Below are positions 1-64,000 of a DNA stretch of 64,000 bases, one piece after another. Positions within the stretch are counted from its first letter, which is position 1; every line of letters starts with the position of its first letter. Both the position numbers and the translations under genes were made by a program. Under the pieces are notes generated by a model that searched no databases, was not told the origin of the DNA, and saw only the letters and a program-made list of their open reading frames with translations. This stretch comes from Diospyros lotus (lineage: Eukaryota; Streptophyta; Magnoliopsida; Ericales; Ebenaceae): positions 15,014,616-15,078,615 of the forward strand of contig NC_068338.1 in NCBI RefSeq assembly GCF_014633365.1, read 5' to 3'.

Positions 1-401
1 AATGTTCCCCGCTCATTTTTTTATATTTTTTAATTTTCATTATTTTTAATTTCAAAAAAATTAAACTTATCATTTAACTACAATTTAATAATTTTGTAGG
101 AAAATCTTATTTTTTAGCTACGTAATTTAGGATCGTAGATAAAACATTGGTATTGAAAAATAATATTTGGTGATAAAAAAAATTAGCTCATTTAAATTGT
201 CTACAATTTAAAAATTACATAGCAAAATATTAACTTTTAGCTACGAAATTTATTTCGTAGTTAAAATTTTCGTAGCTAAAAGCTATATTTGGTGGGAAAA
301 ATTTTAACTCCTACAATTTAATAGTTTCGTAGCAAAATGTTGCTACAAAATTTTTTATGTAGAAAAAAAATTCGTAGCAAAAGGAATGTTTTATTGTAGT
401 G
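1..401. mobile_element. CACTA (En/Spm)-type transposon, right terminus (partial)
   Basis: The segment ends with TTTTATTGTAGTG at 389-401, the reverse complement of a CACTACAATAAAA terminus of the kind expected for CACTA elements. Just inside it, short motifs of the form TTTCGTAGC or GCTACGAAA recur on both strands (around 110-130, 235-285 and 325-385), like the subterminal transposase-binding repeats of this superfamily. Only the terminal 400 bases are in the window and no transposase sequence is visible. The left end lies outside, so the 3-bp target duplication cannot be tested. Confidence 0.6.
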
Positions 402-1336
402 TGAAGAGCAACGGTCAACCACCAAAGCCAATCCCACTACCGGTCGACAAGCCTGATGTAGTGACCCGAAGGTCCAATACAAAGGCTCTGTCACCATACT
501 GTGAGGGCCTACCTCCGGAAGTCCTGCTAGCAAAGGAATTCTGAAGGAAAGTCCACACAAGATGAAAACAGAGCGTATCACAATCAAGATTATTCATATC
601 ATTAACAACAAAGACAATGTCTCTGCCATTTTCTTTTCATATAGAACAAAATAAGTATTATCATTTACATTCCATGAGACTGTCCCAAAGGGGATACAAC
701 AAACCCAAATAATAAAAATACAGCTACCAGCATGACACAAGTTAACAGTGCCCCCAAGACCTTTTATTTGGGTGAACTCCACATCTAATCTTACTCAAAC
801 TTGCCCCACTAGGACTCCTCTCATCATTCGCTTACATGTACCTAGAATGATGCAAATGAAAAAAATGAGCCGTAAGGCCCAACAATTTTAATACAACAAA
901 ATGGAGCATGAAATATATTACAATGGAGACTCAGTAAGTAGTAACAAGCAACGCATGGTAGGATCATACCATAGAGTAATACCAACAAGACAGTAATATG
1001 GAGCACCATTGTTAGTGACATAATGTAAATCAATGTAGAATACACAGTTACAGGCTCCTATTGTAATCTAGGTATAATTTGGTAACCTTGCTAACATAAA
1101 GTCTCCAGAACCCATATAATGCTCCAAGCCCTACACTCGTCATCATGCAGCAACATAATAGTCACGACACAAAGCACCCCACTCTGGCCTATAAATCCAT
1201 TTCATTGTGTAGCGCTACCACACATCTACGGTACCACACGCCAAGTACGTAGTGGCCTCACCGTAATAGTGCCCTCAGCCGGCTCTCAGCTCTGTGGTGT
1301 TAGCACACGCCAAGTATGCAGTGACCTCATCATAGC
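402..1336. other. Old repeat-derived DNA without recognisable genes
   Basis: No coding region could be supported here. From about 1200 it contains diverged copies of a motif around CCACACGCCAAGTACGTAGTGG. The same motif resumes at 4126 after the solo LTR insertion, so this stretch and 4126-5407 were once contiguous. It may be part of an old minus-strand LTR retrotransposon, but no borders were found. Confidence 0.4.
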
Positions 1337-4300
1337 TGTAATGAGCCACATTTAGTTATTCTTGTTTCATGCCTGGAGGGTCGAGTGGGTTAGTCTTGAT
1401 GTTTAACATGTTGTTTTGGTAATAATTTTCTAAGTGTTTAATAAGGGTTAAGTGTGTAAGTTAAGTGATTAAGCTAGATTTTTTGTGTTGTAACTGAATG
1501 TATGTGAAAATTTTAGCTTAGATATTTCAAATGAGAGCTTAGGCATTCGAATGTGTGAGTTTTGGGTTTCGTTCAGATGATTTTTGTGAGTTTTAGTGAA
1601 GAGATTCAAACGCTATAGGGAGCCATTCGAATGGGGAGTGGAGCATTCGAATGAGGAGCCAAGTAATTCAAATGGCCTATGTTCCTGTGTGCGTGTTCTC
1701 TTTGCAACCCGATTTCGATCACGTTTAAATCCAAATCTCTCAAAACTCAAAAAATGAAAGTTTTAGATCTTTCTTTTTTCGTTCCATATCATCCTGAATC
1801 ACCTCAATCGGAGTTTGGACGAGAGAGTTATGGCCAAAATTCGAACAGTTGTTGAAGTTGTTCAGAATCCAATTTTGTAAATTAAACCCTCACATTCGAA
1901 TGACTACCCTTCCATTCGAATGAGCCCAGCTAAAAATCAGAAATTCATCCGAATGAGGCCACTGTTGCATTCGAATGAGCTTCCAATTCCTTCAGCAAAT
2001 CACCCAACTATTTAAAATTCATTTGAATGTCCCCCTGCCTCATTCGAATGTTACTCTCATAACTTGAAATCTTCTTTTAATTCATTTGAATACAAGCCAT
2101 ATCATCTAAATGGCTCAGGATACATTCGAATGACTCTCTCAACTTTTGAATTTTAACTCCTTGACATTCGAATGCCTCATAACACATTCAGATGTTTCTC
2201 TCAACGATACACACATATATACATTCTGGGTCATCGTTAACTCTGGAAAGTCATAGAAATTATAGAATTATGACATAAGAAGGAAATTTTAGAGAAATTA
2301 TAGAAATAATCGGATGGATAAGTATCACTTTTGGAGAAAATATAAAATAGGAAAATTTTGGGAAAATATATCAACGTATCACACCAGCAACTCGAATGTT
2401 TCTTCTTCTTTGCAAACCCTCCTCCTCCTCTCCAACCTCAAGTCGAATACTACCATCCAAGAGGTTTCTAGCTACTATTGAGCATCACAAAAAGCTTAAG
2501 AAGGCAAGTTCTCTTCCTTCCTTCCTATCGTTTGAATTGTAATTCACTGTAAATGTGGTATTGAGTTCTGGAAATTTTGATAGAACCTTGATATATGCAC
2601 ATGGGGGTGACAAGAAGAGTACTATGAGAGTGGTTTAGGAACTTAAAAGTGTTGTTGAGGTTGAATACAGGGGAAATAAACAAAAGCTACTGCATAAACA
2701 AGGGTGTGAGTTTATACGGTTGATTCTTATGGATTAATGGCTTACAACTTGGGGGACGTTTTGACAGCTATGTTGGGCTTGTTCTTCCCCACTTCCCTTA
2801 AGGAATGGTGATTTTGTTAAGTTTTGCATGAGAAGCTTGTCCCTTCCCCTTGCCCTGCCAACGTTTCTAATATTTAACAATTTACTCTTGAAGCCTAAGA
2901 GTAAAGCCTTCCATATCCTCAATGTTATTACTGTCATCGATTGTCACTCCGTGAAATGGAAATAATTTTTAAGTTTAGATATTACGGCCTGTATATTTGG
3001 AGCCCTGCTACTATTTCACACGCCCAAAAATATTTTCTCTTACTTTTCATGTTCCTAGGAGTTGAGTGTGAAATTTCCCTATTTCTAGTGTTATTCAATA
3101 ATTGTGATGTCCATGATTATGAGATAAGAATAATTACAACTGAGAATGTTACTCCCTGTCATGACATGTTTGATAGTGTGGTAATTGTGCATCACGAGCA
3201 TGGACTGGCATGAATATTATTACCATGTAACATGAGTGGACACAAGCATAACATATTGCCACTGTCTCACATGCATTTGTATGTGGTCATCCTACGTGTT
3301 GCATATGCATTGGAAAGATCAGAGATGGCTATGCATGCTGTGGTTGAGTACCGCCGAGATATATCCCCCAAAACCAGTAGGTACTAGCCTGACTGGGGTT
3401 ACGCTCCTATGGTGACGACTGAGGGGCGCACCTAGAGGTGACGACCCTGGGCGAGATTATATATATATGTATGGTTATAGCTGAGTATATAAGATAACAC
3501 CTATGGTCCACAGATTATCACAGATTCTCTGGTTCCAGGCATCAGTTACATGCTGATATGTATTTTTTATGCATTTTATATTGTTATGTGAGGTCGTTGG
3601 CTAGTTATGTGTTTACTGGCTTTCCTATGTTCTATGCATGACATTGCTATCATGGGTGGGTGTGTGGTCCATGAATTGTAATCTATTATACATATCTAGA
3701 TGCTTTTCAGACACTACTCACCTCACATCTGTCACATTATTATCTGCTATGTTTATCCTTCCTGTTTTTTTATACTTGCTAAGCTTTGTAGCTCACCTTG
3801 TATTCTTCACCATTTCAGGTAAAGTAAAGCAATAGCTGGCGAGGGATCAAACAGGATGGATGGGCAGTAAGATGTGTGGGCGGGTCTACTCTGAAATCAA
3901 CGGTTATGGGAAAATGTGCGGTTATAGATTGCATAGGTTTTACCTTAGAATTGGGTTGTAACCCCTAAAATTTTCTATTTACATTTTGGGTCTTGTAACA
4001 TCCACGGGGTGTATATGTATTATATAGTTGTTGGTGGTTGTCAAATCTTTTTTGAATTCATGATGCTTTTCCTTCTGGGTTGCCCAGGGATTGGGGTAGC
4101 TCGAGAGAGGGGGTGTTACAATAGCAGTGCCCTCAACCCACTCTACAAACCCCTACTACTTAGCACCCATCTATGATACCGCACGCCAAGTATGTAGCGG
4201 CCTTATCATAGTGGGATCATCAACCAACATAGCTCTGCGGCACCGGCACACATCTATGATACCACATGCCAAGTATGTAGTGGCCTCATCATAGCAACAC

Positions 4301-4385
4301 TCTAGATTCGCTCTCAACTCACTCCCAACAAGCTGGCACCAGCCAATGATACCATATGCCAAGTGTGCAATGGCCTCATCGTCAC
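1195..4385. repeat. Diverged tandem repeat of about 80-bp units, split by a solo LTR
   Basis: The phrase 'ACACATCTATGATACCACATGCCAAGTATGTAGTGGCCTCATCATAG' in varied form recurs near 1205, 1305, 4165, 4250 and 4340, about 80-100 bases apart. The first copies (about 1195-1336) and the later ones (4126-4385) are separated only by the solo LTR at 1337-4120. Its target duplication ATAGC lies inside a repeat unit, so the array predates the insertion. Confidence 0.55.
1337..4120 (+). mobile_element. Solo LTR D of a Ty3/gypsy-type retrotransposon
   Basis: The segment starts TGTAATGAGCC and ends GGGTGTTACA, an inverted TGTAA/TTACA pair typical of chromovirus-type gypsy LTRs. It is flanked by a perfect 5-bp duplication ATAGC (1332-1336 and 4121-4125). 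It is 2784 bp long with no internal gag-pol, so it is a solo LTR left after LTR-LTR recombination. Its 3' part (about 3770-3830) resembles the 3' part of solo LTR A around 9535-9600 (TATACTTG, then GCTCAC, then TTTCAGGTAA-like), so A and D are probably related families. Short ORFs inside it are not credible genes. Confidence 0.85.
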
Positions 4386-5407
4386 GATGCTTTAGTCAAG
4401 AAGGGAAGGCAACCAATATATTCACCCTCATAGTTGTCACATGCACATGGACTCAAACCGCACCCCATACCTCTTCTTGAAAAAACACTCCACTCACGAC
4501 GTATACTTACACATCCATTTCCACTCTAAAATACTTACGCAACTCTCAAAGCATATATTTCCCCACATCACTAATTCATACCTACAAGTATTACATCCCA
4601 ACATGTAGCATTATACAACCCACTCTCTAGTTCATTGTAGTTCGTCTACAACCCCATACATATTCTAACCCCAACAAACTCCCCCAACTAGTACATACAC
4701 AAGTGAAATGCTCCATAACCCCCAATTCCCATATAACCTAATGCCAACTCGATGTCATGCTCAAACATATCTATTTAAACTCCCAAAACAACCATTCAAG
4801 GGGTAGAATTAAGTGGGGGAACATTTCAGAAACCACATGGATCAAGATATAGGAAAAATAGCTCATTGATCGATAATTTTTTATTAATAGATTGATAGAT
4901 CGCCTAGCATCTATCGAATAGCCCTTTGAAGAGACGCAGTTAGTCAATAGATGCAAAGCCATTTGTCAACTAATAGAGGCTATGACTTGGGATTGATTAC
5001 ACCAAACACGTAGAACTCAAAAATTCTCTTTCATAATCTATATCCTAAAGGATTATAAGGTGAAACAAACCCTATTCCAAGTGTCAAATGGCTTAGACAA
5101 CAACAAGTAAGAACCGAGGATGGATTATAAGGGTTTCTACATAGCCCCTCACATGAACTCTTTTACCAATAATGAAGATAAATGACTCTAACACTCCACC
5201 CTATTCCCTTATCCCAAACCACAAGGATAGGAGAAGAGTTAAAACTTGCACCCCGAAGTAAAAGAAAGGAGAGAACGCCCCAAAAGCCACACCAAGATGA
5301 TGTAACCAATCTTTCATCCAAAAAAGAGAGAAGAGGACTTACAAAACAACCACATAAAGTGATAATCCAACCTTTCACGAGCTTCAAGAGCAAGAAGAGA
5401 ACATAAA
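4126..5407. other. Repeat-derived DNA, gene-free
   Basis: This continues the pre-insertion sequence of 402-1336. After the 80-bp repeats (to about 4385) it contains AT-rich DNA. The part from about 4860 to 5400 has a diverged second copy at about 13795-14420: both have several short 'TCGATAGAT'-like motifs followed by GGTGAAACAAACCCTATT and an AACAAG..AACC stretch. This suggests an old tandem or LTR-like duplication. No open frame looks like a gene. Confidence 0.35.
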
Positions 5408-6162
5408 TGTAACGACCCAGATTTTTGAGAAATAATATGGTAAATAATATATGTAGTTAAGGTGATTCATGGCCATGAGGAATTAATGGAAAATGTTAAA
5501 TTCATTATCTTTGTGAATGAAGGGAATATTTGAGAGTTGGTGGAATTTATTAGGTTTAAATGTAAGTTGGAAAATTGACATTTATTTAGTATAAAATTAA
5601 AGGTGGGGCTTAATGGTTGTGGATGTGATGCCTTCATTCAATTTAGTTTTGGACTTCAAATCACATTTCAATTTAACTTTGGATTTCAAATCTCAATTAA
5701 ATTAAGCTTTCGATTTCAAATCTTATTCAATCTAGTTCTGGATGTGATCTCAAGTCCAAGACTTTATATTCTTCTTCCCTTCATTTTCTTCTCCATTTTC
5801 TTCTTCTTCTTCTTCTTCCATTGTTAACCATCATTGGAGCTTCAAGCTAAGGAATTTCAAGGGGCTTTTTCTCTTTTTCGGGTAGTATCTCAAGGCAAGT
5901 TCTTCTTCCTCTTTGTTTCATTTAAGAGGCAAGATCTCAACCTTCTTATTAATATGCAAGTTCTCTTTCCTCCTTACTTTATTTTGGAGGTAAGTCATTA
6001 ACCGCACATGCTAGTTTTTCTTGATTTCTTTCCTTCATTTTGAGCACTCTTACTTTCCTTCATTGCTTGAAAAACCATTTTTGGTTAAAAATGGGTCTCT
6101 TCTTTTTAATGGTAAATATTGTAAATTTTTCTTATAAAATGGTGGGGTCTTCTTATTATCTC

Positions 6163-8712
6163 TGTAATACCCCATATCTGTGTGAGGTCACCGTGTAATT
6201 TAGATGGATTGAAAATACCGAAAAAGGGTTTTAAAAGTAAATAAATCGTCGAATCGACCGAAAGGAGTTCCTCAGACCCTAGATAATTAAGAAAAATGGT
6301 ATAGCATCATCAAAAAATATAAGTTATGATTTTTGGTGATGAAAGAAATTGGATCGAGAACAGTTTTCAATACAACTGTCGACCGGGCTGAAAAAATCGA
6401 ATCAACGTAAGAGACGTCCAAAAAGTCAACGGAACGTGTCAATGACTAATATTTTATGTATAGAACAACCCTTAAGTGATTTCGGAATGAATAGAGTGGA
6501 TTTAGGGCCAAAACGATCAGTCAGGCCTAAGTGTAATTTTCTAAATTTGCCCGAGAGAGGTCAAAACGGTAATTTTTTGGAAGTTTCAAGGGAGAAATGA
6601 GAAGTAATAATCTTAAGGGTCTTAGTGATGGTGCTGGGAAGACCAGGGGCTTGAGGATAAGGACCAAAATGCAAAAGAAAATCTCAAGAGGGTTAAAATA
6701 CAATTTTTGAAAATCTGTCAAAGCATGGCAGATCTGGCCGTGACTTTTGGCCAGAAAATCTGGAGATTTGGGGAGCAAATCTAATCAGGGCATGGCCAAG
6801 GGTAGTCTGGGAGGCGTGTGGGAGAAGACATGGCCGGAAATTGGCCACGTGGGGGTCTGTTTTGGCCTATAAATAGCAAAGGGTTTTGACCGATTTTGAA
6901 GCATCAAATTGCTCAGTTTTGAGGGAAAATCGAGGGAAGCCAATAAGGGGCTTTTGATCCTTGAGGGAAGAAGAGCTTTCTGGAGATTTTCGTGGGTTTT
7001 CAAGTTGGTTCGAGGGCGTTTCAAGGGTGGTTAGAAAGTCGAGGCGGTCCACCTACCGCGACCTGCAACTCGACTTCCGGTGGGTTTTTCAGTGGCCTTT
7101 CGACCTGAAACCGGTGGCATCATGATTGACTCTTCGTGGGCTTCAAGGGGGTACCACTTTTGTGGCCATCGGAGCAACCGCTGGTAGCTGGTTCAACGAA
7201 GAAAATGGTGGCGCGTGCAGCTACGCGCCAGCTTTCACTCGCAGCACCACTCGCCCACGCGTGGAGGTGCGTGCCACATAGGTATTTTCTGATTTTTTTC
7301 CCCAAAATTCTTGGAAAATTATTTTATGTATAGTTATGTAAAAATATTTGAGAAAATAGTTGTTTAGATAATTATTTTGGATTATTAATGATAAAAAAAT
7401 AGGAGAAAATGAGAAAATGTGAGAAAATTAAGGAGAAAATTATATTTTGATGGTTATTGAATGATTAGGGTGCCTTGCGGCTTGAGGTGACGTGACTAGT
7501 GCAGAATTCGAGGTAGGCATGCAAATCGAGGTGTATCGCGCTTTTCAAAAAAATTTGAGTTGCGTCTAAAGGTGAGTGGTTCTACCGAAAAAACTTGTTT
7601 GTGGCATGTGAATGGTTTACTGTGAGTTGTTCAATCCACATTAAATTTCGTACACACGTATTAAATTTCGTACGGTAAATTGCATACATTGAGATGTTGA
7701 TTTTATGTCATGCATGTTATGATTTTTGTCATTGGCATGTTATGTGTTGCCCATGTAGGACGTGGGTTGTAATCCTGTGACGTGGCCCCTGAGTGACAGC
7801 ACTCGGGATGCTTACTAAGGATTAATGCTAGGTGACCCACTTGAGAGGGGGCTGAGACGGACTTCACCCTACGGTACTCAAGTGGCGGGGCTGAGAGTGG
7901 ACACCACCCCAGGTTCTTTTGAGCAATAGCATTAATACCGAGGTATCGTTGATTCCGAGGATAGTGCTGATGTGATACTCTTGGGGCTAGGGTTGCGTTA
8001 GGTTTTGGGAATGCTTTTGAGTAGGAGCGTAATGCCTAACAATGACAATGGGGTGATTCCCGGGTTCATATGCCGAGGTTGTCCCTCTTAAGTAGGATTG
8101 TGTTTGCCAATGGGTCGATGTGGTTGTGTCGCCTATAGAGAGATTGCATTTTCCCCGGTTAGGGTTAAGTGCTATGTGGGATTCTCTTAGGCTGGGGCAT
8201 GTCAGGATTTGTCGTTTTATATATGATTTTGCATATATTCATGAAAATGTTTTTGAACTCTCACTTAGATGATTCAGCATCTAATTTGGACTATGTCCTT
8301 GGAATATTCAAATGTTCTAGGTGAAAGCAGTGGCGCCAAGGGAAAGAATGTCATCGAGATGTAGCTGCTATGTTTAGTTATCGTAGCGATGTTCAGAGGT
8401 TATGTAATATTTTGATATTTTTCATGTGAAACATCGATTTGGTTATTTAATTGTAAAAGGAATTTGTTAGTTATATATCATTGAGATTTCGATCTTGCTT
8501 CCGCTGATGTGATTGATAATAGCTGTCTTAGTCTATTTTTAAATTTTGATATGCTGAGAAGGTACAATCGGGATTGACGGGAAATGATTACGATAAGGGT
8601 ATGTATATCGAGAGGCTTATGTTGTGTGTATAATGTTGAAAAATATATATATATATATATATATCCCCGAAATCTCGAGGTAATGCACGTTCTGGAAAGA
8701 CGAGGCGTTACA
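6163..8712 (+). mobile_element. Solo LTR B (gypsy-type), nested in A
   Basis: This 2550-bp LTR starts TGTAATACCCC and ends GGCGTTACA. The perfect 5-bp duplication ATCTC lies at 6158-6162 and 8713-8717. Its 3' half contains GATGATTCAGCATCTAATTT followed by GGAATATTCAAATGTTC, which is close to a segment of LTR C (about 12820-12870) and to the reverse complement of LTR E (about 17560-17610). B, C and E are therefore probably one related group. It holds an (AT)n microsatellite at 8642-8664 and no coding sequence. Confidence 0.85.
8642..8664. repeat. (AT)n microsatellite in LTR B
   Basis: A run of alternating A and T, about 11 dinucleotides, near the 3' end of solo LTR B. Confidence 0.9.
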
Positions 8713-9949
8713 ATCTCATTAGGGTTTAAATCACCCCAAAAACCTTCTCAAGGAATGGCATTTTTATTGGTTAGATTGAAGCAAAAATGAGTTTTGGTCG
8801 CTTGTTTTGGATTCTATCCGTTTGCAATTTTTTTTGTGTCTGTTCTTCAAAAAGTCGACTTTTCCTGATCCAGAACTGTCTTTCTGCCCAAAATGTTGGA
8901 AATTGAGTTAGAAATAAATTATAAATGGTTTGGTTATCTCTTTTTAGTCTGAAACCAATACATAAGTGAAGGAATGAGTTATATGCGTTGCCCATGCATG
9001 TAAATTGTGATGTCGAACCTAAAATGTCATCATGTAGTATCATACAGTTGAGTTGATTATGCATCCATGATAGTCATGATGTGAGAATTTCCATAAGTTA
9101 TCTATTATGAGCATGATGTTGGATTTGCATGAGTAATGCACGTCATTATTGTTATCTTAGCGCACCTATTATTTTTTACGGCGGCATGTCTGCAGGTGAG
9201 AAAGGATATCTTAGGCGAGCCTGACATGGGTTAAGGTTTCCATAAGCCTAGTAGGCGAGGCTCAAATTTTAATTGATTGTTGATTTATTTTCATGATACA
9301 TGTGTGCATGCATAGACGTGGTAGCCTTGGGTGTTAGGTGGTTTTCATGGCTTTTGATGCATGAGCATGAGTTTGGATAGAATGCATGACATACATGATG
9401 ATCATGGCATGGAAATCGTTATGAATGGAAAACTTATGAGTTGTGTCCTACTTGTACATTGTCATAGAGTCATTATTTACTCTATCTTGGTTATCCATGC
9501 CTTTGATCCTATATTTTCATCCTTTCTATATTTATACTTGTTGAGCCTTGTGGCTCACTTTATTTACTCTCATGTCATTCCAGGTAAGGGAAAAACAGTT
9601 GTTGAGGGCGAGTCCAGTAGGGTTAGAGCCCAGGTCTAGAGGTGTACAAAGGGGTCTCAAACTAGAAGGTCCTTAAAAGTATTTATAATGAGGCATGTAG
9701 TGTGAGGAGTTTATTATTTACATTATGTAATATCCTAGTATTTGGGGAATAATAATAATTAATTTTGTATTTAAAATATTTTTGATGTCAATTAGAGATC
9801 ATAATTGAGAAAACTAACGGGCTTAGAGTTAGTAGGCTAAGTTGAAAAAAATAAAGGTTAAGTAAATGGGCTTAGAGTTAGTAGGCTAAGAAAGTAGGCT
9901 TAAAATTAATGAATTAAATAATAATCTATTTAAAAGAAGATTTAGTGAA

Positions 9950-10460
9950 AAATAATTAAGGTGACAAATAATTAAAGATAGTGGATGAAATGATTAAAAA
10001 ATGTGGGAGACAAAGTAGGGTGTGGAGAAATAATTAAAGGTTATGGGTGAGATTTAGTGGGAAATAATTAAGAAATGTGACAAAATAATTAAAGATAATG
10101 GGTAAAATAATTGAGAAATGTGGGAGACAAAGTAGGGTGTAGACAAATAATCAAAGATAATGGGTGAAATAATTAAGAAATGTGGGAGACAAAGTAGGGT
10201 ATTGACAAATAATTAAAGATTATGAGTTAGATTTAGTAGAAAATAATTAAGAAATATGACAAAATAATTAAAGATGATGGGTGAAATAATTGAGAAATGT
10301 GGGAAACAAAGTAAGGTGTGGACAAATAATCAAAGATAATGGGTGAAATAATTGAGAAATGTGATAGACAAAGTAGGGTGTGAATAAATAATTAAAGATT
10401 ATGAGTAAGATTTAGTGGAAAATAATTAAGAAATGTGACAAAATAAATAAAAATAGTGGG
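9950..10460. repeat. Internal tandem repeats in LTR C
   Basis: About five or six imperfect units built from 'AATAATTAAGAAATGTG', 'GACAAATAATTAAAGATAATGG' and 'GGGAGACAAAGTAGGGTGT' follow one another. Period is roughly 60-120 bases with variation between units. Confidence 0.7.
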
Positions 10461-10669
10461 TCACTATAATTATGCTAAGCTTAACTCAACCTTCTATAAA
10501 TAGAGAAAACTTGAAAGGTTTGAGGACTTAGATTAGAAAGACAAAGATTGTAAGAAAAAAAGATTTGAGAGTGAGAGAGAGATTTGAAAAAGAGAAAGAA
10601 AAAAAATTAGAGAGAGAAAAATATCAAGAAATTTCTAGAAAAATTCTATAGGTTGGGTTTAGTAGTTTG

Positions 10670-11830
10670 TAGGGATGGCAATTGCAACCGAAACCGTGGG
10701 GAACCAAACCCAAACCGAACCGGTCAACGCGGTTAAAAACCGTTTGACTAGGTAATGGTTTGGTTCGGGGAAAAATCGAACACTGTTTCAATGGATATGG
10801 TTTGGTTATGGTTTTCACTAAAACCAAACCAAAACCCGAATCAAAACCGAACCGAATATATATATAATATATTATATATATAATATAATATGTATAATAT
10901 GTATATATAATATATATTATATACAACCCCGCCCACCTAAAGCTAGCCCACCCCAGCCCAATTGCCTTGCTTGCAAACCCTTCTCCCCTTCTCTTCTCCT
11001 TCCTCTCTCAACCTCGCTCTCACTCTCTCTCACCCTCGCTGCCTCTCGCTCGTCCGCCCGCCCTCTCCCTTGCTCTCTGCATGTCTCTTGCTTTCGCTCG
11101 CCCTCGCTAGATCTCTCTTACTCTCGCCAGGGCTCGGCCCTTGCTCTCGCTTGCCCTCAATCTCTCTCACCCTTTCTGCCTCATTTCTCTTGTTCCTCGG
11201 CACGAGCTCACCAATTGCCCTCCCTCTCTGTATCTCTCTTGCTCTCGCTAGGGCTCAGCCCCTCTTTCTCTCGCTCGCCCTCGATCTCTCTCACCCTAGC
11301 TGCTTCTCACTCTTTGCCTCATCTCTCTTCATATTAATTTATTTTTTATATTTATAATTTTGTTAGATGGAGTTGGCTTATTCATTTCAGATGGATATGC
11401 ATCAATTTACGAAGAATATATTAATGTTGTTGATGAAGGTATTAACTTTTGTAGCTAATTTTTTTTAGCTTAAATTACAATTTAATTATGCACATATTAA
11501 TTTATTGATCTTAACAATTGTAGGTTTGGAAATGTGATTTTATATCCAATAAGTTTTGTAACTTTATGCAAGAATAAGGTAACTTTATTAGAATTTATCT
11601 TTGTTTGTTGTGAAATTATAAAAAAAAATTATGAATGCTATTTGTCTTTGTTTGTTGATATGGATTAAACTAAAAAAACTATGGTTAAACTGAAACCGAA
11701 TGGTTTGGTTATGGTTTTAAATTTTTAAAACCAAATGGGTAATGGTTTGGTTTTGGTTTTAGTAATTTAAGTTTGGTTTGGTTATGGTTTTGGCAAAAAC
11801 CGAAACCAAATCGAACCATTGCCAACCCTA
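10670..11830. mobile_element. hAT-like non-autonomous DNA transposon
   Basis: The ends are TAGGGATGGCAATTG and, on the other strand, TAGGGTTGGCAATGG, so the terminal inverted repeats match over about 14 bases with one difference. An exact 8-bp target duplication GTAGTTTG flanks it (10662-10669 and 11831-11838), the size expected for hAT. At 1161 bp it is too short for a transposase gene. Subterminal regions are rich in AACCGAAACC or GGTTTGGTT motifs on opposite strands. Inside lie an AT-repeat (about 10855-10925), a CT-rich stretch (about 10975-11330), and AT-rich DNA that could derive from a transposase gene. I see no transposase motif. Confidence 0.8.
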
Positions 11831-13529
11831 GTAGTTTGTGAGAAAATTGTGGCAGAAGGTGTTGTTGGGTACGCAAATTGAGGTTTTATTGCAGTATTGA
11901 AGAATACCGAATCGCTCTACGGGAAAGTGAGTTATCTTCAAACAATTTATTAAAAAATTTCAGAAATATGAGAATGATATTTTAGAATTTTTTATGATGA
12001 AATTGGAAGAGAAATGCATTATTGGTATTTATTATGGATTTTTTAGGCAATAAATATTTGAAAATCAAAGAGAAAATGAGAAATAAATAGAACATGAATT
12101 CTGAAAATTATGAAGAAATTTCTAGGGCTTAGGAATATTGCTTTAGGAATTATTGAGAAGAGAAATTGAGAAAATTTTATGAGAAAGTATTTATTTCATA
12201 ATCGTGAGGAAATAAGATAAGGAAATGGGAGAAATTACGAAAATTAGAGAAAATTAGAAATATGATTTTCTTAAATAATTATGATGCCCAGGATACACCA
12301 AGGTTCATAATTGAATACGATTGGAAGTCCGATGCGAATTTTGAGGTAAAATTATGCTATGGGCAAAATTATCTTTTTACAAGGTAAGTGGTACCTCCCA
12401 AATGGATTAAGTTTTATAAAAATGCTTGGTTTGTAAGTGGTACTTTCCAACTATATTTAGTTTTATGAAAAGGCTTGGTTTGTGAGTGATTTTCTCAAAA
12501 TCCAATTTTATGTAAATGGTTTTATCCTGTTGTCATGTCTTGATGTGAATATGTTCATATAGATTGCATTTACATGTATTGATGATGAGATAAGCATATG
12601 AACACGATGATATTATTGATCATGCATCATAAGGGTTTGAGAGTATGGGCCGGGATCGCTGCTCTACCAAGGGTGTACCCATACACCTCGGCCTGGTAAG
12701 GAGGCTGTGAAAATGGGGAGTAGCAATAAGGTATGGTCGGCTTAAACCAAAGGAAAATGGAAAAGGACATTCTGCATTTTACAGTTATGCATGAAATATG
12801 TTTATTGTTCCCTTACTTAGATGATTCATCATCTAGCTTGGGCTTTGCCCCTGGAATATTCAAACGTTACAGATGAAGATTGTAGCAGAAACGAGGATGA
12901 ATGAGGCATGTAATGACACTTAGTAAAGTGCATGATGAGTTGTATGATTAGTTGAATGTATGTTATGTAGCTCATGTATTTAGGTTCTGTTACTTCGAAT
13001 TCTGAACGTTTGAGAAATGATGATGTAAAACCCTATTTAGGGTTAATGTTAGTTGAGAACTTATGATTAAGTCATGTTGAGAAATTTATGTTCCCGTGAT
13101 GTAAGAGCTGATTTTTGATTAATGTTATGATATTAAGTTCGATTCTAGCTTCCGCATTTAATGTTTATGATAATTCTCCTTAGAGATAAATGAATGAAAA
13201 TTTTGGGATGGATAAGAGCAATGATATGGCATAGTCTTAGTTTTAGTAGTATTGAAAAAAAAATTTATCCTAGAATTGTCCTAAGTTATAATGCGCTCGG
13301 AAAACGGGGCGTTACACATTATAACCCTTGTATTCATTTTGTGTAGGCCATGGTGCCAAGATGATGTAGAATGAGGGTGATGTAAACTTTTATTTTGGCT
13401 TTTGTTGATGGTATCTAAAGTTAGAAAATTGTGATGTTGAGTTATATTATTCTATATCATTTTTGTGATGACCTCTTTTCAAATATCCTATGCTAGCGGG
13501 AATATCCAGGAGTGGGCCGTTACAATAAA

Positions 13530-15069
13530 GCTTACACAAGAGGGTAAAAAACTTGCCTTAAAGCCTTGAAGATCAATCAACAGCTTTGATCCTAACTTTC
13601 TTCTTCTTCTTCCTTTCCTTTTTCTTTCTCTTTTTCTCTTCCTTCTCCCAATTTCATGAGAGATCTTCCCTTCTTAATTTATATTTATACATACAAGAGA
13701 CTTTGGAAGGATATAGAAGGCCCCTCACGTGCCCTTTGCTTCTAGAAACTTTCCACCGCCTTAACCGGGTGGCCATTCCCAGCTCTGTCTGTCAACAGAC
13801 TTAGCAAATAGGTTGATAAATTCAGCCATTAGTTGATAGATTAGCCAATTTAGTTAACAGATTAGGCAATTAGTCGACAGATCCTTTAGCATTTATCGAC
13901 TAAAAGCATGCTTTTCCATCATAGTTTTTCCTTCATTGCCTCTTATACTCCACTCCATGACGCAAAAAACTCAAACCCCCAATCTCGCAGCATTACACTC
14001 GATAAAAACGATCAACTGACAACAACCCAAAACATGAAGAACACACACAAAACCAACAATACAATTAAGATACACCAAAATCATGCATTGCTCCTATCTC
14101 TAATCAAATAAAGCACCATTCCTTGGAAAAATGAAGGGTGAAACAAAACCCTATTGAGAATTTAAAGGAGGTTCATCAAGAATCCAACAAGAACCACAAG
14201 GTTTAACAATACGAGAGAAATAACCCCTTTAACCAAAATGAGGGTTTTACAAGAATAACTCTAAAGGTGAAAGAATAAGGGATCTAAACTGAAGAAGGAC
14301 TCAGATCTTGCAGAAGAAAGAAACAAGAAGCATAAAATCTTGCATTTGAAGGATGAAGGATTAGAGAACTTGCATCCAAAAATAAGGAGATATGAAGCTT
14401 ACCTCCTAAATGGAAAAGATGAAGAAAAACTTTCCTTGTTGATCAAACCGAAAAGAAGGAAGTAACCTTGAAATCTGAAAATCCCACCACTTGAAGCTCT
14501 AAGCCAAGAAAAAAATGGAAGAAGAAGAAGAAAATGAGGAATCGGGGAAGAGATAGGGAGGAGTGGCCTGTCGCCATTTTCCAACAACTCTCCCTTTTTA
14601 ATTTCTTTTCTTCTTCTTTTTTTTTTTTTTTATCTTCTTTTCCTTTTATTTAAACTCCCAAATAACACACACATATATATACACCCCATTCACTTATAAA
14701 TAAATCATATGAAATAATTTAATATATATATATATACATCCATACAGCTACACATTCGGCAATGCAACCCAAATCCATCCTCCCAATTTAGATTTTTGAC
14801 TTTTCAACCCTCTTACAACTCTCTTCATTGACTTTTCAAACTTCCACTTTCTTTTGACTTTTCATTATACAACAAATTTGACTTTTCCACACATTTTCTT
14901 TTTCATTGACTTTGACTTTTCAAAATAATAATACCCTCATTAGTTTTTCTTCTTCGACACAAAATATTTCCAACATTTTAATCAATTAATGCCAAAATAT
15001 AACATACATAATAAAATTTTAATAAGCTCCCTAGACCTTACTGTCCAATGTACATCAAATTTCATCCAT
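13530..15069. other. Gene-free repeat-derived DNA
   Basis: Continuation of the sequence interrupted by solo LTR A. It contains pyrimidine-rich runs (about 13600-13640 and 14600-14650), a second diverged copy of the 4860-5400 segment, and repeated TTGACTTTTCA phrases at about 14790-14920. No coding or RNA gene could be supported. Confidence 0.4.
13795..14420. repeat. Diverged second copy of 4860-5400
   Basis: Both places have repeated 'gtcgacagat / tagtcgatagat' phrases. These are followed about 150-250 bases later by GGTGAAACAAA(A)CCCTATT and by a CCAACAAGAACC-type phrase, then by a GAACTTGCA(T/C)CC phrase. The order is conserved but the sequence is diverged. They could be the two LTRs of an old element or a segmental duplication. 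Confidence 0.35.
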
Positions 15070-17167
15070 TCTCCAAAATTTTGAAAATCTCAAATCTCTT
15101 AATCTATTTAGGTCTGTAGCTCCCCTTACTGCGACCCGTCATCTTGGCACATCTGACATAACTTGTTTCTTTCAATCACATCAAAGATTAGCACGATCTT
15201 CGAGACGACAATCCAAAATCAACTAGAGTAGGTCGGTACTTACGTCACCTATGGTACTCCAATCATCACTGGATTTCTTCTTGAAATTCTAAAGTTTCCT
15301 CATGATTCCTTAGATCCTCAATCAATTCTTTTAAGAAATTCCTCAAGAATCTCAAACTGATTTATCCTCGAAAATCTTGAATCAAATCACGATATCTAGT
15401 TCTAATTATCTTCCAAGAACTTGATTTCCTTAGCCATCATGGCTCTCAATCTACCATTCATGGTGCCTTTAAGCTCTCTTTGCCGGGTTAACCCCCGAAA
15501 ACTTTACTTGATTTCGCAGGTCCATTTGACACATTGAAACGTAGTCACAACCTCTGTTGACTAGGTCTCCTTATCATTCATTTATGGTCAATACGACCCA
15601 TTGATAAACTCTTTCTTCTTTTTAGTACTCGAACTCTACCTTGAGTCGAGACTCCCATCTCAAAACTCATTGGTCAAGCCTTTGGACCGGTTATGCTCCA
15701 CTACCTAAAATCTCATTTACCGAGAATCCACTGACTCTCGCTTTTCGTCCTTTAGATCCAGTTGACTATCAGCACCTGACCATTAAATTAGTTCTTCCTA
15801 GGCACTACTTTTTCCGTCAGTCAGCACACAACTGTCATCATCACCCCCATCATATGGTAGGCTTACTCCTACATCATACGTCGACCCTCACACGAGTATG
15901 TTTTCGGTGAAAGCTACACGATCTCATCGTAGTCCTTCAAGAACTATCATTCATTGTTGCTGCCACTGAGTCTAACTCCTTCTACAAGAACATTCCTTCT
16001 AGGCCCTCATCATGGCCGGTGATTTCATCACCTCGTAAGTAGCACCTACACGGCTCACAAGCATGCATCTTTCCTTTCCATTTCATACGTCATGTAGCCT
16101 TTCTTTCGACAACCCAACCCTTTCCTTGAGGTAATCGAAAATACGACCACCTCATGATCTCATTGCTATACCGAGGTATTCTATTCCTCGAGTCTCACAT
16201 TGTTCGTTGTGTCACCTACTCCCAAGATGACCACGAACTTCGATGCAATCCTTTAAATAGGACACTAGGTCCATATTCAATCCCTCTTACCTTAGGTTGA
16301 TTCCCTAGGCTTCCGGCCACGATCAACAATAACTAGCGGCACACCTCGCATCCTAGACCATTGGAACTTGGAATTCTCTACAAGGTACAGACCCTACTGT
16401 GTTGCCTCATATTTTCAACATCTGATCATCTCCTCGGCAGTTCACTAAGCAACTTAGACCCTGGGTTCCAGACCCATACCGTGAGACAGTTTACAAGCTT
16501 CCCTGATACATTGATCATAAGCTCATTATAAGCCTTCTGCCTTGGTCCCTAAATCTAGATCTGTCACTGTGAACACTGGCCAATAGTGTCGTCACGCTGC
16601 TAGGGTTTCTTTATCCTGTCTTTGCGAGTCACATCGATTGCTCCACTTTCAGCTCATCAATTCACGCACTAACGCACCATCATTTGGCCATCTTCAGCCT
16701 CTCGTTCGATCCAATCCGATGGATCCCTTATCTTTACATCATATTTCTGAGATACTAAATGATCCTCGAAAATCCTTATCCTTCGATCCTTAACTTGACA
16801 GCTAGGCCATCAGACTAATCTTGCGCTAGCTTCTATCAAGCATTCTACTATTCACCAGGAATAGTAGCCGTCTACTGAAATAGTGTCTGCTTGTGAATAG
16901 TACACCAAGTAAGTTCCCAGGAAATAAAGGTGGGTCACAATAGACACACTTAAATACCAAGTCTTTCCTCAACCAGAACTTTCCTAGACATGCACTTCTA
17001 CTTCACCACACCTATCCAGTAACCGTCAATACCCAAATCTTACGGTGGCTTTGCTTATCTAGCCACACGCGACCCTTTCCTTAGGTTTGCTCTAATATCG
17101 ACTATACCAGAGTCACTTAAGGCTCAGACATTTCCTATGTCTTCAACAATTCTGCTCTAATACCAAC
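15070..17167 (-). mobile_element. Non-coding internal region of a gypsy-type (LARD-like) element with PBS
   Basis: Immediately left of LTR E the minus strand reads GTTGGTATTAGAGCAGAATTG (17147-17167). This matches the TGGTATCAGAGC-type primer-binding site for initiator-methionine tRNA in plant LTR elements. From there about 2 kb runs leftwards with balanced base composition but no long open frame and no gag, protease, RT or integrase motif. That pattern fits a large non-coding (LARD-like) internal domain or a badly decayed one. The 3' LTR expected on the left was not found, so the element is probably truncated. The left limit is approximate. Confidence 0.45.
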
Positions 17168-19628
17168 TATAACATCCCGCCTTCTCAAAGGGCGTGTCAC
17201 TATGCTGGGGCCCATCGTATCCATACATAATCTCTTCCCCTATATATTTCTCATACATCAATTATCGTATCTCAAAGGGAAACCTCCCCAGGAAATTATT
17301 CACAATATGCGGAAGTGATAATCGAAGCCTGATATGGTACATACCTGAATTCACCTTATATTATATCATAAAGAATTCGTACCATATATTACATCATATT
17401 ATAAAATACATGGAGATTCCATAAACATTCTAACAAGACTAATCATCAATAAAGCATAAGCTAAAACATATCCGAATTGGCTCACTAAATCCATCGACCA
17501 CGCCATCACGTGCCGTCTCATCTCAACCTGCTCCTTGCCTAAGCTGCGAGTCTAAACTGGAACGTTGAATGTTCTAGGGGCATAACTCATTAGAAGATGA
17601 AACTTCTAGTGAGGGTCCAAAACATATATATGAATGCATGATGCGATAACATGAATAACATTTGCTCTTAATGTAACTTTCCAAGCCCACCAGCCCGGCA
17701 TGGAATCCTAGGCAAATCCCGAACCTCTACAGGATAAGCTCAACTTTATTCCATCATTGCCCTAGGGAAATTACGGCTACACTCTGGGGGCGACATCCCA
17801 TTCCCATGCACAAATATCAATATGATAATATCATGTCATGGAATTATCACGACTTTCCATGCAATATGACAAAATGAATATTGCATTCATAACAACATTC
17901 ATATATAACAAACATATCATGAATATAAGTTCTTATGAGCAAACCACTCACATTTGCCCAAAGATCAAGACTCCTCGAAAAGCATGCATTGCCTCGATAT
18001 GCGTGTCCAACCTCAATTCTTCTGTAAACTCTCAAAAGTTGCATCAATCACATCATCTCGATCACCTCAATCATAAAAATAATATTTAATCACTAAATAT
18101 TCTCAATATTTCATTTATTTCATTTTCCCTTCATTTTCTCTCATTTTTCCTTCTAAAAATCGCAATAAATACCATCAAGATTTTTTTTCTCAAATCTAAT
18201 TCCACAAAAATTCATCATAGGCTATGAACTTCAAGGGACAAATACTAGACTTACCCGAATGGTGCATTTTCACACAAAACGAGGTTGTTCGATGCAAAAA
18301 CTAAGACATCGGGAAGGCCAAATCTAAATCTTTTTGCACTAACCTCAATAAAATAATTTTCTATATTTTTCCAAGATTTTTGCAAAATTTTCCCAAGCCG
18401 CACGCGCCTTCACGTGCTAGGGCGACTGGGCGAGCGTGAAGGACTCGCTCATGCCGACCACGCGCCGGTCGTCTTCTCCGACGACAGCCATGCCGACGAT
18501 GCTGGTTCTCTCCACCAGCGTCTTCCTCTTCTTCAGTCGATCCAGATGGCATACCTTGGAGGCTGAAAGGAGCACCGGAGGGCCGTCAACCGGCCGCTTG
18601 AAGTCTCGGTCACGACATCCGCCATGAAAATGGCCCAAATTCTCCAGAATTCATCCTTAGTCTATGGGGAAAAAAAAACCCTTATTTTGGAGCTCCAATT
18701 CGTTCAATATCACGGCCGATTGGAAGCTCATTTCTTCCCCCATTTTCGGTCAAACCCTAACCCTATTTATAGGCAAAATCGAGCGATGAAACGTTCTTGC
18801 CTACCTTACCCGACCCCTTAGGAGGCTCTACCTCCCTTAGATCGACCTTCAAGCAGCCTCAACCGACCACCATCATCACTTGCAGGCACGACAATCCGAC
18901 TAGCTTTCTGGTCGATCTTTTCTTCAAATTTTGACCACCATGATGGCCCTTGCCGGCTGATGATCACACCCACATGATCCCCAACCAACCCCCATGCTAG
19001 CCCAGTGGCTTTCGGCGACCCTCGTGACCTGGTCAATTTCCCGTTGTTGCCATCTTTTAGTTTTTTGCATTTTGGCCCCTCTAGTTTTGGCCTTTCTCAA
19101 TTTAACCCTTTTTACTTAACCCCTCAACTTTCCATTATTGCATTCAAGACCCTCAAGTCCTAAAACATCATTTTGACCCTCAAAGATTCCAAGAAATTAT
19201 TGTTTTGACCTCCCTCCGACAATTTCAGAAAATTGCACTTAGACTCGAATCTTCATTTTTGCCCTAAACCTTTTCGTTTCTTCCTGAAACCACTGAAGGG
19301 TTGTTTGTTATGAAAAATCGAAGCCCCCTCAAGATTTCATTGACTTCTCAGAAGTCGTTTATAATAATTCGGTATTGCAGCCTAATTGGCACCTGCATTT
19401 TAGCTGTATCGAAAACTATTCGCGATCTCATTTCTTTCGATGCCATAAATTATGTCTCGAAATACTCATCACGACCATATCATTTTCCTTTGGCATCTCG
19501 GCTCCAAGGCACTCCCTGCAGTCGATTCAATCAATTTTTTAGGCTATTTATATACAAATCTTCCCCGAAATTTTGTTTTTCTAATAAAGCGCTTATTTTC
19601 AAACAATCCAAATTTCTCGGGTATTACA
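17168..19628 (-). mobile_element. LTR E (gypsy-type, minus strand), 5' LTR of the element at its left
   Basis: On the minus strand the segment starts TGTAATACCCGAG at 19628 and ends GGCGGGATGTTATA at 17168, directly followed by the primer-binding site. Length is about 2461 bp, close to LTR B (2550). The minus strand has the same 3'-half motif as B and C: CATCTTCTAATGAGTTATGCCCCTAGAACATTCAACGTTC in spaced, diverged form. The terminal TTATA instead of TTACA and the missing partner LTR mark it as old. No open frame in it looks real. Confidence 0.65.
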
Positions 19629-20504
19629 AAAAGTGCTATTAAGAGTTAATAGCGGGCCTAGATGCAATTTATGACAGTTTTGGATAAAGGGGCTAAAACT
19701 ATCCAAAGCCTTGTGAAACTGTTGACAATTTCGGCAAGACTATCGACAGTTCTTGCAAACTATCGATAGTTTTTGTCGATGGAGTTAGCAGATTGCTTGA
19801 TCATTTGTCGATTTGTGAGGTGGAAAGGTTAGGGCATGTACATCTTTCTAGTCTCCTCCATGCTCCCAGCCCGATTTCCATGTCTTTTGTTTGTTATGAG
19901 GAGATTTGGGCGGCTAAGGTATTGGGGTTTTGATGTATAAGCCTAAAACGAGAATGCCACTATTGCATTGAATTCTCTTAACCTTGGCTCATTTTCTTCT
20001 CACCATTAAAGAGCTCGAAACCCTCTCTGATTGCCTTTCTTCCTTAACTCCTCATTCCTCCATTGCAATAGTAGCAACCCAAGCAAAATAGTGAGACTAT
20101 TTTGGTTCTTGGGTTTTTCTGTTTGAACCCATTTTCATTCCAAACCTTAATCTCCCTTACTCTTTCTGTCTAGCACAAAGAGAGAGTGTTGAGATTCACC
20201 ATCTCGCTAGAATGTGGACTGACTAGGCCTTCCGTGTTTTCAAGAGTTGGTTTAGTCTAACTGAAATCAGTTCGAGAGTTGTTCAAAAGCAAGAAGTTGA
20301 TGCCATTGATGGATAACAACCTTTACTTTGGCCTTCAATCGTTGAAAGGTATACCCACTAAACCCCCTATGGTATGGTTTTGTTTTGGTTAGCATATGGA
20401 CATCGAAATGAGTCTTGCAAGGTCATTTTTGGTTTATGTTTTTGTTGCATATTTATTAGTTTTTTGAAAAAGTTTTGAAAATCCGCTTACACCTTTGCAT
20501 TGAT
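19629..20504. other. Gene-free stretch between LTR E and a chromovirus remnant
   Basis: Mixed sequence with short 'ACTATCGACAGTT' repeats near 19690-19770. It has no long open frame, splice-supported exon or recognisable repeat border. The chromovirus coding similarity starts abruptly at about 20505, so a deletion or truncation breakpoint probably lies there. Confidence 0.4.
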
Positions 20505-20513
20505 ACTCCAATT

Positions 20514-20867
20514 GTTGGTGTTTCTTATCAGAATTATGGCCCCATTAGTAAACCCCTAACTAAGCTCCTCAAGAAGGACAATTTCCATTGGAACTCATGG
20601 GTTAAGGTAGCCTTCTTAACACTAAAGAAGGCTATGACAAAAGCCCCGGTATTAACCCTTCCAGATTTTTCTAAAATTTTTGTGGTGGAAAATGATGCAT
20701 GTGAAAATGGGATAGGGACAATGCTGATGTATGAGAGAAAACATTTGGCTTATATCAGCCAAGCTTTAGCTCCAAGACACCTAGGCCTAAGCGTTTATGA
20801 CAAGGAGCTCTTGGTAGTATTGGGGGCCATTGAGAAGTGGAGGCATTATTTGGAAGCTAGGCCATGA
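20514..20867 (+). pseudogene. Gypsy RT thumb and RNase H fragment
   Basis: The frame has YGPISKPLTKLLKK, the junction after the RT palm in gypsy elements (usually YRRFI.. then ISKPLT.LLKK). Next come PVLTLPDFSK and FVVENDACENGIGTML, where the first RNase H aspartate motif (usually FVVETDAS..GIGAVL) is preserved in altered form. YDKELLVVLGAIEKWRHYL, the conserved RNase H segment, follows. A stop ends it at 20865-20867, and similarity continues in interrupted form downstream. Without the RT core it cannot act in reverse transcription. Confidence 0.8.
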
Positions 20868-21299
20868 GAGTTTGCAATTCTTATCCCAACAGAGATTGCA
20901 CACTTAATTACAAAGAAAGGGAATTTCAAAGTTAATGGGACTAGACCACATTATTGTTTATCGTAAGGGAAAGGAAAATGTAATGGCGGATGCCTTGTTT
21001 AGAAGGGAAGAGGGGGGTCAGTGTTAGTCTATATCAACTTTGGTTCCTAAGTGGATAAAAAAAGTGGCAGGGAGCTATGACCAAACGTCATGGGTATAGG
21101 ATATAGTCACTCAACTTGCAGTTCAACTAGCAAGAAGTTTAGGGTACACATTTTCTAATGGGTTGGTGAGATTTAAGGAAAGGTTGGTGGTTGGTGACGA
21201 TGAGGCACTTAAAGAGAGGATCATAGCTACCTTAAATGGTTCCCTAGTGGGATGTCACTTAGGGATTTAGGCCACCTATCAAAAAGGAAGGCCTAAAAA

Positions 21300-21960
21300 G
21301 TAAGGTAGTTATTCTTTTGGCCAAGGTAAAAAAAAGCAGTGGTGAATTTTGTGCTATCATGTGAGACATGTTAAAGATGCAAACATGAGTTTACCCGAGA
21401 TTGTTGCACCCCTAGCAATCCTAGAACAAGCTTGGGAAGGAATCTCAATGGATTTCATAGAGGGACTTCCCAAATCAGAATGTAAGAATGTGGTATTGGT
21501 AATGGTAGATAAATTGACCAAGTTTGCACATTTTATCAGTCTAACCCATCCATTCTCAGTACAAGAGATTATAAGAAAGTTTATGGACTCAGTGGTGAAC
21601 ATTCACGGGGTTCCTAAGTCCATTGTTTAGGATAAGGACAAGATTTTTACAAGTGTGTTTTGTCAGAAGTTGTTTAGGAGCTTGGGGGTAGGGCTACATA
21701 TGTCCATAGCCTACCACTCCCAAACAAATAGCCAAACAAAGAGGGTTAATAAGTGTTTATAGGCTTATTTGAGATATATGTGCTTCACTAAGCCTAAGAG
21801 TTTGAACAAGTGGTTATCGTTAGCCCAATGTTGGTATAACTCTAGCCACCATAGTGCCATCAACTGGAGCCCTTTTGAAGCAGTGTTCGGGTATAGACCA
21901 CCACTAATTCTAGCTCTATCAAGCTCTACAATTATTATAGCTACGGTGGAATAATATTTA
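21300..21960 (+). pseudogene. Gypsy integrase fragment
   Basis: An H2C2-like remnant precedes WEGISMDFIEGLP, the first catalytic Asp region. It is followed by VDKLTKFAHFISL and, after a stop near 21630, DKDKIFTS with the second Asp. YHSQTNSQTKRVN has Lys where the third catalytic acid (Glu of QTERVN) is expected. LNKWLSLAQCWYNSSHHSAI and PFEAVFGYRPP mark the end of the core. At least three stops interrupt it. The lost Glu and the stops rule out activity. Confidence 0.8.
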
Positions 21961-22199
21961 CAACAAAGACAAGAGGTTCTAAAAGTGTTAAAAAGGGAGT
22001 TAACTACAACTCAAAACTAGATGAAGCTAAGTACTGACAAAAGAAGAAGTGACCGGACTTTTGAAGTAGGTGATAAGGTTTATCAGTGGGTGAAGAGTTT
22101 CTATAGCAACCCTTTACATCCACCCTAGCATCCAAGCTATGTCCAAAGTATTTTGGACCCTATGCCATAGAAACTAAGGTAGAGAAGGTTTCCTATATA

Positions 22200-22490
22200 T
22201 AAGCTAAGGTTACTAGCACAGGTTATATGTATCATGTATTCCATGTGTCCCTGTTAAAGAAGTTTATCAAGCCACAGGCTACGGGTAGCTTGGAATTACC
22301 TACTATAAGTGAAGAAGAAGAAGAGATGGTGGGGCCTCAGGCCATCCTAGATAAGCGAGTGGTTTACCAAGACTCGATGCCCTTAACTCAGGTGCTGGTA
22401 AGGTGGTCCCATAAGGATCCTCATCACACGACCTGGGAGTACCTATCAAAGCTGCTCACTCAATTGGCACAAGCTACAGGACTAATATAG
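22200..22490 (+). pseudogene. Gypsy integrase C-terminus with chromodomain
   Basis: VFHVSLLKKFI is the standard gypsy integrase C-terminal motif (normally FHVS.LK). About 40 residues later AILDKRVVYQ, then TQVLVRWSHKDPHHTTWEY, form the chromodomain signature found at the end of chromovirus pol. It ends at a stop shortly before the polypurine tract and 3' LTR, the normal arrangement. The frame is open over the whole domain, but the upstream pol is broken. Confidence 0.8.
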
Positions 22491-22527
22491 ATTCTAGAAG
22501 ACAAGAATAATTTCTAGTGGTGGGGAA

Positions 22528-22847
22528 TGTTACAAACCCAATGTTAATTTTGAAATATTTTTTGTAATTGTAAAAAGCAGAGCCCACATGGCCACTTGCT
22601 TAGCTAGTTGCTAGAATGTTCCCCAAGGTTGTGATATGAAACCGTGGGAAAGGCCTATATAAGGCCGGTTGTAGGAGGACGAGAGTTATATGTTGAATGA
22701 GAAACTCTTACCCTCTTGAATTTCTCTCCTTTCTCTCTTATTCTCTCTCACTTTCCCTCCAAAACTCAATTCTATCTCTCTCTTGTTTCTTCTGAATTTT
22801 ATGTGTTTTCAAGTCTCACACAAGAGACTTGACACTAACTTGTTACA
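22528..22847 (+). repeat. 3' LTR of the chromovirus
   Basis: It begins TGTTACAAACCC right after the purine tract and ends TTGTTACA. A TATA-like CCTATATAAGG lies at about 22650-22660, and a CT-rich stretch follows, consistent with a U3 promoter and leader. No matching 5' copy was found in the window. Confidence 0.65.
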
Positions 22848-24949
22848 TCAATCCACAAAATTTTCAATCCTTTCCTAGGCAATGCTAGACTCTTTTTTCA
22901 CAATTATGTTCTAACTACTCAAAGCTAAATATTTGGTTAACCAATGAATAGAGTCTACAAAGATGTAACATACTTAATCTTCCTCTCCATCATGTATTTT
23001 AGCACTTCAACCCAATCGTTTTTGTAAAAATGTTTTGCTAGGCCAAATCAATCATGACAATGGACAACACTTTAGAGTAGAAAACATGGAATAAAAACAT
23101 TAAAATATAGAGATAAGTCCTTAAGGACATTAGATTGAAGGTGTCATTAAACTTTAGGAACTCACACAATGAAATAATAAGGTCCATCCATTTCACTTCT
23201 CCTCGTTGGTTAAGCCAAAACACATGGGATTTAATTACTTGTTCTAATGTTCAAGTCCCACTAAATCATATGTCTTCATGCCTTAGGTTTAATATCACAC
23301 AAATCTTGGTTTAGTACTTAAAGTCCTCTCACTTTGCCAGTTTTTTAATAAGGTCTCACATTCGACAACTAATTTAGCCTATTTATAGGCTTTTCTATCT
23401 TTTAGTTTTAGTTTTAATTGAAGGCACAATATGAACAACACCACTAGAGTATAATATAGTAATGGCATTAAACTACGATTACTATTATATCCTTAGGATC
23501 ATGACACACATACCCTTTGGAGTGTCTAGTGCATCTTACAAAACCCTAAAGTCCCAAATGACTTAAGCCAAACCTTTTGCTTGTCGATATTTTATAAAGC
23601 ATGATGGCTACAAATTTAAAGGGCACATGGTTGAGAATATAGGAGACATTTAACAAAGTATCCCCCTTATAAAAGAAGGAAAATTCACTTTTGCAATCAT
23701 TGATATCACCATGTCAATCAATGCCCTAATCCTTCTTTTCACTACATTATTTTTGGAGTCCTAGGAATGGTCAATTTCCTTATAATTCCTCTCTCATTAC
23801 ATAATTACTTGAATTTTTCAAACATATATTCACATCCTCAATCCATCTTCAAGGTCTTGTCTTTTCTCTCTAACTGATTCTCAACCTCATTGCAAAATAG
23901 TCTAAAGTAATCTGTTGCCTCGAACTTGTGGGAAATTAGGTAGTTATGACCAAAGCACATGAAATTATTTATATAGGTAATGAAATATCATGCCTCACCA
24001 TCACACTCATCAAACCACTAATGTTTAAATGGATAAGTTGAAAAAGTTGTTGGATTTTGGTCCCCTTTTTGAATAGTTTTCTTGTTATTTTTTCAACTAA
24101 GCATTGTTCACATGTCGATAAGTTAACTTTAGTGACTGATACCAACAAACCTTTTTGAGCTAACCTATTCAATTTGTCTTATCCAATGTGACTTAGTCTA
24201 GCATGCCAACTGTTTCATCCACATTTGCATCACTAGAAATAAGGATAAGCAAAAAACATTAATTGTTATTATTGAAATCACCATCAATAGTATCCAAAAC
24301 AATAAAACCATATGAAAATTTTCAAAAACCAACAAAACAAGTACCATAAAAAAGATTCATCATAGAGCCATGAAAATCCAAATAGAAACCAAAATTTAGA
24401 AGAACAACTACGGAAACTAAATTTTCTCTATATTCTAGGTGCTTAAGAGACATCATGTAGGTAAAGGGTTAGCCCACCACAAAACTCAATTTGAAAGTGT
24501 CTATCCCTTTGACTTCCACTTTGGAGTTATCACTTACATAAATCCACCAATTGTCTACTAAAATTCAATGATACTCCACGCTCCGCACACTTCTATACTA
24601 CTAGCTATATGGTCAATTGCTCTTGAGTCTACGATCCATAGAGGATTGGATTTAGAAGCACAATAGAGCTAGAAACTAAGGAATAATGGATAAAGTCTAG
24701 CATTACCTTGGGCTTACAGCAATCATGAGCAAAATGGTCGAGCCCTCCATATATAATTGAAGCACTTGACCTTTACCATATTCTTCTTTTTGTACCTGGA
24801 CCTTGTGCCTGTTCTTTTTGTTGTTCTTCTAATCAATCTTCTTATCATTCATCTTTCATTCCTATCCTATATTTTTAGAGGATTGTGTAACAAATGATTG
24901 GCTAGGAGGTATAGCTATCTCTAGGCACTCGCCCTTTAGCTCAATGTGA
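22848..24949 (-). mobile_element. Decayed Ty1/copia element, left part (protease-integrase side)
   Basis: On the minus strand, copia similarity runs from the gag C-terminus (around 24949) through an aspartic-protease-like region (about 24600) to a GAG-pre-integrase/integrase segment (24172-23969). That segment has CEQCLVEKITRKLF, akin to the CxxC..K...PF motif before copia integrase, and LIHLNISG for the usual LVHSDLCG. Stops and frameshifts are frequent. The other half of the same element continues at 32749 on the far side of the LOG-carrying retrotransposon. No LTR of this old element was identified and its left limit is approximate. Confidence 0.65.
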
Positions 24950-24954
24950 CACAC
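24950..24954. repeat. Target-site duplication CACAC (left)
   Basis: Five bases CACAC directly left of the LTR at 24955, matched by CACAC at 32744-32748 directly right of the other LTR. Confidence 0.9.
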
Positions 24955-25754
24955 TGACTGCTACGCTACCCTGCACATTTATTTATCAAAACTACAACTA
25001 AATTCATCAGACGTCAATCCTTTTATTAAAGCAGGTGTAGGGCGATTATACTCGCCAGTGTGCGAGTGTGCGTGTAGTACAATTTTAAATTTATATTTCG
25101 GTAAGTCCGAGTCGGTTCACAGGGAGATTATTTATGGTTGAAAGTAAAAATCATAAAATATTTGAGTTTAGGAGGTAATTAAGATGATCTAAAGACCATA
25201 ATTAAAGCTAAACTAATACTGAATTTAAGTAGCTTGGGTCAAGATAATTTCAGTGTCAAAACCAATTAATTCCCAATTTGATAGAAAAGGTCAGCAATAT
25301 TCATCTGAATTAAGTTTTACAGCTCTGTTAGTAAATTTAGTTCAAGATAATGGTAATTCTTGTTTAAGCAATATCCATACATGGCATGGAAATTCTAAGT
25401 TAAGCAATTACCATAAATTGAACTATATTCCATAGACAGAATTTATAGATATAGATTAATCATTTAGGCTTGGGTATGAAAACGTTTCCAGATCTAGCAA
25501 TCTCCATACGTGGCATGAAAATTCTAAGTTAGGCTTATGCTCCAATCCAAACTTAAAGATACAACGCACACTGCTCAAATTAAATCAGATTAATATTACA
25601 TATTTTAAGCGCAGCTTTCTTTGGGAATCATTGGCGTTGGACACTGTCCTTGCCTTAACCCAAGAATGGATTTAGCTACTCATCTTCATTTTAAAATAAA
25701 TTGGCAGGAATTTAAATAACGAGAATTAAAAGACAGTATTTAAAAGACTATTTT

Positions 25755-25932
25755 TTAACCGACCATATAGGCGGTATATAATGAAAAGACAATAATTGAA
25801 AGACTATTTTTTAACCGACCATATAGGCGGTATGTAATTGAAAGACAATAATTGAAAGACTATTTTGAACCGACCATATAGGCGGTATGTAATTGAAAGA
25901 CTATTTTCAACCGACCATATAGGCGGTATATA
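25755..25932. repeat. Four copies of ACCGACCATATAGGCGGTAT in the LTR
   Basis: The 20-base phrase occurs four times (about 25758, 25814, 25870 and 25910), separated by AATTGAAAGACTATTTT-like spacers. The core CCG..CATATA..CGG is partly palindromic. Equivalent copies lie in the other LTR 6056 bases to the right (31811-31988). They lie downstream of the TATA box, in the transcribed part of the LTR. Confidence 0.9.
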
Positions 25933-26118
25933 ATAAAAAGACAATATGAATAACATAATACAACTATATGGAAACAAATGTTAAAGATTTAAGAGAAAAA
26001 TTCTAAGAACAAAACTATATAGAAACTAAAGTTGAAAATTTAAGAGAGAAATCTAAAGATCACAATTATACTTTCATTATAAGAAAATCCAATCCTTACA
26101 AATGCACCCTAAGTGCTC

Positions 26119-26127
26119 TATTTATAG
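26119..26127 (-). promoter_or_regulatory. TATA box in the 3' LTR
   Basis: The minus strand reads TATAAATAG, followed by AGCACTTAGGGTGC. The identical site in the 5' LTR is the functional one for the element; this copy could drive flanking sequence to the left. Confidence 0.6.
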
Positions 26128-26190
26128 GCTAGAAAATGTAATGGAAACTATTCAATTATATAATTTAATAATACAAAATATCTAATTAAT

Positions 26191-26335
26191 GATGTAAGCG
26201 ATGATGTAATTCCAACTCATGATGTAAGCGATGATATCACTCCAACCCATGATGTAAGCGATGATGTCACTCCAACCCATGATGTAAGGGATGATGTCAC
26301 TCCAACCCATGATGTAAGCGATGATGTCATCAATT
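26191..26335. repeat. 30-bp tandem repeat in the LTR (about 4.8 copies)
   Basis: Five consecutive units of the form GATGTAAGCGATGATGTCAC plus TCCAACCCAT occur with a 30-base period and few differences. The same array is in the other LTR (32247-32391). On the minus strand it lies upstream of the TATA box, in U3 where enhancer-like repeats are common in LTRs. The TGATGTCA-like units could be bZIP-type sites (inference only). Confidence 0.9.
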
Positions 26336-26343
26336 TGTGAGAC

Positions 26344-26490
26344 TTGGGCTTTTCATATTTTTGGGCTTGGGCCTTGCTTGTGTTGGGCTTGGGCTTGAAC
26401 CTTCCTTGTGTTGGGCTTGGGCTTGGGCCTTCCTTGTGTTGGGCTTGGGCTTGGGCCTTACTTGTGTTGGGCTTGGGCCTGGGCTTTCCA
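26344..26490. repeat. Short repeats of TTGGGCTTGGGC in the LTR
   Basis: Multiple copies of TTGGGCTTGGGCCTTCCTTG with a period near 30 bases. They create spurious Gly/Leu/Trp-rich open frames on the plus strand. The same array is at 32400-32546. Confidence 0.85.
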
Positions 26491-26687
26491 TATTTTTATA
26501 TTATTATATTATTATATATATTATATTTATTTTTTTTATATTTTATATATTTTATATATATTTTTATATTAATATTTTAAACATGCACAAAATCACAAAA
26601 TGCATAATAATATTCAATTTAAACTATTTTAAGATCAAAATAAGGGTGAAATTATAATAAAATTTTTACAAAATTGATCACTAATCA

Positions 26688-26698
26688 CACCCCCAACT
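26688..26698 (-). promoter_or_regulatory. Polypurine tract of the LOG-carrying element
   Basis: The minus strand reads AGTTGGGGGTG immediately before the TGATTAGTG start of the 3' LTR. A purine tract here primes plus-strand DNA synthesis in LTR retrotransposons. Confidence 0.8.
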
Positions 26699-28567
26699 TA
26701 AACATTGCTAGTCCCATAGCAATTAAACTTTACACTGGCCAGATTTATTCACAATAATCACATGAATATAAAAATTTCAAATTCAAAACGGAAATACATA
26801 GAACAGAACAAGCCATCTGTCATACAGTCGAATATTCTAAATTAGATTTCGGTCAAAGGTTATACAATCTTAGGAATGGCAATTAGGATGATCATTATTC
26901 TACCTTATTCCCTCGAAGTTTCGACTTCAAACCTTACTATGGATTTTTCCTCAAATAAAAAAAATTATTCCTCGGGTGTACACACAAGGGAGCCACCGTT
27001 TTAAGAGTAAATGTAAAACAAGTTCAAACTCGGTGTCATCCCAAATACAAAGAACGTATTTTCATGAAAGAATAGGGAATTTAACATAGCTTCATGACTG
27101 GAATAATGCCATAGATAAATAACTTCTGAATTTAAACAGAATTCTTTACTCTGAACTCGAATCCTAAGATCACATGATTTATAGCATCAAGAGGGACCAG
27201 ATTGGGTTGTAATGGGGCTATGAGGTTAATACGGGTTGTCAAAGAAAAGGGTAAAGTGTGCAAATGGTGTGTCGGGATTTTTTTTTCTCTTTTTTTTTTT
27301 TTTGACACTAATATCAAATTGGATGTATTGTTTTCTTCAGCATTTATTTTGAAACACTCGTGCTGAAAAGCTAAGAGAACTTCCATTTTTTCTTTTTTTC
27401 TTTTTTTCCTTTTCTTTCTTTTTTTTTTTTTTGTTTCTTTTTAATATGAAAGTACCGAGATAGACTGATTCCTAAAAACACACCAGGTTGGATAAACTTC
27501 ATATGGTTCTAGGTTAGACGAGGGTAATGAAAGGAATTATGCTAAGAACAGTTCAAATGGGCTAGGAAGGGGGTTAATGTAAAGAAAGAAAAAGGTTAAT
27601 AGGCCCAAATTGAAAGAAATTGATCCCCTATCATGCTTCTATAAAACGATGTTACTCAGTCAACTAATTCAGAGTTTGAAATCAGCCAAATTCATCCGCC
27701 ATCATACTAGACATTCAAAGCAAATTGATGTTTTGAAGCTATTGAAAATATGAGATCAACAATAAAGCGCATTTAGAATAAGTGTTATTTCACTCAGAAT
27801 TAATGATCATTAGGCTCAAACACTCACTCGGGTAATAGTCTCCACTTCTGTTAAGGGATCATGCAGTGTGCTAATTACCATTGCCTTTGACTTTATGACC
27901 GATAAACCAATTTCTAATTATTGAACACCCGATGCATGCAAATCACTTATTCTAATCCCACATATCTACGGTTTCAAATAAGAAATTAATGCATTCATGA
28001 TTCATACTGCAAATTCAACTGGCTATCAGTTTATAACTCCAAAGCTTTAGGGATAGCATTATTTAAAGCACGCACAATTTTTTGATTTTTAATAGGAGTA
28101 GATAAAAGTAAATAATTCACATAAAACTACAAGCATGCAGTTACAAATTCACAGTTAAACATGGACTAGATAGTTCATAAATATACCTTACTCCCTCCAA
28201 CTTGAATTGCAGTAATAAAATAGGGTTTGTTAGGAATACCTGTAACTCCACGAGTCTGTAAGTTTACTGTGAACTGCTAAATCTTCAACAAACAAGTGAG
28301 AATACCCTACATATATTTTTTATATTTTTTTTCTTTTTCACATCAAAATAAGAAAAATTCATGCAAGTCATATAATAAAGAGATGCGTCTCAAGAGTACA
28401 AAAAGTACTCCTTACTCAGCCATCTTATCATAGACTTGCCTAACAACATTCCATAATTTTTTAAAACAAAACATAAAAAAATTCATGCAAGTCAAAATAA
28501 ACAGATGCGTCTCAAGAGTACAGAAAAGTACTCCTTACTCAGCCATGTTATCATAGACTTGCTCTCC
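26699..28567. other. Non-coding interior between the LOG-like ORF and the 3' LTR
   Basis: About 1.9 kb of AT-rich sequence with two long T/pyrimidine runs on the plus strand (about 27282-27304 and 27388-27434, purine runs on the element's sense strand). There is no supportable ORF on the sense strand. The last 200 bases contain a duplicated scrap of the 181-aa ORF (listed separately). This is the element's 3' untranslated region. Confidence 0.6.
28350..28567 (-). repeat. Two tandem scraps derived from the 181-aa ORF
   Basis: The phrase ATGCGTCTCAAGAGTACA..AAAGTACTCCTTACTCAGCCAT occurs at 28383 and again at 28505 (period about 122), each preceded by AAAATTCATGCAAGTCA. A similar but longer form, GATGCGTCTCAAGAGTC...GACTCCTTACTCAGCCCAT, lies inside the 181-aa ORF at about 29572-29615. 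There it encodes part of LSKESLDDIRLTLETHPCG. The scraps look like deleted duplicates of that ORF segment placed just downstream of the LOG-like stop codon. Confidence 0.65.
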
Positions 28568-29227
28568 TTAGAGGGATAAATCTAAATTAATCGGACCCCT
28601 TTTGCGCTTGCTTCCAATTACCTTAGACCAGTCTATCCGAGGCTCGTAAGGATCATGCTGTGGAACATAAGTGTGTAATTTCTCTAGTAGCTCCTCAATG
28701 GTGGATGCGGAAATGAGAATATTTCTTGCAGAAAGAGAAATGAACTTTTGTTCCACAGCCTGATCAAGAAAAGAGAGCAACCCATCAAAAAAATGGTTAA
28801 TATTTAAAAGTCCAATGGGTTTGGTATGGAGATTGCTCTTGGCCCAGGAGATTATACAAAAGATTTCTTCAAGTGTACCAAAACCTCCTGGCAAAGCAAT
28901 GAAGGCGTCTGACTGATAAATCTTACAAGCCATGCGCTCAGACATAGAAGTCGTTCTTATAAGTTGACCTCGTGTGTACCCGGAAATCTGTGGATCAGCC
29001 AAAGGGATTGGCATAATACCTACCACATATGATTGCCCAAGATGTGCAGCCTGTGAAACACATCCATTCAATCCACGACTTCCCCCTCCATAGACCAAAT
29101 TAATTTTTCTCTCTCCCAATTTTATGCCAAGTTCGCTTGCTGCAAGTGTGTAACAAATATCGCTCCCAGGTTGAGAGCCACATAGTACACATATGGTATT
29201 GATTCGACGAACTGGCTGGCCTTCCAT
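28568..29227 (-). CDS. LOG-family cytokinin riboside 5'-monophosphate phosphoribohydrolase-like protein, retrotransposon-borne
   Basis: The ORF is a single uninterrupted 219-codon frame, close to the 210-220 residues usual for plant LOG proteins. LOG enzymes release the active cytokinin base from its nucleotide in the cytosol by cleaving ribose 5'-phosphate. Family hallmarks are in order: VLCGSQPGSDICY near residues 14-26 (nucleotide-binding loop), VYGGGSRGLNG at 45-55, Arg98 in MSERMACKI, QSDAFIALPGGFGTLEE at 105-121 including PGGxGTxxE with Glu121, and KPIGLLN near 136-142. Arg98 and Glu121 fall at the numbers of the catalytic pair known for LOG enzymes. Differences include Asn for the common Met in GGGSxGLMG and Met after the Arg where Lys is common. 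Host LOG genes have several introns; this copy has none, so it was probably captured as cDNA. It lies in sense inside the LTR element, 185 bases after the 181-aa ORF. Activity is not proven. Confidence 0.92.
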   Translation of the reverse strand: MEGQPVRRINTICVLCGSQPGSDICYTLAASELGIKLGERKINLVYGGGSRGLNGCVSQAAHLGQSYVVGIMPIPLADPQISGYTRGQLIRTTSMSERMACKIYQSDAFIALPGGFGTLEEIFCIISWAKSNLHTKPIGLLNINHFFDGLLSFLDQAVEQKFISLSARNILISASTIEELLEKLHTYVPQHDPYEPRIDWSKVIGSKRKRGPINLDLSL

Positions 29228-29412
29228 TTATGTTAGTTCTTTATGTATGCCCTAAAAGTAGAACTAGTTAAAGAGGTTTGGCAATCAAAAGTAACTACAT
29301 AGAAATTCAACAATAAATAAACATAAACAAAAATCATGCGTATATACAAGTAGTTGTAATTGTGGCTCACATCTTCCTCTGGTTTTACGTCCAGAAACGG
29401 CTTAAACACCTT

Positions 29413-29958
29413 CTATGAAGCGGGGATAGGCTTCCCATCCAATTTTCTTATAGATTGGCAAACAGGGTCAATTATAGTCAGATTCCCAAGACTATAGCGT
29501 TGGTGGTCACTTCTAAATTGGGTCCATAAAGCAAGAATTTCTCGCTGCACTATTCCACATGGATGCGTCTCAAGAGTCAATCGGATATCATCCAAAGACT
29601 CCTTACTCAGCCCATCCTTTATGAAACAAATTTTATCATCTCGATTTATGGAAGTAAACCCCACAGATTTGCATCGTGTGTTACAAGTCCATCGAGCACA
29701 TTTGTGACAACCATTTAATCTTTTCGCTCTTCTTTTTTTCGAAAAACTACTCTTTCCCAATCCTGGAAAATGCTTAAAACTAGGTGAGGTTTCGCCAAGA
29801 AATCGAACTTTTGCTTCAATTAACCAGCGAATATCCTCAGGGATATTTTTATACATCAACATTCGAAGTCTTTCACACCTAGTGGCATAAATCTTTCTTA
29901 AATCATTTTGTGGGAGAGATGGATAGTACTTGCGAATTTTCAAGAGCTGAAGATCCAT
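29413..29958 (-). CDS. Uncharacterised 181-aa Cys-cluster protein in the LOG-carrying element
   Basis: The frame is open for 181 codons from ATG at 29958 and precedes the LOG-like ORF in the same direction. I do not recognise the family. The N-terminal half is basic and probably helical (KIRKYYPSLP, then ATRCERLRMLMYKNIPEDIR). Near residues 70-85 a run of Lys/Arg (KKRRAKR) precedes CHKCARWTCNTRC, a Cys-x2-Cys-x4-Cys-x3-Cys cluster. That cluster could bind zinc but lacks the His of a retroviral CCHC knuckle. The C-terminal half is acidic to neutral (SKESLDDIRLTLETHPCG, then REILALWTQF). The basic patch next to a Cys cluster suggests nucleic-acid binding, which is inference only. Degenerate duplicates of part of it lie at 28383-28562. 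It could be a captured host gene fragment or a highly diverged gag-like protein. Confidence 0.6.
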   Translation of the reverse strand: MDLQLLKIRKYYPSLPQNDLRKIYATRCERLRMLMYKNIPEDIRWLIEAKVRFLGETSPSFKHFPGLGKSSFSKKRRAKRLNGCHKCARWTCNTRCKSVGFTSINRDDKICFIKDGLSKESLDDIRLTLETHPCGIVQREILALWTQFRSDHQRYSLGNLTIIDPVCQSIRKLDGKPIPAS

Positions 29959-30468
29959 TTTTTTAAAACAGAACTATAGTAAAAGAGAAATAAAACAAAA
30001 TTATGAATCTTACAAAAGGAACGAGAGTACCTGATCGGAGAACAACACAAAGGCGAGAAGACTGAGCTCAAAGAAGTGTGGCTTGCCTCATGCAGATACA
30101 GGTCTCTTATAGGGCTGTGCTAGTCACCATTCCAACAACCACACTTGGCTCGAGGCGTGCCACAAGTGCAGGGTCGATCACGTCTGGCGTCTCCTTTTTT
30201 CAACGTTCGGCATCTCCTTTTACAACTTTCGGCGTCTCCTTTTTCAACTTTCGGCATTTATTTTTCAACGCTAGATGTTTCTTTTTCTTTATAGGGTATT
30301 GTGTCCTTTTTCTTTATAGGGCAGTGTGATTGCACTGCCCCAGAAAAGTGGTTGCCGTCAGCGATATGTCTGTCTCCCTCTTTTCTCTATCTTTTTTTTC
30401 TTTTGTGTATATATATATATATTTATATTTATTTATTACAAAAACAAATTTTATTTTATTATATATTT
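29959..30468. other. Spacer between element ORFs with short tandem repeats
   Basis: No gene is supported. At about 30188-30285 four roughly 25-base units occur in a row, variants of TCTCCTTTTTCAACTTTCGGC(A/G)T. A second small duplication, TTTTTCTTTATAGGG, is at about 30281-30325. An (AT)n-rich tract lies at 30405-30440. Confidence 0.6.
30188..30285. repeat. Four tandem units of about 25 bp
   Basis: Units TCTCCTTTTTTCAACGTTCGGCA, TCTCCTTTTACAACTTTCGGCG and TCTCCTTTTTCAACTTTCGGCA, then a weaker TTTATTTTTCAACGCTAGATG, follow each other without spacers. Confidence 0.8.
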
Positions 30469-31032
30469 TTAAATATTTTTTAAGAGTTTTTTTCTTTTCT
30501 TCCAGTTAAGAATCAAATAAGTGGTTGCCCACCTATTCGTATAATAACTCCCATTCATTACACCACGTTTAAAGTTATTTTCAAAATTATGTAAATTGAT
30601 TTTTCTCATAAATGCACATACATATTTTGAAAATATGTCATCCGGAGGTGTTGGCTTTATTACATCAGAGTACGACACATCAATTCGCACAAACACTTCA
30701 CACATGTCTGGTTTAATTTGATCCCCAATAATATAAACTAGCCTAAAAGACATAAATTTAGGCTCAAGTTTGGCTAGGCCCATGGTATCTTCACATTTGG
30801 GCTCTTGGGTTTTATCCTTTTCTTTCTCCCAAGCTTCTTCTTTTCTCACATCATTTTGGCCCAATTTTTCTTCTATGATTGCTCGTACCATCCTAGGGTC
30901 ATCAAGTCTCTCAATTGATTCATCATTCCTAGGGATGGGTATAGATTGGACCGACTCTTGACCTATGGGTGCATTGAATGACGATTCCTCCCCAAGACGG
31001 CGCCAAAAACTGACTGCTACGCTACCCTGCAC
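30469..31032 (-). CDS. Unknown 187-codon ORF spanning the primer-binding site
   Basis: This is the first open frame of the element. Its first ATG is at 31032, inside the U5 end of the 5' LTR. It reads through the primer-binding site, producing the peptide FWRRLGEES, which is just the PBS translated. The next in-frame Met, in DDPRMVRAIIEEK (about residue 48), may be the real start. The middle is charged (KEEAWEKEKDKTQ). The C-terminal third (VYIIGDQIKPDMCEVFVRIDVSYSDV, split here, then KYVCAFMRKINL) looks like folded protein but matches no family I know. It shows no gag major-homology or zinc-knuckle pattern. Its position would suit a gag relic or a captured fragment. Confidence 0.4.
   Translation of the reverse strand: MQGSVAVSFWRRLGEESSFNAPIGQESVQSIPIPRNDESIERLDDPRMVRAIIEEKLGQNDVRKEEAWEKEKDKTQEPKCEDTMGLAKLEPKFMSFRLVYIIGDQIKPDMCEVFVRIDVSYSDVIKPTPPDDIFSKYVCAFMRKINLHNFENNFKRGVMNGSYYTNRWATTYLILNWKKRKKLLKNI
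30988..31005 (-). promoter_or_regulatory. Primer-binding site (tRNA-Asp type)
   Basis: The minus strand reads TGGCGCCGTCTTGGGGAG, five bases after the LTR end. The first nine bases and the later GGGGA match the complement of the 3' end of plant tRNA-Asp (TGGCGCCGTTGCCGGGGA), with mismatches in the middle. It primes minus-strand DNA synthesis. Confidence 0.8.
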
Positions 31033-32743
31033 ATTTATTTATCAAAACTACAACTAAATTCATCAGACGTCAATCCTTTTATTAAAGCAGGTGTAGGGCG
31101 ATTATACTCGCCAGTGTGCGAGTGTGCGTGTAGTACAATTTTAAATTTATATTTCGGTAAGTCCGAGTCGGTTCACAGGGAGATTATTTATGGTTGAAAG
31201 TAAAAATCATAAAATATTTGAGTTTAGGAGGTAATTAAGATGATCTAAAGACCATAATTAAAGCTAAACTAATACTGAATTTAAGTAGCTTGGGTCAAGA
31301 TAATTTCAGTGTCAAAACTAATTAATTCCCAATTTGATAGAAAAGGTCAGCAATATTCATCTGAATTAAGTTTTACAGCTCTGTTAGTAAATTTAGTTCA
31401 AGATAATGGTAATTCTTGTTTAAGCAATATCCATACATGGCATGGAAATTCTAAGTTAAGCAATTACCATAAATTGAACTATATTCCATAGACAGAATTT
31501 ATAGATATAGATTAATCATTTAAGCTTGGGTATGAAAACGTTTCCAGATCTAGCAATCTCCATACGTGGCATGAAAATTCTAAGTTAGGCTTATGCTCCA
31601 ATCCAAACTTAAAGATACAACGCACACTGCTCAAATTAAATCAGATTAATATTACATATTTTAAGCGCAGCTTTCTTTGGGAATCATTGGCGTTGGACAC
31701 TGTCCTTGCCTTAACCCAAGAATAGATTTAGCTACTCATCTTCATTTTAAAATAAATTGGCAGGAATTTAAATAACGAGAATTAAAAGACAGTATTTAAA
31801 AGACTATTTTTTAACCGACCATATAGGCGGTATATAATGAAAAGACAATAATTGAAAGACTATTTTTTAACCGACCATATAGGCGGTATGTAATTGAAAG
31901 ACAATAATTGAAAGACTATTTTGAACCGACCATATAGGCGGTATGTAATTGAAAGACTATTTTCAACCGACCATATAGGCGGTATATAATAAAAAGACAA
32001 TATGAATAACATAATACAACTATATGGAAACAAATGTTAAAGATTTAAGAGAAAAATTCTAAGAACAAAACTATATAGAAACTAAAGTTGAAAATTTAAG
32101 AGAGAAATCTAAAGATCACAATTATACTTTCATTATAAGAAAATCCAATCCTTACAAATGCACCCTAAGTGCTCTATTTATAGGCTAGAAAATGTAATGG
32201 AAACTATTCAATTATATAATTTAATAATATAAAATATCTAATTAATGATGTAAGCGATGATGTAATTCCAACTCATGATGTAAGCGATGATATCACTCCA
32301 ACCCATGATGTAAGCGATGATGTCACTCCAACCCATGATGTAAGGGATGATGTCACTCCAACCCATGATGTAAGCGATGATGTCATCAATTTGTGAGACT
32401 TGGGCTTTTCATATTTTTGGGCTTGGGCCTTGCTTGTGTTGGGCTTGGGCTTGAACCTTCCTTGTGTTGGGCTTGGGCTTGGGCCTTCCTTGTGTTGGGC
32501 TTGGGCTTGGGCCTTACTTGTGTTGGGCTTGGGCCTGGGCTTTCCATATTTTTATATTATTATATTATTATATATATTATATTTATTTTTTTTATATTTT
32601 ATATATTTTATATATATTTTTATATTAATATTTTAAACATGCACAAAATCACAAAATGCATAATAATATTCAATTTAAACTATTTTAAGATCAAAATAAG
32701 GGTGAAATTATAATAAAATTTTTACAAAATTGATCACTAATCA
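31011..32743 (-). repeat. 5' LTR of the LOG-carrying element
   Basis: 1733 bp, TGATTAGTG at its start on the minus strand (32743) and GCAGTCA at its end (31011). It carries the same three tandem-repeat families as the left LTR. At all four variable sites it has T or A where the other LTR has C or G. Confidence 0.95.
32175..32183 (-). promoter_or_regulatory. TATA box of the 5' LTR
   Basis: TATAAATAG on the minus strand, downstream of the 30-bp repeat array. A start site about 30 bases on would leave roughly 1.1 kb of R-U5 leader before the primer-binding site. This promoter is the likely driver of the LOG-like and unknown ORFs. Confidence 0.6.
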
Positions 32744-32748
32744 CACAC
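32744..32748. repeat. Target-site duplication CACAC (right)
   Basis: Perfect match to 24950-24954. Confidence 0.9.
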
Positions 32749-33300
32749 AATATCATCAAAAGTTTTGATTCCTTCATTGCGGCTCAAATTTACCTCTATA
32801 TGTTCTAATGAATTTGGAAAAGATTGAATCACCTTTTGGACTTGTTGCTTATGGCTTAGGAGTGACAAGTTGCTTTGAGCTCTCTTATCATGTTTGACAT
32901 CTCCCTAAGATATTGCTTCATCAAGTGATTGGGGTGCTTTTTGTATATGTTAAACTTGATGATTAATCTCCTCAACCTTGTCACTAAGCACCCCCAAACT
33001 TATCCTTAAGAGTATCCCATAGCCCTTTTACATGTGTTAATCTTTTAAATTCCATCATTAGATCATTATCTATAAAGTTAAGAAAGATGACATGGACTTT
33101 CTATTCTTTTTGCTCTAAGACAAATAAGCTTGTTGTTTAGTCCTTTGTCTGATTGTGGTACTCTCACCAAGATTAGTCATGATTTGAGTGAGTGGCTCAA
33201 GCACAGTTTGCTCCTTTAAGATGTACTAAATTTTTCGATGTCATATGTTATAATTATCACCATTTATCTTTTTACTGCTATTAAGATGAATTATAATATT
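32749..33300 (-). mobile_element. Decayed Ty1/copia element, right part (gag)
   Basis: On the minus strand, pieces of a copia gag are readable in more than one frame: LREMSNMIRELKATCHS and QVQKVIQSFPNSLEHIEVNL, then SRNEGIKTFDDIVC. The last reaches the insertion site and continues at 24949 as HIELKGECLEI on the other side of the LOG-carrying element. The usual gag text has IRSLPNSWEHMKVNLTHN here, so the family is clear. Several stops and frameshifts make it non-functional. The 5' limit is approximate and no LTR was found. Confidence 0.75.
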
Positions 33301-34353
33301 CTTTATTGTCATGGTTTACAACCAAAATAAATTGCACAAAACATTATAATTAATATTCATATGTCGTGGTTATCAAAAGTTCACTGAGTTTCCAATTATC
33401 ACCTGATACAAAATATTTCAATAATTTTTCTTTAATTTCATAGTGTAAAATTTATTCTTTGAGAAATCACTTATTCTTTAGCCTATTCCTCTAGCATAAT
33501 TTGTATTTCAAGAAACTAATAATAAAAAAAAAAAACTCATTTATTATTCTAAAAGCAATCTTGAAAATAATTAAGTAAATTATTTTAAGTGGTCAAAATT
33601 ATCACATTTAAAATGCAACAAGTAATGTGAATAATGAATATTCTAATTTATGGATCAAATAAATTCAAACGAGTTCATAATATATCATTCACTTAAATTT
33701 CATAATTTTGCAGATCAAAATTATGAAACAAGATGGCTTTGATACAAAAGTTGGGAATTAAAACATAAAAAAAAATAGACAAACTATGAAATACATGAAT
33801 TAGATTTGTTCTTCTTGTTTCAATGATCGAATATCCGAAAACACCTTGTATTTCACCATCCAAATGTCACCCACAAACTAGAAAAAAAAAAAACTACTGA
33901 AAAACCACTCAGCTTAATCTACAACAACAAATAAGAGTAGTTAAATAAATTTTAGTTTCATTATAAGATTTTTTATCAAGCTACTGGGGAGCGACATTAA
34001 ATTTTAGTTTCATTATACAACAACAAAGAAGAGGGTCACATTAAATAGCCGGATAACTAAAGCACACTGCAATCATACGTGTTAACGCATTTGGAAATAG
34101 AAATTATCAACCTAATCAAGATAGAGAATAATTTTTCAATTAGCAATCAGAGTAGCATTCTTACTTTTTGCAATATCCACATCTCATGATAAGGCCACAC
34201 CTCGTATTCTTCATACACAAAATTGAGCCATACCTATATTTTGTATATCGAGCTACTGGTGAGTGACTGAACACGATTATACATAACTATGTAACTTTGT
34301 CTATATACATGCATCAACCAAGATAAGCCAAGATGAAACTAAGACCAAAGAAA
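33301..34353. other. AT-rich gene-free stretch downstream of the host gene
   Basis: No open frame or repeat border is supported. It contains short repeats such as GAGC(T)ACTGG.GAGTGAC near 33975 and 34250. It lies 3' of the minus-strand host gene and would include its 3' UTR just left of 34354. Confidence 0.4.
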
Positions 34354-34860
34354 TCAGACCCAATTTTTTGGCAGTGAGAAATCATGGAACCGAAAGGAGA
34401 ATTCTCCGGCAGTATCTCTATCAAGCCTGTTCTCAGGCCTATCACTGAGGGCTCCACTCCCACTGGGACCTTCAGGCGGCAAGGGTGATATCTGGTTCTC
34501 GTTTGGAGGGCGTGTCAAGTGAATTTCAGTTGGCAATGGCAACACCGGTGGAGTCGTCCTGAGCCTGGGGGTGGCTGCAATAGTAGAAGCAAATGCGCGG
34601 TCCCATAAGAGTACATGAAGGACAATAGGTACTTTGGCATGCCGGTGCAGCGAGAGCTTTTGGCTGAGTGAGACGGTGTCGAAGCACCGGACAGCTCCTG
34701 TTGGAGAAACTATCCATGGAAGCACCTTCTGGTTGGACACTCTTGAAACCACTAGTCGCTTATTTTCTTTTTTTGCCTCCTTGTACATATTGCTGAGTCC
34801 CGATCGTCTTGAAGGTGCATTATCATCCCCGTCTATAACTGAGGAAATGTAAATGAATCC
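34354..34860 (-). CDS. Host gene, exon 4 (last)
   Basis: It starts after the acceptor CATACAG with GFIYISSVIDGDDN and ends at TGA (34354-34356) after DFSLPKNWV. It encodes 168 residues, including NQKVLPWIVSPTGAVRCF and QKLSLHRHAKVPIVLHV, then a Pro-rich segment (TPPVLPLPTEIHL) and a C-terminal FSFRFHDFSLP motif. The open frame upstream of 34860 is intron: it reads a run of hydrophobic residues and should not be counted as a membrane segment. Confidence 0.85.
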   Translation of the reverse strand, partial: GFIYISSVIDGDDNAPSRRSGLSNMYKEAKKENKRLVVSRVSNQKVLPWIVSPTGAVRCFDTVSLSQKLSLHRHAKVPIVLHVLLWDRAFASTIAATPRLRTTPPVLPLPTEIHLTRPPNENQISPLPPEGPSGSGALSDRPENRLDRDTAGEFSFRFHDFSLPKNWV

Positions 34861-37800
34861 CTGTATGAGGGTAGAAAAGAAGAAAAAGAAAGGAAAGACC
34901 AGCAAGATAAGGACCAGGCAAAGAAAATGGCAGATGTGTAACAGCAAGATCAACTTCGAGTAATCTAAGAGCAAAAATTGTTCTTTAAAGCACTTTAGTG
35001 CCTTAAACTTCAAGATCAGATTGAATGCCTATCAAAATTACTCAAACGATTAAGGATGTTCTGGTGCATGAGACTCGCCGTTTTGCGAGGTTGAGAGAGG
35101 GTTATTTTAATATGCAGCTTTGCCCTTGCTTCGTATTTCCACAACACAAACCCATGACATTCCAGTTATATAGGAGCAACCTTACCATTGCTACCAAAGC
35201 TCACTCTCTATTCTCATAAAAAAGAAATTAAATGCAATATTCTCATGTTTTAAGCATAAGTAGGGAGAAGATATAAATCTTCAAAATGACTGCTTCTGGT
35301 TTGCTTACTCAAGCCTGCAAACTATGGACTACTGAATTTCAATTTATTTTCAACTCTGAAAGTCCAGATTTTTAATGTTATGTAACTGATAAAACCTGAA
35401 CAATTAGCATACATTTTCCTCAAACCTGCAAACCATAGACTACTGAATTTCAATTTACTTTCAACTATGAGAATCCAAACTTTTAATGTGCACCAGCTCT
35501 TCCCAAAGAAGAAAAAAAGGCATAATAAAGCTGAAAATATAGAAAAGGAAAAGGCCAGATAACTACCAGATTGGGAAATGGCTCTATTTCTAGATTATAT
35601 GGAGCCTTGACTTGCACTCAGATTGACATCTACAAAAGAGCAAGAGCTGTCAAAATTTAAGATACTAACCTCTTCTGTGCGACTAATGGCAAAACCAAGC
35701 TTTGTGTCAGTTTCTTTTAGTTTAATCTCTACAGAAACCTCTCCTCCAAGAGGAGAATACCAAAGGCGAACTGCTCTGACTACTCCAATGTCAACCCCAT
35801 GGTAATCCTCGAAACCATATAGGCTTGTATTTGCAAGATTTGACAGATCAGACAATGACCCAGCATTTACAGTAGAAGAAGCTGTCTCCCCTGATATCTG
35901 CAGTAACATGAAAAATGACACAGAGCAAAGTCTCAAATTTTATGAGCAGTTAGTTCCTCGTACAGAGGAAACTAACAAATATAACCACATCTAGGTTAAT
36001 GTGCATTCATCTGCAATAAATTCTTCACTTGTTTAATGATCTCTTAAAAGTATGCATAAAAAGTTACACATAAAATATTACATATACTTCTAGTTCTGCC
36101 AAGTAACATATCTGATGAAAAACTATGGTTGCACTTTGAAGCATGCCAGAAAAGAATCACACTTCATACTGCCAGTAGAATGATTGAATTAAGAAATGAA
36201 GCAATGATTTTGATAGGATACGGACAAATGGACGCTAATACTGCTGATGATATATTGGAAAAGGAACCTCCATTTAAAATGTTTAATACTATTTGAACAA
36301 AAACAACCTCAGGTTGAAAAAGAAGTGCTCGGGTACCTGTAAATGTTATACCTGAGAGCTTAGAAAGAGTAAGGAGGAAACTTGAATAAAATGAGGACTA
36401 TTTTCCTGCCATTCCTTGATCTCAAGTGGGGTATTTATGCATAAGTACATTTCAATCTCTTCTTAAAATACAGGAATACATGATAAATGAAATCAAACAA
36501 TTTTAAACTTGATTTTTTCTGATAGGATTATCTATGTAATCTCCTTCTTAGTGCTTTATCGTCTCATCCCTTATCTCTTTTTAACTTGAAACTTTATCCT
36601 CAACAACCTGATCTCAAACCAAGCTTTATTTTCTAATCTCTTATCTCTTTTAATTTGAAATTTTATCCCCAACAACCTGATCTCAAACCAAGCTTTATCT
36701 TCTCATCTTTCATCTCTTTTAACTTAGAAATACCCTAACAACCCTAACTCTTAATTTTCAGCCATCAATGACTCATTTTCCCGATTTTTCCAACACTTCT
36801 CCTTAAGGTGGTGAATAGAAATCAATCATTCTCAGCTTGCCAACTAAGAACTCCAACGCTGGTTTGGATAGGGCTTTGGTAAGAATGTTAGCTTCCTGAT
36901 CTTTCATAGAGACATAGGATAGGTTAAACACCTCTGAGTCCATCTCATGTTTGATGAAATATCTGTCAATACACACATACTTCATCCGGTCATGTTATAT
37001 TAGGTTGTGAACTATGTTTATTGCTGATTTGTTGTCACTGTACAGCTTCATAGGATTTGTTCTAAGTATATTTAGATCCCATAGAAATTTCTCAATCTCT
37101 CGATATTCTGCTTCAGCACTGTTTCTTGTCACGACAAATTGCTTCTTACTCCTCCATGTCACAAGATTCCCCCATAACCTAGTGCAGTACCCAATTGTAG
37201 ATTTGTTATCTTCCATAGACCCAGCCCAATTTGCATCTACATACCCTTCTATATCTCTATTGTCACTCTTCTTAAACAAAATTCATTTTCCTAGAGTCCC
37301 TTTGAGATACTTTAAAACATGGTTAGCTGCTTCAAGATGTTGCTTTGCAGGTGCATGCATAAATTGGCTAATAACACTAACACTAAAAGCAATATCAAGC
37401 CTTGTGAGAGATAGATATATTAGCTTACCTACCAGCTGTTGGTATTGTTCACGGTCTACTAATGGATCATTCTTGATGGCCTTCTGCCTCCAATTTCTCT
37501 CCAAAGGAGTGCCGGTTAGTTTACATCCAAGTTTTCCTATTTCTTTTAGCAGATCTAGGACATATTTCCTTTGAGTAACAAATATTCCATGTTTGTTTCG
37601 AGCTATTTCCATACTGAGAAAATATTTAAGAGTACTAAGATCTTTAACCTGAAATTGATCTTTCAAGTGAGTCTTTAATGCTACAATTTCTTGATAATCA
37701 TCACTTGTAATTACAATGTCATCCGTGTACACAATTAGGATAGTTCTTTTCCCATTTGTTGATTGTTTTGTGAACAATGTGTGATCAGCTTGTCCCTGAA

Positions 37801-40800
37801 TATATCCGAAGCCCTTTAAAGCAGTGCTAAATCTAGTAAACATGCTCTAAAAGATTGTTTTAATCCATAAAGTGATTTCTTAAATTTGCATACCATGTTA
37901 TCACCTTCTTCAAATCCAAACGGCATTCTCATAAACACTTCTTCCTCTAGGTTTCCATTTAGAAATGCATTCTTGATGTTCATTTGATAAAGTTCCCAGT
38001 CCAGATTAACTACAAGAGATAAAAGTACCTTAATTGAATTCATCTTGGCTACTGGTGCAAACATTTCTTCATAATCAATCCCATATGTTTGGGTGTATCC
38101 TTGAGCTACCAATCTTACTTTGTATCTCTCAATCTCCCCATCAGGCTTGAACTTTACAGAGAATATCCATTTACAACCCACAATTTTCTTTCCTTGGGGA
38201 AAATCAACCACTTCCCATGTTTTATTTTTCGAAAGTGCTCTCATCTCTTCATCCATAGCAACTTTCCACTTGGGATCTTGTAAGGCTTCTTGAATGTCCT
38301 TTGGAATCTCCACAATATCCGTACTTGCAACAAATGCCCTGTATTGATTAGACAATTTAGTGCAAGTTAAATTATTTGATATAGGATATTGAGTGCATGA
38401 CCTTACTCCTTTCCTAAGAGCAATTGGAAGGTTTAAGTCTTCAACCATCATAACCTTGTTTGTGGGTTCCGAACTATGCCTTGGTTCAAACAACTGTACA
38501 ACTTGGGAATCTTTTGGTCTCCTCAAATAAACCTTAGTTGGAAGCGAAATGGGTAGAGATATAGAAGGATCCCAATAGTTATCTTCACTTACCTTCTCCC
38601 CCTGAAGAGTATAGGGAAAAAAGATTTGGTTTTCACAAAAGGTAACATCATATGTAACATAGAATTTGATTGAGGAAGGGTTGTAGCATTTGTACCCTTT
38701 GGTAGTTGCTAAATATCCCACAAACACACATTTAATAGCTCTAGAATCAAATTTGACCTTCTAAGGCTGCTGGTCATGAACATAGACAATACAACCAAAA
38801 ATACGTGGAGATAATGAGTTATGCAACTGGATGTGTGGGAAGGTATCAAGCAGGCAGCTAAAAGGAGTATGGAGGTTAAGGGCTTTTTAGGGTAATTAGT
38901 TGATAAGATAGGCCACAGTTAAAATTGCTCCCCCCTAAAATGAATTAGGTACATGGCTAGCAAACATAAGGGATCAAGCTACTTCTAGTAGATGTTTATT
39001 CTTTCTTTTAGTAGGGTGTGTAAGGGCAAGAGCTTTGATGAAATATACCTTGATCAATAAGATATTGGTTCAAGTCATTTGTAAAATATTCTCTCCCACT
39101 ATCAGTGCGCAAGATTTGGATGTTGGTTTGAAAGACATTGATAACATGTTTATGAAATTGCTTGTCTCAGATTTTTCTTTCATAAGGTACACCCAACATA
39201 TACAAGTGTGGTCATCAATAAAGTTAATAAACCTTTTAGATCCTGTTAAGGAAGAAGAACGAGAAGGACCCCAAATGTCACTATGTATGAGATGAAATGG
39301 CTTTGACATGTAATATGGATGAGGAGGATAAGTGTTTTTGGTTTGTTTAGCATAGATACTATGTAGAGAAGGATCTTTATTGCTAAACAACTTTGGATAC
39401 AATGATTTAAGGTAAAAAAAAAAAACGAGGATGGCCCAAGCGTTTATGCCAAAGCATTATTTTCTAAATGAGAAGAAACTGACAAGGAAGTATTTTTAGG
39501 TAATGGAATAGAGGTAGAACTAGCACTGTTGAGAATGTAGAGACCATTTTTCTCCCTAACACAGCCAATTGTCTGTCCAAAGACAGGTCCTGAAACACAC
39601 AAAGAAAAGGAAAGAAGATTATTGCACAATTTTGGTCTCTTGAGAGCTTACTAATGGATACAAGGTTGCAATTCAATTTTGGAACATAAAGGACAAAATT
39701 TAATCTTAAGCTAGACACATCAATTGACCCACTACTTTTGAAATTGTGTCATCTGCCATTGTGATTTCAATATCAGCATCAAATTTTTCATAGGTTAAAA
39801 AATTAGTTTGGTTTCCAGTCATATGATTTGGTGCACCACTATCAATAATACACCCTTCATCAATATAGCCATTTGTAAGACACGGAATTTTGGTGTTACC
39901 TTTATGAGCAACAGTTGTCATAGAGGATGCCGCATCTGCTTCTTTAAGTAGTTGTTGATTGTTCAATAGTTTCTATAAAAAAAATTTATGTTCAACAGAT
40001 AAATTTAGATTACCAAATTTGTCTCTGTCATTGGTTGATTCAATGGTAAGGGAAAATTGGGCTCACGATTTGTCTCCCGTTGGTTACGTGGTTTCCACTC
40101 AGCTAGTTTGCCGTGTAGTTTCCAACATGTCTCCTTGGTATGGTTGGGCTTATTACAATGACTGCACCATTGTTGTTCCTTTCCAACCTTCTGATTGTGT
40201 TGATGTGATATTGGTGGCCTATTCTAATGGGTTGTCAAGGTAGATAAAGAGGAGTCCAATTCAGTAGAGGAGCTGGTAAGCATCACTCTTCTTCGACTCT
40301 CCTATCTTTTTACCTTTGCAAAGACTTCACAACTTAGTACTTAATAACCTGTCGCGTACCTCGTCCAAGTCCATGTTTAATTTGAGAAGGAATTCAAAAA
40401 TCCACTCTTTTTCAAGCAATTGTGTGAACTTGACACCATCTTCAGGACAGTTCCAATCCATATTGTAAAACAAATTCATCTCCTGCCATAATTCAATCAA
40501 TGAATTATAGTATTCAGTGACTAATTTGTGGCCTTGTCGAGTATCTCAAATTTCGGATCGCACTTCAAAACATTGTGAAGTGTTTCTCAAGTCAGAGTAG
40601 ATCTCTTGGATAGCCTCCCATATGTCTTTGGCTGTTTTGTAAAATAAGTAGGTTCTCCCAATCTTAGGTTCCATGGAGTTGATCAACCACGTCATCACAA
40701 TGGAATTTTCTGCATCCCAAGTCTCATAGGTCAAAGCTCTTGAGGCAAGTTTTAGAATGGCATTGGTGACATACTCAGCCTTGCCTTTCCCTTTGAGGAC

Positions 40801-43800
40801 AAGGAAAACGGATTGGAACCATTCTCTGAAATTGGTTCCATTCAACTTATGTTGAGTGATTTGGAGGGAGTCATTATCAAGAGAGGAGGGCTAGATAGAG
40901 TTTGGAATGGATGAAGGGTTTTCCTTGTGAGATGTGGATGAAGAGGAGTTGGTCACAGCAAGATTGGTCGTAGCCATCGCTTGCTCTGATATCATGAACA
41001 AAAACAACTTGAGGTTGAAAAAGAAGTGCTCGAGTACCTGTAAATGTTATACCTGAGAGCTTAGAAAGAGTAAGGAGGAAACTTGAATAAAATGAGGACT
41101 ATTTTCCTACCATTCCTTGATCTTAAGTAGGGTATTTATACATGAATACATAGTAATCTCTTCCTAAAATACAAGCATACATGATAAATGAAATCAAACA
41201 ACTTTGAACTTGATTTTTTTTTTATAGGATTATCTATGTAATATCCTTCTTTCTTGGTGCTTTATCTTCTCATCTCTTATCTCTTTTAACTTGAAACTTT
41301 ATCCCCAACAACCTGATCTCAAACCAAGCTTTATCTTCTCATCTCTTATCTCTTTTAATTTGAAACTTTATCCCCAACAACCTGATCTCAAACCAAGCTT
41401 TATCTTCTCAACTCTTATCTCTTTTAACTTTGAAATACCCTAACAACCCCACCTCTTAATTTTCGGCCATCAAGGACTCATTTTCCCGATTTTCCCAACA
41501 CTATTCGATAAACAAGCTAAACGCCACAACTAGTCAAGCTTGCTTCAAAACAGAAAGACCATAGATTATGTGATACTCTGTCCTTCATTGCACTTCATTG
41601 TCCATTTATACACTATAGACTTAGACTTGGCTGAAATCTCAAAACTTTTTTGCACTTTGTGCTATTCCATAGTAAGCTACTTTGTTTTGATTATGGCAGC
41701 TAGCTACTCTAAAATTCTACAGTTGATCATCTAATCATAAATATTCTGTAACTTATCAATTAAATTTTATGAGGAAACCCTATATGTTATGGCATATAGT
41801 AAATAATAATATTAAATAACTAATAAACTTATGAGAAAACCATATTATGTGATCAATCATTAGAATCAGAAATGCAGCATACATGCACAGACAAGGGATA
41901 TAAATAATTAGCAATATTCCTTTAATAATAAATGAGGAGATCAACACTTTCTTATCAACTTAAATTAGAATGGTAAAAGTGTTCCACTGAAAATTCATTG
42001 CACTAATAATCTTAAAAGGTACACATTCATATATATATATATATATTTTCTTTTCTTTTTTTGAAGCTTATACAACTTCAGGAAAGTTTCTTCTTCACTG
42101 AAAATCAAGGATAAGATTTGCATCTGATAATTCTTGCATTTGCCAGTAAGTATTACAAGGTTGGCTGTATTAACACATACATCCATTGCATGCACATCAA
42201 TGTGAGGCCTATGTGGCCCAATTCCATAAGCATCAGCAGATAGTAGTTCAATCACCTCTAAGAAGTTAAATCGGTTTCTAAGGCATTTCTATCATAATGC
42301 TTTTGTTTTAATATTACCTTTGTAAGCAGGGGTTCTGTTTGAATGTTCATAAAAACAATCGGGACCCCTGATGCCTGAGAGGCACTAAGCCATGCATTTG
42401 CTCTAGCGAGGGTGTCTTCCAAATCATGGTAGCGAGAAGCACTTATGTCTGAAGCCTTTGGAAGGAGAAGCATAGAAAGAAAACAACTTGAATTGGGAAC
42501 TGGTAGCAATTCTTGCATTCTCCTCTCCCAAGGATACCCAACATAACCATCTTGAAGTTCAGCCCTGGCTAATGCATTGACTATTCTGGATGCCCTTGAA
42601 TCTACATGAATTTAGTATTCTGACATTAAAGAAAGAAGGGAGAAAAAAGATAGAAGAAAGAATATTGAAAATTTGTAAATACTGTCTGTTTCTCATGCAA
42701 AAAGAAGCTCTCCACGGTGCATTAAGCAACACAAGAGGCACCCTGCTTTGCAAGGGTCCAGGTAGGGTTGTTTTTGTACAGTCCCATCCTTGTGCAAACG
42801 CCTGTGTCTATAACTTGAACCCGTGGCCTTCTAGTCACAAAGGAGCAGTATTACCATTACTACTAACTACCAAGGCTCACCCTCATGTTTAACACTGTCA
42901 CAAAGGAGCAGCCTTACCATTACTACTAACTACCAAGGTTCACCCTCATGCTTAACACTGTACCATATAAAATTTTTAAGTGCTCATCAATACCACCTTG
43001 AGAAATGAGAAGTACCTTCAGAAATGATTAGGAGAAATAACAAAGGAGAGTTTCCAAGAATAAACTTTGACTTGCAAAACAATTTAATTTTGAGTTCAGA
43101 CAGCATCTTCCTATTGATCACTTATACCCATGCCCTAGAAAATGTTAAAGACTCTGATCAGTTATGCTATATATTCAACAGGCATGCTGGTTAGTCCTTA
43201 GCAATGGCTGCCCCAATGAACTGAAATTATGCCCAGGAACAAAACAGGCATAGATACCCATCAAATAGCAAGTGAAGAACATCTGATAAATTGCTATAAT
43301 TAGCATATTCAATGCTCCTGGAGATTAATTAGAACCAGAACCAAATCACACCTTCTGCATTACATACCATTTTGACCTTATATTCTCCGAAATAGACACA
43401 TAACCAAAAAGGGAATATTATCCCATATTAACAATTAATTTCTTAAACCAAAAACTAATCTTATACTATCCCTTTAGTAATGTAGACATTAGATCTAACC
43501 TTACGTCAGTAAATTCTTTAGATAAAATACTTTCTTTTAATTTGTCTAATCCCTGTGTAATTAAGTTTTCATTATTTAGGGATTGGATTATGTTTTTGCC
43601 AAGATTAAATGTTATATAACCTAGACTTAGGTAATTTTTGGTAGAAGTGGGTCAGATTTGAAGCGTTGCTCTAGGATCACAAAGAAAAAGTCAATCTCTG
43701 CAAATTTCAGCAGCTAACATGGCTACCACAGCATAGCCATGGTATAAAAGTTCAAAGCATGAAATGCTCTAGCTTCAACAATTATACACTATACTATAGA

Positions 43801-46800
43801 AGGCACCATACAATCCCCATGAGTAACGCCCTATCCTCCCAAGCACATTACTGTTCCAAAACCTAATAATTTTTAATTTAATTTAATTTCCTGCTAACCT
43901 GACTAGTGAAAACTTAACCATCCATGTAGCACTTTCAACCCTCCATGGGTTGTGGTTAAGTTCCATTAACCCTTAACCTCCAGCGGGTTGCACCCTTAAT
44001 TAACCGACATTGCTTCTTATTTGGTTTAAGAGTGGGTATTAGTGTAGATGCTCTAGATTCAATCAGATTGGGCATGTCATATTTATTATTGAATAAAGAG
44101 TTATTTAATTTCACAAGAAGTCGTTCTATTAGTTTTTTGTTATTATTGTAATGATCGGATGAAACTAGATAGAAGTCCATATGATAAATACTATGATTAA
44201 TCTATAAAGATGTGAGGTGATGCATCACAGTTTGTAGACATCATTAAATGTCACAAGTCGCAGCAATGTCAAAAATGGATATTGACAATTGCAGTAAGAC
44301 TTATATGTGCTATGTTTTTGCTATCTAATAGCATTGGGGGTCTCACACTATAGGCATGGGAATGCCTAGAAAAGTACATAAGTGACCAATGTTGGAGAAC
44401 GTGTCACCAGACATAACTCGCTATGAGAATTCATTTTAGTTATATGTTGATGGAATTCTCATACGAGATAAGTGTAACTAATCCTTAGACCTGAAGCTAT
44501 CACGGTCATTTCATAAGAAAATTGGTATGCTTTAACATTGTTACGATGGGCCTAGACAAAGGCTGCACATGAGTGATCGTTGGACATATCGTGAGGCTTA
44601 TGGAGATGGGTGCATAACCAAAATGGGACTTGTCTATCCCTTAAAAGAGGATGATGTATCTAAGGCGCCTTCGATGGATATTCACTTTAAATCCATGGTC
44701 ATGGTAAAAGAGATCAATAAGGAGTTATAAATTCACTTTCTATTGAGTGAGGATATTTGGAAAACCAAAGAAAACTCATGTGATCGTAATCAAACAACGC
44801 ATCGCTAGACTTGAGATCACAAAATATACATTGATAAGAAGATCGAATTACATGGTAATAATGCTCGTGAAAGGTTGTTTACGGATTATAAATCTTTCTG
44901 AATAATTGAGTAGGCATAATACCTTACTAGAGGCCAATCTTATCTTATGCGTTAATATCGACACATTGTCAACATATTCAGAAACCTAATGAGTCATACG
45001 CAAAAGGTATGGTCCCTGGCTTAAACCAGGAGAGCAGATGTATGGTTAAGTGGGACACTTTAACAAGAAATTGTGCTATCGTAGATTCTCACGAAAAAAA
45101 ATAAATAAACGTAATGACGTCGATTTGACGAGAAGTCGTCATAAAGGAAAAAAAATCCTAAAATGCCAATTGATTAAATTAGAAATAAGTTTCTAATTTA
45201 ATAATTTCCTGTATTTGTTGGAGTGACAAATAGGAAAAAAAATAAAATATATATTATTTGGACTTAAATTAATATTTGGGCTAAATAGGATATTTGGGCC
45301 AAATATTAAATTAAATATTAGTGTTCTAAAAATCGGGCTAAGCGGCCGCCTAGGCACTAGGCGGCCACTAGCCGCCCAAAAATTGCCCTAGTCGGGCCTC
45401 CTAGGCGCCGGCCCGAGTAATCGGCCGACTTGGGCACCTACCTAGGCGCCCAATTCATTGGCTTTAAATATCAGCCATTTTTAGGGTTTTTTTTGCTAAA
45501 TCATTAAATCCCAACCTCTCAGCGTCTCCCCCTCACTCTCTTCTCACCTCAACGTTGTCGTCGCCTCAACGCCGCCAAGCTTCACCGGCTCGCCAGTAGC
45601 TCATCGCCGTCGCTACGTCCAGCTCCATCCTTGTCGCCAAGCTTCATCGTCACCGCCTCTTATCCATCGCGTCCTTCTCGTCCTCGTTGCCTCAGTGTCG
45701 TCGCCGCCGCCCTCGTCCTCGCCATCGAGCTCCATCTCCGCCGCGGCAAGCTCCATCTCCGTCGTAACCTCTCTCTCTCTCTCTCTCTCTCTCTGGTTAT
45801 TGCGTTTGATGCGTTTCGGTTTCTGGTTTTTTTTATTTATTTCATTTTTCTTTTCTATTTATATATAATTATTAGATTTATATTTAGTTTTTATTATTAA
45901 TTATATATATTCTATAATATTTCCAAGAAATCCACTTAGCTACTTGCTTATAGTATTGATTGTATGACTAAATTAAAATGTTATTTATCCACTATTGATA
46001 TGTGGCTATGTGGTTTGGTCCGTTTGGATATATTATTATATAATATATGTGTAAGATTGAAAACAGAAAATTATAAGATGAGAGAGTTTCATGAAGATGA
46101 TTTCCAATCAGAAGAAGAAAAAGATGAACAAGAACTCAATGAATTTGATTTTGAGTCTGATGAAGATCATGTATTAGAAGAATATGGAGAGGAAGAAGTC
46201 CAATTAGATTGCTAGATACTTAGATTCTTCAAATATGGTTTATGTTGCATTATTGTTGCTTTTGTCTTATTGAACCTAGAACTGATCTACAACAATTTGT
46301 TTTCTCATATTTAATTCTATATTTCACTTGTCATTCCATTATTGTTGTATTATTGGTTTATGTTGCATTATTAATGCTTTTCAACTTTGATTTAATTGAA
46401 AATAACATCAAATTACATCACAAAGTTTAAAAAACAAAAAAAGTTATTTTCCTAGGCCCTGCCTAGGCGCTAGGCTCCTGCCTGGCACCCGACTAACGCC
46501 TAGCTGCTTTTAGAACACTGTTAAATATTATATTTTGACTAAATTGGATTTAGACTAAATATTTTATTTAAACTTATAATTAGATTTGGGTCATTTAACT
46601 AAGTTCCTAGTTGGACTAGGATAAAATTATTTTAATTAAGTTCCTAGTTAGACTAGGATAAAAAGGACCGACCCATATCCATTAGAGTTTAGGAAATCCT
46701 AGAAGGCCTTGCTCCTATATAAATACCCCTTTAAGGATTGCCCATATTAATGAATGTTTTGTGGTTTTTCAAGAGATGAAAAATTGCCATTCACTCTCTC

Positions 46801-49800
46801 CCGTTTCCTTCGGCATCGATTCGAAACGAGAAGGTTCTTTTCGTTCATACATAAGCCACGAAAAGGAGAAGGAGCTAACACTTTCATTCCGCTCTCCTCG
46901 TCAAAGGACATATGTCGCGTATTACGAGTTAGAGACCAGACGCTTTGACTGCTCGGATCGGTAAACGACTCAAAAATTCAAAGGCTAGATTTATTTTTAT
47001 TACATATGTGATTGTTTATATTTCGATATTGATCCAATTATCGGGATTGAGGTAAAGTTCAAAAATTTTGAACTACGTTGCTTGCTCTAAAGTGATTTTG
47101 CTTTACTTTCAATGGTGTCAGAGCCATCGTCGAAATATTTCAATTCCTTGCTTGCGAATTTAATTATGTTAATATTTGCGAAATTAATAAATATTCTTGC
47201 GTTTGTATTTTTTTTGGATTGCAAGACATTTCTTGTTAAAGGGCAAAAGATCGTGTGACACGAAAAGGGCGAAACGAGGACTCGGGGTGCATACGGATGC
47301 ACCAGAAGGTCGAAAAATGTAGCCCACGCAAGTGGAAACCACGGCTAGGGGCGGCCCACAAGGGCAGGGTGTAGCACGGCCCAACAGGGCGTGGCCCACG
47401 TGGCCTGTACGCGCCTAGTTGCGCCCCACGAGACCCACGTCCTATGTGACAGGCGTAGCTTACTTAGCCAGCAGTCAGGCAGCCCTCTCTTCGCTACCTC
47501 GAGCGGTGGTTTGCCTCCCCCCTGAGGGCCCACGGCAAGCATCCAGGCTGACCCGTCAGTTACCCAGTGCGATTCATGCCCTCGGGTGAGGCCCGACCAA
47601 ATTGTTTGGCCTTTTTTGGCTTTTTCGATCCGATCCGTGAGTGTATGACACCTATGGGCCGTGATTGAAATGAGTCGGAGCCGTCAATTTGGCAGTTTAT
47701 TGATTATTGGGCTGCTAGTGTATGTTTGACATGTATTAATTGATCCAATGCCTGTTGAGCCTTGTTAGTTGGACTAATAGATAGAGCCCAAGCCCAAGTA
47801 CAATTGAAACAATTTTGTTTTCAAAATTATACAAATTTTCAATTTGTTGAAAGCGTTTCAATGAGATTAATTGCATGGGTGTATGGTATGGATTGAGTCG
47901 ACTATTTATTTTATGTTGGAAATGAACTCTTGTAAATTTGATTTTTTGAAATAGGGCCTACGTGTCCTACCTCTCTTATATACATTTTTTTCTCATCTCA
48001 CTCCCCCTAAATGTAGCTTGGGATTTTTATTCTATGTAATGTATGTAGAATAGAATAAAGTAGTGATAGTTGTAGTTTGTATGAAAAGCAAGAGATGGAG
48101 CCAAGTTGAAGACAAGATTTGGAGACCAACGAAGGCTTAAAGAATGTGCTTGAGAAGTAGGTTATGATTCTTCACCTAGATTTGACCTGCTAGCTTCTCT
48201 TCTATGGCTCGAGGGGGCTAACCATAGTTATTCATACCATACACCGGTTTGACTCGTTTATCATGCATTATTAATTTGTTTGTTGCATATGATGAGACCT
48301 AAATGAATAAACAATAAATCTCTCGTTAATATTAAGCCAACTTGCCTTCCATCATTATGAGGCATTAGGGCTCTAGCTAGCACTTGATTTGTTCAGTCAC
48401 TCAAGGTCAAGTGTCACCTATGATACCTATGTTTCATGGGCCATGAGATGTCCCTAAATGATGAGTCTGACTTAACTAAAAAAGTGGGTTTGTTGAGTTA
48501 ATCAAGGCTCATTGAGTATAGAGGCAAAGGTCACATGAGATGTGCATGACAAGCAGTTGTCAACCCAAGGCGTCTAAGAGTTGCATGGAGATGCAATTCG
48601 TAACAAGTACCTACCTAATCGATCCTAGCACAATTTGTTGAGTCACTCAAGATTGTGCGAGGCGAGATGAGATTCTAGCCTACTAGGAAATCTTCCAACA
48701 GGATTTCTTGAGTCACATCTTGAGAGTGGCAAACTCGTAAAAAATAGTGGGAGCAATTATAAAAATGTTACTTCTTACAATTTATGATTTCGTAATTCAA
48801 TATGATTATAATAATATCTCTATATTCGATTGTTGATCCAGAATGTCTGGAAACGTGTTGATAAGATCGACAATTAGGGGCAATAATACCTTCAACGAGA
48901 CTAATTTTTGTGACTGGGAGATCATCTTGAGGATAGTCCTCACGTATGACAAGATTCTCTATGCGATAGAGAGATCTCTTCTTGCAAAGCCACTAGTTGA
49001 GGAAATAGTAGCACATGAGGCCTGGAGGATACACAAGGGTGATATGACCATCGCTTGGTGTATCATCTTGGCTGCCATGATCCCGGAACATAGGCGACAG
49101 TGTAAGGGTTATAACGCCTATGAGATCATGGCTAGGCTCAAGGACCTCTATGAGGAGCGAACAAGGCATGAACATGTTGACGTCGCCATGAAGCTTTTCA
49201 GGTGTCGCATAAGCGAGGGATCCTCTGTTGAGAAGCATGTCATGAAGATGATAGGTTTTATCGACAGGTTTCCAGAGCTGAACTTGGGTATGGATGCAAA
49301 AACTTACCCTAGATTTGGTGCTACAGTCCCTCCCTGACAGTTATGGAAGAGACTCTTGGAGAGTTGTTGTACATGCTAAGAGAGGCTAAGCCTAAAATTG
49401 ATGAAAAGGCCAAGGGAAGTGTTCTCTTAGTTGAAGGGCCCAAGGCGCATAGGGGCAAGCGCAAGAGTAAGAAAGTCAAAAGGAAGAAGAGTTCTTTCAA
49501 AGCGTCATCTGGAAGAGTCTAGAAGACCAAAGCCCGAAAGGGCAAGGAGGATGCGGTTTGTTTCCACTATAATAAGCTGGGCCATTGGAAATGGAATTGC
49601 AAGGAATACCTTGTAGAAGTGTAGAGTAAGAAGAGTTCTACTCAAGGCACTTCAGGTATTTATATTATTGGAGTTAATCTATCTACTTCTGATCAGTCTA
49701 CATGGGTATTAGATACCAGATCTAGTGCTCATATTTGCACTTCTATGTAGGGGCTTAGGAATAAGAGGAGATTAATAATGGGAGAAGTGTACCTACACGT

Positions 49801-52800
49801 GGGAAATGGATCAAAGGTTGTTCCATTAGTTGTAGGAACCTTTCCATTGACATTGCCCTCTGGGCTTGTGTTGAATTTGAATAACTATCACTACAATCCT
49901 AATCTGACTAGGAATATCGTGTCCATTTCTTATTTAGATAAGGATGGATATTCATTTTTATTTAATGACCATAGTTGTTTGTTTTATAAAAATGAGTTGT
50001 TTTATGGTAAAGCAACAATGCGTAACGGTTTGTATGTCCTTGATGTTGATACTCCTGTCAATAACATAAATATTAAGCGACTTAAATCAAGTGATTTAAA
50101 TAGCACTTATTTATGGCATTATCGTTTTGGCCATATAAAAGAGACTCGTACATTTAATTATGAATCATATAGTGCTTGCAAATCTTGTTTGCTTAGCAAG
50201 ATGACTAAGTCTCCTTTTAAAGGAAAGGGAAAAAGGGCTACAGAAGTGTTAGGGCTTGTGTACATTGATATGTGTGGGCCCATGTCCACCTAGGCTAGAG
50301 GTGGGTATGTCTACTTCATAACCTTTACTGATGATAGATCACGTTTTGGTTATGTGCATCTCATGAGACACAAATATGAGGTTTTTGAAAAGTTCAAGGA
50401 ATTCGAATTTGAAGTAGAGAAACAAACTGGGAAAAACATCAAAGTACTTCGATCGAATCGAGGTGGTGAATACTTGAACAGTGAGTTTCTAGATTACTTG
50501 AAACATAATGGGATTCTCTCGCAATGGACTCCACTTGGAACACTAGAGATGAATGATGTGTTTGAGAGGAGGAATAAGACCTTGTTGGATATGGTTCGGT
50601 CCATAATGAGTCGCACTAAACGCTCCATTTCAGTTTGGGGATTCGCACTCCTCACCGTGATCTTTGTTTTGAACAAGGTTCCAAGTAAGTCAGTTACTCA
50701 GACTCTATATAAGATATGGAAAGGAAATAAGCCAAATCTGTCTTTCCTTAAGATTTGGGGTTATGAAACTTATGTCAAGCATGTTGACAGTAATAAGCTA
50801 GAACCCAAATCTACGATATGTCTGTTTGTGGAATATTCAAAAAAAAACAAATGGATATTACTTTTACCACCCACAAGAACAAAATGTGTGGTGTTTGTTG
50901 CCAAGCATGTTGTATTCCTTGAGAAAGAATTCTTAGATGTTATGGCTAGTGGAAGAAGTGTTGAGTTCGAGGAGATTCGAGGCGAACCACAAACAAGTAC
51001 TCCTTTTAAGAAACTCGAGGAAGATCAGACACAAGATGTTGTGTCAATTCTCCAATCTTCCACACAAGGACTTCGTAGGTCAACGAGAGTTTGTCATGAG
51101 CCTGAGAGATATGGATTTCTATCTTGACACATGGAGATGTGTTTCTGATTAAGAATGACGAACCAAACACCTATGAAGAAGTAATGTTAGACATTAACTT
51201 TAGGAAATGGCTTGATATCATGAAATTTGAAATAGATTCCATGTACGCTAACTAAGTATGGACTTTGGTGGATCCACCCGAGGGTATTAGACCCATTGGG
51301 TGTAAGTGAGTCTCCAAAAAGAAGACTGACATGGAAGGTAATGTACAAACGTACAAAATTAGGTTCGTGGCCAAAGGTTTCAGTCAAAGACAAGGAATTG
51401 ACTATGACGAAACCTTCTCGCCTGTGGCAATAATAAAATCCATTCGGATTCTGCTTGCAATAGCTGCCTATCATGACTATGAGATTTCACAAATGGATAT
51501 TAAAACAACTTTCCTTAATTAAAACCTGGTTGAGGATGTGTATATAACACAATCTGACAGTTTTGTTATCCACGAACATGCAAATAAAATTTATAAGTTA
51601 CAAATGACCATTTATGGTCTAAAGCAAGCATCTCGAAGTTGGAATTAACGTTTTGACAACAAAATGAAGATGATCCTTGTGTTTACAAGAAGATTAGTGG
51701 GAGTGCGGTGGTCTTTTTAGTCTTATATGTGGACAATATATTGCTCATAGGGAATGGCGTTCCCATGCTGCAATCAGTTAAAAGATGGCTTTTAGAAAAT
51801 TTCTTCATGAAGGATTTGGGAGAAGTAACCTATATTATGGGAATAAGGATCTATAAAAATAGATCTAGGAGGTTGCTAGGACTCTCCCAAAGCACGCACA
51901 TGGACAAGGTGCTAAAAATGTTTAGCATTGAAGATTCTAAGAGGAGAAATCTTCCTATATCATATGGAATACATCTCTCCAAGGCCATGTGCCCAAAGAC
52001 ACAAGATGAGAGAGATAGAATGGGTTGGGCATCGTATGCCTCGGCCATTGGTTCGATCATGTATGTTATGTTATGTACAAGGCTTGATGTCGCATATGTA
52101 ATAGATATCAGGCTTATCCAGGTGAGAAACATTGAATTGCAGTGAAGAACATCCTTAAGTATTTAGAAGGACTAAAGAGATGTTTTTGGTATATGGAAAA
52201 AAAGAGCATACCGTGAAGGGGTTTATGGGAGCCAATTTTCAATCCGACCATGATGATTTTAAGTCACAATCGGGATTCATATTCTGCCTAAGCGACAGAG
52301 CCGTTTGTTGAAAGAGTTCCAAACAAGAGATAGTATCAGATTCAACAACTGAAGCCGAATACATAGCAACCTCCTACGTAGCTTAGGAGGTTGTATGGAT
52401 CCGTAAGTTCATTGATGAACTTGGAGGGGTGTTCAACCTTATTGATCCAATAACAACTATTGTGACAACAATAAAGCCATCACGCAAACGTAGGAACCAC
52501 AGTATCATCAAAGGATCAAACTTGTATTGCGGCATCACCACCTAATAATGGAGATTATCAGCTGAGGTGACATATATACAGAAAGTGTCGATGGATGACA
52601 TTGTCGATCCCTTCACTAAAGCTCTATCCCAAGAGAAACATGAAAGTCATGTTCAATCATCAGATATGAGATACATAAGTGATTAGCTCTAGGGCAAGTA
52701 GGAGATTGTTAGCGTAGGTGCTCTAGACCCAATCAAATTGGCCATGTTGTACACTGACAATCGCAATCATATTTATTATTGAATAAAGAGTTATTCAATT

Positions 52801-55800
52801 TTACAAGAAGTCGTTTTATTAGTTTCTTATTATTATTGTAATAACCAGATGAAACTAAATAGAAGTCCATATGATGTATACTGTGATTAATCTATAAAGA
52901 TGTAAAATGATGCATCATAGTTTGTAAGCATCATTAAATGTCCCAAGTTGTAGCAATGTCAAGAATGAACAATGACAATTGTGGTAAAACTTGTATGTGT
53001 TATATTTTTACTATCTGATAGCGTTGGGGGTCTCACACTCATAGGCATGGGATGCCTAGACAAGTACATAGGTAACCAATGTTGGAGAACGTGTCACTGG
53101 ACATGACTATGCATGAGAATCCATTTTGATTATATATTGATGAAATTCTTATACGAGATGAGTGTAACTAATCCTTGGACCTAAAGTTATTACAGTCATC
53201 TCATAAGCAGATCGATATGCTTTGGCATCGTTATGATGGGTCCAGATAAAGGCTGCACATAGGTGATTGTTGGACATATCGTGTGGCTTATGGAGATGGG
53301 TGCATAACCAAGATGGGACTCGTCTATCCCTTGAAAGATGATGATGTATCTAAGGCACCTTCGATAGATATTCACTTCAAATCCATGGCCATGGTGAAAG
53401 AGATCGATAATGAGTTATTGATTCACTTTCTATTGAGTAAGGATATCTGGAGGAACAAATAAAACTCATGTAATCGTAATCAAGCAACATATCGTCAGAC
53501 TTGAAATCACAGAAGATACATTAATGAGATGATCGAATTATACGGTAACCATGCTCGTGAAAAGTTGTTTACGAACTATGAATCTTTCTAAATAATTAGA
53601 TAAGCATGATGCCTTGCTAGAGGCCAATCTTGTCTTATGTGTTAGTACAGACACATTGCCAATATATTCGGAAATCTAATGAGTCATACGCAAAATGTAC
53701 GGTCCCTAGCTTAAACCAGAAGAGCGGACGTATGCTTAAATGGAACACTTCGACAAGAAGTTGTGTTATCGTAGATTCTCACAAAAAAGAACAAATAGAT
53801 GTAATGACGTCGATTTGATGAGGGGTCGTCATAAAGGAAAAAAATTTCTAAAATGGCAATTGATTAAATTAGGAAGGAGTTTCTAATTTAATAATTTGTT
53901 ATATTTGTTGGAGTGGCAAATAGAAAAAAAATATATATATATATATATATTATTTGGACTTAAATTAATATTTGGTCTAAATAGGGTATTTGGGTCAAAT
54001 ATTAAATTAAATATTATATTTGAGTTAAATTGGATTTGGATCAAATATTTTATTTAAACTTATAATTGGATTTAGACCATTTAATTAAGTTCCTACTTGG
54101 ATTAGGATAAAACCATTTTAATTAAGTTCCTAGTTCGACTAGGATAAAAAGGGTCAGCCCATATCCATTAGGGTTTAAAAAATCCTATGAGGCTTTGCTT
54201 CTCTATAAATACCCCTTTAAGGGTTGTTCAAATTAATGAATGTTTTGTGGTTTTTAAGAGTTAAAAAATTGTCATTCACTCTCTTCTGTTTCCTTTGGCA
54301 TCAATTCAAAACAAGAAGGTTCTTTCAGTCCATACACAAGCCACGAAAAAGAGAAGGAGTTAGCACTCTTATTTTGCTCTCCTCACCAAAGGACGCATGT
54401 TGCATATCACGAATTAGAGGTCGAACGCTTGGACGGCTTGGATCCGCAAATGACTCGAAAATCTAAATATTAGATTTATTTTATTACGTATGTGATTGTT
54501 TTGATTTCGACGTTGATCCAATCATCAGAATCGGGATAAAGTTAAAAAAATATTTAACTATGTTGCTTGTCCTGTAGCAATCTTGCTTTACTTCCAATGG
54601 GTATATTTGATCTAAGAAGCATTATTATTGAACTTTAATAACTTTTCGATGTTTAGAAACATCCTCATTAATGTGTGAACACCTTTCCTTGGGGCATAAC
54701 TAAATTTCATTCCATGAGCCTCTTGTTAATTTTCATAATGCAATCTCATTCGAACACTTCATCCTAATTCGATTGTTTAACCAAGCAAATTTTATCCAAA
54801 TATGAGAAATTATACCTCATTGGCATCCTCTTGAAAGAGCTATAACATATCCAAATTTCAAGTCAATTCAACTTCATTTGATCACTCACATTAATGCACA
54901 AAGTTGGAAGATTTTCGGGAGTTTCAGAACTTTCCACCTGTTTAGCATCCTGGACATTTGCTCCAAAACAAATATCTTCTGTTCGAAAACAGATCAGCCT
55001 TTTTATATTCTGGACACTTTCTTTCAAAATAGAAGTCCTAAATTTTGAACCGAAACATCTTTCTTGCATTCTGGTCAGTCTGTTTTGAAAGAAATCACCT
55101 CTGTTCTGAAACCTGTAATTTACCATTAATATTCTGATCCATTATTTGGAAACATGGTGAGGCATTTGTAACACCATTTGTAAATTCTTGTCAGACAATG
55201 GAACACGATTTGTAAATTTTTTGGTAGGCCGGCAATTGGTAGCTTAAGATAGCTCTCATTATAAGTCTTCACCTTATTATCCCCAAGGAAATAGACAAGC
55301 CGAGGCAACAAACAAAAGATTGTTGAAAATATTAAGCAAAACAAAAGTGGAAGACCATAATAAAGATTGGCACAAGTCTTTGTTGGATGTGACTATCATT
55401 TTTTACATTATTATTATTTATTATTTAACATTTTATCCTTACCTGACTTAGTCTTTGCACTTATTGTGACAAACTCCACACATCCTACTAAAAACTCCTA
55501 ACTATCTATATCTAACCCAACATTAACATGATTTGGTGGTTTTCTTTTTTCTAGCTTGAAAACTGAAGGACAGATAAAAAGAATAAATCTCTCTCTTTAG
55601 CTATTTATACAAGTGCATCTTTTTAGAAAAGAATAGGAGTGAGAAGGAAAGGTTTTTTGATGTTCCTCATTTTTGGTTTGCTACAAACTTAACATACAAT
55701 TATTTTGATATCATATATTTTTGGAGCATAAGGTAAGAACAGATGTTCATAACAGATTCTATTGAGAACCACCCAGAGAGATAGTTGTATTTTGGGAGAA

Positions 55801-57929
55801 GAGTGCTACCAATCCAAAGCAGAAGGAGGCAAATATACTCTTTAAGAGAGCGCGTTAGCTAGCGATCTACTAATACAGACTATCTCTAATCCTTTCTACT
55901 TTCCATTTATTTCATTGTATAGACTTCATGACGTGGAACAATCAAAGGATTCCTCCAATACCAAATCTATTGTGAAATGATCAAAGATTTGGAGTAAGTA
56001 ATAGAAGAAAATAGGGGAAGAAGAAGCAAAGAAGAAAAAGTAGAAGCTTTAGAAGAAAGATAAGAAGCAAAGCTAGAAGAAAGGAGAAGCAGCAGCAAAG
56101 CCTGGAGGAAAATCAAGAGAGGGTCAATATTATTCAATCATTATCTGCCTTATTTATAGGCAATGAGAAGATAAACCTACCTAAAAGATAACAACCTTAT
56201 AAAAAAAGCTAATCTCTAAATTGAATATAACTCTATCTAATTCCCAGATCAAATATGATTCTATCATCTAAACATGCATGTAAGTCAAAACAAAACAACA
56301 TAAGTAAATTTCAAAACAAAGTAAATAAATTCCTGTCACTTCAGCTACCTAATCAATCAATAAAGGGGGATTTTCAAACTTAGATCTTGAGGTGTCTTTC
56401 TTTCTTTTTCTCTTTTGACCTAGCTAACTATCCAAACTCATCAGTCATTATGACCATTCCAGATTCATTAATTCAAGAGACTTCCAAATTTTTTCACAAG
56501 AATGGCAACTACTTCTACTGAAGGATTCTTGCCTAGGAGTGCCGTCCAAGCAAAACAGGACAATCTGGACTAGGGATAGACAGATGAACCCCATTTCATT
56601 GGAACAGTACAAATGGTAAAATGTATTATTTTCCACCATTCTCAATTGTAACAAGGAAATCACTCTATATGTAGTAGTATTCTTGAAAAGTTTCCATTTT
56701 CAACCCTTGCATTTATGATTGTTGTTAGTAATTCGTGAACAAAAAAAGAATATTAATTTCATATCTAAAAGTCATAGGAATATGTGTTAATAGTACAATA
56801 AGCACATGGTCTGGAGAGTATTATTAAGGATATTCAACCAATGAATCAAAGAAAATGACTTATTGTTAATTTCAGTAAAATCATCTTATTAGTTTATCTT
56901 ACTGAAATATTTAATTTCAGTAAATACTGTCTCGCTCTACGCTCTGTAATTGAATCTTTGAATCTTCTATTTAACTGATGGAGCCTTAATTTGACTAGGG
57001 TGAAGGAAAATGGGTATCTATGAGTAGGCTTCATTAATCTTCAGTTGACTAGAATGAAAGCTCAGGCATTTGATTAAACAAATTCGTATCCAATCACCTC
57101 TATTTTCACTATTATTATTACAATTAATATAAAGGGCAAGTGACCTAAATCATGAAATACTTAAACTAATTTAAGGGATTAATTTGTAGTGTTGTGTCGC
57201 TTAGGGGTATTAGGTGACACTAAGCAATAGTGAAGGGGCTTCTGCGTAAATAAGCATTTAGGCCGTTGACTAATTCAACGGGAAGCCGGCATGTGCGGAG
57301 GGGAGCGTGAATCGCGTTCGCGTGAGCAACAGGGAGCGAAACAGAATTTAAAGAAGTCAAGAAGTCAACGTGATCGAACGGTTGAAAACGTCACCTTGCA
57401 AGGCGAGGCACTCGCCTTCCGTCCGATCTAAGAATCCGACGGCGTAGTTAGGATCGTGGATGGACCGGAGCATATACGATTGTTTCTTGCCGGCGGCGTC
57501 GTTCGGGACGATGCAGGCCTGCAACTCGGCGAAGTCGTGGTGGCCGCGGCGGACCCGGACGAGAATGGACGTCTGTTTGGCCTTGAAAGAGCTGTGAAGA
57601 ACTTTCTGGACTCCGGCCCTGCCATTCTTGAACGGCGATGTCACCGACAAGTAGCCGTTCCCTATCCGGAGCTCCTCCACGATGTCTCCAGTCTGCAGCA
57701 TGTCAGCGGACCACTCGTCCGCCTTGGAGCTGCCTCCCAGGCACTCGATCGACACCACTACTGCGCCGCTGTTATTGCCACTACTGGTTGTGCTTCCGCC
57801 GCTGCTTCCCGTCGTGTTCGATCTTTCCATTGTCATCTCTTTCTTTGCCTGCTCAAATCGATTCCGATTTCTGAAATTCAAGCTCAAGGCATCGAAGAAG
57901 TCTTCCTGAGCGGCCGATGGAGAAGTCAA
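34354..57929 (-). CDS. Conserved plant protein of unknown function, four exons over about 23.6 kb
   Basis: Four exons join in frame on the minus strand: 57395-57929, 42318-42601, 35670-35897 and 34354-34860, with GT..AG introns of about 14.8 kb, 6.4 kb and 0.8 kb. Together they encode about 486 residues from the Met at 57836, or 517 codons from the first sense codon after an upstream stop. I recognise the sequence as a conserved plant-wide family with no characterised function and no named domain that I can assign. Conserved stretches include SIECLGGSSKADEW and TGDIVEELRIGNG (exon 1), GYPWERRMQELLPVPNSS and VPIVFMNIQTE (exon 2), GFEDYHGVDIGVVRAVRLWY and KLGFAISRTEE (exon 3), and VLPWIVSPTGAVRCFDTVSL and AGEFSFRFHDFSLP (exon 4). 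The introns are inflated by retrotransposons, yet all splice sites and phases are intact. The start codon is doubtful (see exon 1). Confidence 0.85.
34861..35669 (-). other. Intron 3 of the host gene
   Basis: Donor G|GTTAGT at 35669 and acceptor CATACAG| at 34861; phase 0. It contains an Au-like SINE remnant at 35054-35208 and otherwise AT-rich sequence with a repeated phrase CCTGCAAAC(T/C)AT(G/A)GACTACTGAATTTC at about 35310 and 35425. Confidence 0.75.
35054..35208 (-). mobile_element. Au-like SINE remnant in intron 3
   Basis: Reading the minus strand from 35208: GAGAGTGAGCTTTGGTAGC, AATGGTAAGGTTGCTCC, then TGTCATGGGTTTGTG (B-box region), and AACCTCGCAAAACGGCGAG, ending GTGCACCAGAACATCC in altered form. 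This follows the Au SINE plan (GAG..GAGCCTTGGCGCAACGGTAAGGTTG, then GGTTCGAG, then the TGCA..GCAGGG part). It is well diverged. Confidence 0.55.
35670..35897 (-). CDS. Host gene, exon 3
   Basis: 228 bases, 76 codons, phase 0 at both ends. Acceptor ACTGCAG| precedes ATATCAGGG (ISGETASS) and donor GAAGAG|GTTAGT follows SRTEE. It contains SLSDLSNLANTSLYGFEDYH, the most conserved-looking block. Confidence 0.88.
36294..36795 (-). repeat. 3' LTR of the intron 2 copia element
   Basis: 502 bp. Contains a repeated phrase (CTTATCTCTTTTAA.TTGAAA.TTTATC plus CAACAACCTGATCTCAAACC) two to three times. Its TATA-like site is mutated (TATGCATAAATA). Confidence 0.9.
36803..38760 (-). pseudogene. Copia RT and RNase H region, broken
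   Basis: On the minus strand several overlapping frames give: an integrase C-terminal and RT entry segment ending with WKVAMDEEMRALSKNKTWE and VGCKWIFSVKFKPDGEIERY; RT palm MNIKNAFLNGNLEEEVFM; the catalytic YTDDIVITSDD at about 37700; and DVNWAG-like RNase H text YVDANWAGSMEDNKS with SAEAEYREIEKF. All RT and RNase H acids that I can place are kept. Frame changes at about 37840 and 37280 and a stop near 36990 prevent one polyprotein. Confidence 0.85.
38760..40977 (-). pseudogene. Copia gag, protease and integrase region, broken
   Basis: Gag starts at ATG 40977 (MATTNLAVTNSSSS) and meets a TAG within 35 codons. The frame resumes with NGTNFREWFQSVFLVLKGKG, typical of copia gag. Protease is at about 39850 (CIIDSGAPNHMTGN, active-site DSG intact). 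The pre-integrase LYILNSASSTS and integrase FHLIHSDIWGP with FINFIDDHT are at about 39550-39200. Many stops separate these pieces, including a poly-A interrupted zone near 39415. Confidence 0.8.
40982..40994 (-). promoter_or_regulatory. Primer-binding site of the intron 2 copia element
   Basis: TGATATCAGAGCA on the minus strand directly after the 5' LTR end TTGTTCA. It matches the plant TGGTATCAGAGC site for initiator tRNA-Met except for one base. Confidence 0.8.
40995..41500 (-). repeat. 5' LTR of the intron 2 copia element
   Basis: 506 bp; on the minus strand starts TGTTGGGAAAATCGGG and ends GTTTTTGTTCA. It has a TATAAATA box at 41133-41140, intact here but mutated in the other LTR. Repeated CAACAACCTGATCTCAAACC units as in the left LTR. 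Confidence 0.9.
42318..42601 (-). CDS. Host gene, exon 2
   Basis: 284 bases. The acceptor TTCATGTAG| is followed by ATTCAAGGG, completing an Asp codon with the last G of exon 1 (DSRASRIVNALARAE). It runs through LQDGYVGYPWERRMQEL and ASRYHDLEDTLARANAW to NIQTEPLLTK, then donor AAAG|GTAATA. I place its start upstream of the first Met because the residues before it, LARAELQDGYVGYPWERR, are clearly coding and the phase fits exon 1. Confidence 0.88.
42697..42947 (-). mobile_element. Au-like SINE with a 63-bp 5' tandem duplication
   Basis: The minus strand reads GAGGGTGAGCCTTGGTAG, TAATGGTAA..CTGCTCCTTTGTGAC, GGCCACGGGTTCAAGTT (B box), TTGCACAAGGATGGG.., TGGACCCTTGCAAAGCAGGG and TTAATGCACCGTGGAGAGC, the Au SINE order. 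The first 63 bases (42834-42896) are repeated as 42897-42959 with a few changes. Position in the intron is close to the exon 2 acceptor. Confidence 0.65.
42960..44036. other. Intronic AT-rich stretch
   Basis: No gene, repeat border or RNA motif recognised between the SINE and the copia left LTR. Confidence 0.4.
45768..45794. repeat. (CT)n microsatellite in the hAT-like element
   Basis: About thirteen CT units. Confidence 0.9.
46075..46215 (+). pseudogene. Short acidic frame in the hAT-like element
   Basis: Following MREFHEDDFQSEEEKDEQEL the frame is dominated by Glu and Asp and ends QLDC. It could be the end of a degenerate transposase exon, since some hAT transposases end in an acidic tail, or a captured gene piece. 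Nothing in it proves either. The N-terminal part of the same frame looks random. Confidence 0.25.
47112..48842 (+). other. Leader of the intron 1 copia element
   Basis: Starts with the primer-binding site (47112-47126) and runs about 1.7 kb to the gag ATG at 48843. It has no credible ORF. GC-rich at 47280-47600 (GGCCCACAAGGGCAGGG, GTGGCCCACGTGGCC). Confidence 0.6.
48843..49625 (+). pseudogene. Copia gag, broken (intron 1 element)
   Basis: The frame starts MSGNVLIRSTIRGNNTFNE and has FCDWEIILRIVL and MKLFRCRISEGSSVEKHV, typical of copia gag. It stops after 164 codons at 49337. A shifted frame then shows a basic linker and a zinc-knuckle remnant CFHYNKLGHWKWNC near 49557-49600, in which Tyr replaces the second Cys of CxxCxxxxHxxxxC. 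Confidence 0.8.
49680..51127 (+). pseudogene. Copia protease and integrase, broken (intron 1 element)
   Basis: Protease text WVLDTRSSAHIC has DTR for the active DSG/DTG. LWHYRFGHI (pre-integrase His) and the CKSCLLSKMTKSPF motif follow. The integrase core has YIDMCGPM (first Asp kept), LRSNRGGEY (second Asp changed to Asn) and DVFERRNKTLL (Glu kept). Stops at about 49748 and 50291 and the lost Asp show it is inactive. Confidence 0.85.
51180..52430 (+). pseudogene. Copia RT and RNase H, broken (intron 1 element)
   Basis: YKIRFVAKGFSQRQGIDYDE and FSPVAIIKSIRILLAIAAYH lead to QMDIKTTFLN followed by a stop. Then VFLVLYVDNILLIGN has Asn where the second catalytic Asp of YVDD should be. RNase H remnants, GSMEDN-like text and ATTEAEYIATSY in shifted frame, lie near 52330-52380. 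Several frameshifts divide the region. Confidence 0.85.
52707..54596 (+). repeat. 3' LTR of the intron 1 copia element
   Basis: 1890 bp, starts TGTTAGCGTAGGTGC after the purine tract and ends CTTTACTTCCA. It contains an (AT)n run at 53930-53951 and TATA-like CTCTATAAATACCCC at about 54200-54215. Confidence 0.88.
54602..57394. other. Intron 1, exon 1-proximal part
   Basis: No host exon seen. At about 55980-56170 there is a purine-rich stretch followed on the minus strand by GCCTATAAATAAGGC (56150-56164). That combination is seen in LTR promoters, but I found no paired ends or duplication. Otherwise AT-rich and featureless. Confidence 0.35.
57395..57929 (-). CDS. Host gene, exon 1 (start codon uncertain)
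   Basis: The coding text begins LTSPSAAQEDFFDALSLNF with TTG at 57929, directly after AAC and an in-frame TAG. It passes KKEMTMERSNTTGSSGG, a Ser/Gly linker, VVVSIECLGGSSKADEW, VQKVLHSSFKAKQTS, RVRRGHHDFAELQACIV and DPNYAVGFLDRTEGECLALQ, ending at donor GCAAG|GTGACG, phase 1. The nearest in-frame ATG is at 57836 (G at -3), 31 codons inside, which I take as the safest start. An ATG at 58010 opens the same frame upstream but is closed by the TAG at 57933-57935. The first 31 residues may therefore be lost from the protein, or the TAG is a recent change. Composition here is GC-richer than the surroundings, normal for a first exon. Confidence 0.8.
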
Positions 57930-57932
57930 GTT

Positions 57933-58010
57933 CTAGAGGGCGAAGCAACGGTCGGAAGCTTCTAGCTTCTGCTGCTCCTCGGAGGCTTCAGTTTTCAACA
58001 ACCTTTGCAT
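57933..58010 (-). promoter_or_regulatory. Upstream in-frame ORF of 25 codons ended by TAG
   Basis: From ATG 58010 the frame reads MQRLLKTEASEEQQKLEASD and RCFAL, then TAG at 57933-57935, exactly in frame with exon 1 two codons later. It may be a translated leader ORF that dampens translation, or an N-terminal extension cut by a nonsense change (for example TGG or CAG to TAG). Confidence 0.5.
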
Positions 58011-58086
58011 TATTTCAAAGAGAAAGACAAGTGGGGCTGGGCCGCCACTGCTGTTCACAGTTCTTATTCTTGTCACATTGACATGA

Positions 58087-58093
58087 TTTTTAT
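58087..58093 (-). promoter_or_regulatory. Possible TATA box of the host gene
   Basis: TATAAAA on the minus strand, 77 bases before the upstream ATG at 58010. A start near 58060 would give a short 5' leader. Position and sequence are plausible but it is the only support. Confidence 0.35.
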
Positions 58094-58320
58094 AATGTAT
58101 GGACAAAGTGATAACTGGAACTAATTAATTCTTTCTTTTTCTTTTATCATCTCTATGGATAACTATTATCCAATGTGACTTTATTTTCATGTTTGAATTT
58201 TTAATGTCACTTTGTACATACATTATGATTGTTCACCTTCTTATATAATATCTTTCATTTACAATTATATTTATATATTTAGGAGATAAAAAAATAAAAA
58301 TTTTAACATATAAAATAAAA
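58094..58320. other. Host gene upstream region
   Basis: AT-rich, no further ORF or motif that I can support. Confidence 0.3.
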
Positions 58321-58692
58321 TTAATTATACCAATAATCACTCAACTTTGCATTATATTATTGTTTGATCACTAAATTTTGAAATGGTAACTATTAATCAT
58401 TAATATTTTAAAATTGTTACTACTTAATCATTGAACTTTAAAATGTTAATCGTTAGTTATTAATATTTCAAAATAATTTCTTGCCCGTTACTCGTTAGTC
58501 ACTAAACTTTAAATTCACGAGTAAGAGATGAGAAACAGTTTTAAAATATTAATGATTAATAGGTAATATTTTAAAATTTAATAACTAAACAGTAACAGTT
58601 TTAAAATATTAGTGACTAACAGGTAACATTTCAAAATTCAAGTGACTAACTAGTAACAGAATGTAGAGTTGAGTGATTATTGATATAATTAA
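58321..58692. mobile_element. Foldback MITE
   Basis: The left end TTAATTATACCAATAATCAC with TCAACTTTGCAT and the right end, read on the other strand, TTAATTATATCAATAATCAC with TCAACTCTACAT pair over about 32 bases with few differences. Inside, motifs such as TTAGTGACTAACAGGTAAC and their complements on the other half continue the hairpin. It is about 372 bp, non-coding. The target duplication is unclear, so the superfamily is not assigned. Confidence 0.65.
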
Positions 58693-60069
58693 CTTTATAA
58701 GACGCAACATATTACTTTCGAATTTATTACTGATTGATCCAAAGATTAAAACTAAAAAAAAAAAATCATTTATAATGCATCATTGTTCAATCATTCCATG
58801 TTGTTATGTACAAAATGAGAGACCTGGGACATGAGTTTCATGGGAAGCTATGTTGTACAATGGATATGGGAAACGTTTTTTATAGGAAATAGAAATGTGG
58901 AAACGAATATTTTTTTTAAAAAATAGACATAAATAAGATTTAAAACAAAAATAGAAAACATTTTAAAAACGAGAAAACGACACCTATAAGATATTTTCGT
59001 ACAATATAAATGGGAAGAGGGGGGAATGGGACCCACACATCCATCCCTTCTTTTGCATTTTACGTCTGGCAACATAAAAGTTGCTCGACGCGAACAACAT
59101 AATATGACTTCATTATTAAAATTTAGTATTGAGAGAAGATATAAAAATTAAGATAGAAAAAAGAACAAATTGACGCTTAATTTTTTTATTTTGATCATTT
59201 TAGTCTCTAAATTTTCTTTTATCTCAAATTCTCTTTTTGACTTTTCGAAATTAATCACTTTCCTCTAAAATGTTAGATTTAAGAGAATACTAAATTTAGC
59301 TTCATAAAATTTTCAATTCTAATTAGTTTAACTCTAAAACTCTTTTTTTAATCTGTAATAACGTTGGAATTTTTAAAATGGGTCACCTCTCCCTTCTTAA
59401 AATGCTTGTTTTAAGTGTATATTGTCTTTCAAATTCACCTTTGAATTAGGGCACATAAAGAGTTTAAGGATGAATTTGGTGAAAATTTTAAAATTTAAGG
59501 GTCGAATTTATTTTTTAATCTGTTTTTTAATTCAAGTTTAGTTAAACCGTTGGAAAATTTTAATGATAAATCGGAGTAAAAATAAAAAACTTAAAAGAGT
59601 CTTGATTTTAAGATAAAAAAATGTGGAATTAATATGTGATAAGGTTTATCCAATTGAGAGAAATTAAGTGCATAGTTGACTACGCGCGGCCCGCATGTCT
59701 TTTTTCATTCGATGAATTTGAATTGGAAGTGGGGATGGAATCACATCAATCCACCAACGTGGACAGCGAGGGCAGGACACATTTCTGTCTTATGAACAGT
59801 AGAGCTGTTGACTTACCTGCGTACCGCGACCATCGTTGTGACACCCAACGCGTTGATGAATATGATCTCACCCACTCAACGTAATAATTTATGATTAATA
59901 AAGCTTTCTGCATCGCATGTGCTAATTTTATCAACCTTTTTATTTTTTAAATATAAACATGGGATTAAAATAATATATTTGTTCAAATCTTGATTTTGAT
60001 ATTTATTTCAAAATATACGTTCAAAACTAATAAAAATACAAAATGGGTGAAATAAAATTTAAAATAGGG
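58693..60069. other. AT-rich intergenic DNA
   Basis: No gene supported. The open frames near 59640-59930 on both strands lack any recognisable similarity. A repeat-like stretch at about 59140-59620 has runs such as TTTAAATTTAAGG, without defined ends. Confidence 0.35.
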
Positions 60070-61960
60070 TATTAATCGATTAGTATATTTTTTATTCGAG
60101 TAAAATTTTATATAGTCGAGTATTTATCTTAGAAAAGTTTAATTTAAACTAATATTTAAATATTATTAGAGTAATAAGACTTAATTTAATCAAGTAAAAT
60201 ATACTGGGAATTCAATATTCAAAATGTTAATCAATTAATCACTTGACTTAATCGAGTAATCATCTTTTCATTGACTATTAATTTTTTTAGGGAGTGTTTG
60301 TTAATTAAGATAAGAGGGAGAAAATATTAGATGTGGGAAACATTCCGAATGCTTAGTCTTTTTAACATGTTTGTTAAACCTATCTGACAATTTCTAGAAA
60401 AAGTCTCACGTGACCTCTTATTTCTCCATTTCAAGATAAATTTATCCAATCTCCCTCGTCGGATAAATTTATCTGACTCTTTCAAGATAAGACTCAATTA
60501 CTGATATACCCCTTATAGGATAGTTAATGCCATTTAATGCATTTTAAAGATTTAAATTTATTAAAAAAACTTATTTATGTAAGTCTTATAATTAATATTT
60601 TAATATATTTTTAAATTATTATATATGTTTTGACAATTTTTAAAATTTAAATAACATTATTCATTTCATTGATTTTTAAAATTTAAATTTCTCTCTCTAT
60701 ATATATTTTATTAACTAATATAATTCCTTTCACCAATTTTTAAATTATTTTATTTAATTTTATATTTTATTATCTATTATAAAAATATGTTTTGGCCATT
60801 TTTAATTATTTAGGTAGAATTATTGTAATTCTAATAATAATTATTTTTACTTTCCAACTCTTTTTTAATTTATTTTTGAACATAAATTTAGAAAATAAAA
60901 TATTATTTTTATTTTTAATTTTAATTTTTTTGACAATTCATATTAATCATAAAATACTATTTTAATCATAAATTTGGTAATAAGGATATTTTGGTAAAAA
61001 AACTCTTATCTTTGTGCTTATCATATGCATTAACAAACACATAAAAAGAAAAAATATAATTATCAATGAATTCCAAAAAAATTAACAAACACTCTGATAA
61101 AAATCTTGGAATGCTTTTAAGTCTTATCTTGATCATTCCATATTTTGATCCGAATGCATTCCAACCTTATCTCGATACCTTTTATTTTGCCAATTTTAAC
61201 AAACGCCCCTTAGTTGAATAACATAATCAATTTAGTCGAGTATTATTCTTGAAAAAAAATGATACTTACGAAGTTCATTGACTAAAAGTTATTTTTTAAT
61301 TGAGTATTGATTTTTTTAATCAAGAAACATAATCAATTTCTAGTATTATTCTTAGACAAAATGATACTTGTTGTTCTCAAAATATAACAATAAATTTGCA
61401 ACATGGAAAATATGATTTTTGATAGTCTTGTCCACGGATGATCAGAGGATCTTGAGACAAATGATCAGGAGGCCAAAAATAATCAGGAGGCTTCGTGGCA
61501 AATAATCAGATGGCCTTGAGAGATGATGACTTGTTGATGCTGATGAGCATGCAACTGCTTGTTGATGAATGGGAAAGCTCAAATAACCGAGAGGTCTTGG
61601 AGAACCAAGAGGCTTGCCAAAACGAACAAATGGTGAAAGGTGCGAGAGATTATTCCTGTGCAAACTCTCTGATACTTAAGTTAGTCGAGTAAAAATCAAT
61701 TTAGTTGAGTATTATTCTTGGACAAAATGATACTTAAAAAGTTCATCGATTAAGAGTTATTTTTAATCAAGTATTAACCAAATTAGTCAAGCAATATAAT
61801 CAATTTAGTTAAGTATTATTTTTGGACATAATGACATTTAAAAAGTTAATTGACTAAAAACTATTTTTAATCGAGTATTATTTTCTTTAGTTGAGTAACA
61901 AAATAGATAGTCGAGTAATGACATATCTCTTTGATAATCTTAATTGAGTAAGATTATTCA
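60070..61960. repeat. Tandem array of about 106-bp AT-rich units
   Basis: AATCAATTTAGTCGAGTATT-type starts recur at 61225, 61331, 61694 and 61799, 105-106 bases apart within each pair. Each is followed by ATTCTTGGACAAAATGATAC, AAAAAGTTCATTGACTAAAA and TTTTTAATCGAGTATT. More diverged pieces lie at 60070-60288 and beyond 61860. A hAT-like MITE (60289-61211) and an unrelated stretch (about 61380-61690) interrupt it. Confidence 0.65.
60289..61211. mobile_element. hAT-like MITE inserted in the tandem array
   Basis: The left end AGGGAGTGTTTGTTAATTAA and the right end on the other strand AAGGGGCGTTTGTTAAAATT are inverted repeats of about 15 bases with a few differences. The subterminal parts AAGATAAGAGG and CGAGATAAGG also pair. 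About 920 bp, AT-rich, no coding. Array text stops at its left end and resumes at its right end. The 8-bp duplication could not be read confidently. Confidence 0.6.
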
Positions 61961-62721
61961 ATAATCCAATAATGAATTATTTAATTGAGTAAATACTAAA
62001 AAAAATCAAGTAACCATTAACCTTACTTGACTAATAATCTTTGAAATTTGAAAAATATAGTTGTTGTGACTGCATTTAATGCAATTATTCTTTATTTTAA
62101 AACAATTAGAACTTCATTAAATATTGTCTAAACATTCTTTCATTGAAATTATCTATGATTAAACTTCAAAGTCTAGTTCTAACCATTACTATGGACAAGA
62201 AAAATGATGTTCCCAATAGGTTTTTAGGTTCAATGCTTTATTCACTAGACAAGCTAAAAATATTAGGAGCTTTTGTTAGGTTAGCACAATTATATCACCA
62301 CACACCCAAAATGGGAGATGAATTGGGTGTTATAAAAAATACTTGAAGATTTGAAAATTTTTGCTTAAAATGAGTATGAAGTGTTATGAAACAATGAATA
62401 AGTAACAATATTTGCAAAACTTGAACAATTTTAAAGCAAAAAAGAAAAAGGCATGACACAAGAGATTTATAGTGATTCAATTCAATCGGCTTAATCCACT
62501 ATCTTAATTTCTTATTAAGGATTTCCAAATACACTAACACCTCTTACTTCAACTCAAGTAGGCCCCTTAGTAACCAGCTAGACAAATACAAATCTTTCTA
62601 CCAATAACCAGTAGGTCCTCTAGCTCACAAGCTAGGTTATACAATAATAAATTTTATAATCAATGAAAATCTAAGAGATAACTCTCTTAGTTATAATGAG
62701 GAACAAATACAATAATTAAAG
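61961..62721. other. AT-rich intergenic DNA
   Basis: No gene supported. A short frame at 62143-62346 shows no recognisable family. Confidence 0.35.
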
Positions 62722-62971
62722 TGTAACATCCCACATCGAGCGATAGAAAGGACCGAATCAACTTACCCTAATAGGCCTACTTGAACTTCCTAGTAGTCAC
62801 CCATCCTTGAGCTACTCTAGCTCAAACATGCTTAACCCGAGAGTTCTTTATCCATATTCAGCCTAAAAGGTATCTAGCTAGTGTTGTTTCCTTTCTTACT
62901 ATCCTCGATATATATACTAGCTTCTCTAGAATCCTTTATTGGACCCGACCTTGGGTTCTTGGGATATTACA
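62722..62971 (-). repeat. Cassandra-type 3' LTR
   Basis: Plus strand TGTAACATCCCACATCGAGC to GGGATATTACA. The 5S-like part is about 62772-62850. Confidence 0.85.
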
Positions 62972-63159
62972 TTCTCCCTCCCTTGAGCACATAATGTCCT
63001 CATTATATGACCTTACAACTAGTCCCAAATCTTCTCCCATTTGGGGGCTACTATCTTCGAAGCCTGCTAAGAGTTGCTCATTGTTCAGGTCCTCACTCCC
63101 CAGCGTCACTCCCTGCCCTCATCGGACCGCCTTCACCAAGGGTCAGCTCTGATACCACC

Positions 63160-63411
63160 TGTAATATCCCGCATCAAGCGATATAAAGGACTAGATCAAC
63201 TTATACCTTGATGGGCTTACGCGAACTTCCCAGTGGTTACCCATGCTTAAACTACCATAACTCAAACACACTTAATCTGGGAGTTCTTTATCCACATTCA
63301 ACCCAAAAGGTATCTAGTTAGTATTGTTTCCTTCCTTACTATCCTCGATATATATAATAACTTCTCTAGAGTCCCTTCTTGGACTTGACCTTGGCCTCTC
63401 GAGCTATTATA
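63160..63411 (-). repeat. Cassandra-type 5' LTR
   Basis: Plus strand TGTAATATCCCGCATCAAGC to GAGCTATTATA; roughly 80-85 % like the other LTR by eye, so it is an old insertion. Confidence 0.85.
63210..63290 (-). promoter_or_regulatory. 5S-rRNA-like pol III promoter region in the Cassandra LTR
   Basis: The minus strand has AAGAACTCCCAGATTAAGTG, TGTTTGAG and GGTAGTTTAAGCATGGGTAACC, then ACTGGGAAGTTC. These follow 5S rRNA AGAACTCCGAAGTTAAGCGTGCTTGG..GTAGTACTAGGATGGGTGACC and CTGGGAAGTC. The box A and box C parts of the internal control region are thus recognisable. It is not a functional 5S gene because the 5' half is missing. Confidence 0.8.
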
Positions 63412-64000
63412 GTATAAATTTAAGATGCCTTAAGAAGGGAAATTTGGTAATTTGGATAATATCCCTATCAAGGAAAATTATTTTGTGGAAAATGTACATA
63501 TATAAATGTATGTTTGGATTTTGTGGAAAATTTATTTTACTTTGAATTATGGAGAATTTAAAGGATGGCCAAGATTTAACGTTTGGGGCCAAGTAAGAGT
63601 GGATTGTGACACTTGACAAAGTCGCATGCAAGGAGATAAAGATAAATAAAGAAAAAAGAAATTGATTAATTAGGGTGGTTGAGACACTTGGCAAGATCTT
63701 GTGAAGGAAGAATGAGAAATTAAAATTAATTAAAAAAAGAAAAGAAAAGCATCTCTCAAGCATTTAATGAATGCCATCATTATGTTGAATAAAGTAAATA
63801 CAAAAGAAAATAAAAAATGGTCATGCATTTATTGTTAAAAATGGGAAGAATTAAATAAATGAGATTTAAATAGAAATTAGTCATTCAAGATGATGTCATG
63901 AAACTTGTCTCATTAAAATAAATGAGAGAAATTAGAAATTCAAGATGGATCCAATGGATGAGATTTGGTCTTGGAATGAGAATTGATTCAAGGGCCATAA
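63412..64000. other. AT-rich intergenic DNA to the window end
   Basis: Nothing recognised; short repeats of AAAATAAATGAGAGAAATT near 63860-63945. Confidence 0.35.

Follow-up and report, generated by a model that had tools for sequence, protein, structure and literature searches.

In the 64,000-nucleotide stretch of Diospyros lotus DNA analysed here (the window), the element at positions 24955-32743 is a real LTR retrotransposon that is read on the minus strand, and it belongs to a lineage that carries a conserved two-gene accessory cassette 3' of pol, consisting of a virus-type nucleic-acid-binding protein gene (NABP) and a LOG-family gene. Our preferred reading, to which we assign a probability of about one half, is that the element is a young non-autonomous Athila-like derivative, and that the cassette of its lineage makes the host cell permissive. 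The features of the element are as follows.

24950..24954, no strand: left target-site duplication, CACAC, identical to 32744-32748
24955..26687, minus strand: 3' LTR, 1733 bp, with TG...CA ends and 4 mismatches to the other LTR
26688..26699, minus strand: polypurine tract AAGTTGGGGGTG, directly adjoining the 3' LTR
28568..29227, minus strand: retro-LOG ORF, 219 aa, with a Pfam match and the LOG fold in the model
28571..28612, minus strand: C-terminal basic patch and LxLxL tail of the LOG ORF, SKRKRGPINLDLSL, read from the sequence; disordered and of low confidence in the model
28865..28891, minus strand: active-site motif PGGFGTLEE of the LOG ORF, read from the sequence
29413..29958, minus strand: NABP-like ORF of 181 aa, encoding a cysteine-rich nucleic-acid-binding protein of virus type (PF05515, PF01623; 351 homologues)
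29671..29739, minus strand: zinc-finger-like motif CX2CX4CX3C with the basic run KKRRAKR, both within the NABP ORF, from an alignment of 60 sequences
30469..30891, minus strand: 140-aa ORF (frame open to 31038), weakly similar to the gag-pol regions of related copies
30997..31005, minus strand: first 9 nt of the primer binding site, TGGCGCCGT; the remainder is replaced at a deletion junction
31011..32743, minus strand: 5' LTR, 1733 bp, from LTR comparison
32744..32748, no strand: right target-site duplication, CACAC

Comparison of the LTRs and flanks bore out what an earlier note on this DNA had described, namely two 1733-bp LTRs with four mismatches (at 25263, 25467, 25668 and 26174), a CACAC duplication and a polypurine tract. 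With these features, a primer site that is truncated in the window copy, and no gag-pol domains, the element has the makeup of a non-autonomous LTR retrotransposon. The same note had called the primer site tRNA-Asp-type; this would hold for the first 9 nt, TGGCGCCGT, which follow a 5-nt spacer and which we take to be of that type, but not for the rest, which was replaced at the deletion junction. The sequence past these 9 nt has one exact match genome-wide (0 mismatches allowed), which is the window itself. Agreement with the primer site TGGCGCCGTTGCCGGGGAG of the related copies L039, L048, L049 and L051 is limited to those 9 nt; a further copy, L043, has the same site with one base different. 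We assume that TGGCGCCGTTGCCGGGGAG is a tRNA-Asp-type site of the kind linked to Athila.

The minus-strand ORFs in the element are 140, 181 and 219 aa long, with two lesser ones of 84 and 79 aa. The four window ORFs scanned gave no Pfam match to gag or pol domains, in agreement with the earlier description of three sense ORFs lacking such domains, and the frame around the 140-aa ORF is weakly gag-pol-like. Over residues 18-150 of its 189 codons, this frame shares 27-31% identity (E 7e-10 to 7e-5) with related gag-pol regions, and its counterpart in L039 lies between the gag and protease domains. A third accessory gene was considered for the 140-aa ORF; given that the frame weakly matches the gag-to-protease stretch, the ORF is probably a diverged remnant of the latter.

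The LOG ORF was found at 99-100% identity in 40 scored places of the same genome, a copy number that is a lower bound, and the element is not a one-off capture. At 30 distinct places that were checked, NABP DNA lay beside LOG in every case, the 181-aa ORF was open in 24 and the 219-aa LOG ORF was open in 27. L039 and L052, the two copies whose pieces were scanned for gag-pol with Pfam, encode gag, protease, RT, RNase H and integrase, followed by NABP and then LOG; among such relatives, one whose gag-pol frame is open has its LOG ORF downstream of pol. The family of the window looks like a gag-pol-deleted derivative of such gag-pol-bearing relatives.

This lineage is probably Athila-like Ty3/gypsy, an assignment made by elimination. 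Steinbauerova et al. reportedly called their own LOG-bearing elements Athila-like. The gypsy domain order gag-PR-RT-RH-INT is present in L039 and L052 by Pfam, and no second (archaeal-type) RNase H or chromodomain was detected in the pieces of these two copies at E values up to 0.01; the former is a mark of Tat elements and the latter of chromoviruses, according to the available portion of PMC6317226. Athila elements (Ty3/gypsy, non-chromovirus, OTA) resemble the present lineage in this domain content, in the 5-bp target-site duplication, probably in the TGGCGCCG primer site, and in having extra sense ORFs between pol and the 3' LTR. These ORFs are NABP and LOG here instead of env-like, although the sense env-like ORFs of Athila-type elements occupy the same location (PMC7264820, in the part available).

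The statement in the earlier note that no element of this kind had been described stands only in part. A LOG-type (YgdH) domain has been reported by Alvarado-Marchena et al. (2022) in the consensus sequences of LTR elements from two Citrus species, matching Steinbauerova et al., and also in Populus LTR elements with one filter off (PMC9289625, accessible sections). These elements share with ours a LOG-family domain in plant LTR retrotransposons, but the accessible sections are silent on a neighbouring NABP, an EAR tail, altered pocket residues and tests of selection. That paper was the sole work on LOG with EAR/TOPLESS and LTR elements among the listed literature matches, and no report of the NABP partner, the EAR tail or the altered pocket in LOG-bearing elements was found in the literature searched; few subscription papers were covered in either case. 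The same sections describe a parallel in orchids, where Ty3/gypsy elements carry an AlkB RNA demethylase, so that there too a host-type accessory enzyme gene has become fixed in a lineage of retroelements; enzyme and elements are different, and activity was demonstrated there, whereas the retro-LOG is known from its sequence.

As noted before, the 219-aa ORF is a full-length, intronless LOG (PF03641, E 1.2e-32), and its best solved relative is At2g37210. The model of the protein (pLDDT 88.6) superimposes on AtLOG3 2a33_B with a TM score of 0.96 by target length and 0.77 by query length. The fold, the PGGxGTxxE motif and the catalytic Arg and Glu are shared with type-I LONELY GUY phosphoribohydrolases, and the catalytic residues are largely retained among retro-LOGs (R99 in 111/117, E121 in 115/117 and E122 in 114/117). 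Unlike the host enzymes, retro-LOGs lack introns (a host-type LOG of the D. lotus genome appears spliced), have a basic and LxLxL tail, and have mostly replaced two residues of the adenine/prenyl pocket: of 117 retro-LOGs, 10 keep K100 and 9 keep E125, compared to all 119 listed host LOGs and the bacterial sequences 5zbj and 1t35, and the window ORF has M and C at these positions. LxLxL stands at the C-terminal end of 95/119 listed retro-LOGs and of 0/120 listed host LOGs; 78 of the 95 have LxLxLxL, and one further listed retro-LOG has DLNLTP. The two sequence lists used comprised the top 120 out of many thousands or hundreds of entries, so that distant members are under-represented. The window ORF ends in LDLSL and thus has an EAR motif (LxLxL or DLNx(x)P). 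An LxLxL would be expected by chance within 14 residues in about 1.5% of cases; the motif is short, however. The motif is shared with the EAR-motif pathogen effectors HaRxL21 and Jsi1, which bind TOPLESS according to the portions of the sources available; in the retro-LOG it sits on an enzyme scaffold carried by an endogenous retroelement.

In a tree, 40 sampled retro-LOGs formed one group apart from 15 sampled host LOGs with support 99/99, a split whose depth may be exaggerated by long branches, and the listed relatives of the retro-LOG span eight or more named genera of eudicots. Because retro-LOGs form one group apart from the host LOGs sampled, and LOG is also present in gag-pol relatives, the proposal of the earlier note that the window's element had captured a host LOG mRNA was not borne out, and a recent capture was rejected. 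The retro-LOG appears instead to be of long standing and specific to retroelements; its catalytic centre has been conserved, its adenine/prenyl pocket has changed, and it has gained a C-terminal basic patch and EAR tail.

It was also claimed that the gene activates cytokinins. If so, the element would raise local cytokinin levels and cell division, perhaps reaching the meristem or germ line, and the tail would only tune location. The retained LOG fold and catalytic residues are consistent with this, and the hyperplasia caused by a carlavirus cysteine-rich protein (CRP) of the NABP family is a compatible theme (PMC12172455, in the part available). Replacement of K100 and E125 in about nine tenths of retro-LOGs weakens the claim: K100 is located in the adenine site, and alanine changes of crucial site residues, unnamed individually, nearly abolished activity (PMC4979012, available text). 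The same text reports that the LOG of M. marinum also deviates in the prenyl pocket, and the M. tuberculosis LOG is entered there as biochemically shown; a changed pocket therefore need not end cytokinin activity. On balance, we regard retained cytokinin activation as doubtful.

The virus-type NABP ORF adjoining LOG had been overlooked in the earlier note. Flexivirus cysteine-rich proteins are known RNA-silencing suppressors, and one of them is a transcription factor that causes hyperplasia. The 181-aa ORF scored above the Pfam cut-off for Viral_NABP (PF05515; E 5.4e-7, 30.2 bits versus 23) and at that for Carla_C4 (PF01623; 20.8 or 20.9 bits versus 20.9), and of 60 relatives searched with an E limit of 1, all 60 matched Viral_NABP and 59 matched Carla_C4; 351 homologues were found altogether. 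In the alignment of 60 sequences, two cysteines are invariant, KKRRAK and the remaining two cysteines reach 90% conservation or more, and a C-terminal segment is conserved. By these profile matches, the ORF is homologous to the nucleic-acid-binding, cysteine-rich proteins that carlaviruses and their kin encode. It shares with the carlavirus/allexivirus proteins a basic run next to a zinc-finger-like motif; it differs in being retroelement-encoded, 181 aa long and equipped with the conserved C-terminal segment, and the likeness is one of Pfam profile. The fold model was poor (pLDDT 60.5), and a viral fold search with it gave no match passing E 0.001; named plant flexivirus proteins made up 12 of the top 15 rows, all at E of at least 0.19. 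No relative was confirmed in the viral contigs scanned, and a carlavirus-type NABP joined with retrotransposons was not found among the listed literature matches, which covered few subscription papers.

The zinc-finger-like motif and basic run of NABP would also suit a role in the particle, with NABP serving as an RNA chaperone or additional nucleocapsid, the LOG-fold protein being a nucleotide-pool or structural factor, and neither having a host target. Both ORFs are found where Athila elements have their env-like ORF (PMC7264820, part available), and both are retained by the non-autonomous family. We consider a particle role unlikely, since the gag-pol copies possess their own gag and the conserved C-terminal EAR-type tail has no obvious function in a particle.

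The NABP and LOG ORFs are under purifying selection between families. Between families A and B, dN/dS was 0.153 for NABP and 0.261 for LOG, and branch values ranged from 0.14 to 0.30 (NABP 0.147 and LOG 0.299 on the A branch). Within the young family A, pN/pS was 0.34 for NABP (25 copies, p 0.0002) and 0.55 for LOG (28 copies, p 0.057, not significant); within family B, the ratios were 0.87 for LOG and 0.51 for NABP, on few changes. Broken copies numbered 1/28 for LOG (a stop) and 5/28 for NABP (2 stops, 3 indel or partial). Functionless carriage of the captured genes would fit the youth of the family, the broken copies and the absence of clear constraint among the few differences in family B, but the between-family and branch values, the NABP pN/pS, and the fact that both genes have relatives in several eudicots make it highly improbable, and a neutral passenger was rejected. 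These data substantiate the view of a young, non-autonomous, multi-copy element whose intact LOG-derived ORF is constrained between families.

A virus-type suppressor-like gene next to an EAR-tailed hormone-enzyme gene, both conserved, suggests manipulation of the host cell by the element, and NABP and LOG would most likely constitute a two-gene host-manipulation cassette, not simply a means of cytokinin activation. NABP may enter the nucleus and/or blunt silencing of the element RNA. The LOG-fold protein may be nuclear and recruit TOPLESS-type corepressors via its C-terminal tail, and its LOG domain could bind or hydrolyse nucleotides, with a substrate that is possibly no longer a cytokinin nucleotide. 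Together, the two proteins would render the host cell permissive for the element, as pathogen effectors do, and the non-autonomous family would borrow gag-pol in trans while retaining the cassette. More tentatively, the cassette could pair a virus-type silencing suppressor with a LOG scaffold that serves as a nuclear TOPLESS recruiter and whose glycosidase centre has switched from cytokinin nucleotides to a different one, perhaps immune or RNA-derived, with the non-autonomous copies having shed gag-pol and kept the valuable cassette.

For annotation, these findings carry a warning, as some retro-LOG copies have been given the names of LOG genes belonging to the host, LOGL10 in D. lotus and Populus trichocarpa being an example. 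Extra ORFs are common in plant retrotransposons and their roles are mostly unknown; the NABP and LOG pair has a readable design, in that a homologue of silencing-suppressing virus proteins accompanies a hormone-enzyme fold with a repression-type tail, both constrained between families. The role of plant retroelement accessory genes may thereby be brought within reach of simple tests, namely silencing suppression, TOPLESS binding and a substrate assay.

The LTR retrotransposon at 24955-32743 is as the earlier note had described it in its LTR pair, flanks and ORF layout, with three main ORFs on the minus strand between the LTRs and a CACAC direct repeat at both flanks:

31011-32743, minus strand: 5' LTR, 1733 bp, by sequence comparison of the LTR pair
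30469-30891, minus strand: 140-aa ORF, within an open frame reaching 31038
29413-29958, minus strand: 181-aa ORF, virus-type cysteine-rich nucleic-acid-binding protein (NABP)
28568-29227, minus strand: 219-aa LOG ORF (retro-LOG)
24955-26687, minus strand: 3' LTR, 1733 bp, by sequence comparison of the LTR pair

Four mismatches (two C/T and two G/A) separate the LTRs, a divergence of 0.0023; with 5e-9 to 1.3e-8 substitutions per site per year, the element is roughly 0.09-0.23 million years old. An extra deletion of ~800 nt left 9 nt of the primer site; the junction sequence has one exact match across the whole genome (0 mismatches allowed), the window itself, and the full site is present in sibling copies L048 and L049. 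The copy in the window can probably no longer transpose, a reading limited to that copy and not including its siblings. Each LTR carries two short tandem arrays with 30-nt and 28-nt spacing (26151-26359 and 26333-26524, with equivalents in the other LTR) and a third set of ~41-nt copies at irregular spacing (25738-25930). Elsewhere in the window, two older copia-type elements (36294-41511 and 44077-54255) have direct repeats 92-93% and 86-88% identical, enclosing RVT_2, gag and integrase ORF pieces, and a 191-codon open frame at 57360-57932 (minus strand; no Pfam match at E 0.001) may be a host-gene exon.

The 219-aa ORF is a LOG (PF03641, 1.2e-32, Pfam), and its structure model (pLDDT 88.6) matched Arabidopsis LOG3 (2a33_B) at rmsd 1.2, the TM score being 0.96 when normalized by target length and 0.77 when normalized by query length; the closest named protein among the matches listed, from D. 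lotus, is 86% identical. The 181-aa ORF, not singled out in the earlier note, exceeded the Pfam threshold for Viral_NABP and sat at that for Carla_C4, families matched (E up to 1) by 60/60 and 59/60 aligned NABP sequences, namely the window's own and 59 hand-picked from the best 120 of 351 matches. Its basic run KKRRAKR precedes a CX2CX4CX3C motif. Its structure model is weak (pLDDT 60.5), and when this was compared by fold with viral proteins, every E was 0.19 or worse and named plant flexivirus proteins made up 12 of the first 15 rows; at the top stood proteins from Fig latent virus 1 and Potato virus H (RNA-silencing suppressors) and one of 15 kDa from Cherry mottle leaf virus. The 140-aa ORF had no Pfam match; the 189-codon open frame around it is weakly similar to gag-pol regions of related copies (27-31%, E 7e-10 to 7e-5), which in copy L039 correspond to polyprotein codons between the gag and protease domains.

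The other copies that had been proposed for a search are present in the 630-Mb assembly (43 contigs): a DNA query with the LOG ORF gave 895 first-look candidates, and 40/40 scored places matched at 99-100% (rounded) over 659-660 nt. A query with the host-like LOG protein P0092 gave 1064 candidates, with no stop in the matched stretch of 143 of the 150 scored; 30 of these (L009-L038) are retro-copies by sequence, and the remaining 120 are presumed to be such from frame lengths and scores. Loci L001-L038 represent 30 distinct places, at all of which NABP DNA adjoins LOG, with the 181-aa NABP ORF open at 24/30 and the 219-aa LOG ORF at 27/30. Furthermore, L039 encodes gag, protease, RT, RNase H and integrase in a single open frame of 1861 codons, followed by NABP and then LOG. 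L052 keeps this arrangement with gag-pol split over two adjoining open stretches (180 and 1679 codons), and L051 is a second copy of this kind with stretches of identical lengths; in L041 and L043 the gag-pol-sized regions are fragmented into four and five open stretches, respectively. Pfam domains were assigned for L039 and L052, and the gag-pol scan left out copies on contig C9 (L044/L045) and at 0.97 Mb on C5 (L046/L047). In families B and C, to which these relatives belong, the same NABP-LOG pair accompanies gag-pol, so the window's own family A appears to be a member of the lineage from which gag-pol was deleted. The pairs L049/L050 (C12) and L051/L052 (C7) are tandem copies with a central LTR apparently common to both, consistent with unequal recombination between LTRs; the LOG and NABP ORFs are identical between the C7 copies. 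Three Orobanche gracilis gene models (P0204, P0222 and P0236) fuse an NABP-like ORF to a LOG piece and independently support the tandem order.

Most of the listed retro-LOGs have an altered pocket and an EAR-type tail. The retro set comprised 119 proteins from the best 120 of 7822 matches, host-like P0092 being dropped, and the host set the best 120 of 7997 matches to P0092; two and one, respectively, had no readable motif. Among these listed matches, with residues numbered as in C. glutamicum LOG (excerpts of PMC4979012), catalytic R99, E121 and E122 are kept in 111/117, 115/117 and 114/117 retro-LOGs, and adenine/prenyl-pocket residues K100 and E125 in 10/117 and 9/117; all five are present in 119/119 host LOGs. 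LxLxL, an EAR motif as is DLNx(x)P (excerpts of PMC9956375), lies inside the last 14 residues of 95/119 listed retro-LOGs, always ending exactly at the terminus, and is LxLxLxL in 78 of the 95. The other 24 are P0032, with DLNLTP instead, and the following:

Stopping before or at the tail position (14): P0003, P0026, P0057, P0061, P0062, P0076, P0077, P0082, P0093, P0099, P0101, P0104, P0114, P0119
Substitution in the tail (4): P0006, P0055, P0103, P0120
Other C-terminal ends (5): P0005, P0007, P0008, P0056, P0069

Neither motif occurred anywhere in the 120 listed host LOGs, which are mostly LOG1-type; host LOGs of other types are represented only by At2g37210 and At5g11950, whose last residues fall outside the sequence compared.

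A phylogeny was built from rows hand-picked from the listed matches (57 in total: 40 retro, 15 host and 2 bacterial), with long gene models P0005 and P0008 trimmed to their last 190 residues. In it, retro-LOGs grouped together (99/99), apart from the 15 sampled host LOGs (97/95); fast evolution may push retro-LOGs outward. It should be noted that the retro label reflects similarity, plus the NABP partner where DNA was available, and that most named plant proteins were labeled by similarity. The earliest retro-LOG branches, the Xanthoceras rows and then P0041, keep both K100 and E125 (P0008 has no readable motif for these), and the tree requires one loss of E125 and two of K100. The tail is absent from the Xanthoceras gene models, and may predate the loss of these pocket residues because P0041, with both residues, already bears it. 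The retro-LOG has no introns, whereas a host-type LOG gene on C8 appears spliced, because motifs MHQRKAEM and KLSWEMEQ lie 1331 nt apart there and P0092 (residues 101 and 203) needs 306. Eight places match back-translated MHQRKAEM (C1, C5, C7, two on C8, C13 and two on C14), so roughly eight ordinary LOG loci may exist in the genome in addition to the retro-copies.

Both ORFs are under constraint between families. In single pairs, one copy per family, dN/dS for LOG was 0.261 for A-B (36 synonymous, 36 nonsynonymous changes), 0.311 for A-C and 0.225 for B-C, and for NABP 0.153 (39.7 and 28.3), 0.160 and 0.280. By parsimony, the A branch had 17.5 synonymous and 17.5 nonsynonymous changes in LOG (ratio 0.30) and 24 and 13 in NABP (0.15). 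Within family A, 28 copies from the 40 scored LOG places had LOG open in 27 and stopped in one, and NABP open in 23, with stops in two and an indel or partial ORF in three, which were excluded from its polymorphism count. The NABP count (25 copies: 23 synonymous, 29 nonsynonymous, 2 nonsense; pN/pS 0.34, p 0.0002) indicates constraint within A as well; however, LOG fell short of significance (28 copies: 17, 31 and 1; pN/pS 0.55, p 0.057), which counts against constraint, as do the ratios within family B (LOG 0.87, NABP 0.51; 7 distinct sequences each, few changes). Selecting copies for their DNA similarity to the ORF in the window reduces diversity but is not expected to favour synonymous changes.

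The NABP-LOG gene pair is present, and the simplest joint reading is that the two would act together as a host-manipulation cassette. Cysteine-rich proteins (CRPs) of carlaviruses and their kin are RNA silencing suppressors, and that of chrysanthemum virus B is a transcription factor that causes hyperplasia (excerpts of PMC12172455); the pathogen effectors HaRxL21 and Jsi1 are reported to interact with TOPLESS. Alternatively, the retro-LOG may retain the ability to activate cytokinins. Its altered pocket cautions against such activity but does not disprove it, because the prenyl pocket also differs in M. marinum LOG (excerpts of PMC4979012).

Steinbauerova et al. reportedly found a LOG-type domain in Athila-like elements. 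The earlier note knew of no described element of this kind; plant LTR elements bearing a LOG-type domain had already been reported (excerpts of PMC9289625), but the NABP partner, EAR tail, pocket shift, single LOG group, selection and cassette-only derivative were not found in the literature searched, which covered few subscription papers. Proteins of the retro-LOG group, P0001, P0037 and P0102 among them, are annotated as host genes (under the name LOGL10 in both Diospyros lotus and Populus trichocarpa) or as hypothetical proteins, and many REPUB, DITRI, ACOSP7 and Peur entries among the matches listed likewise belong to it. Retro-LOGs annotated as host genes could inflate LOG gene-family counts.
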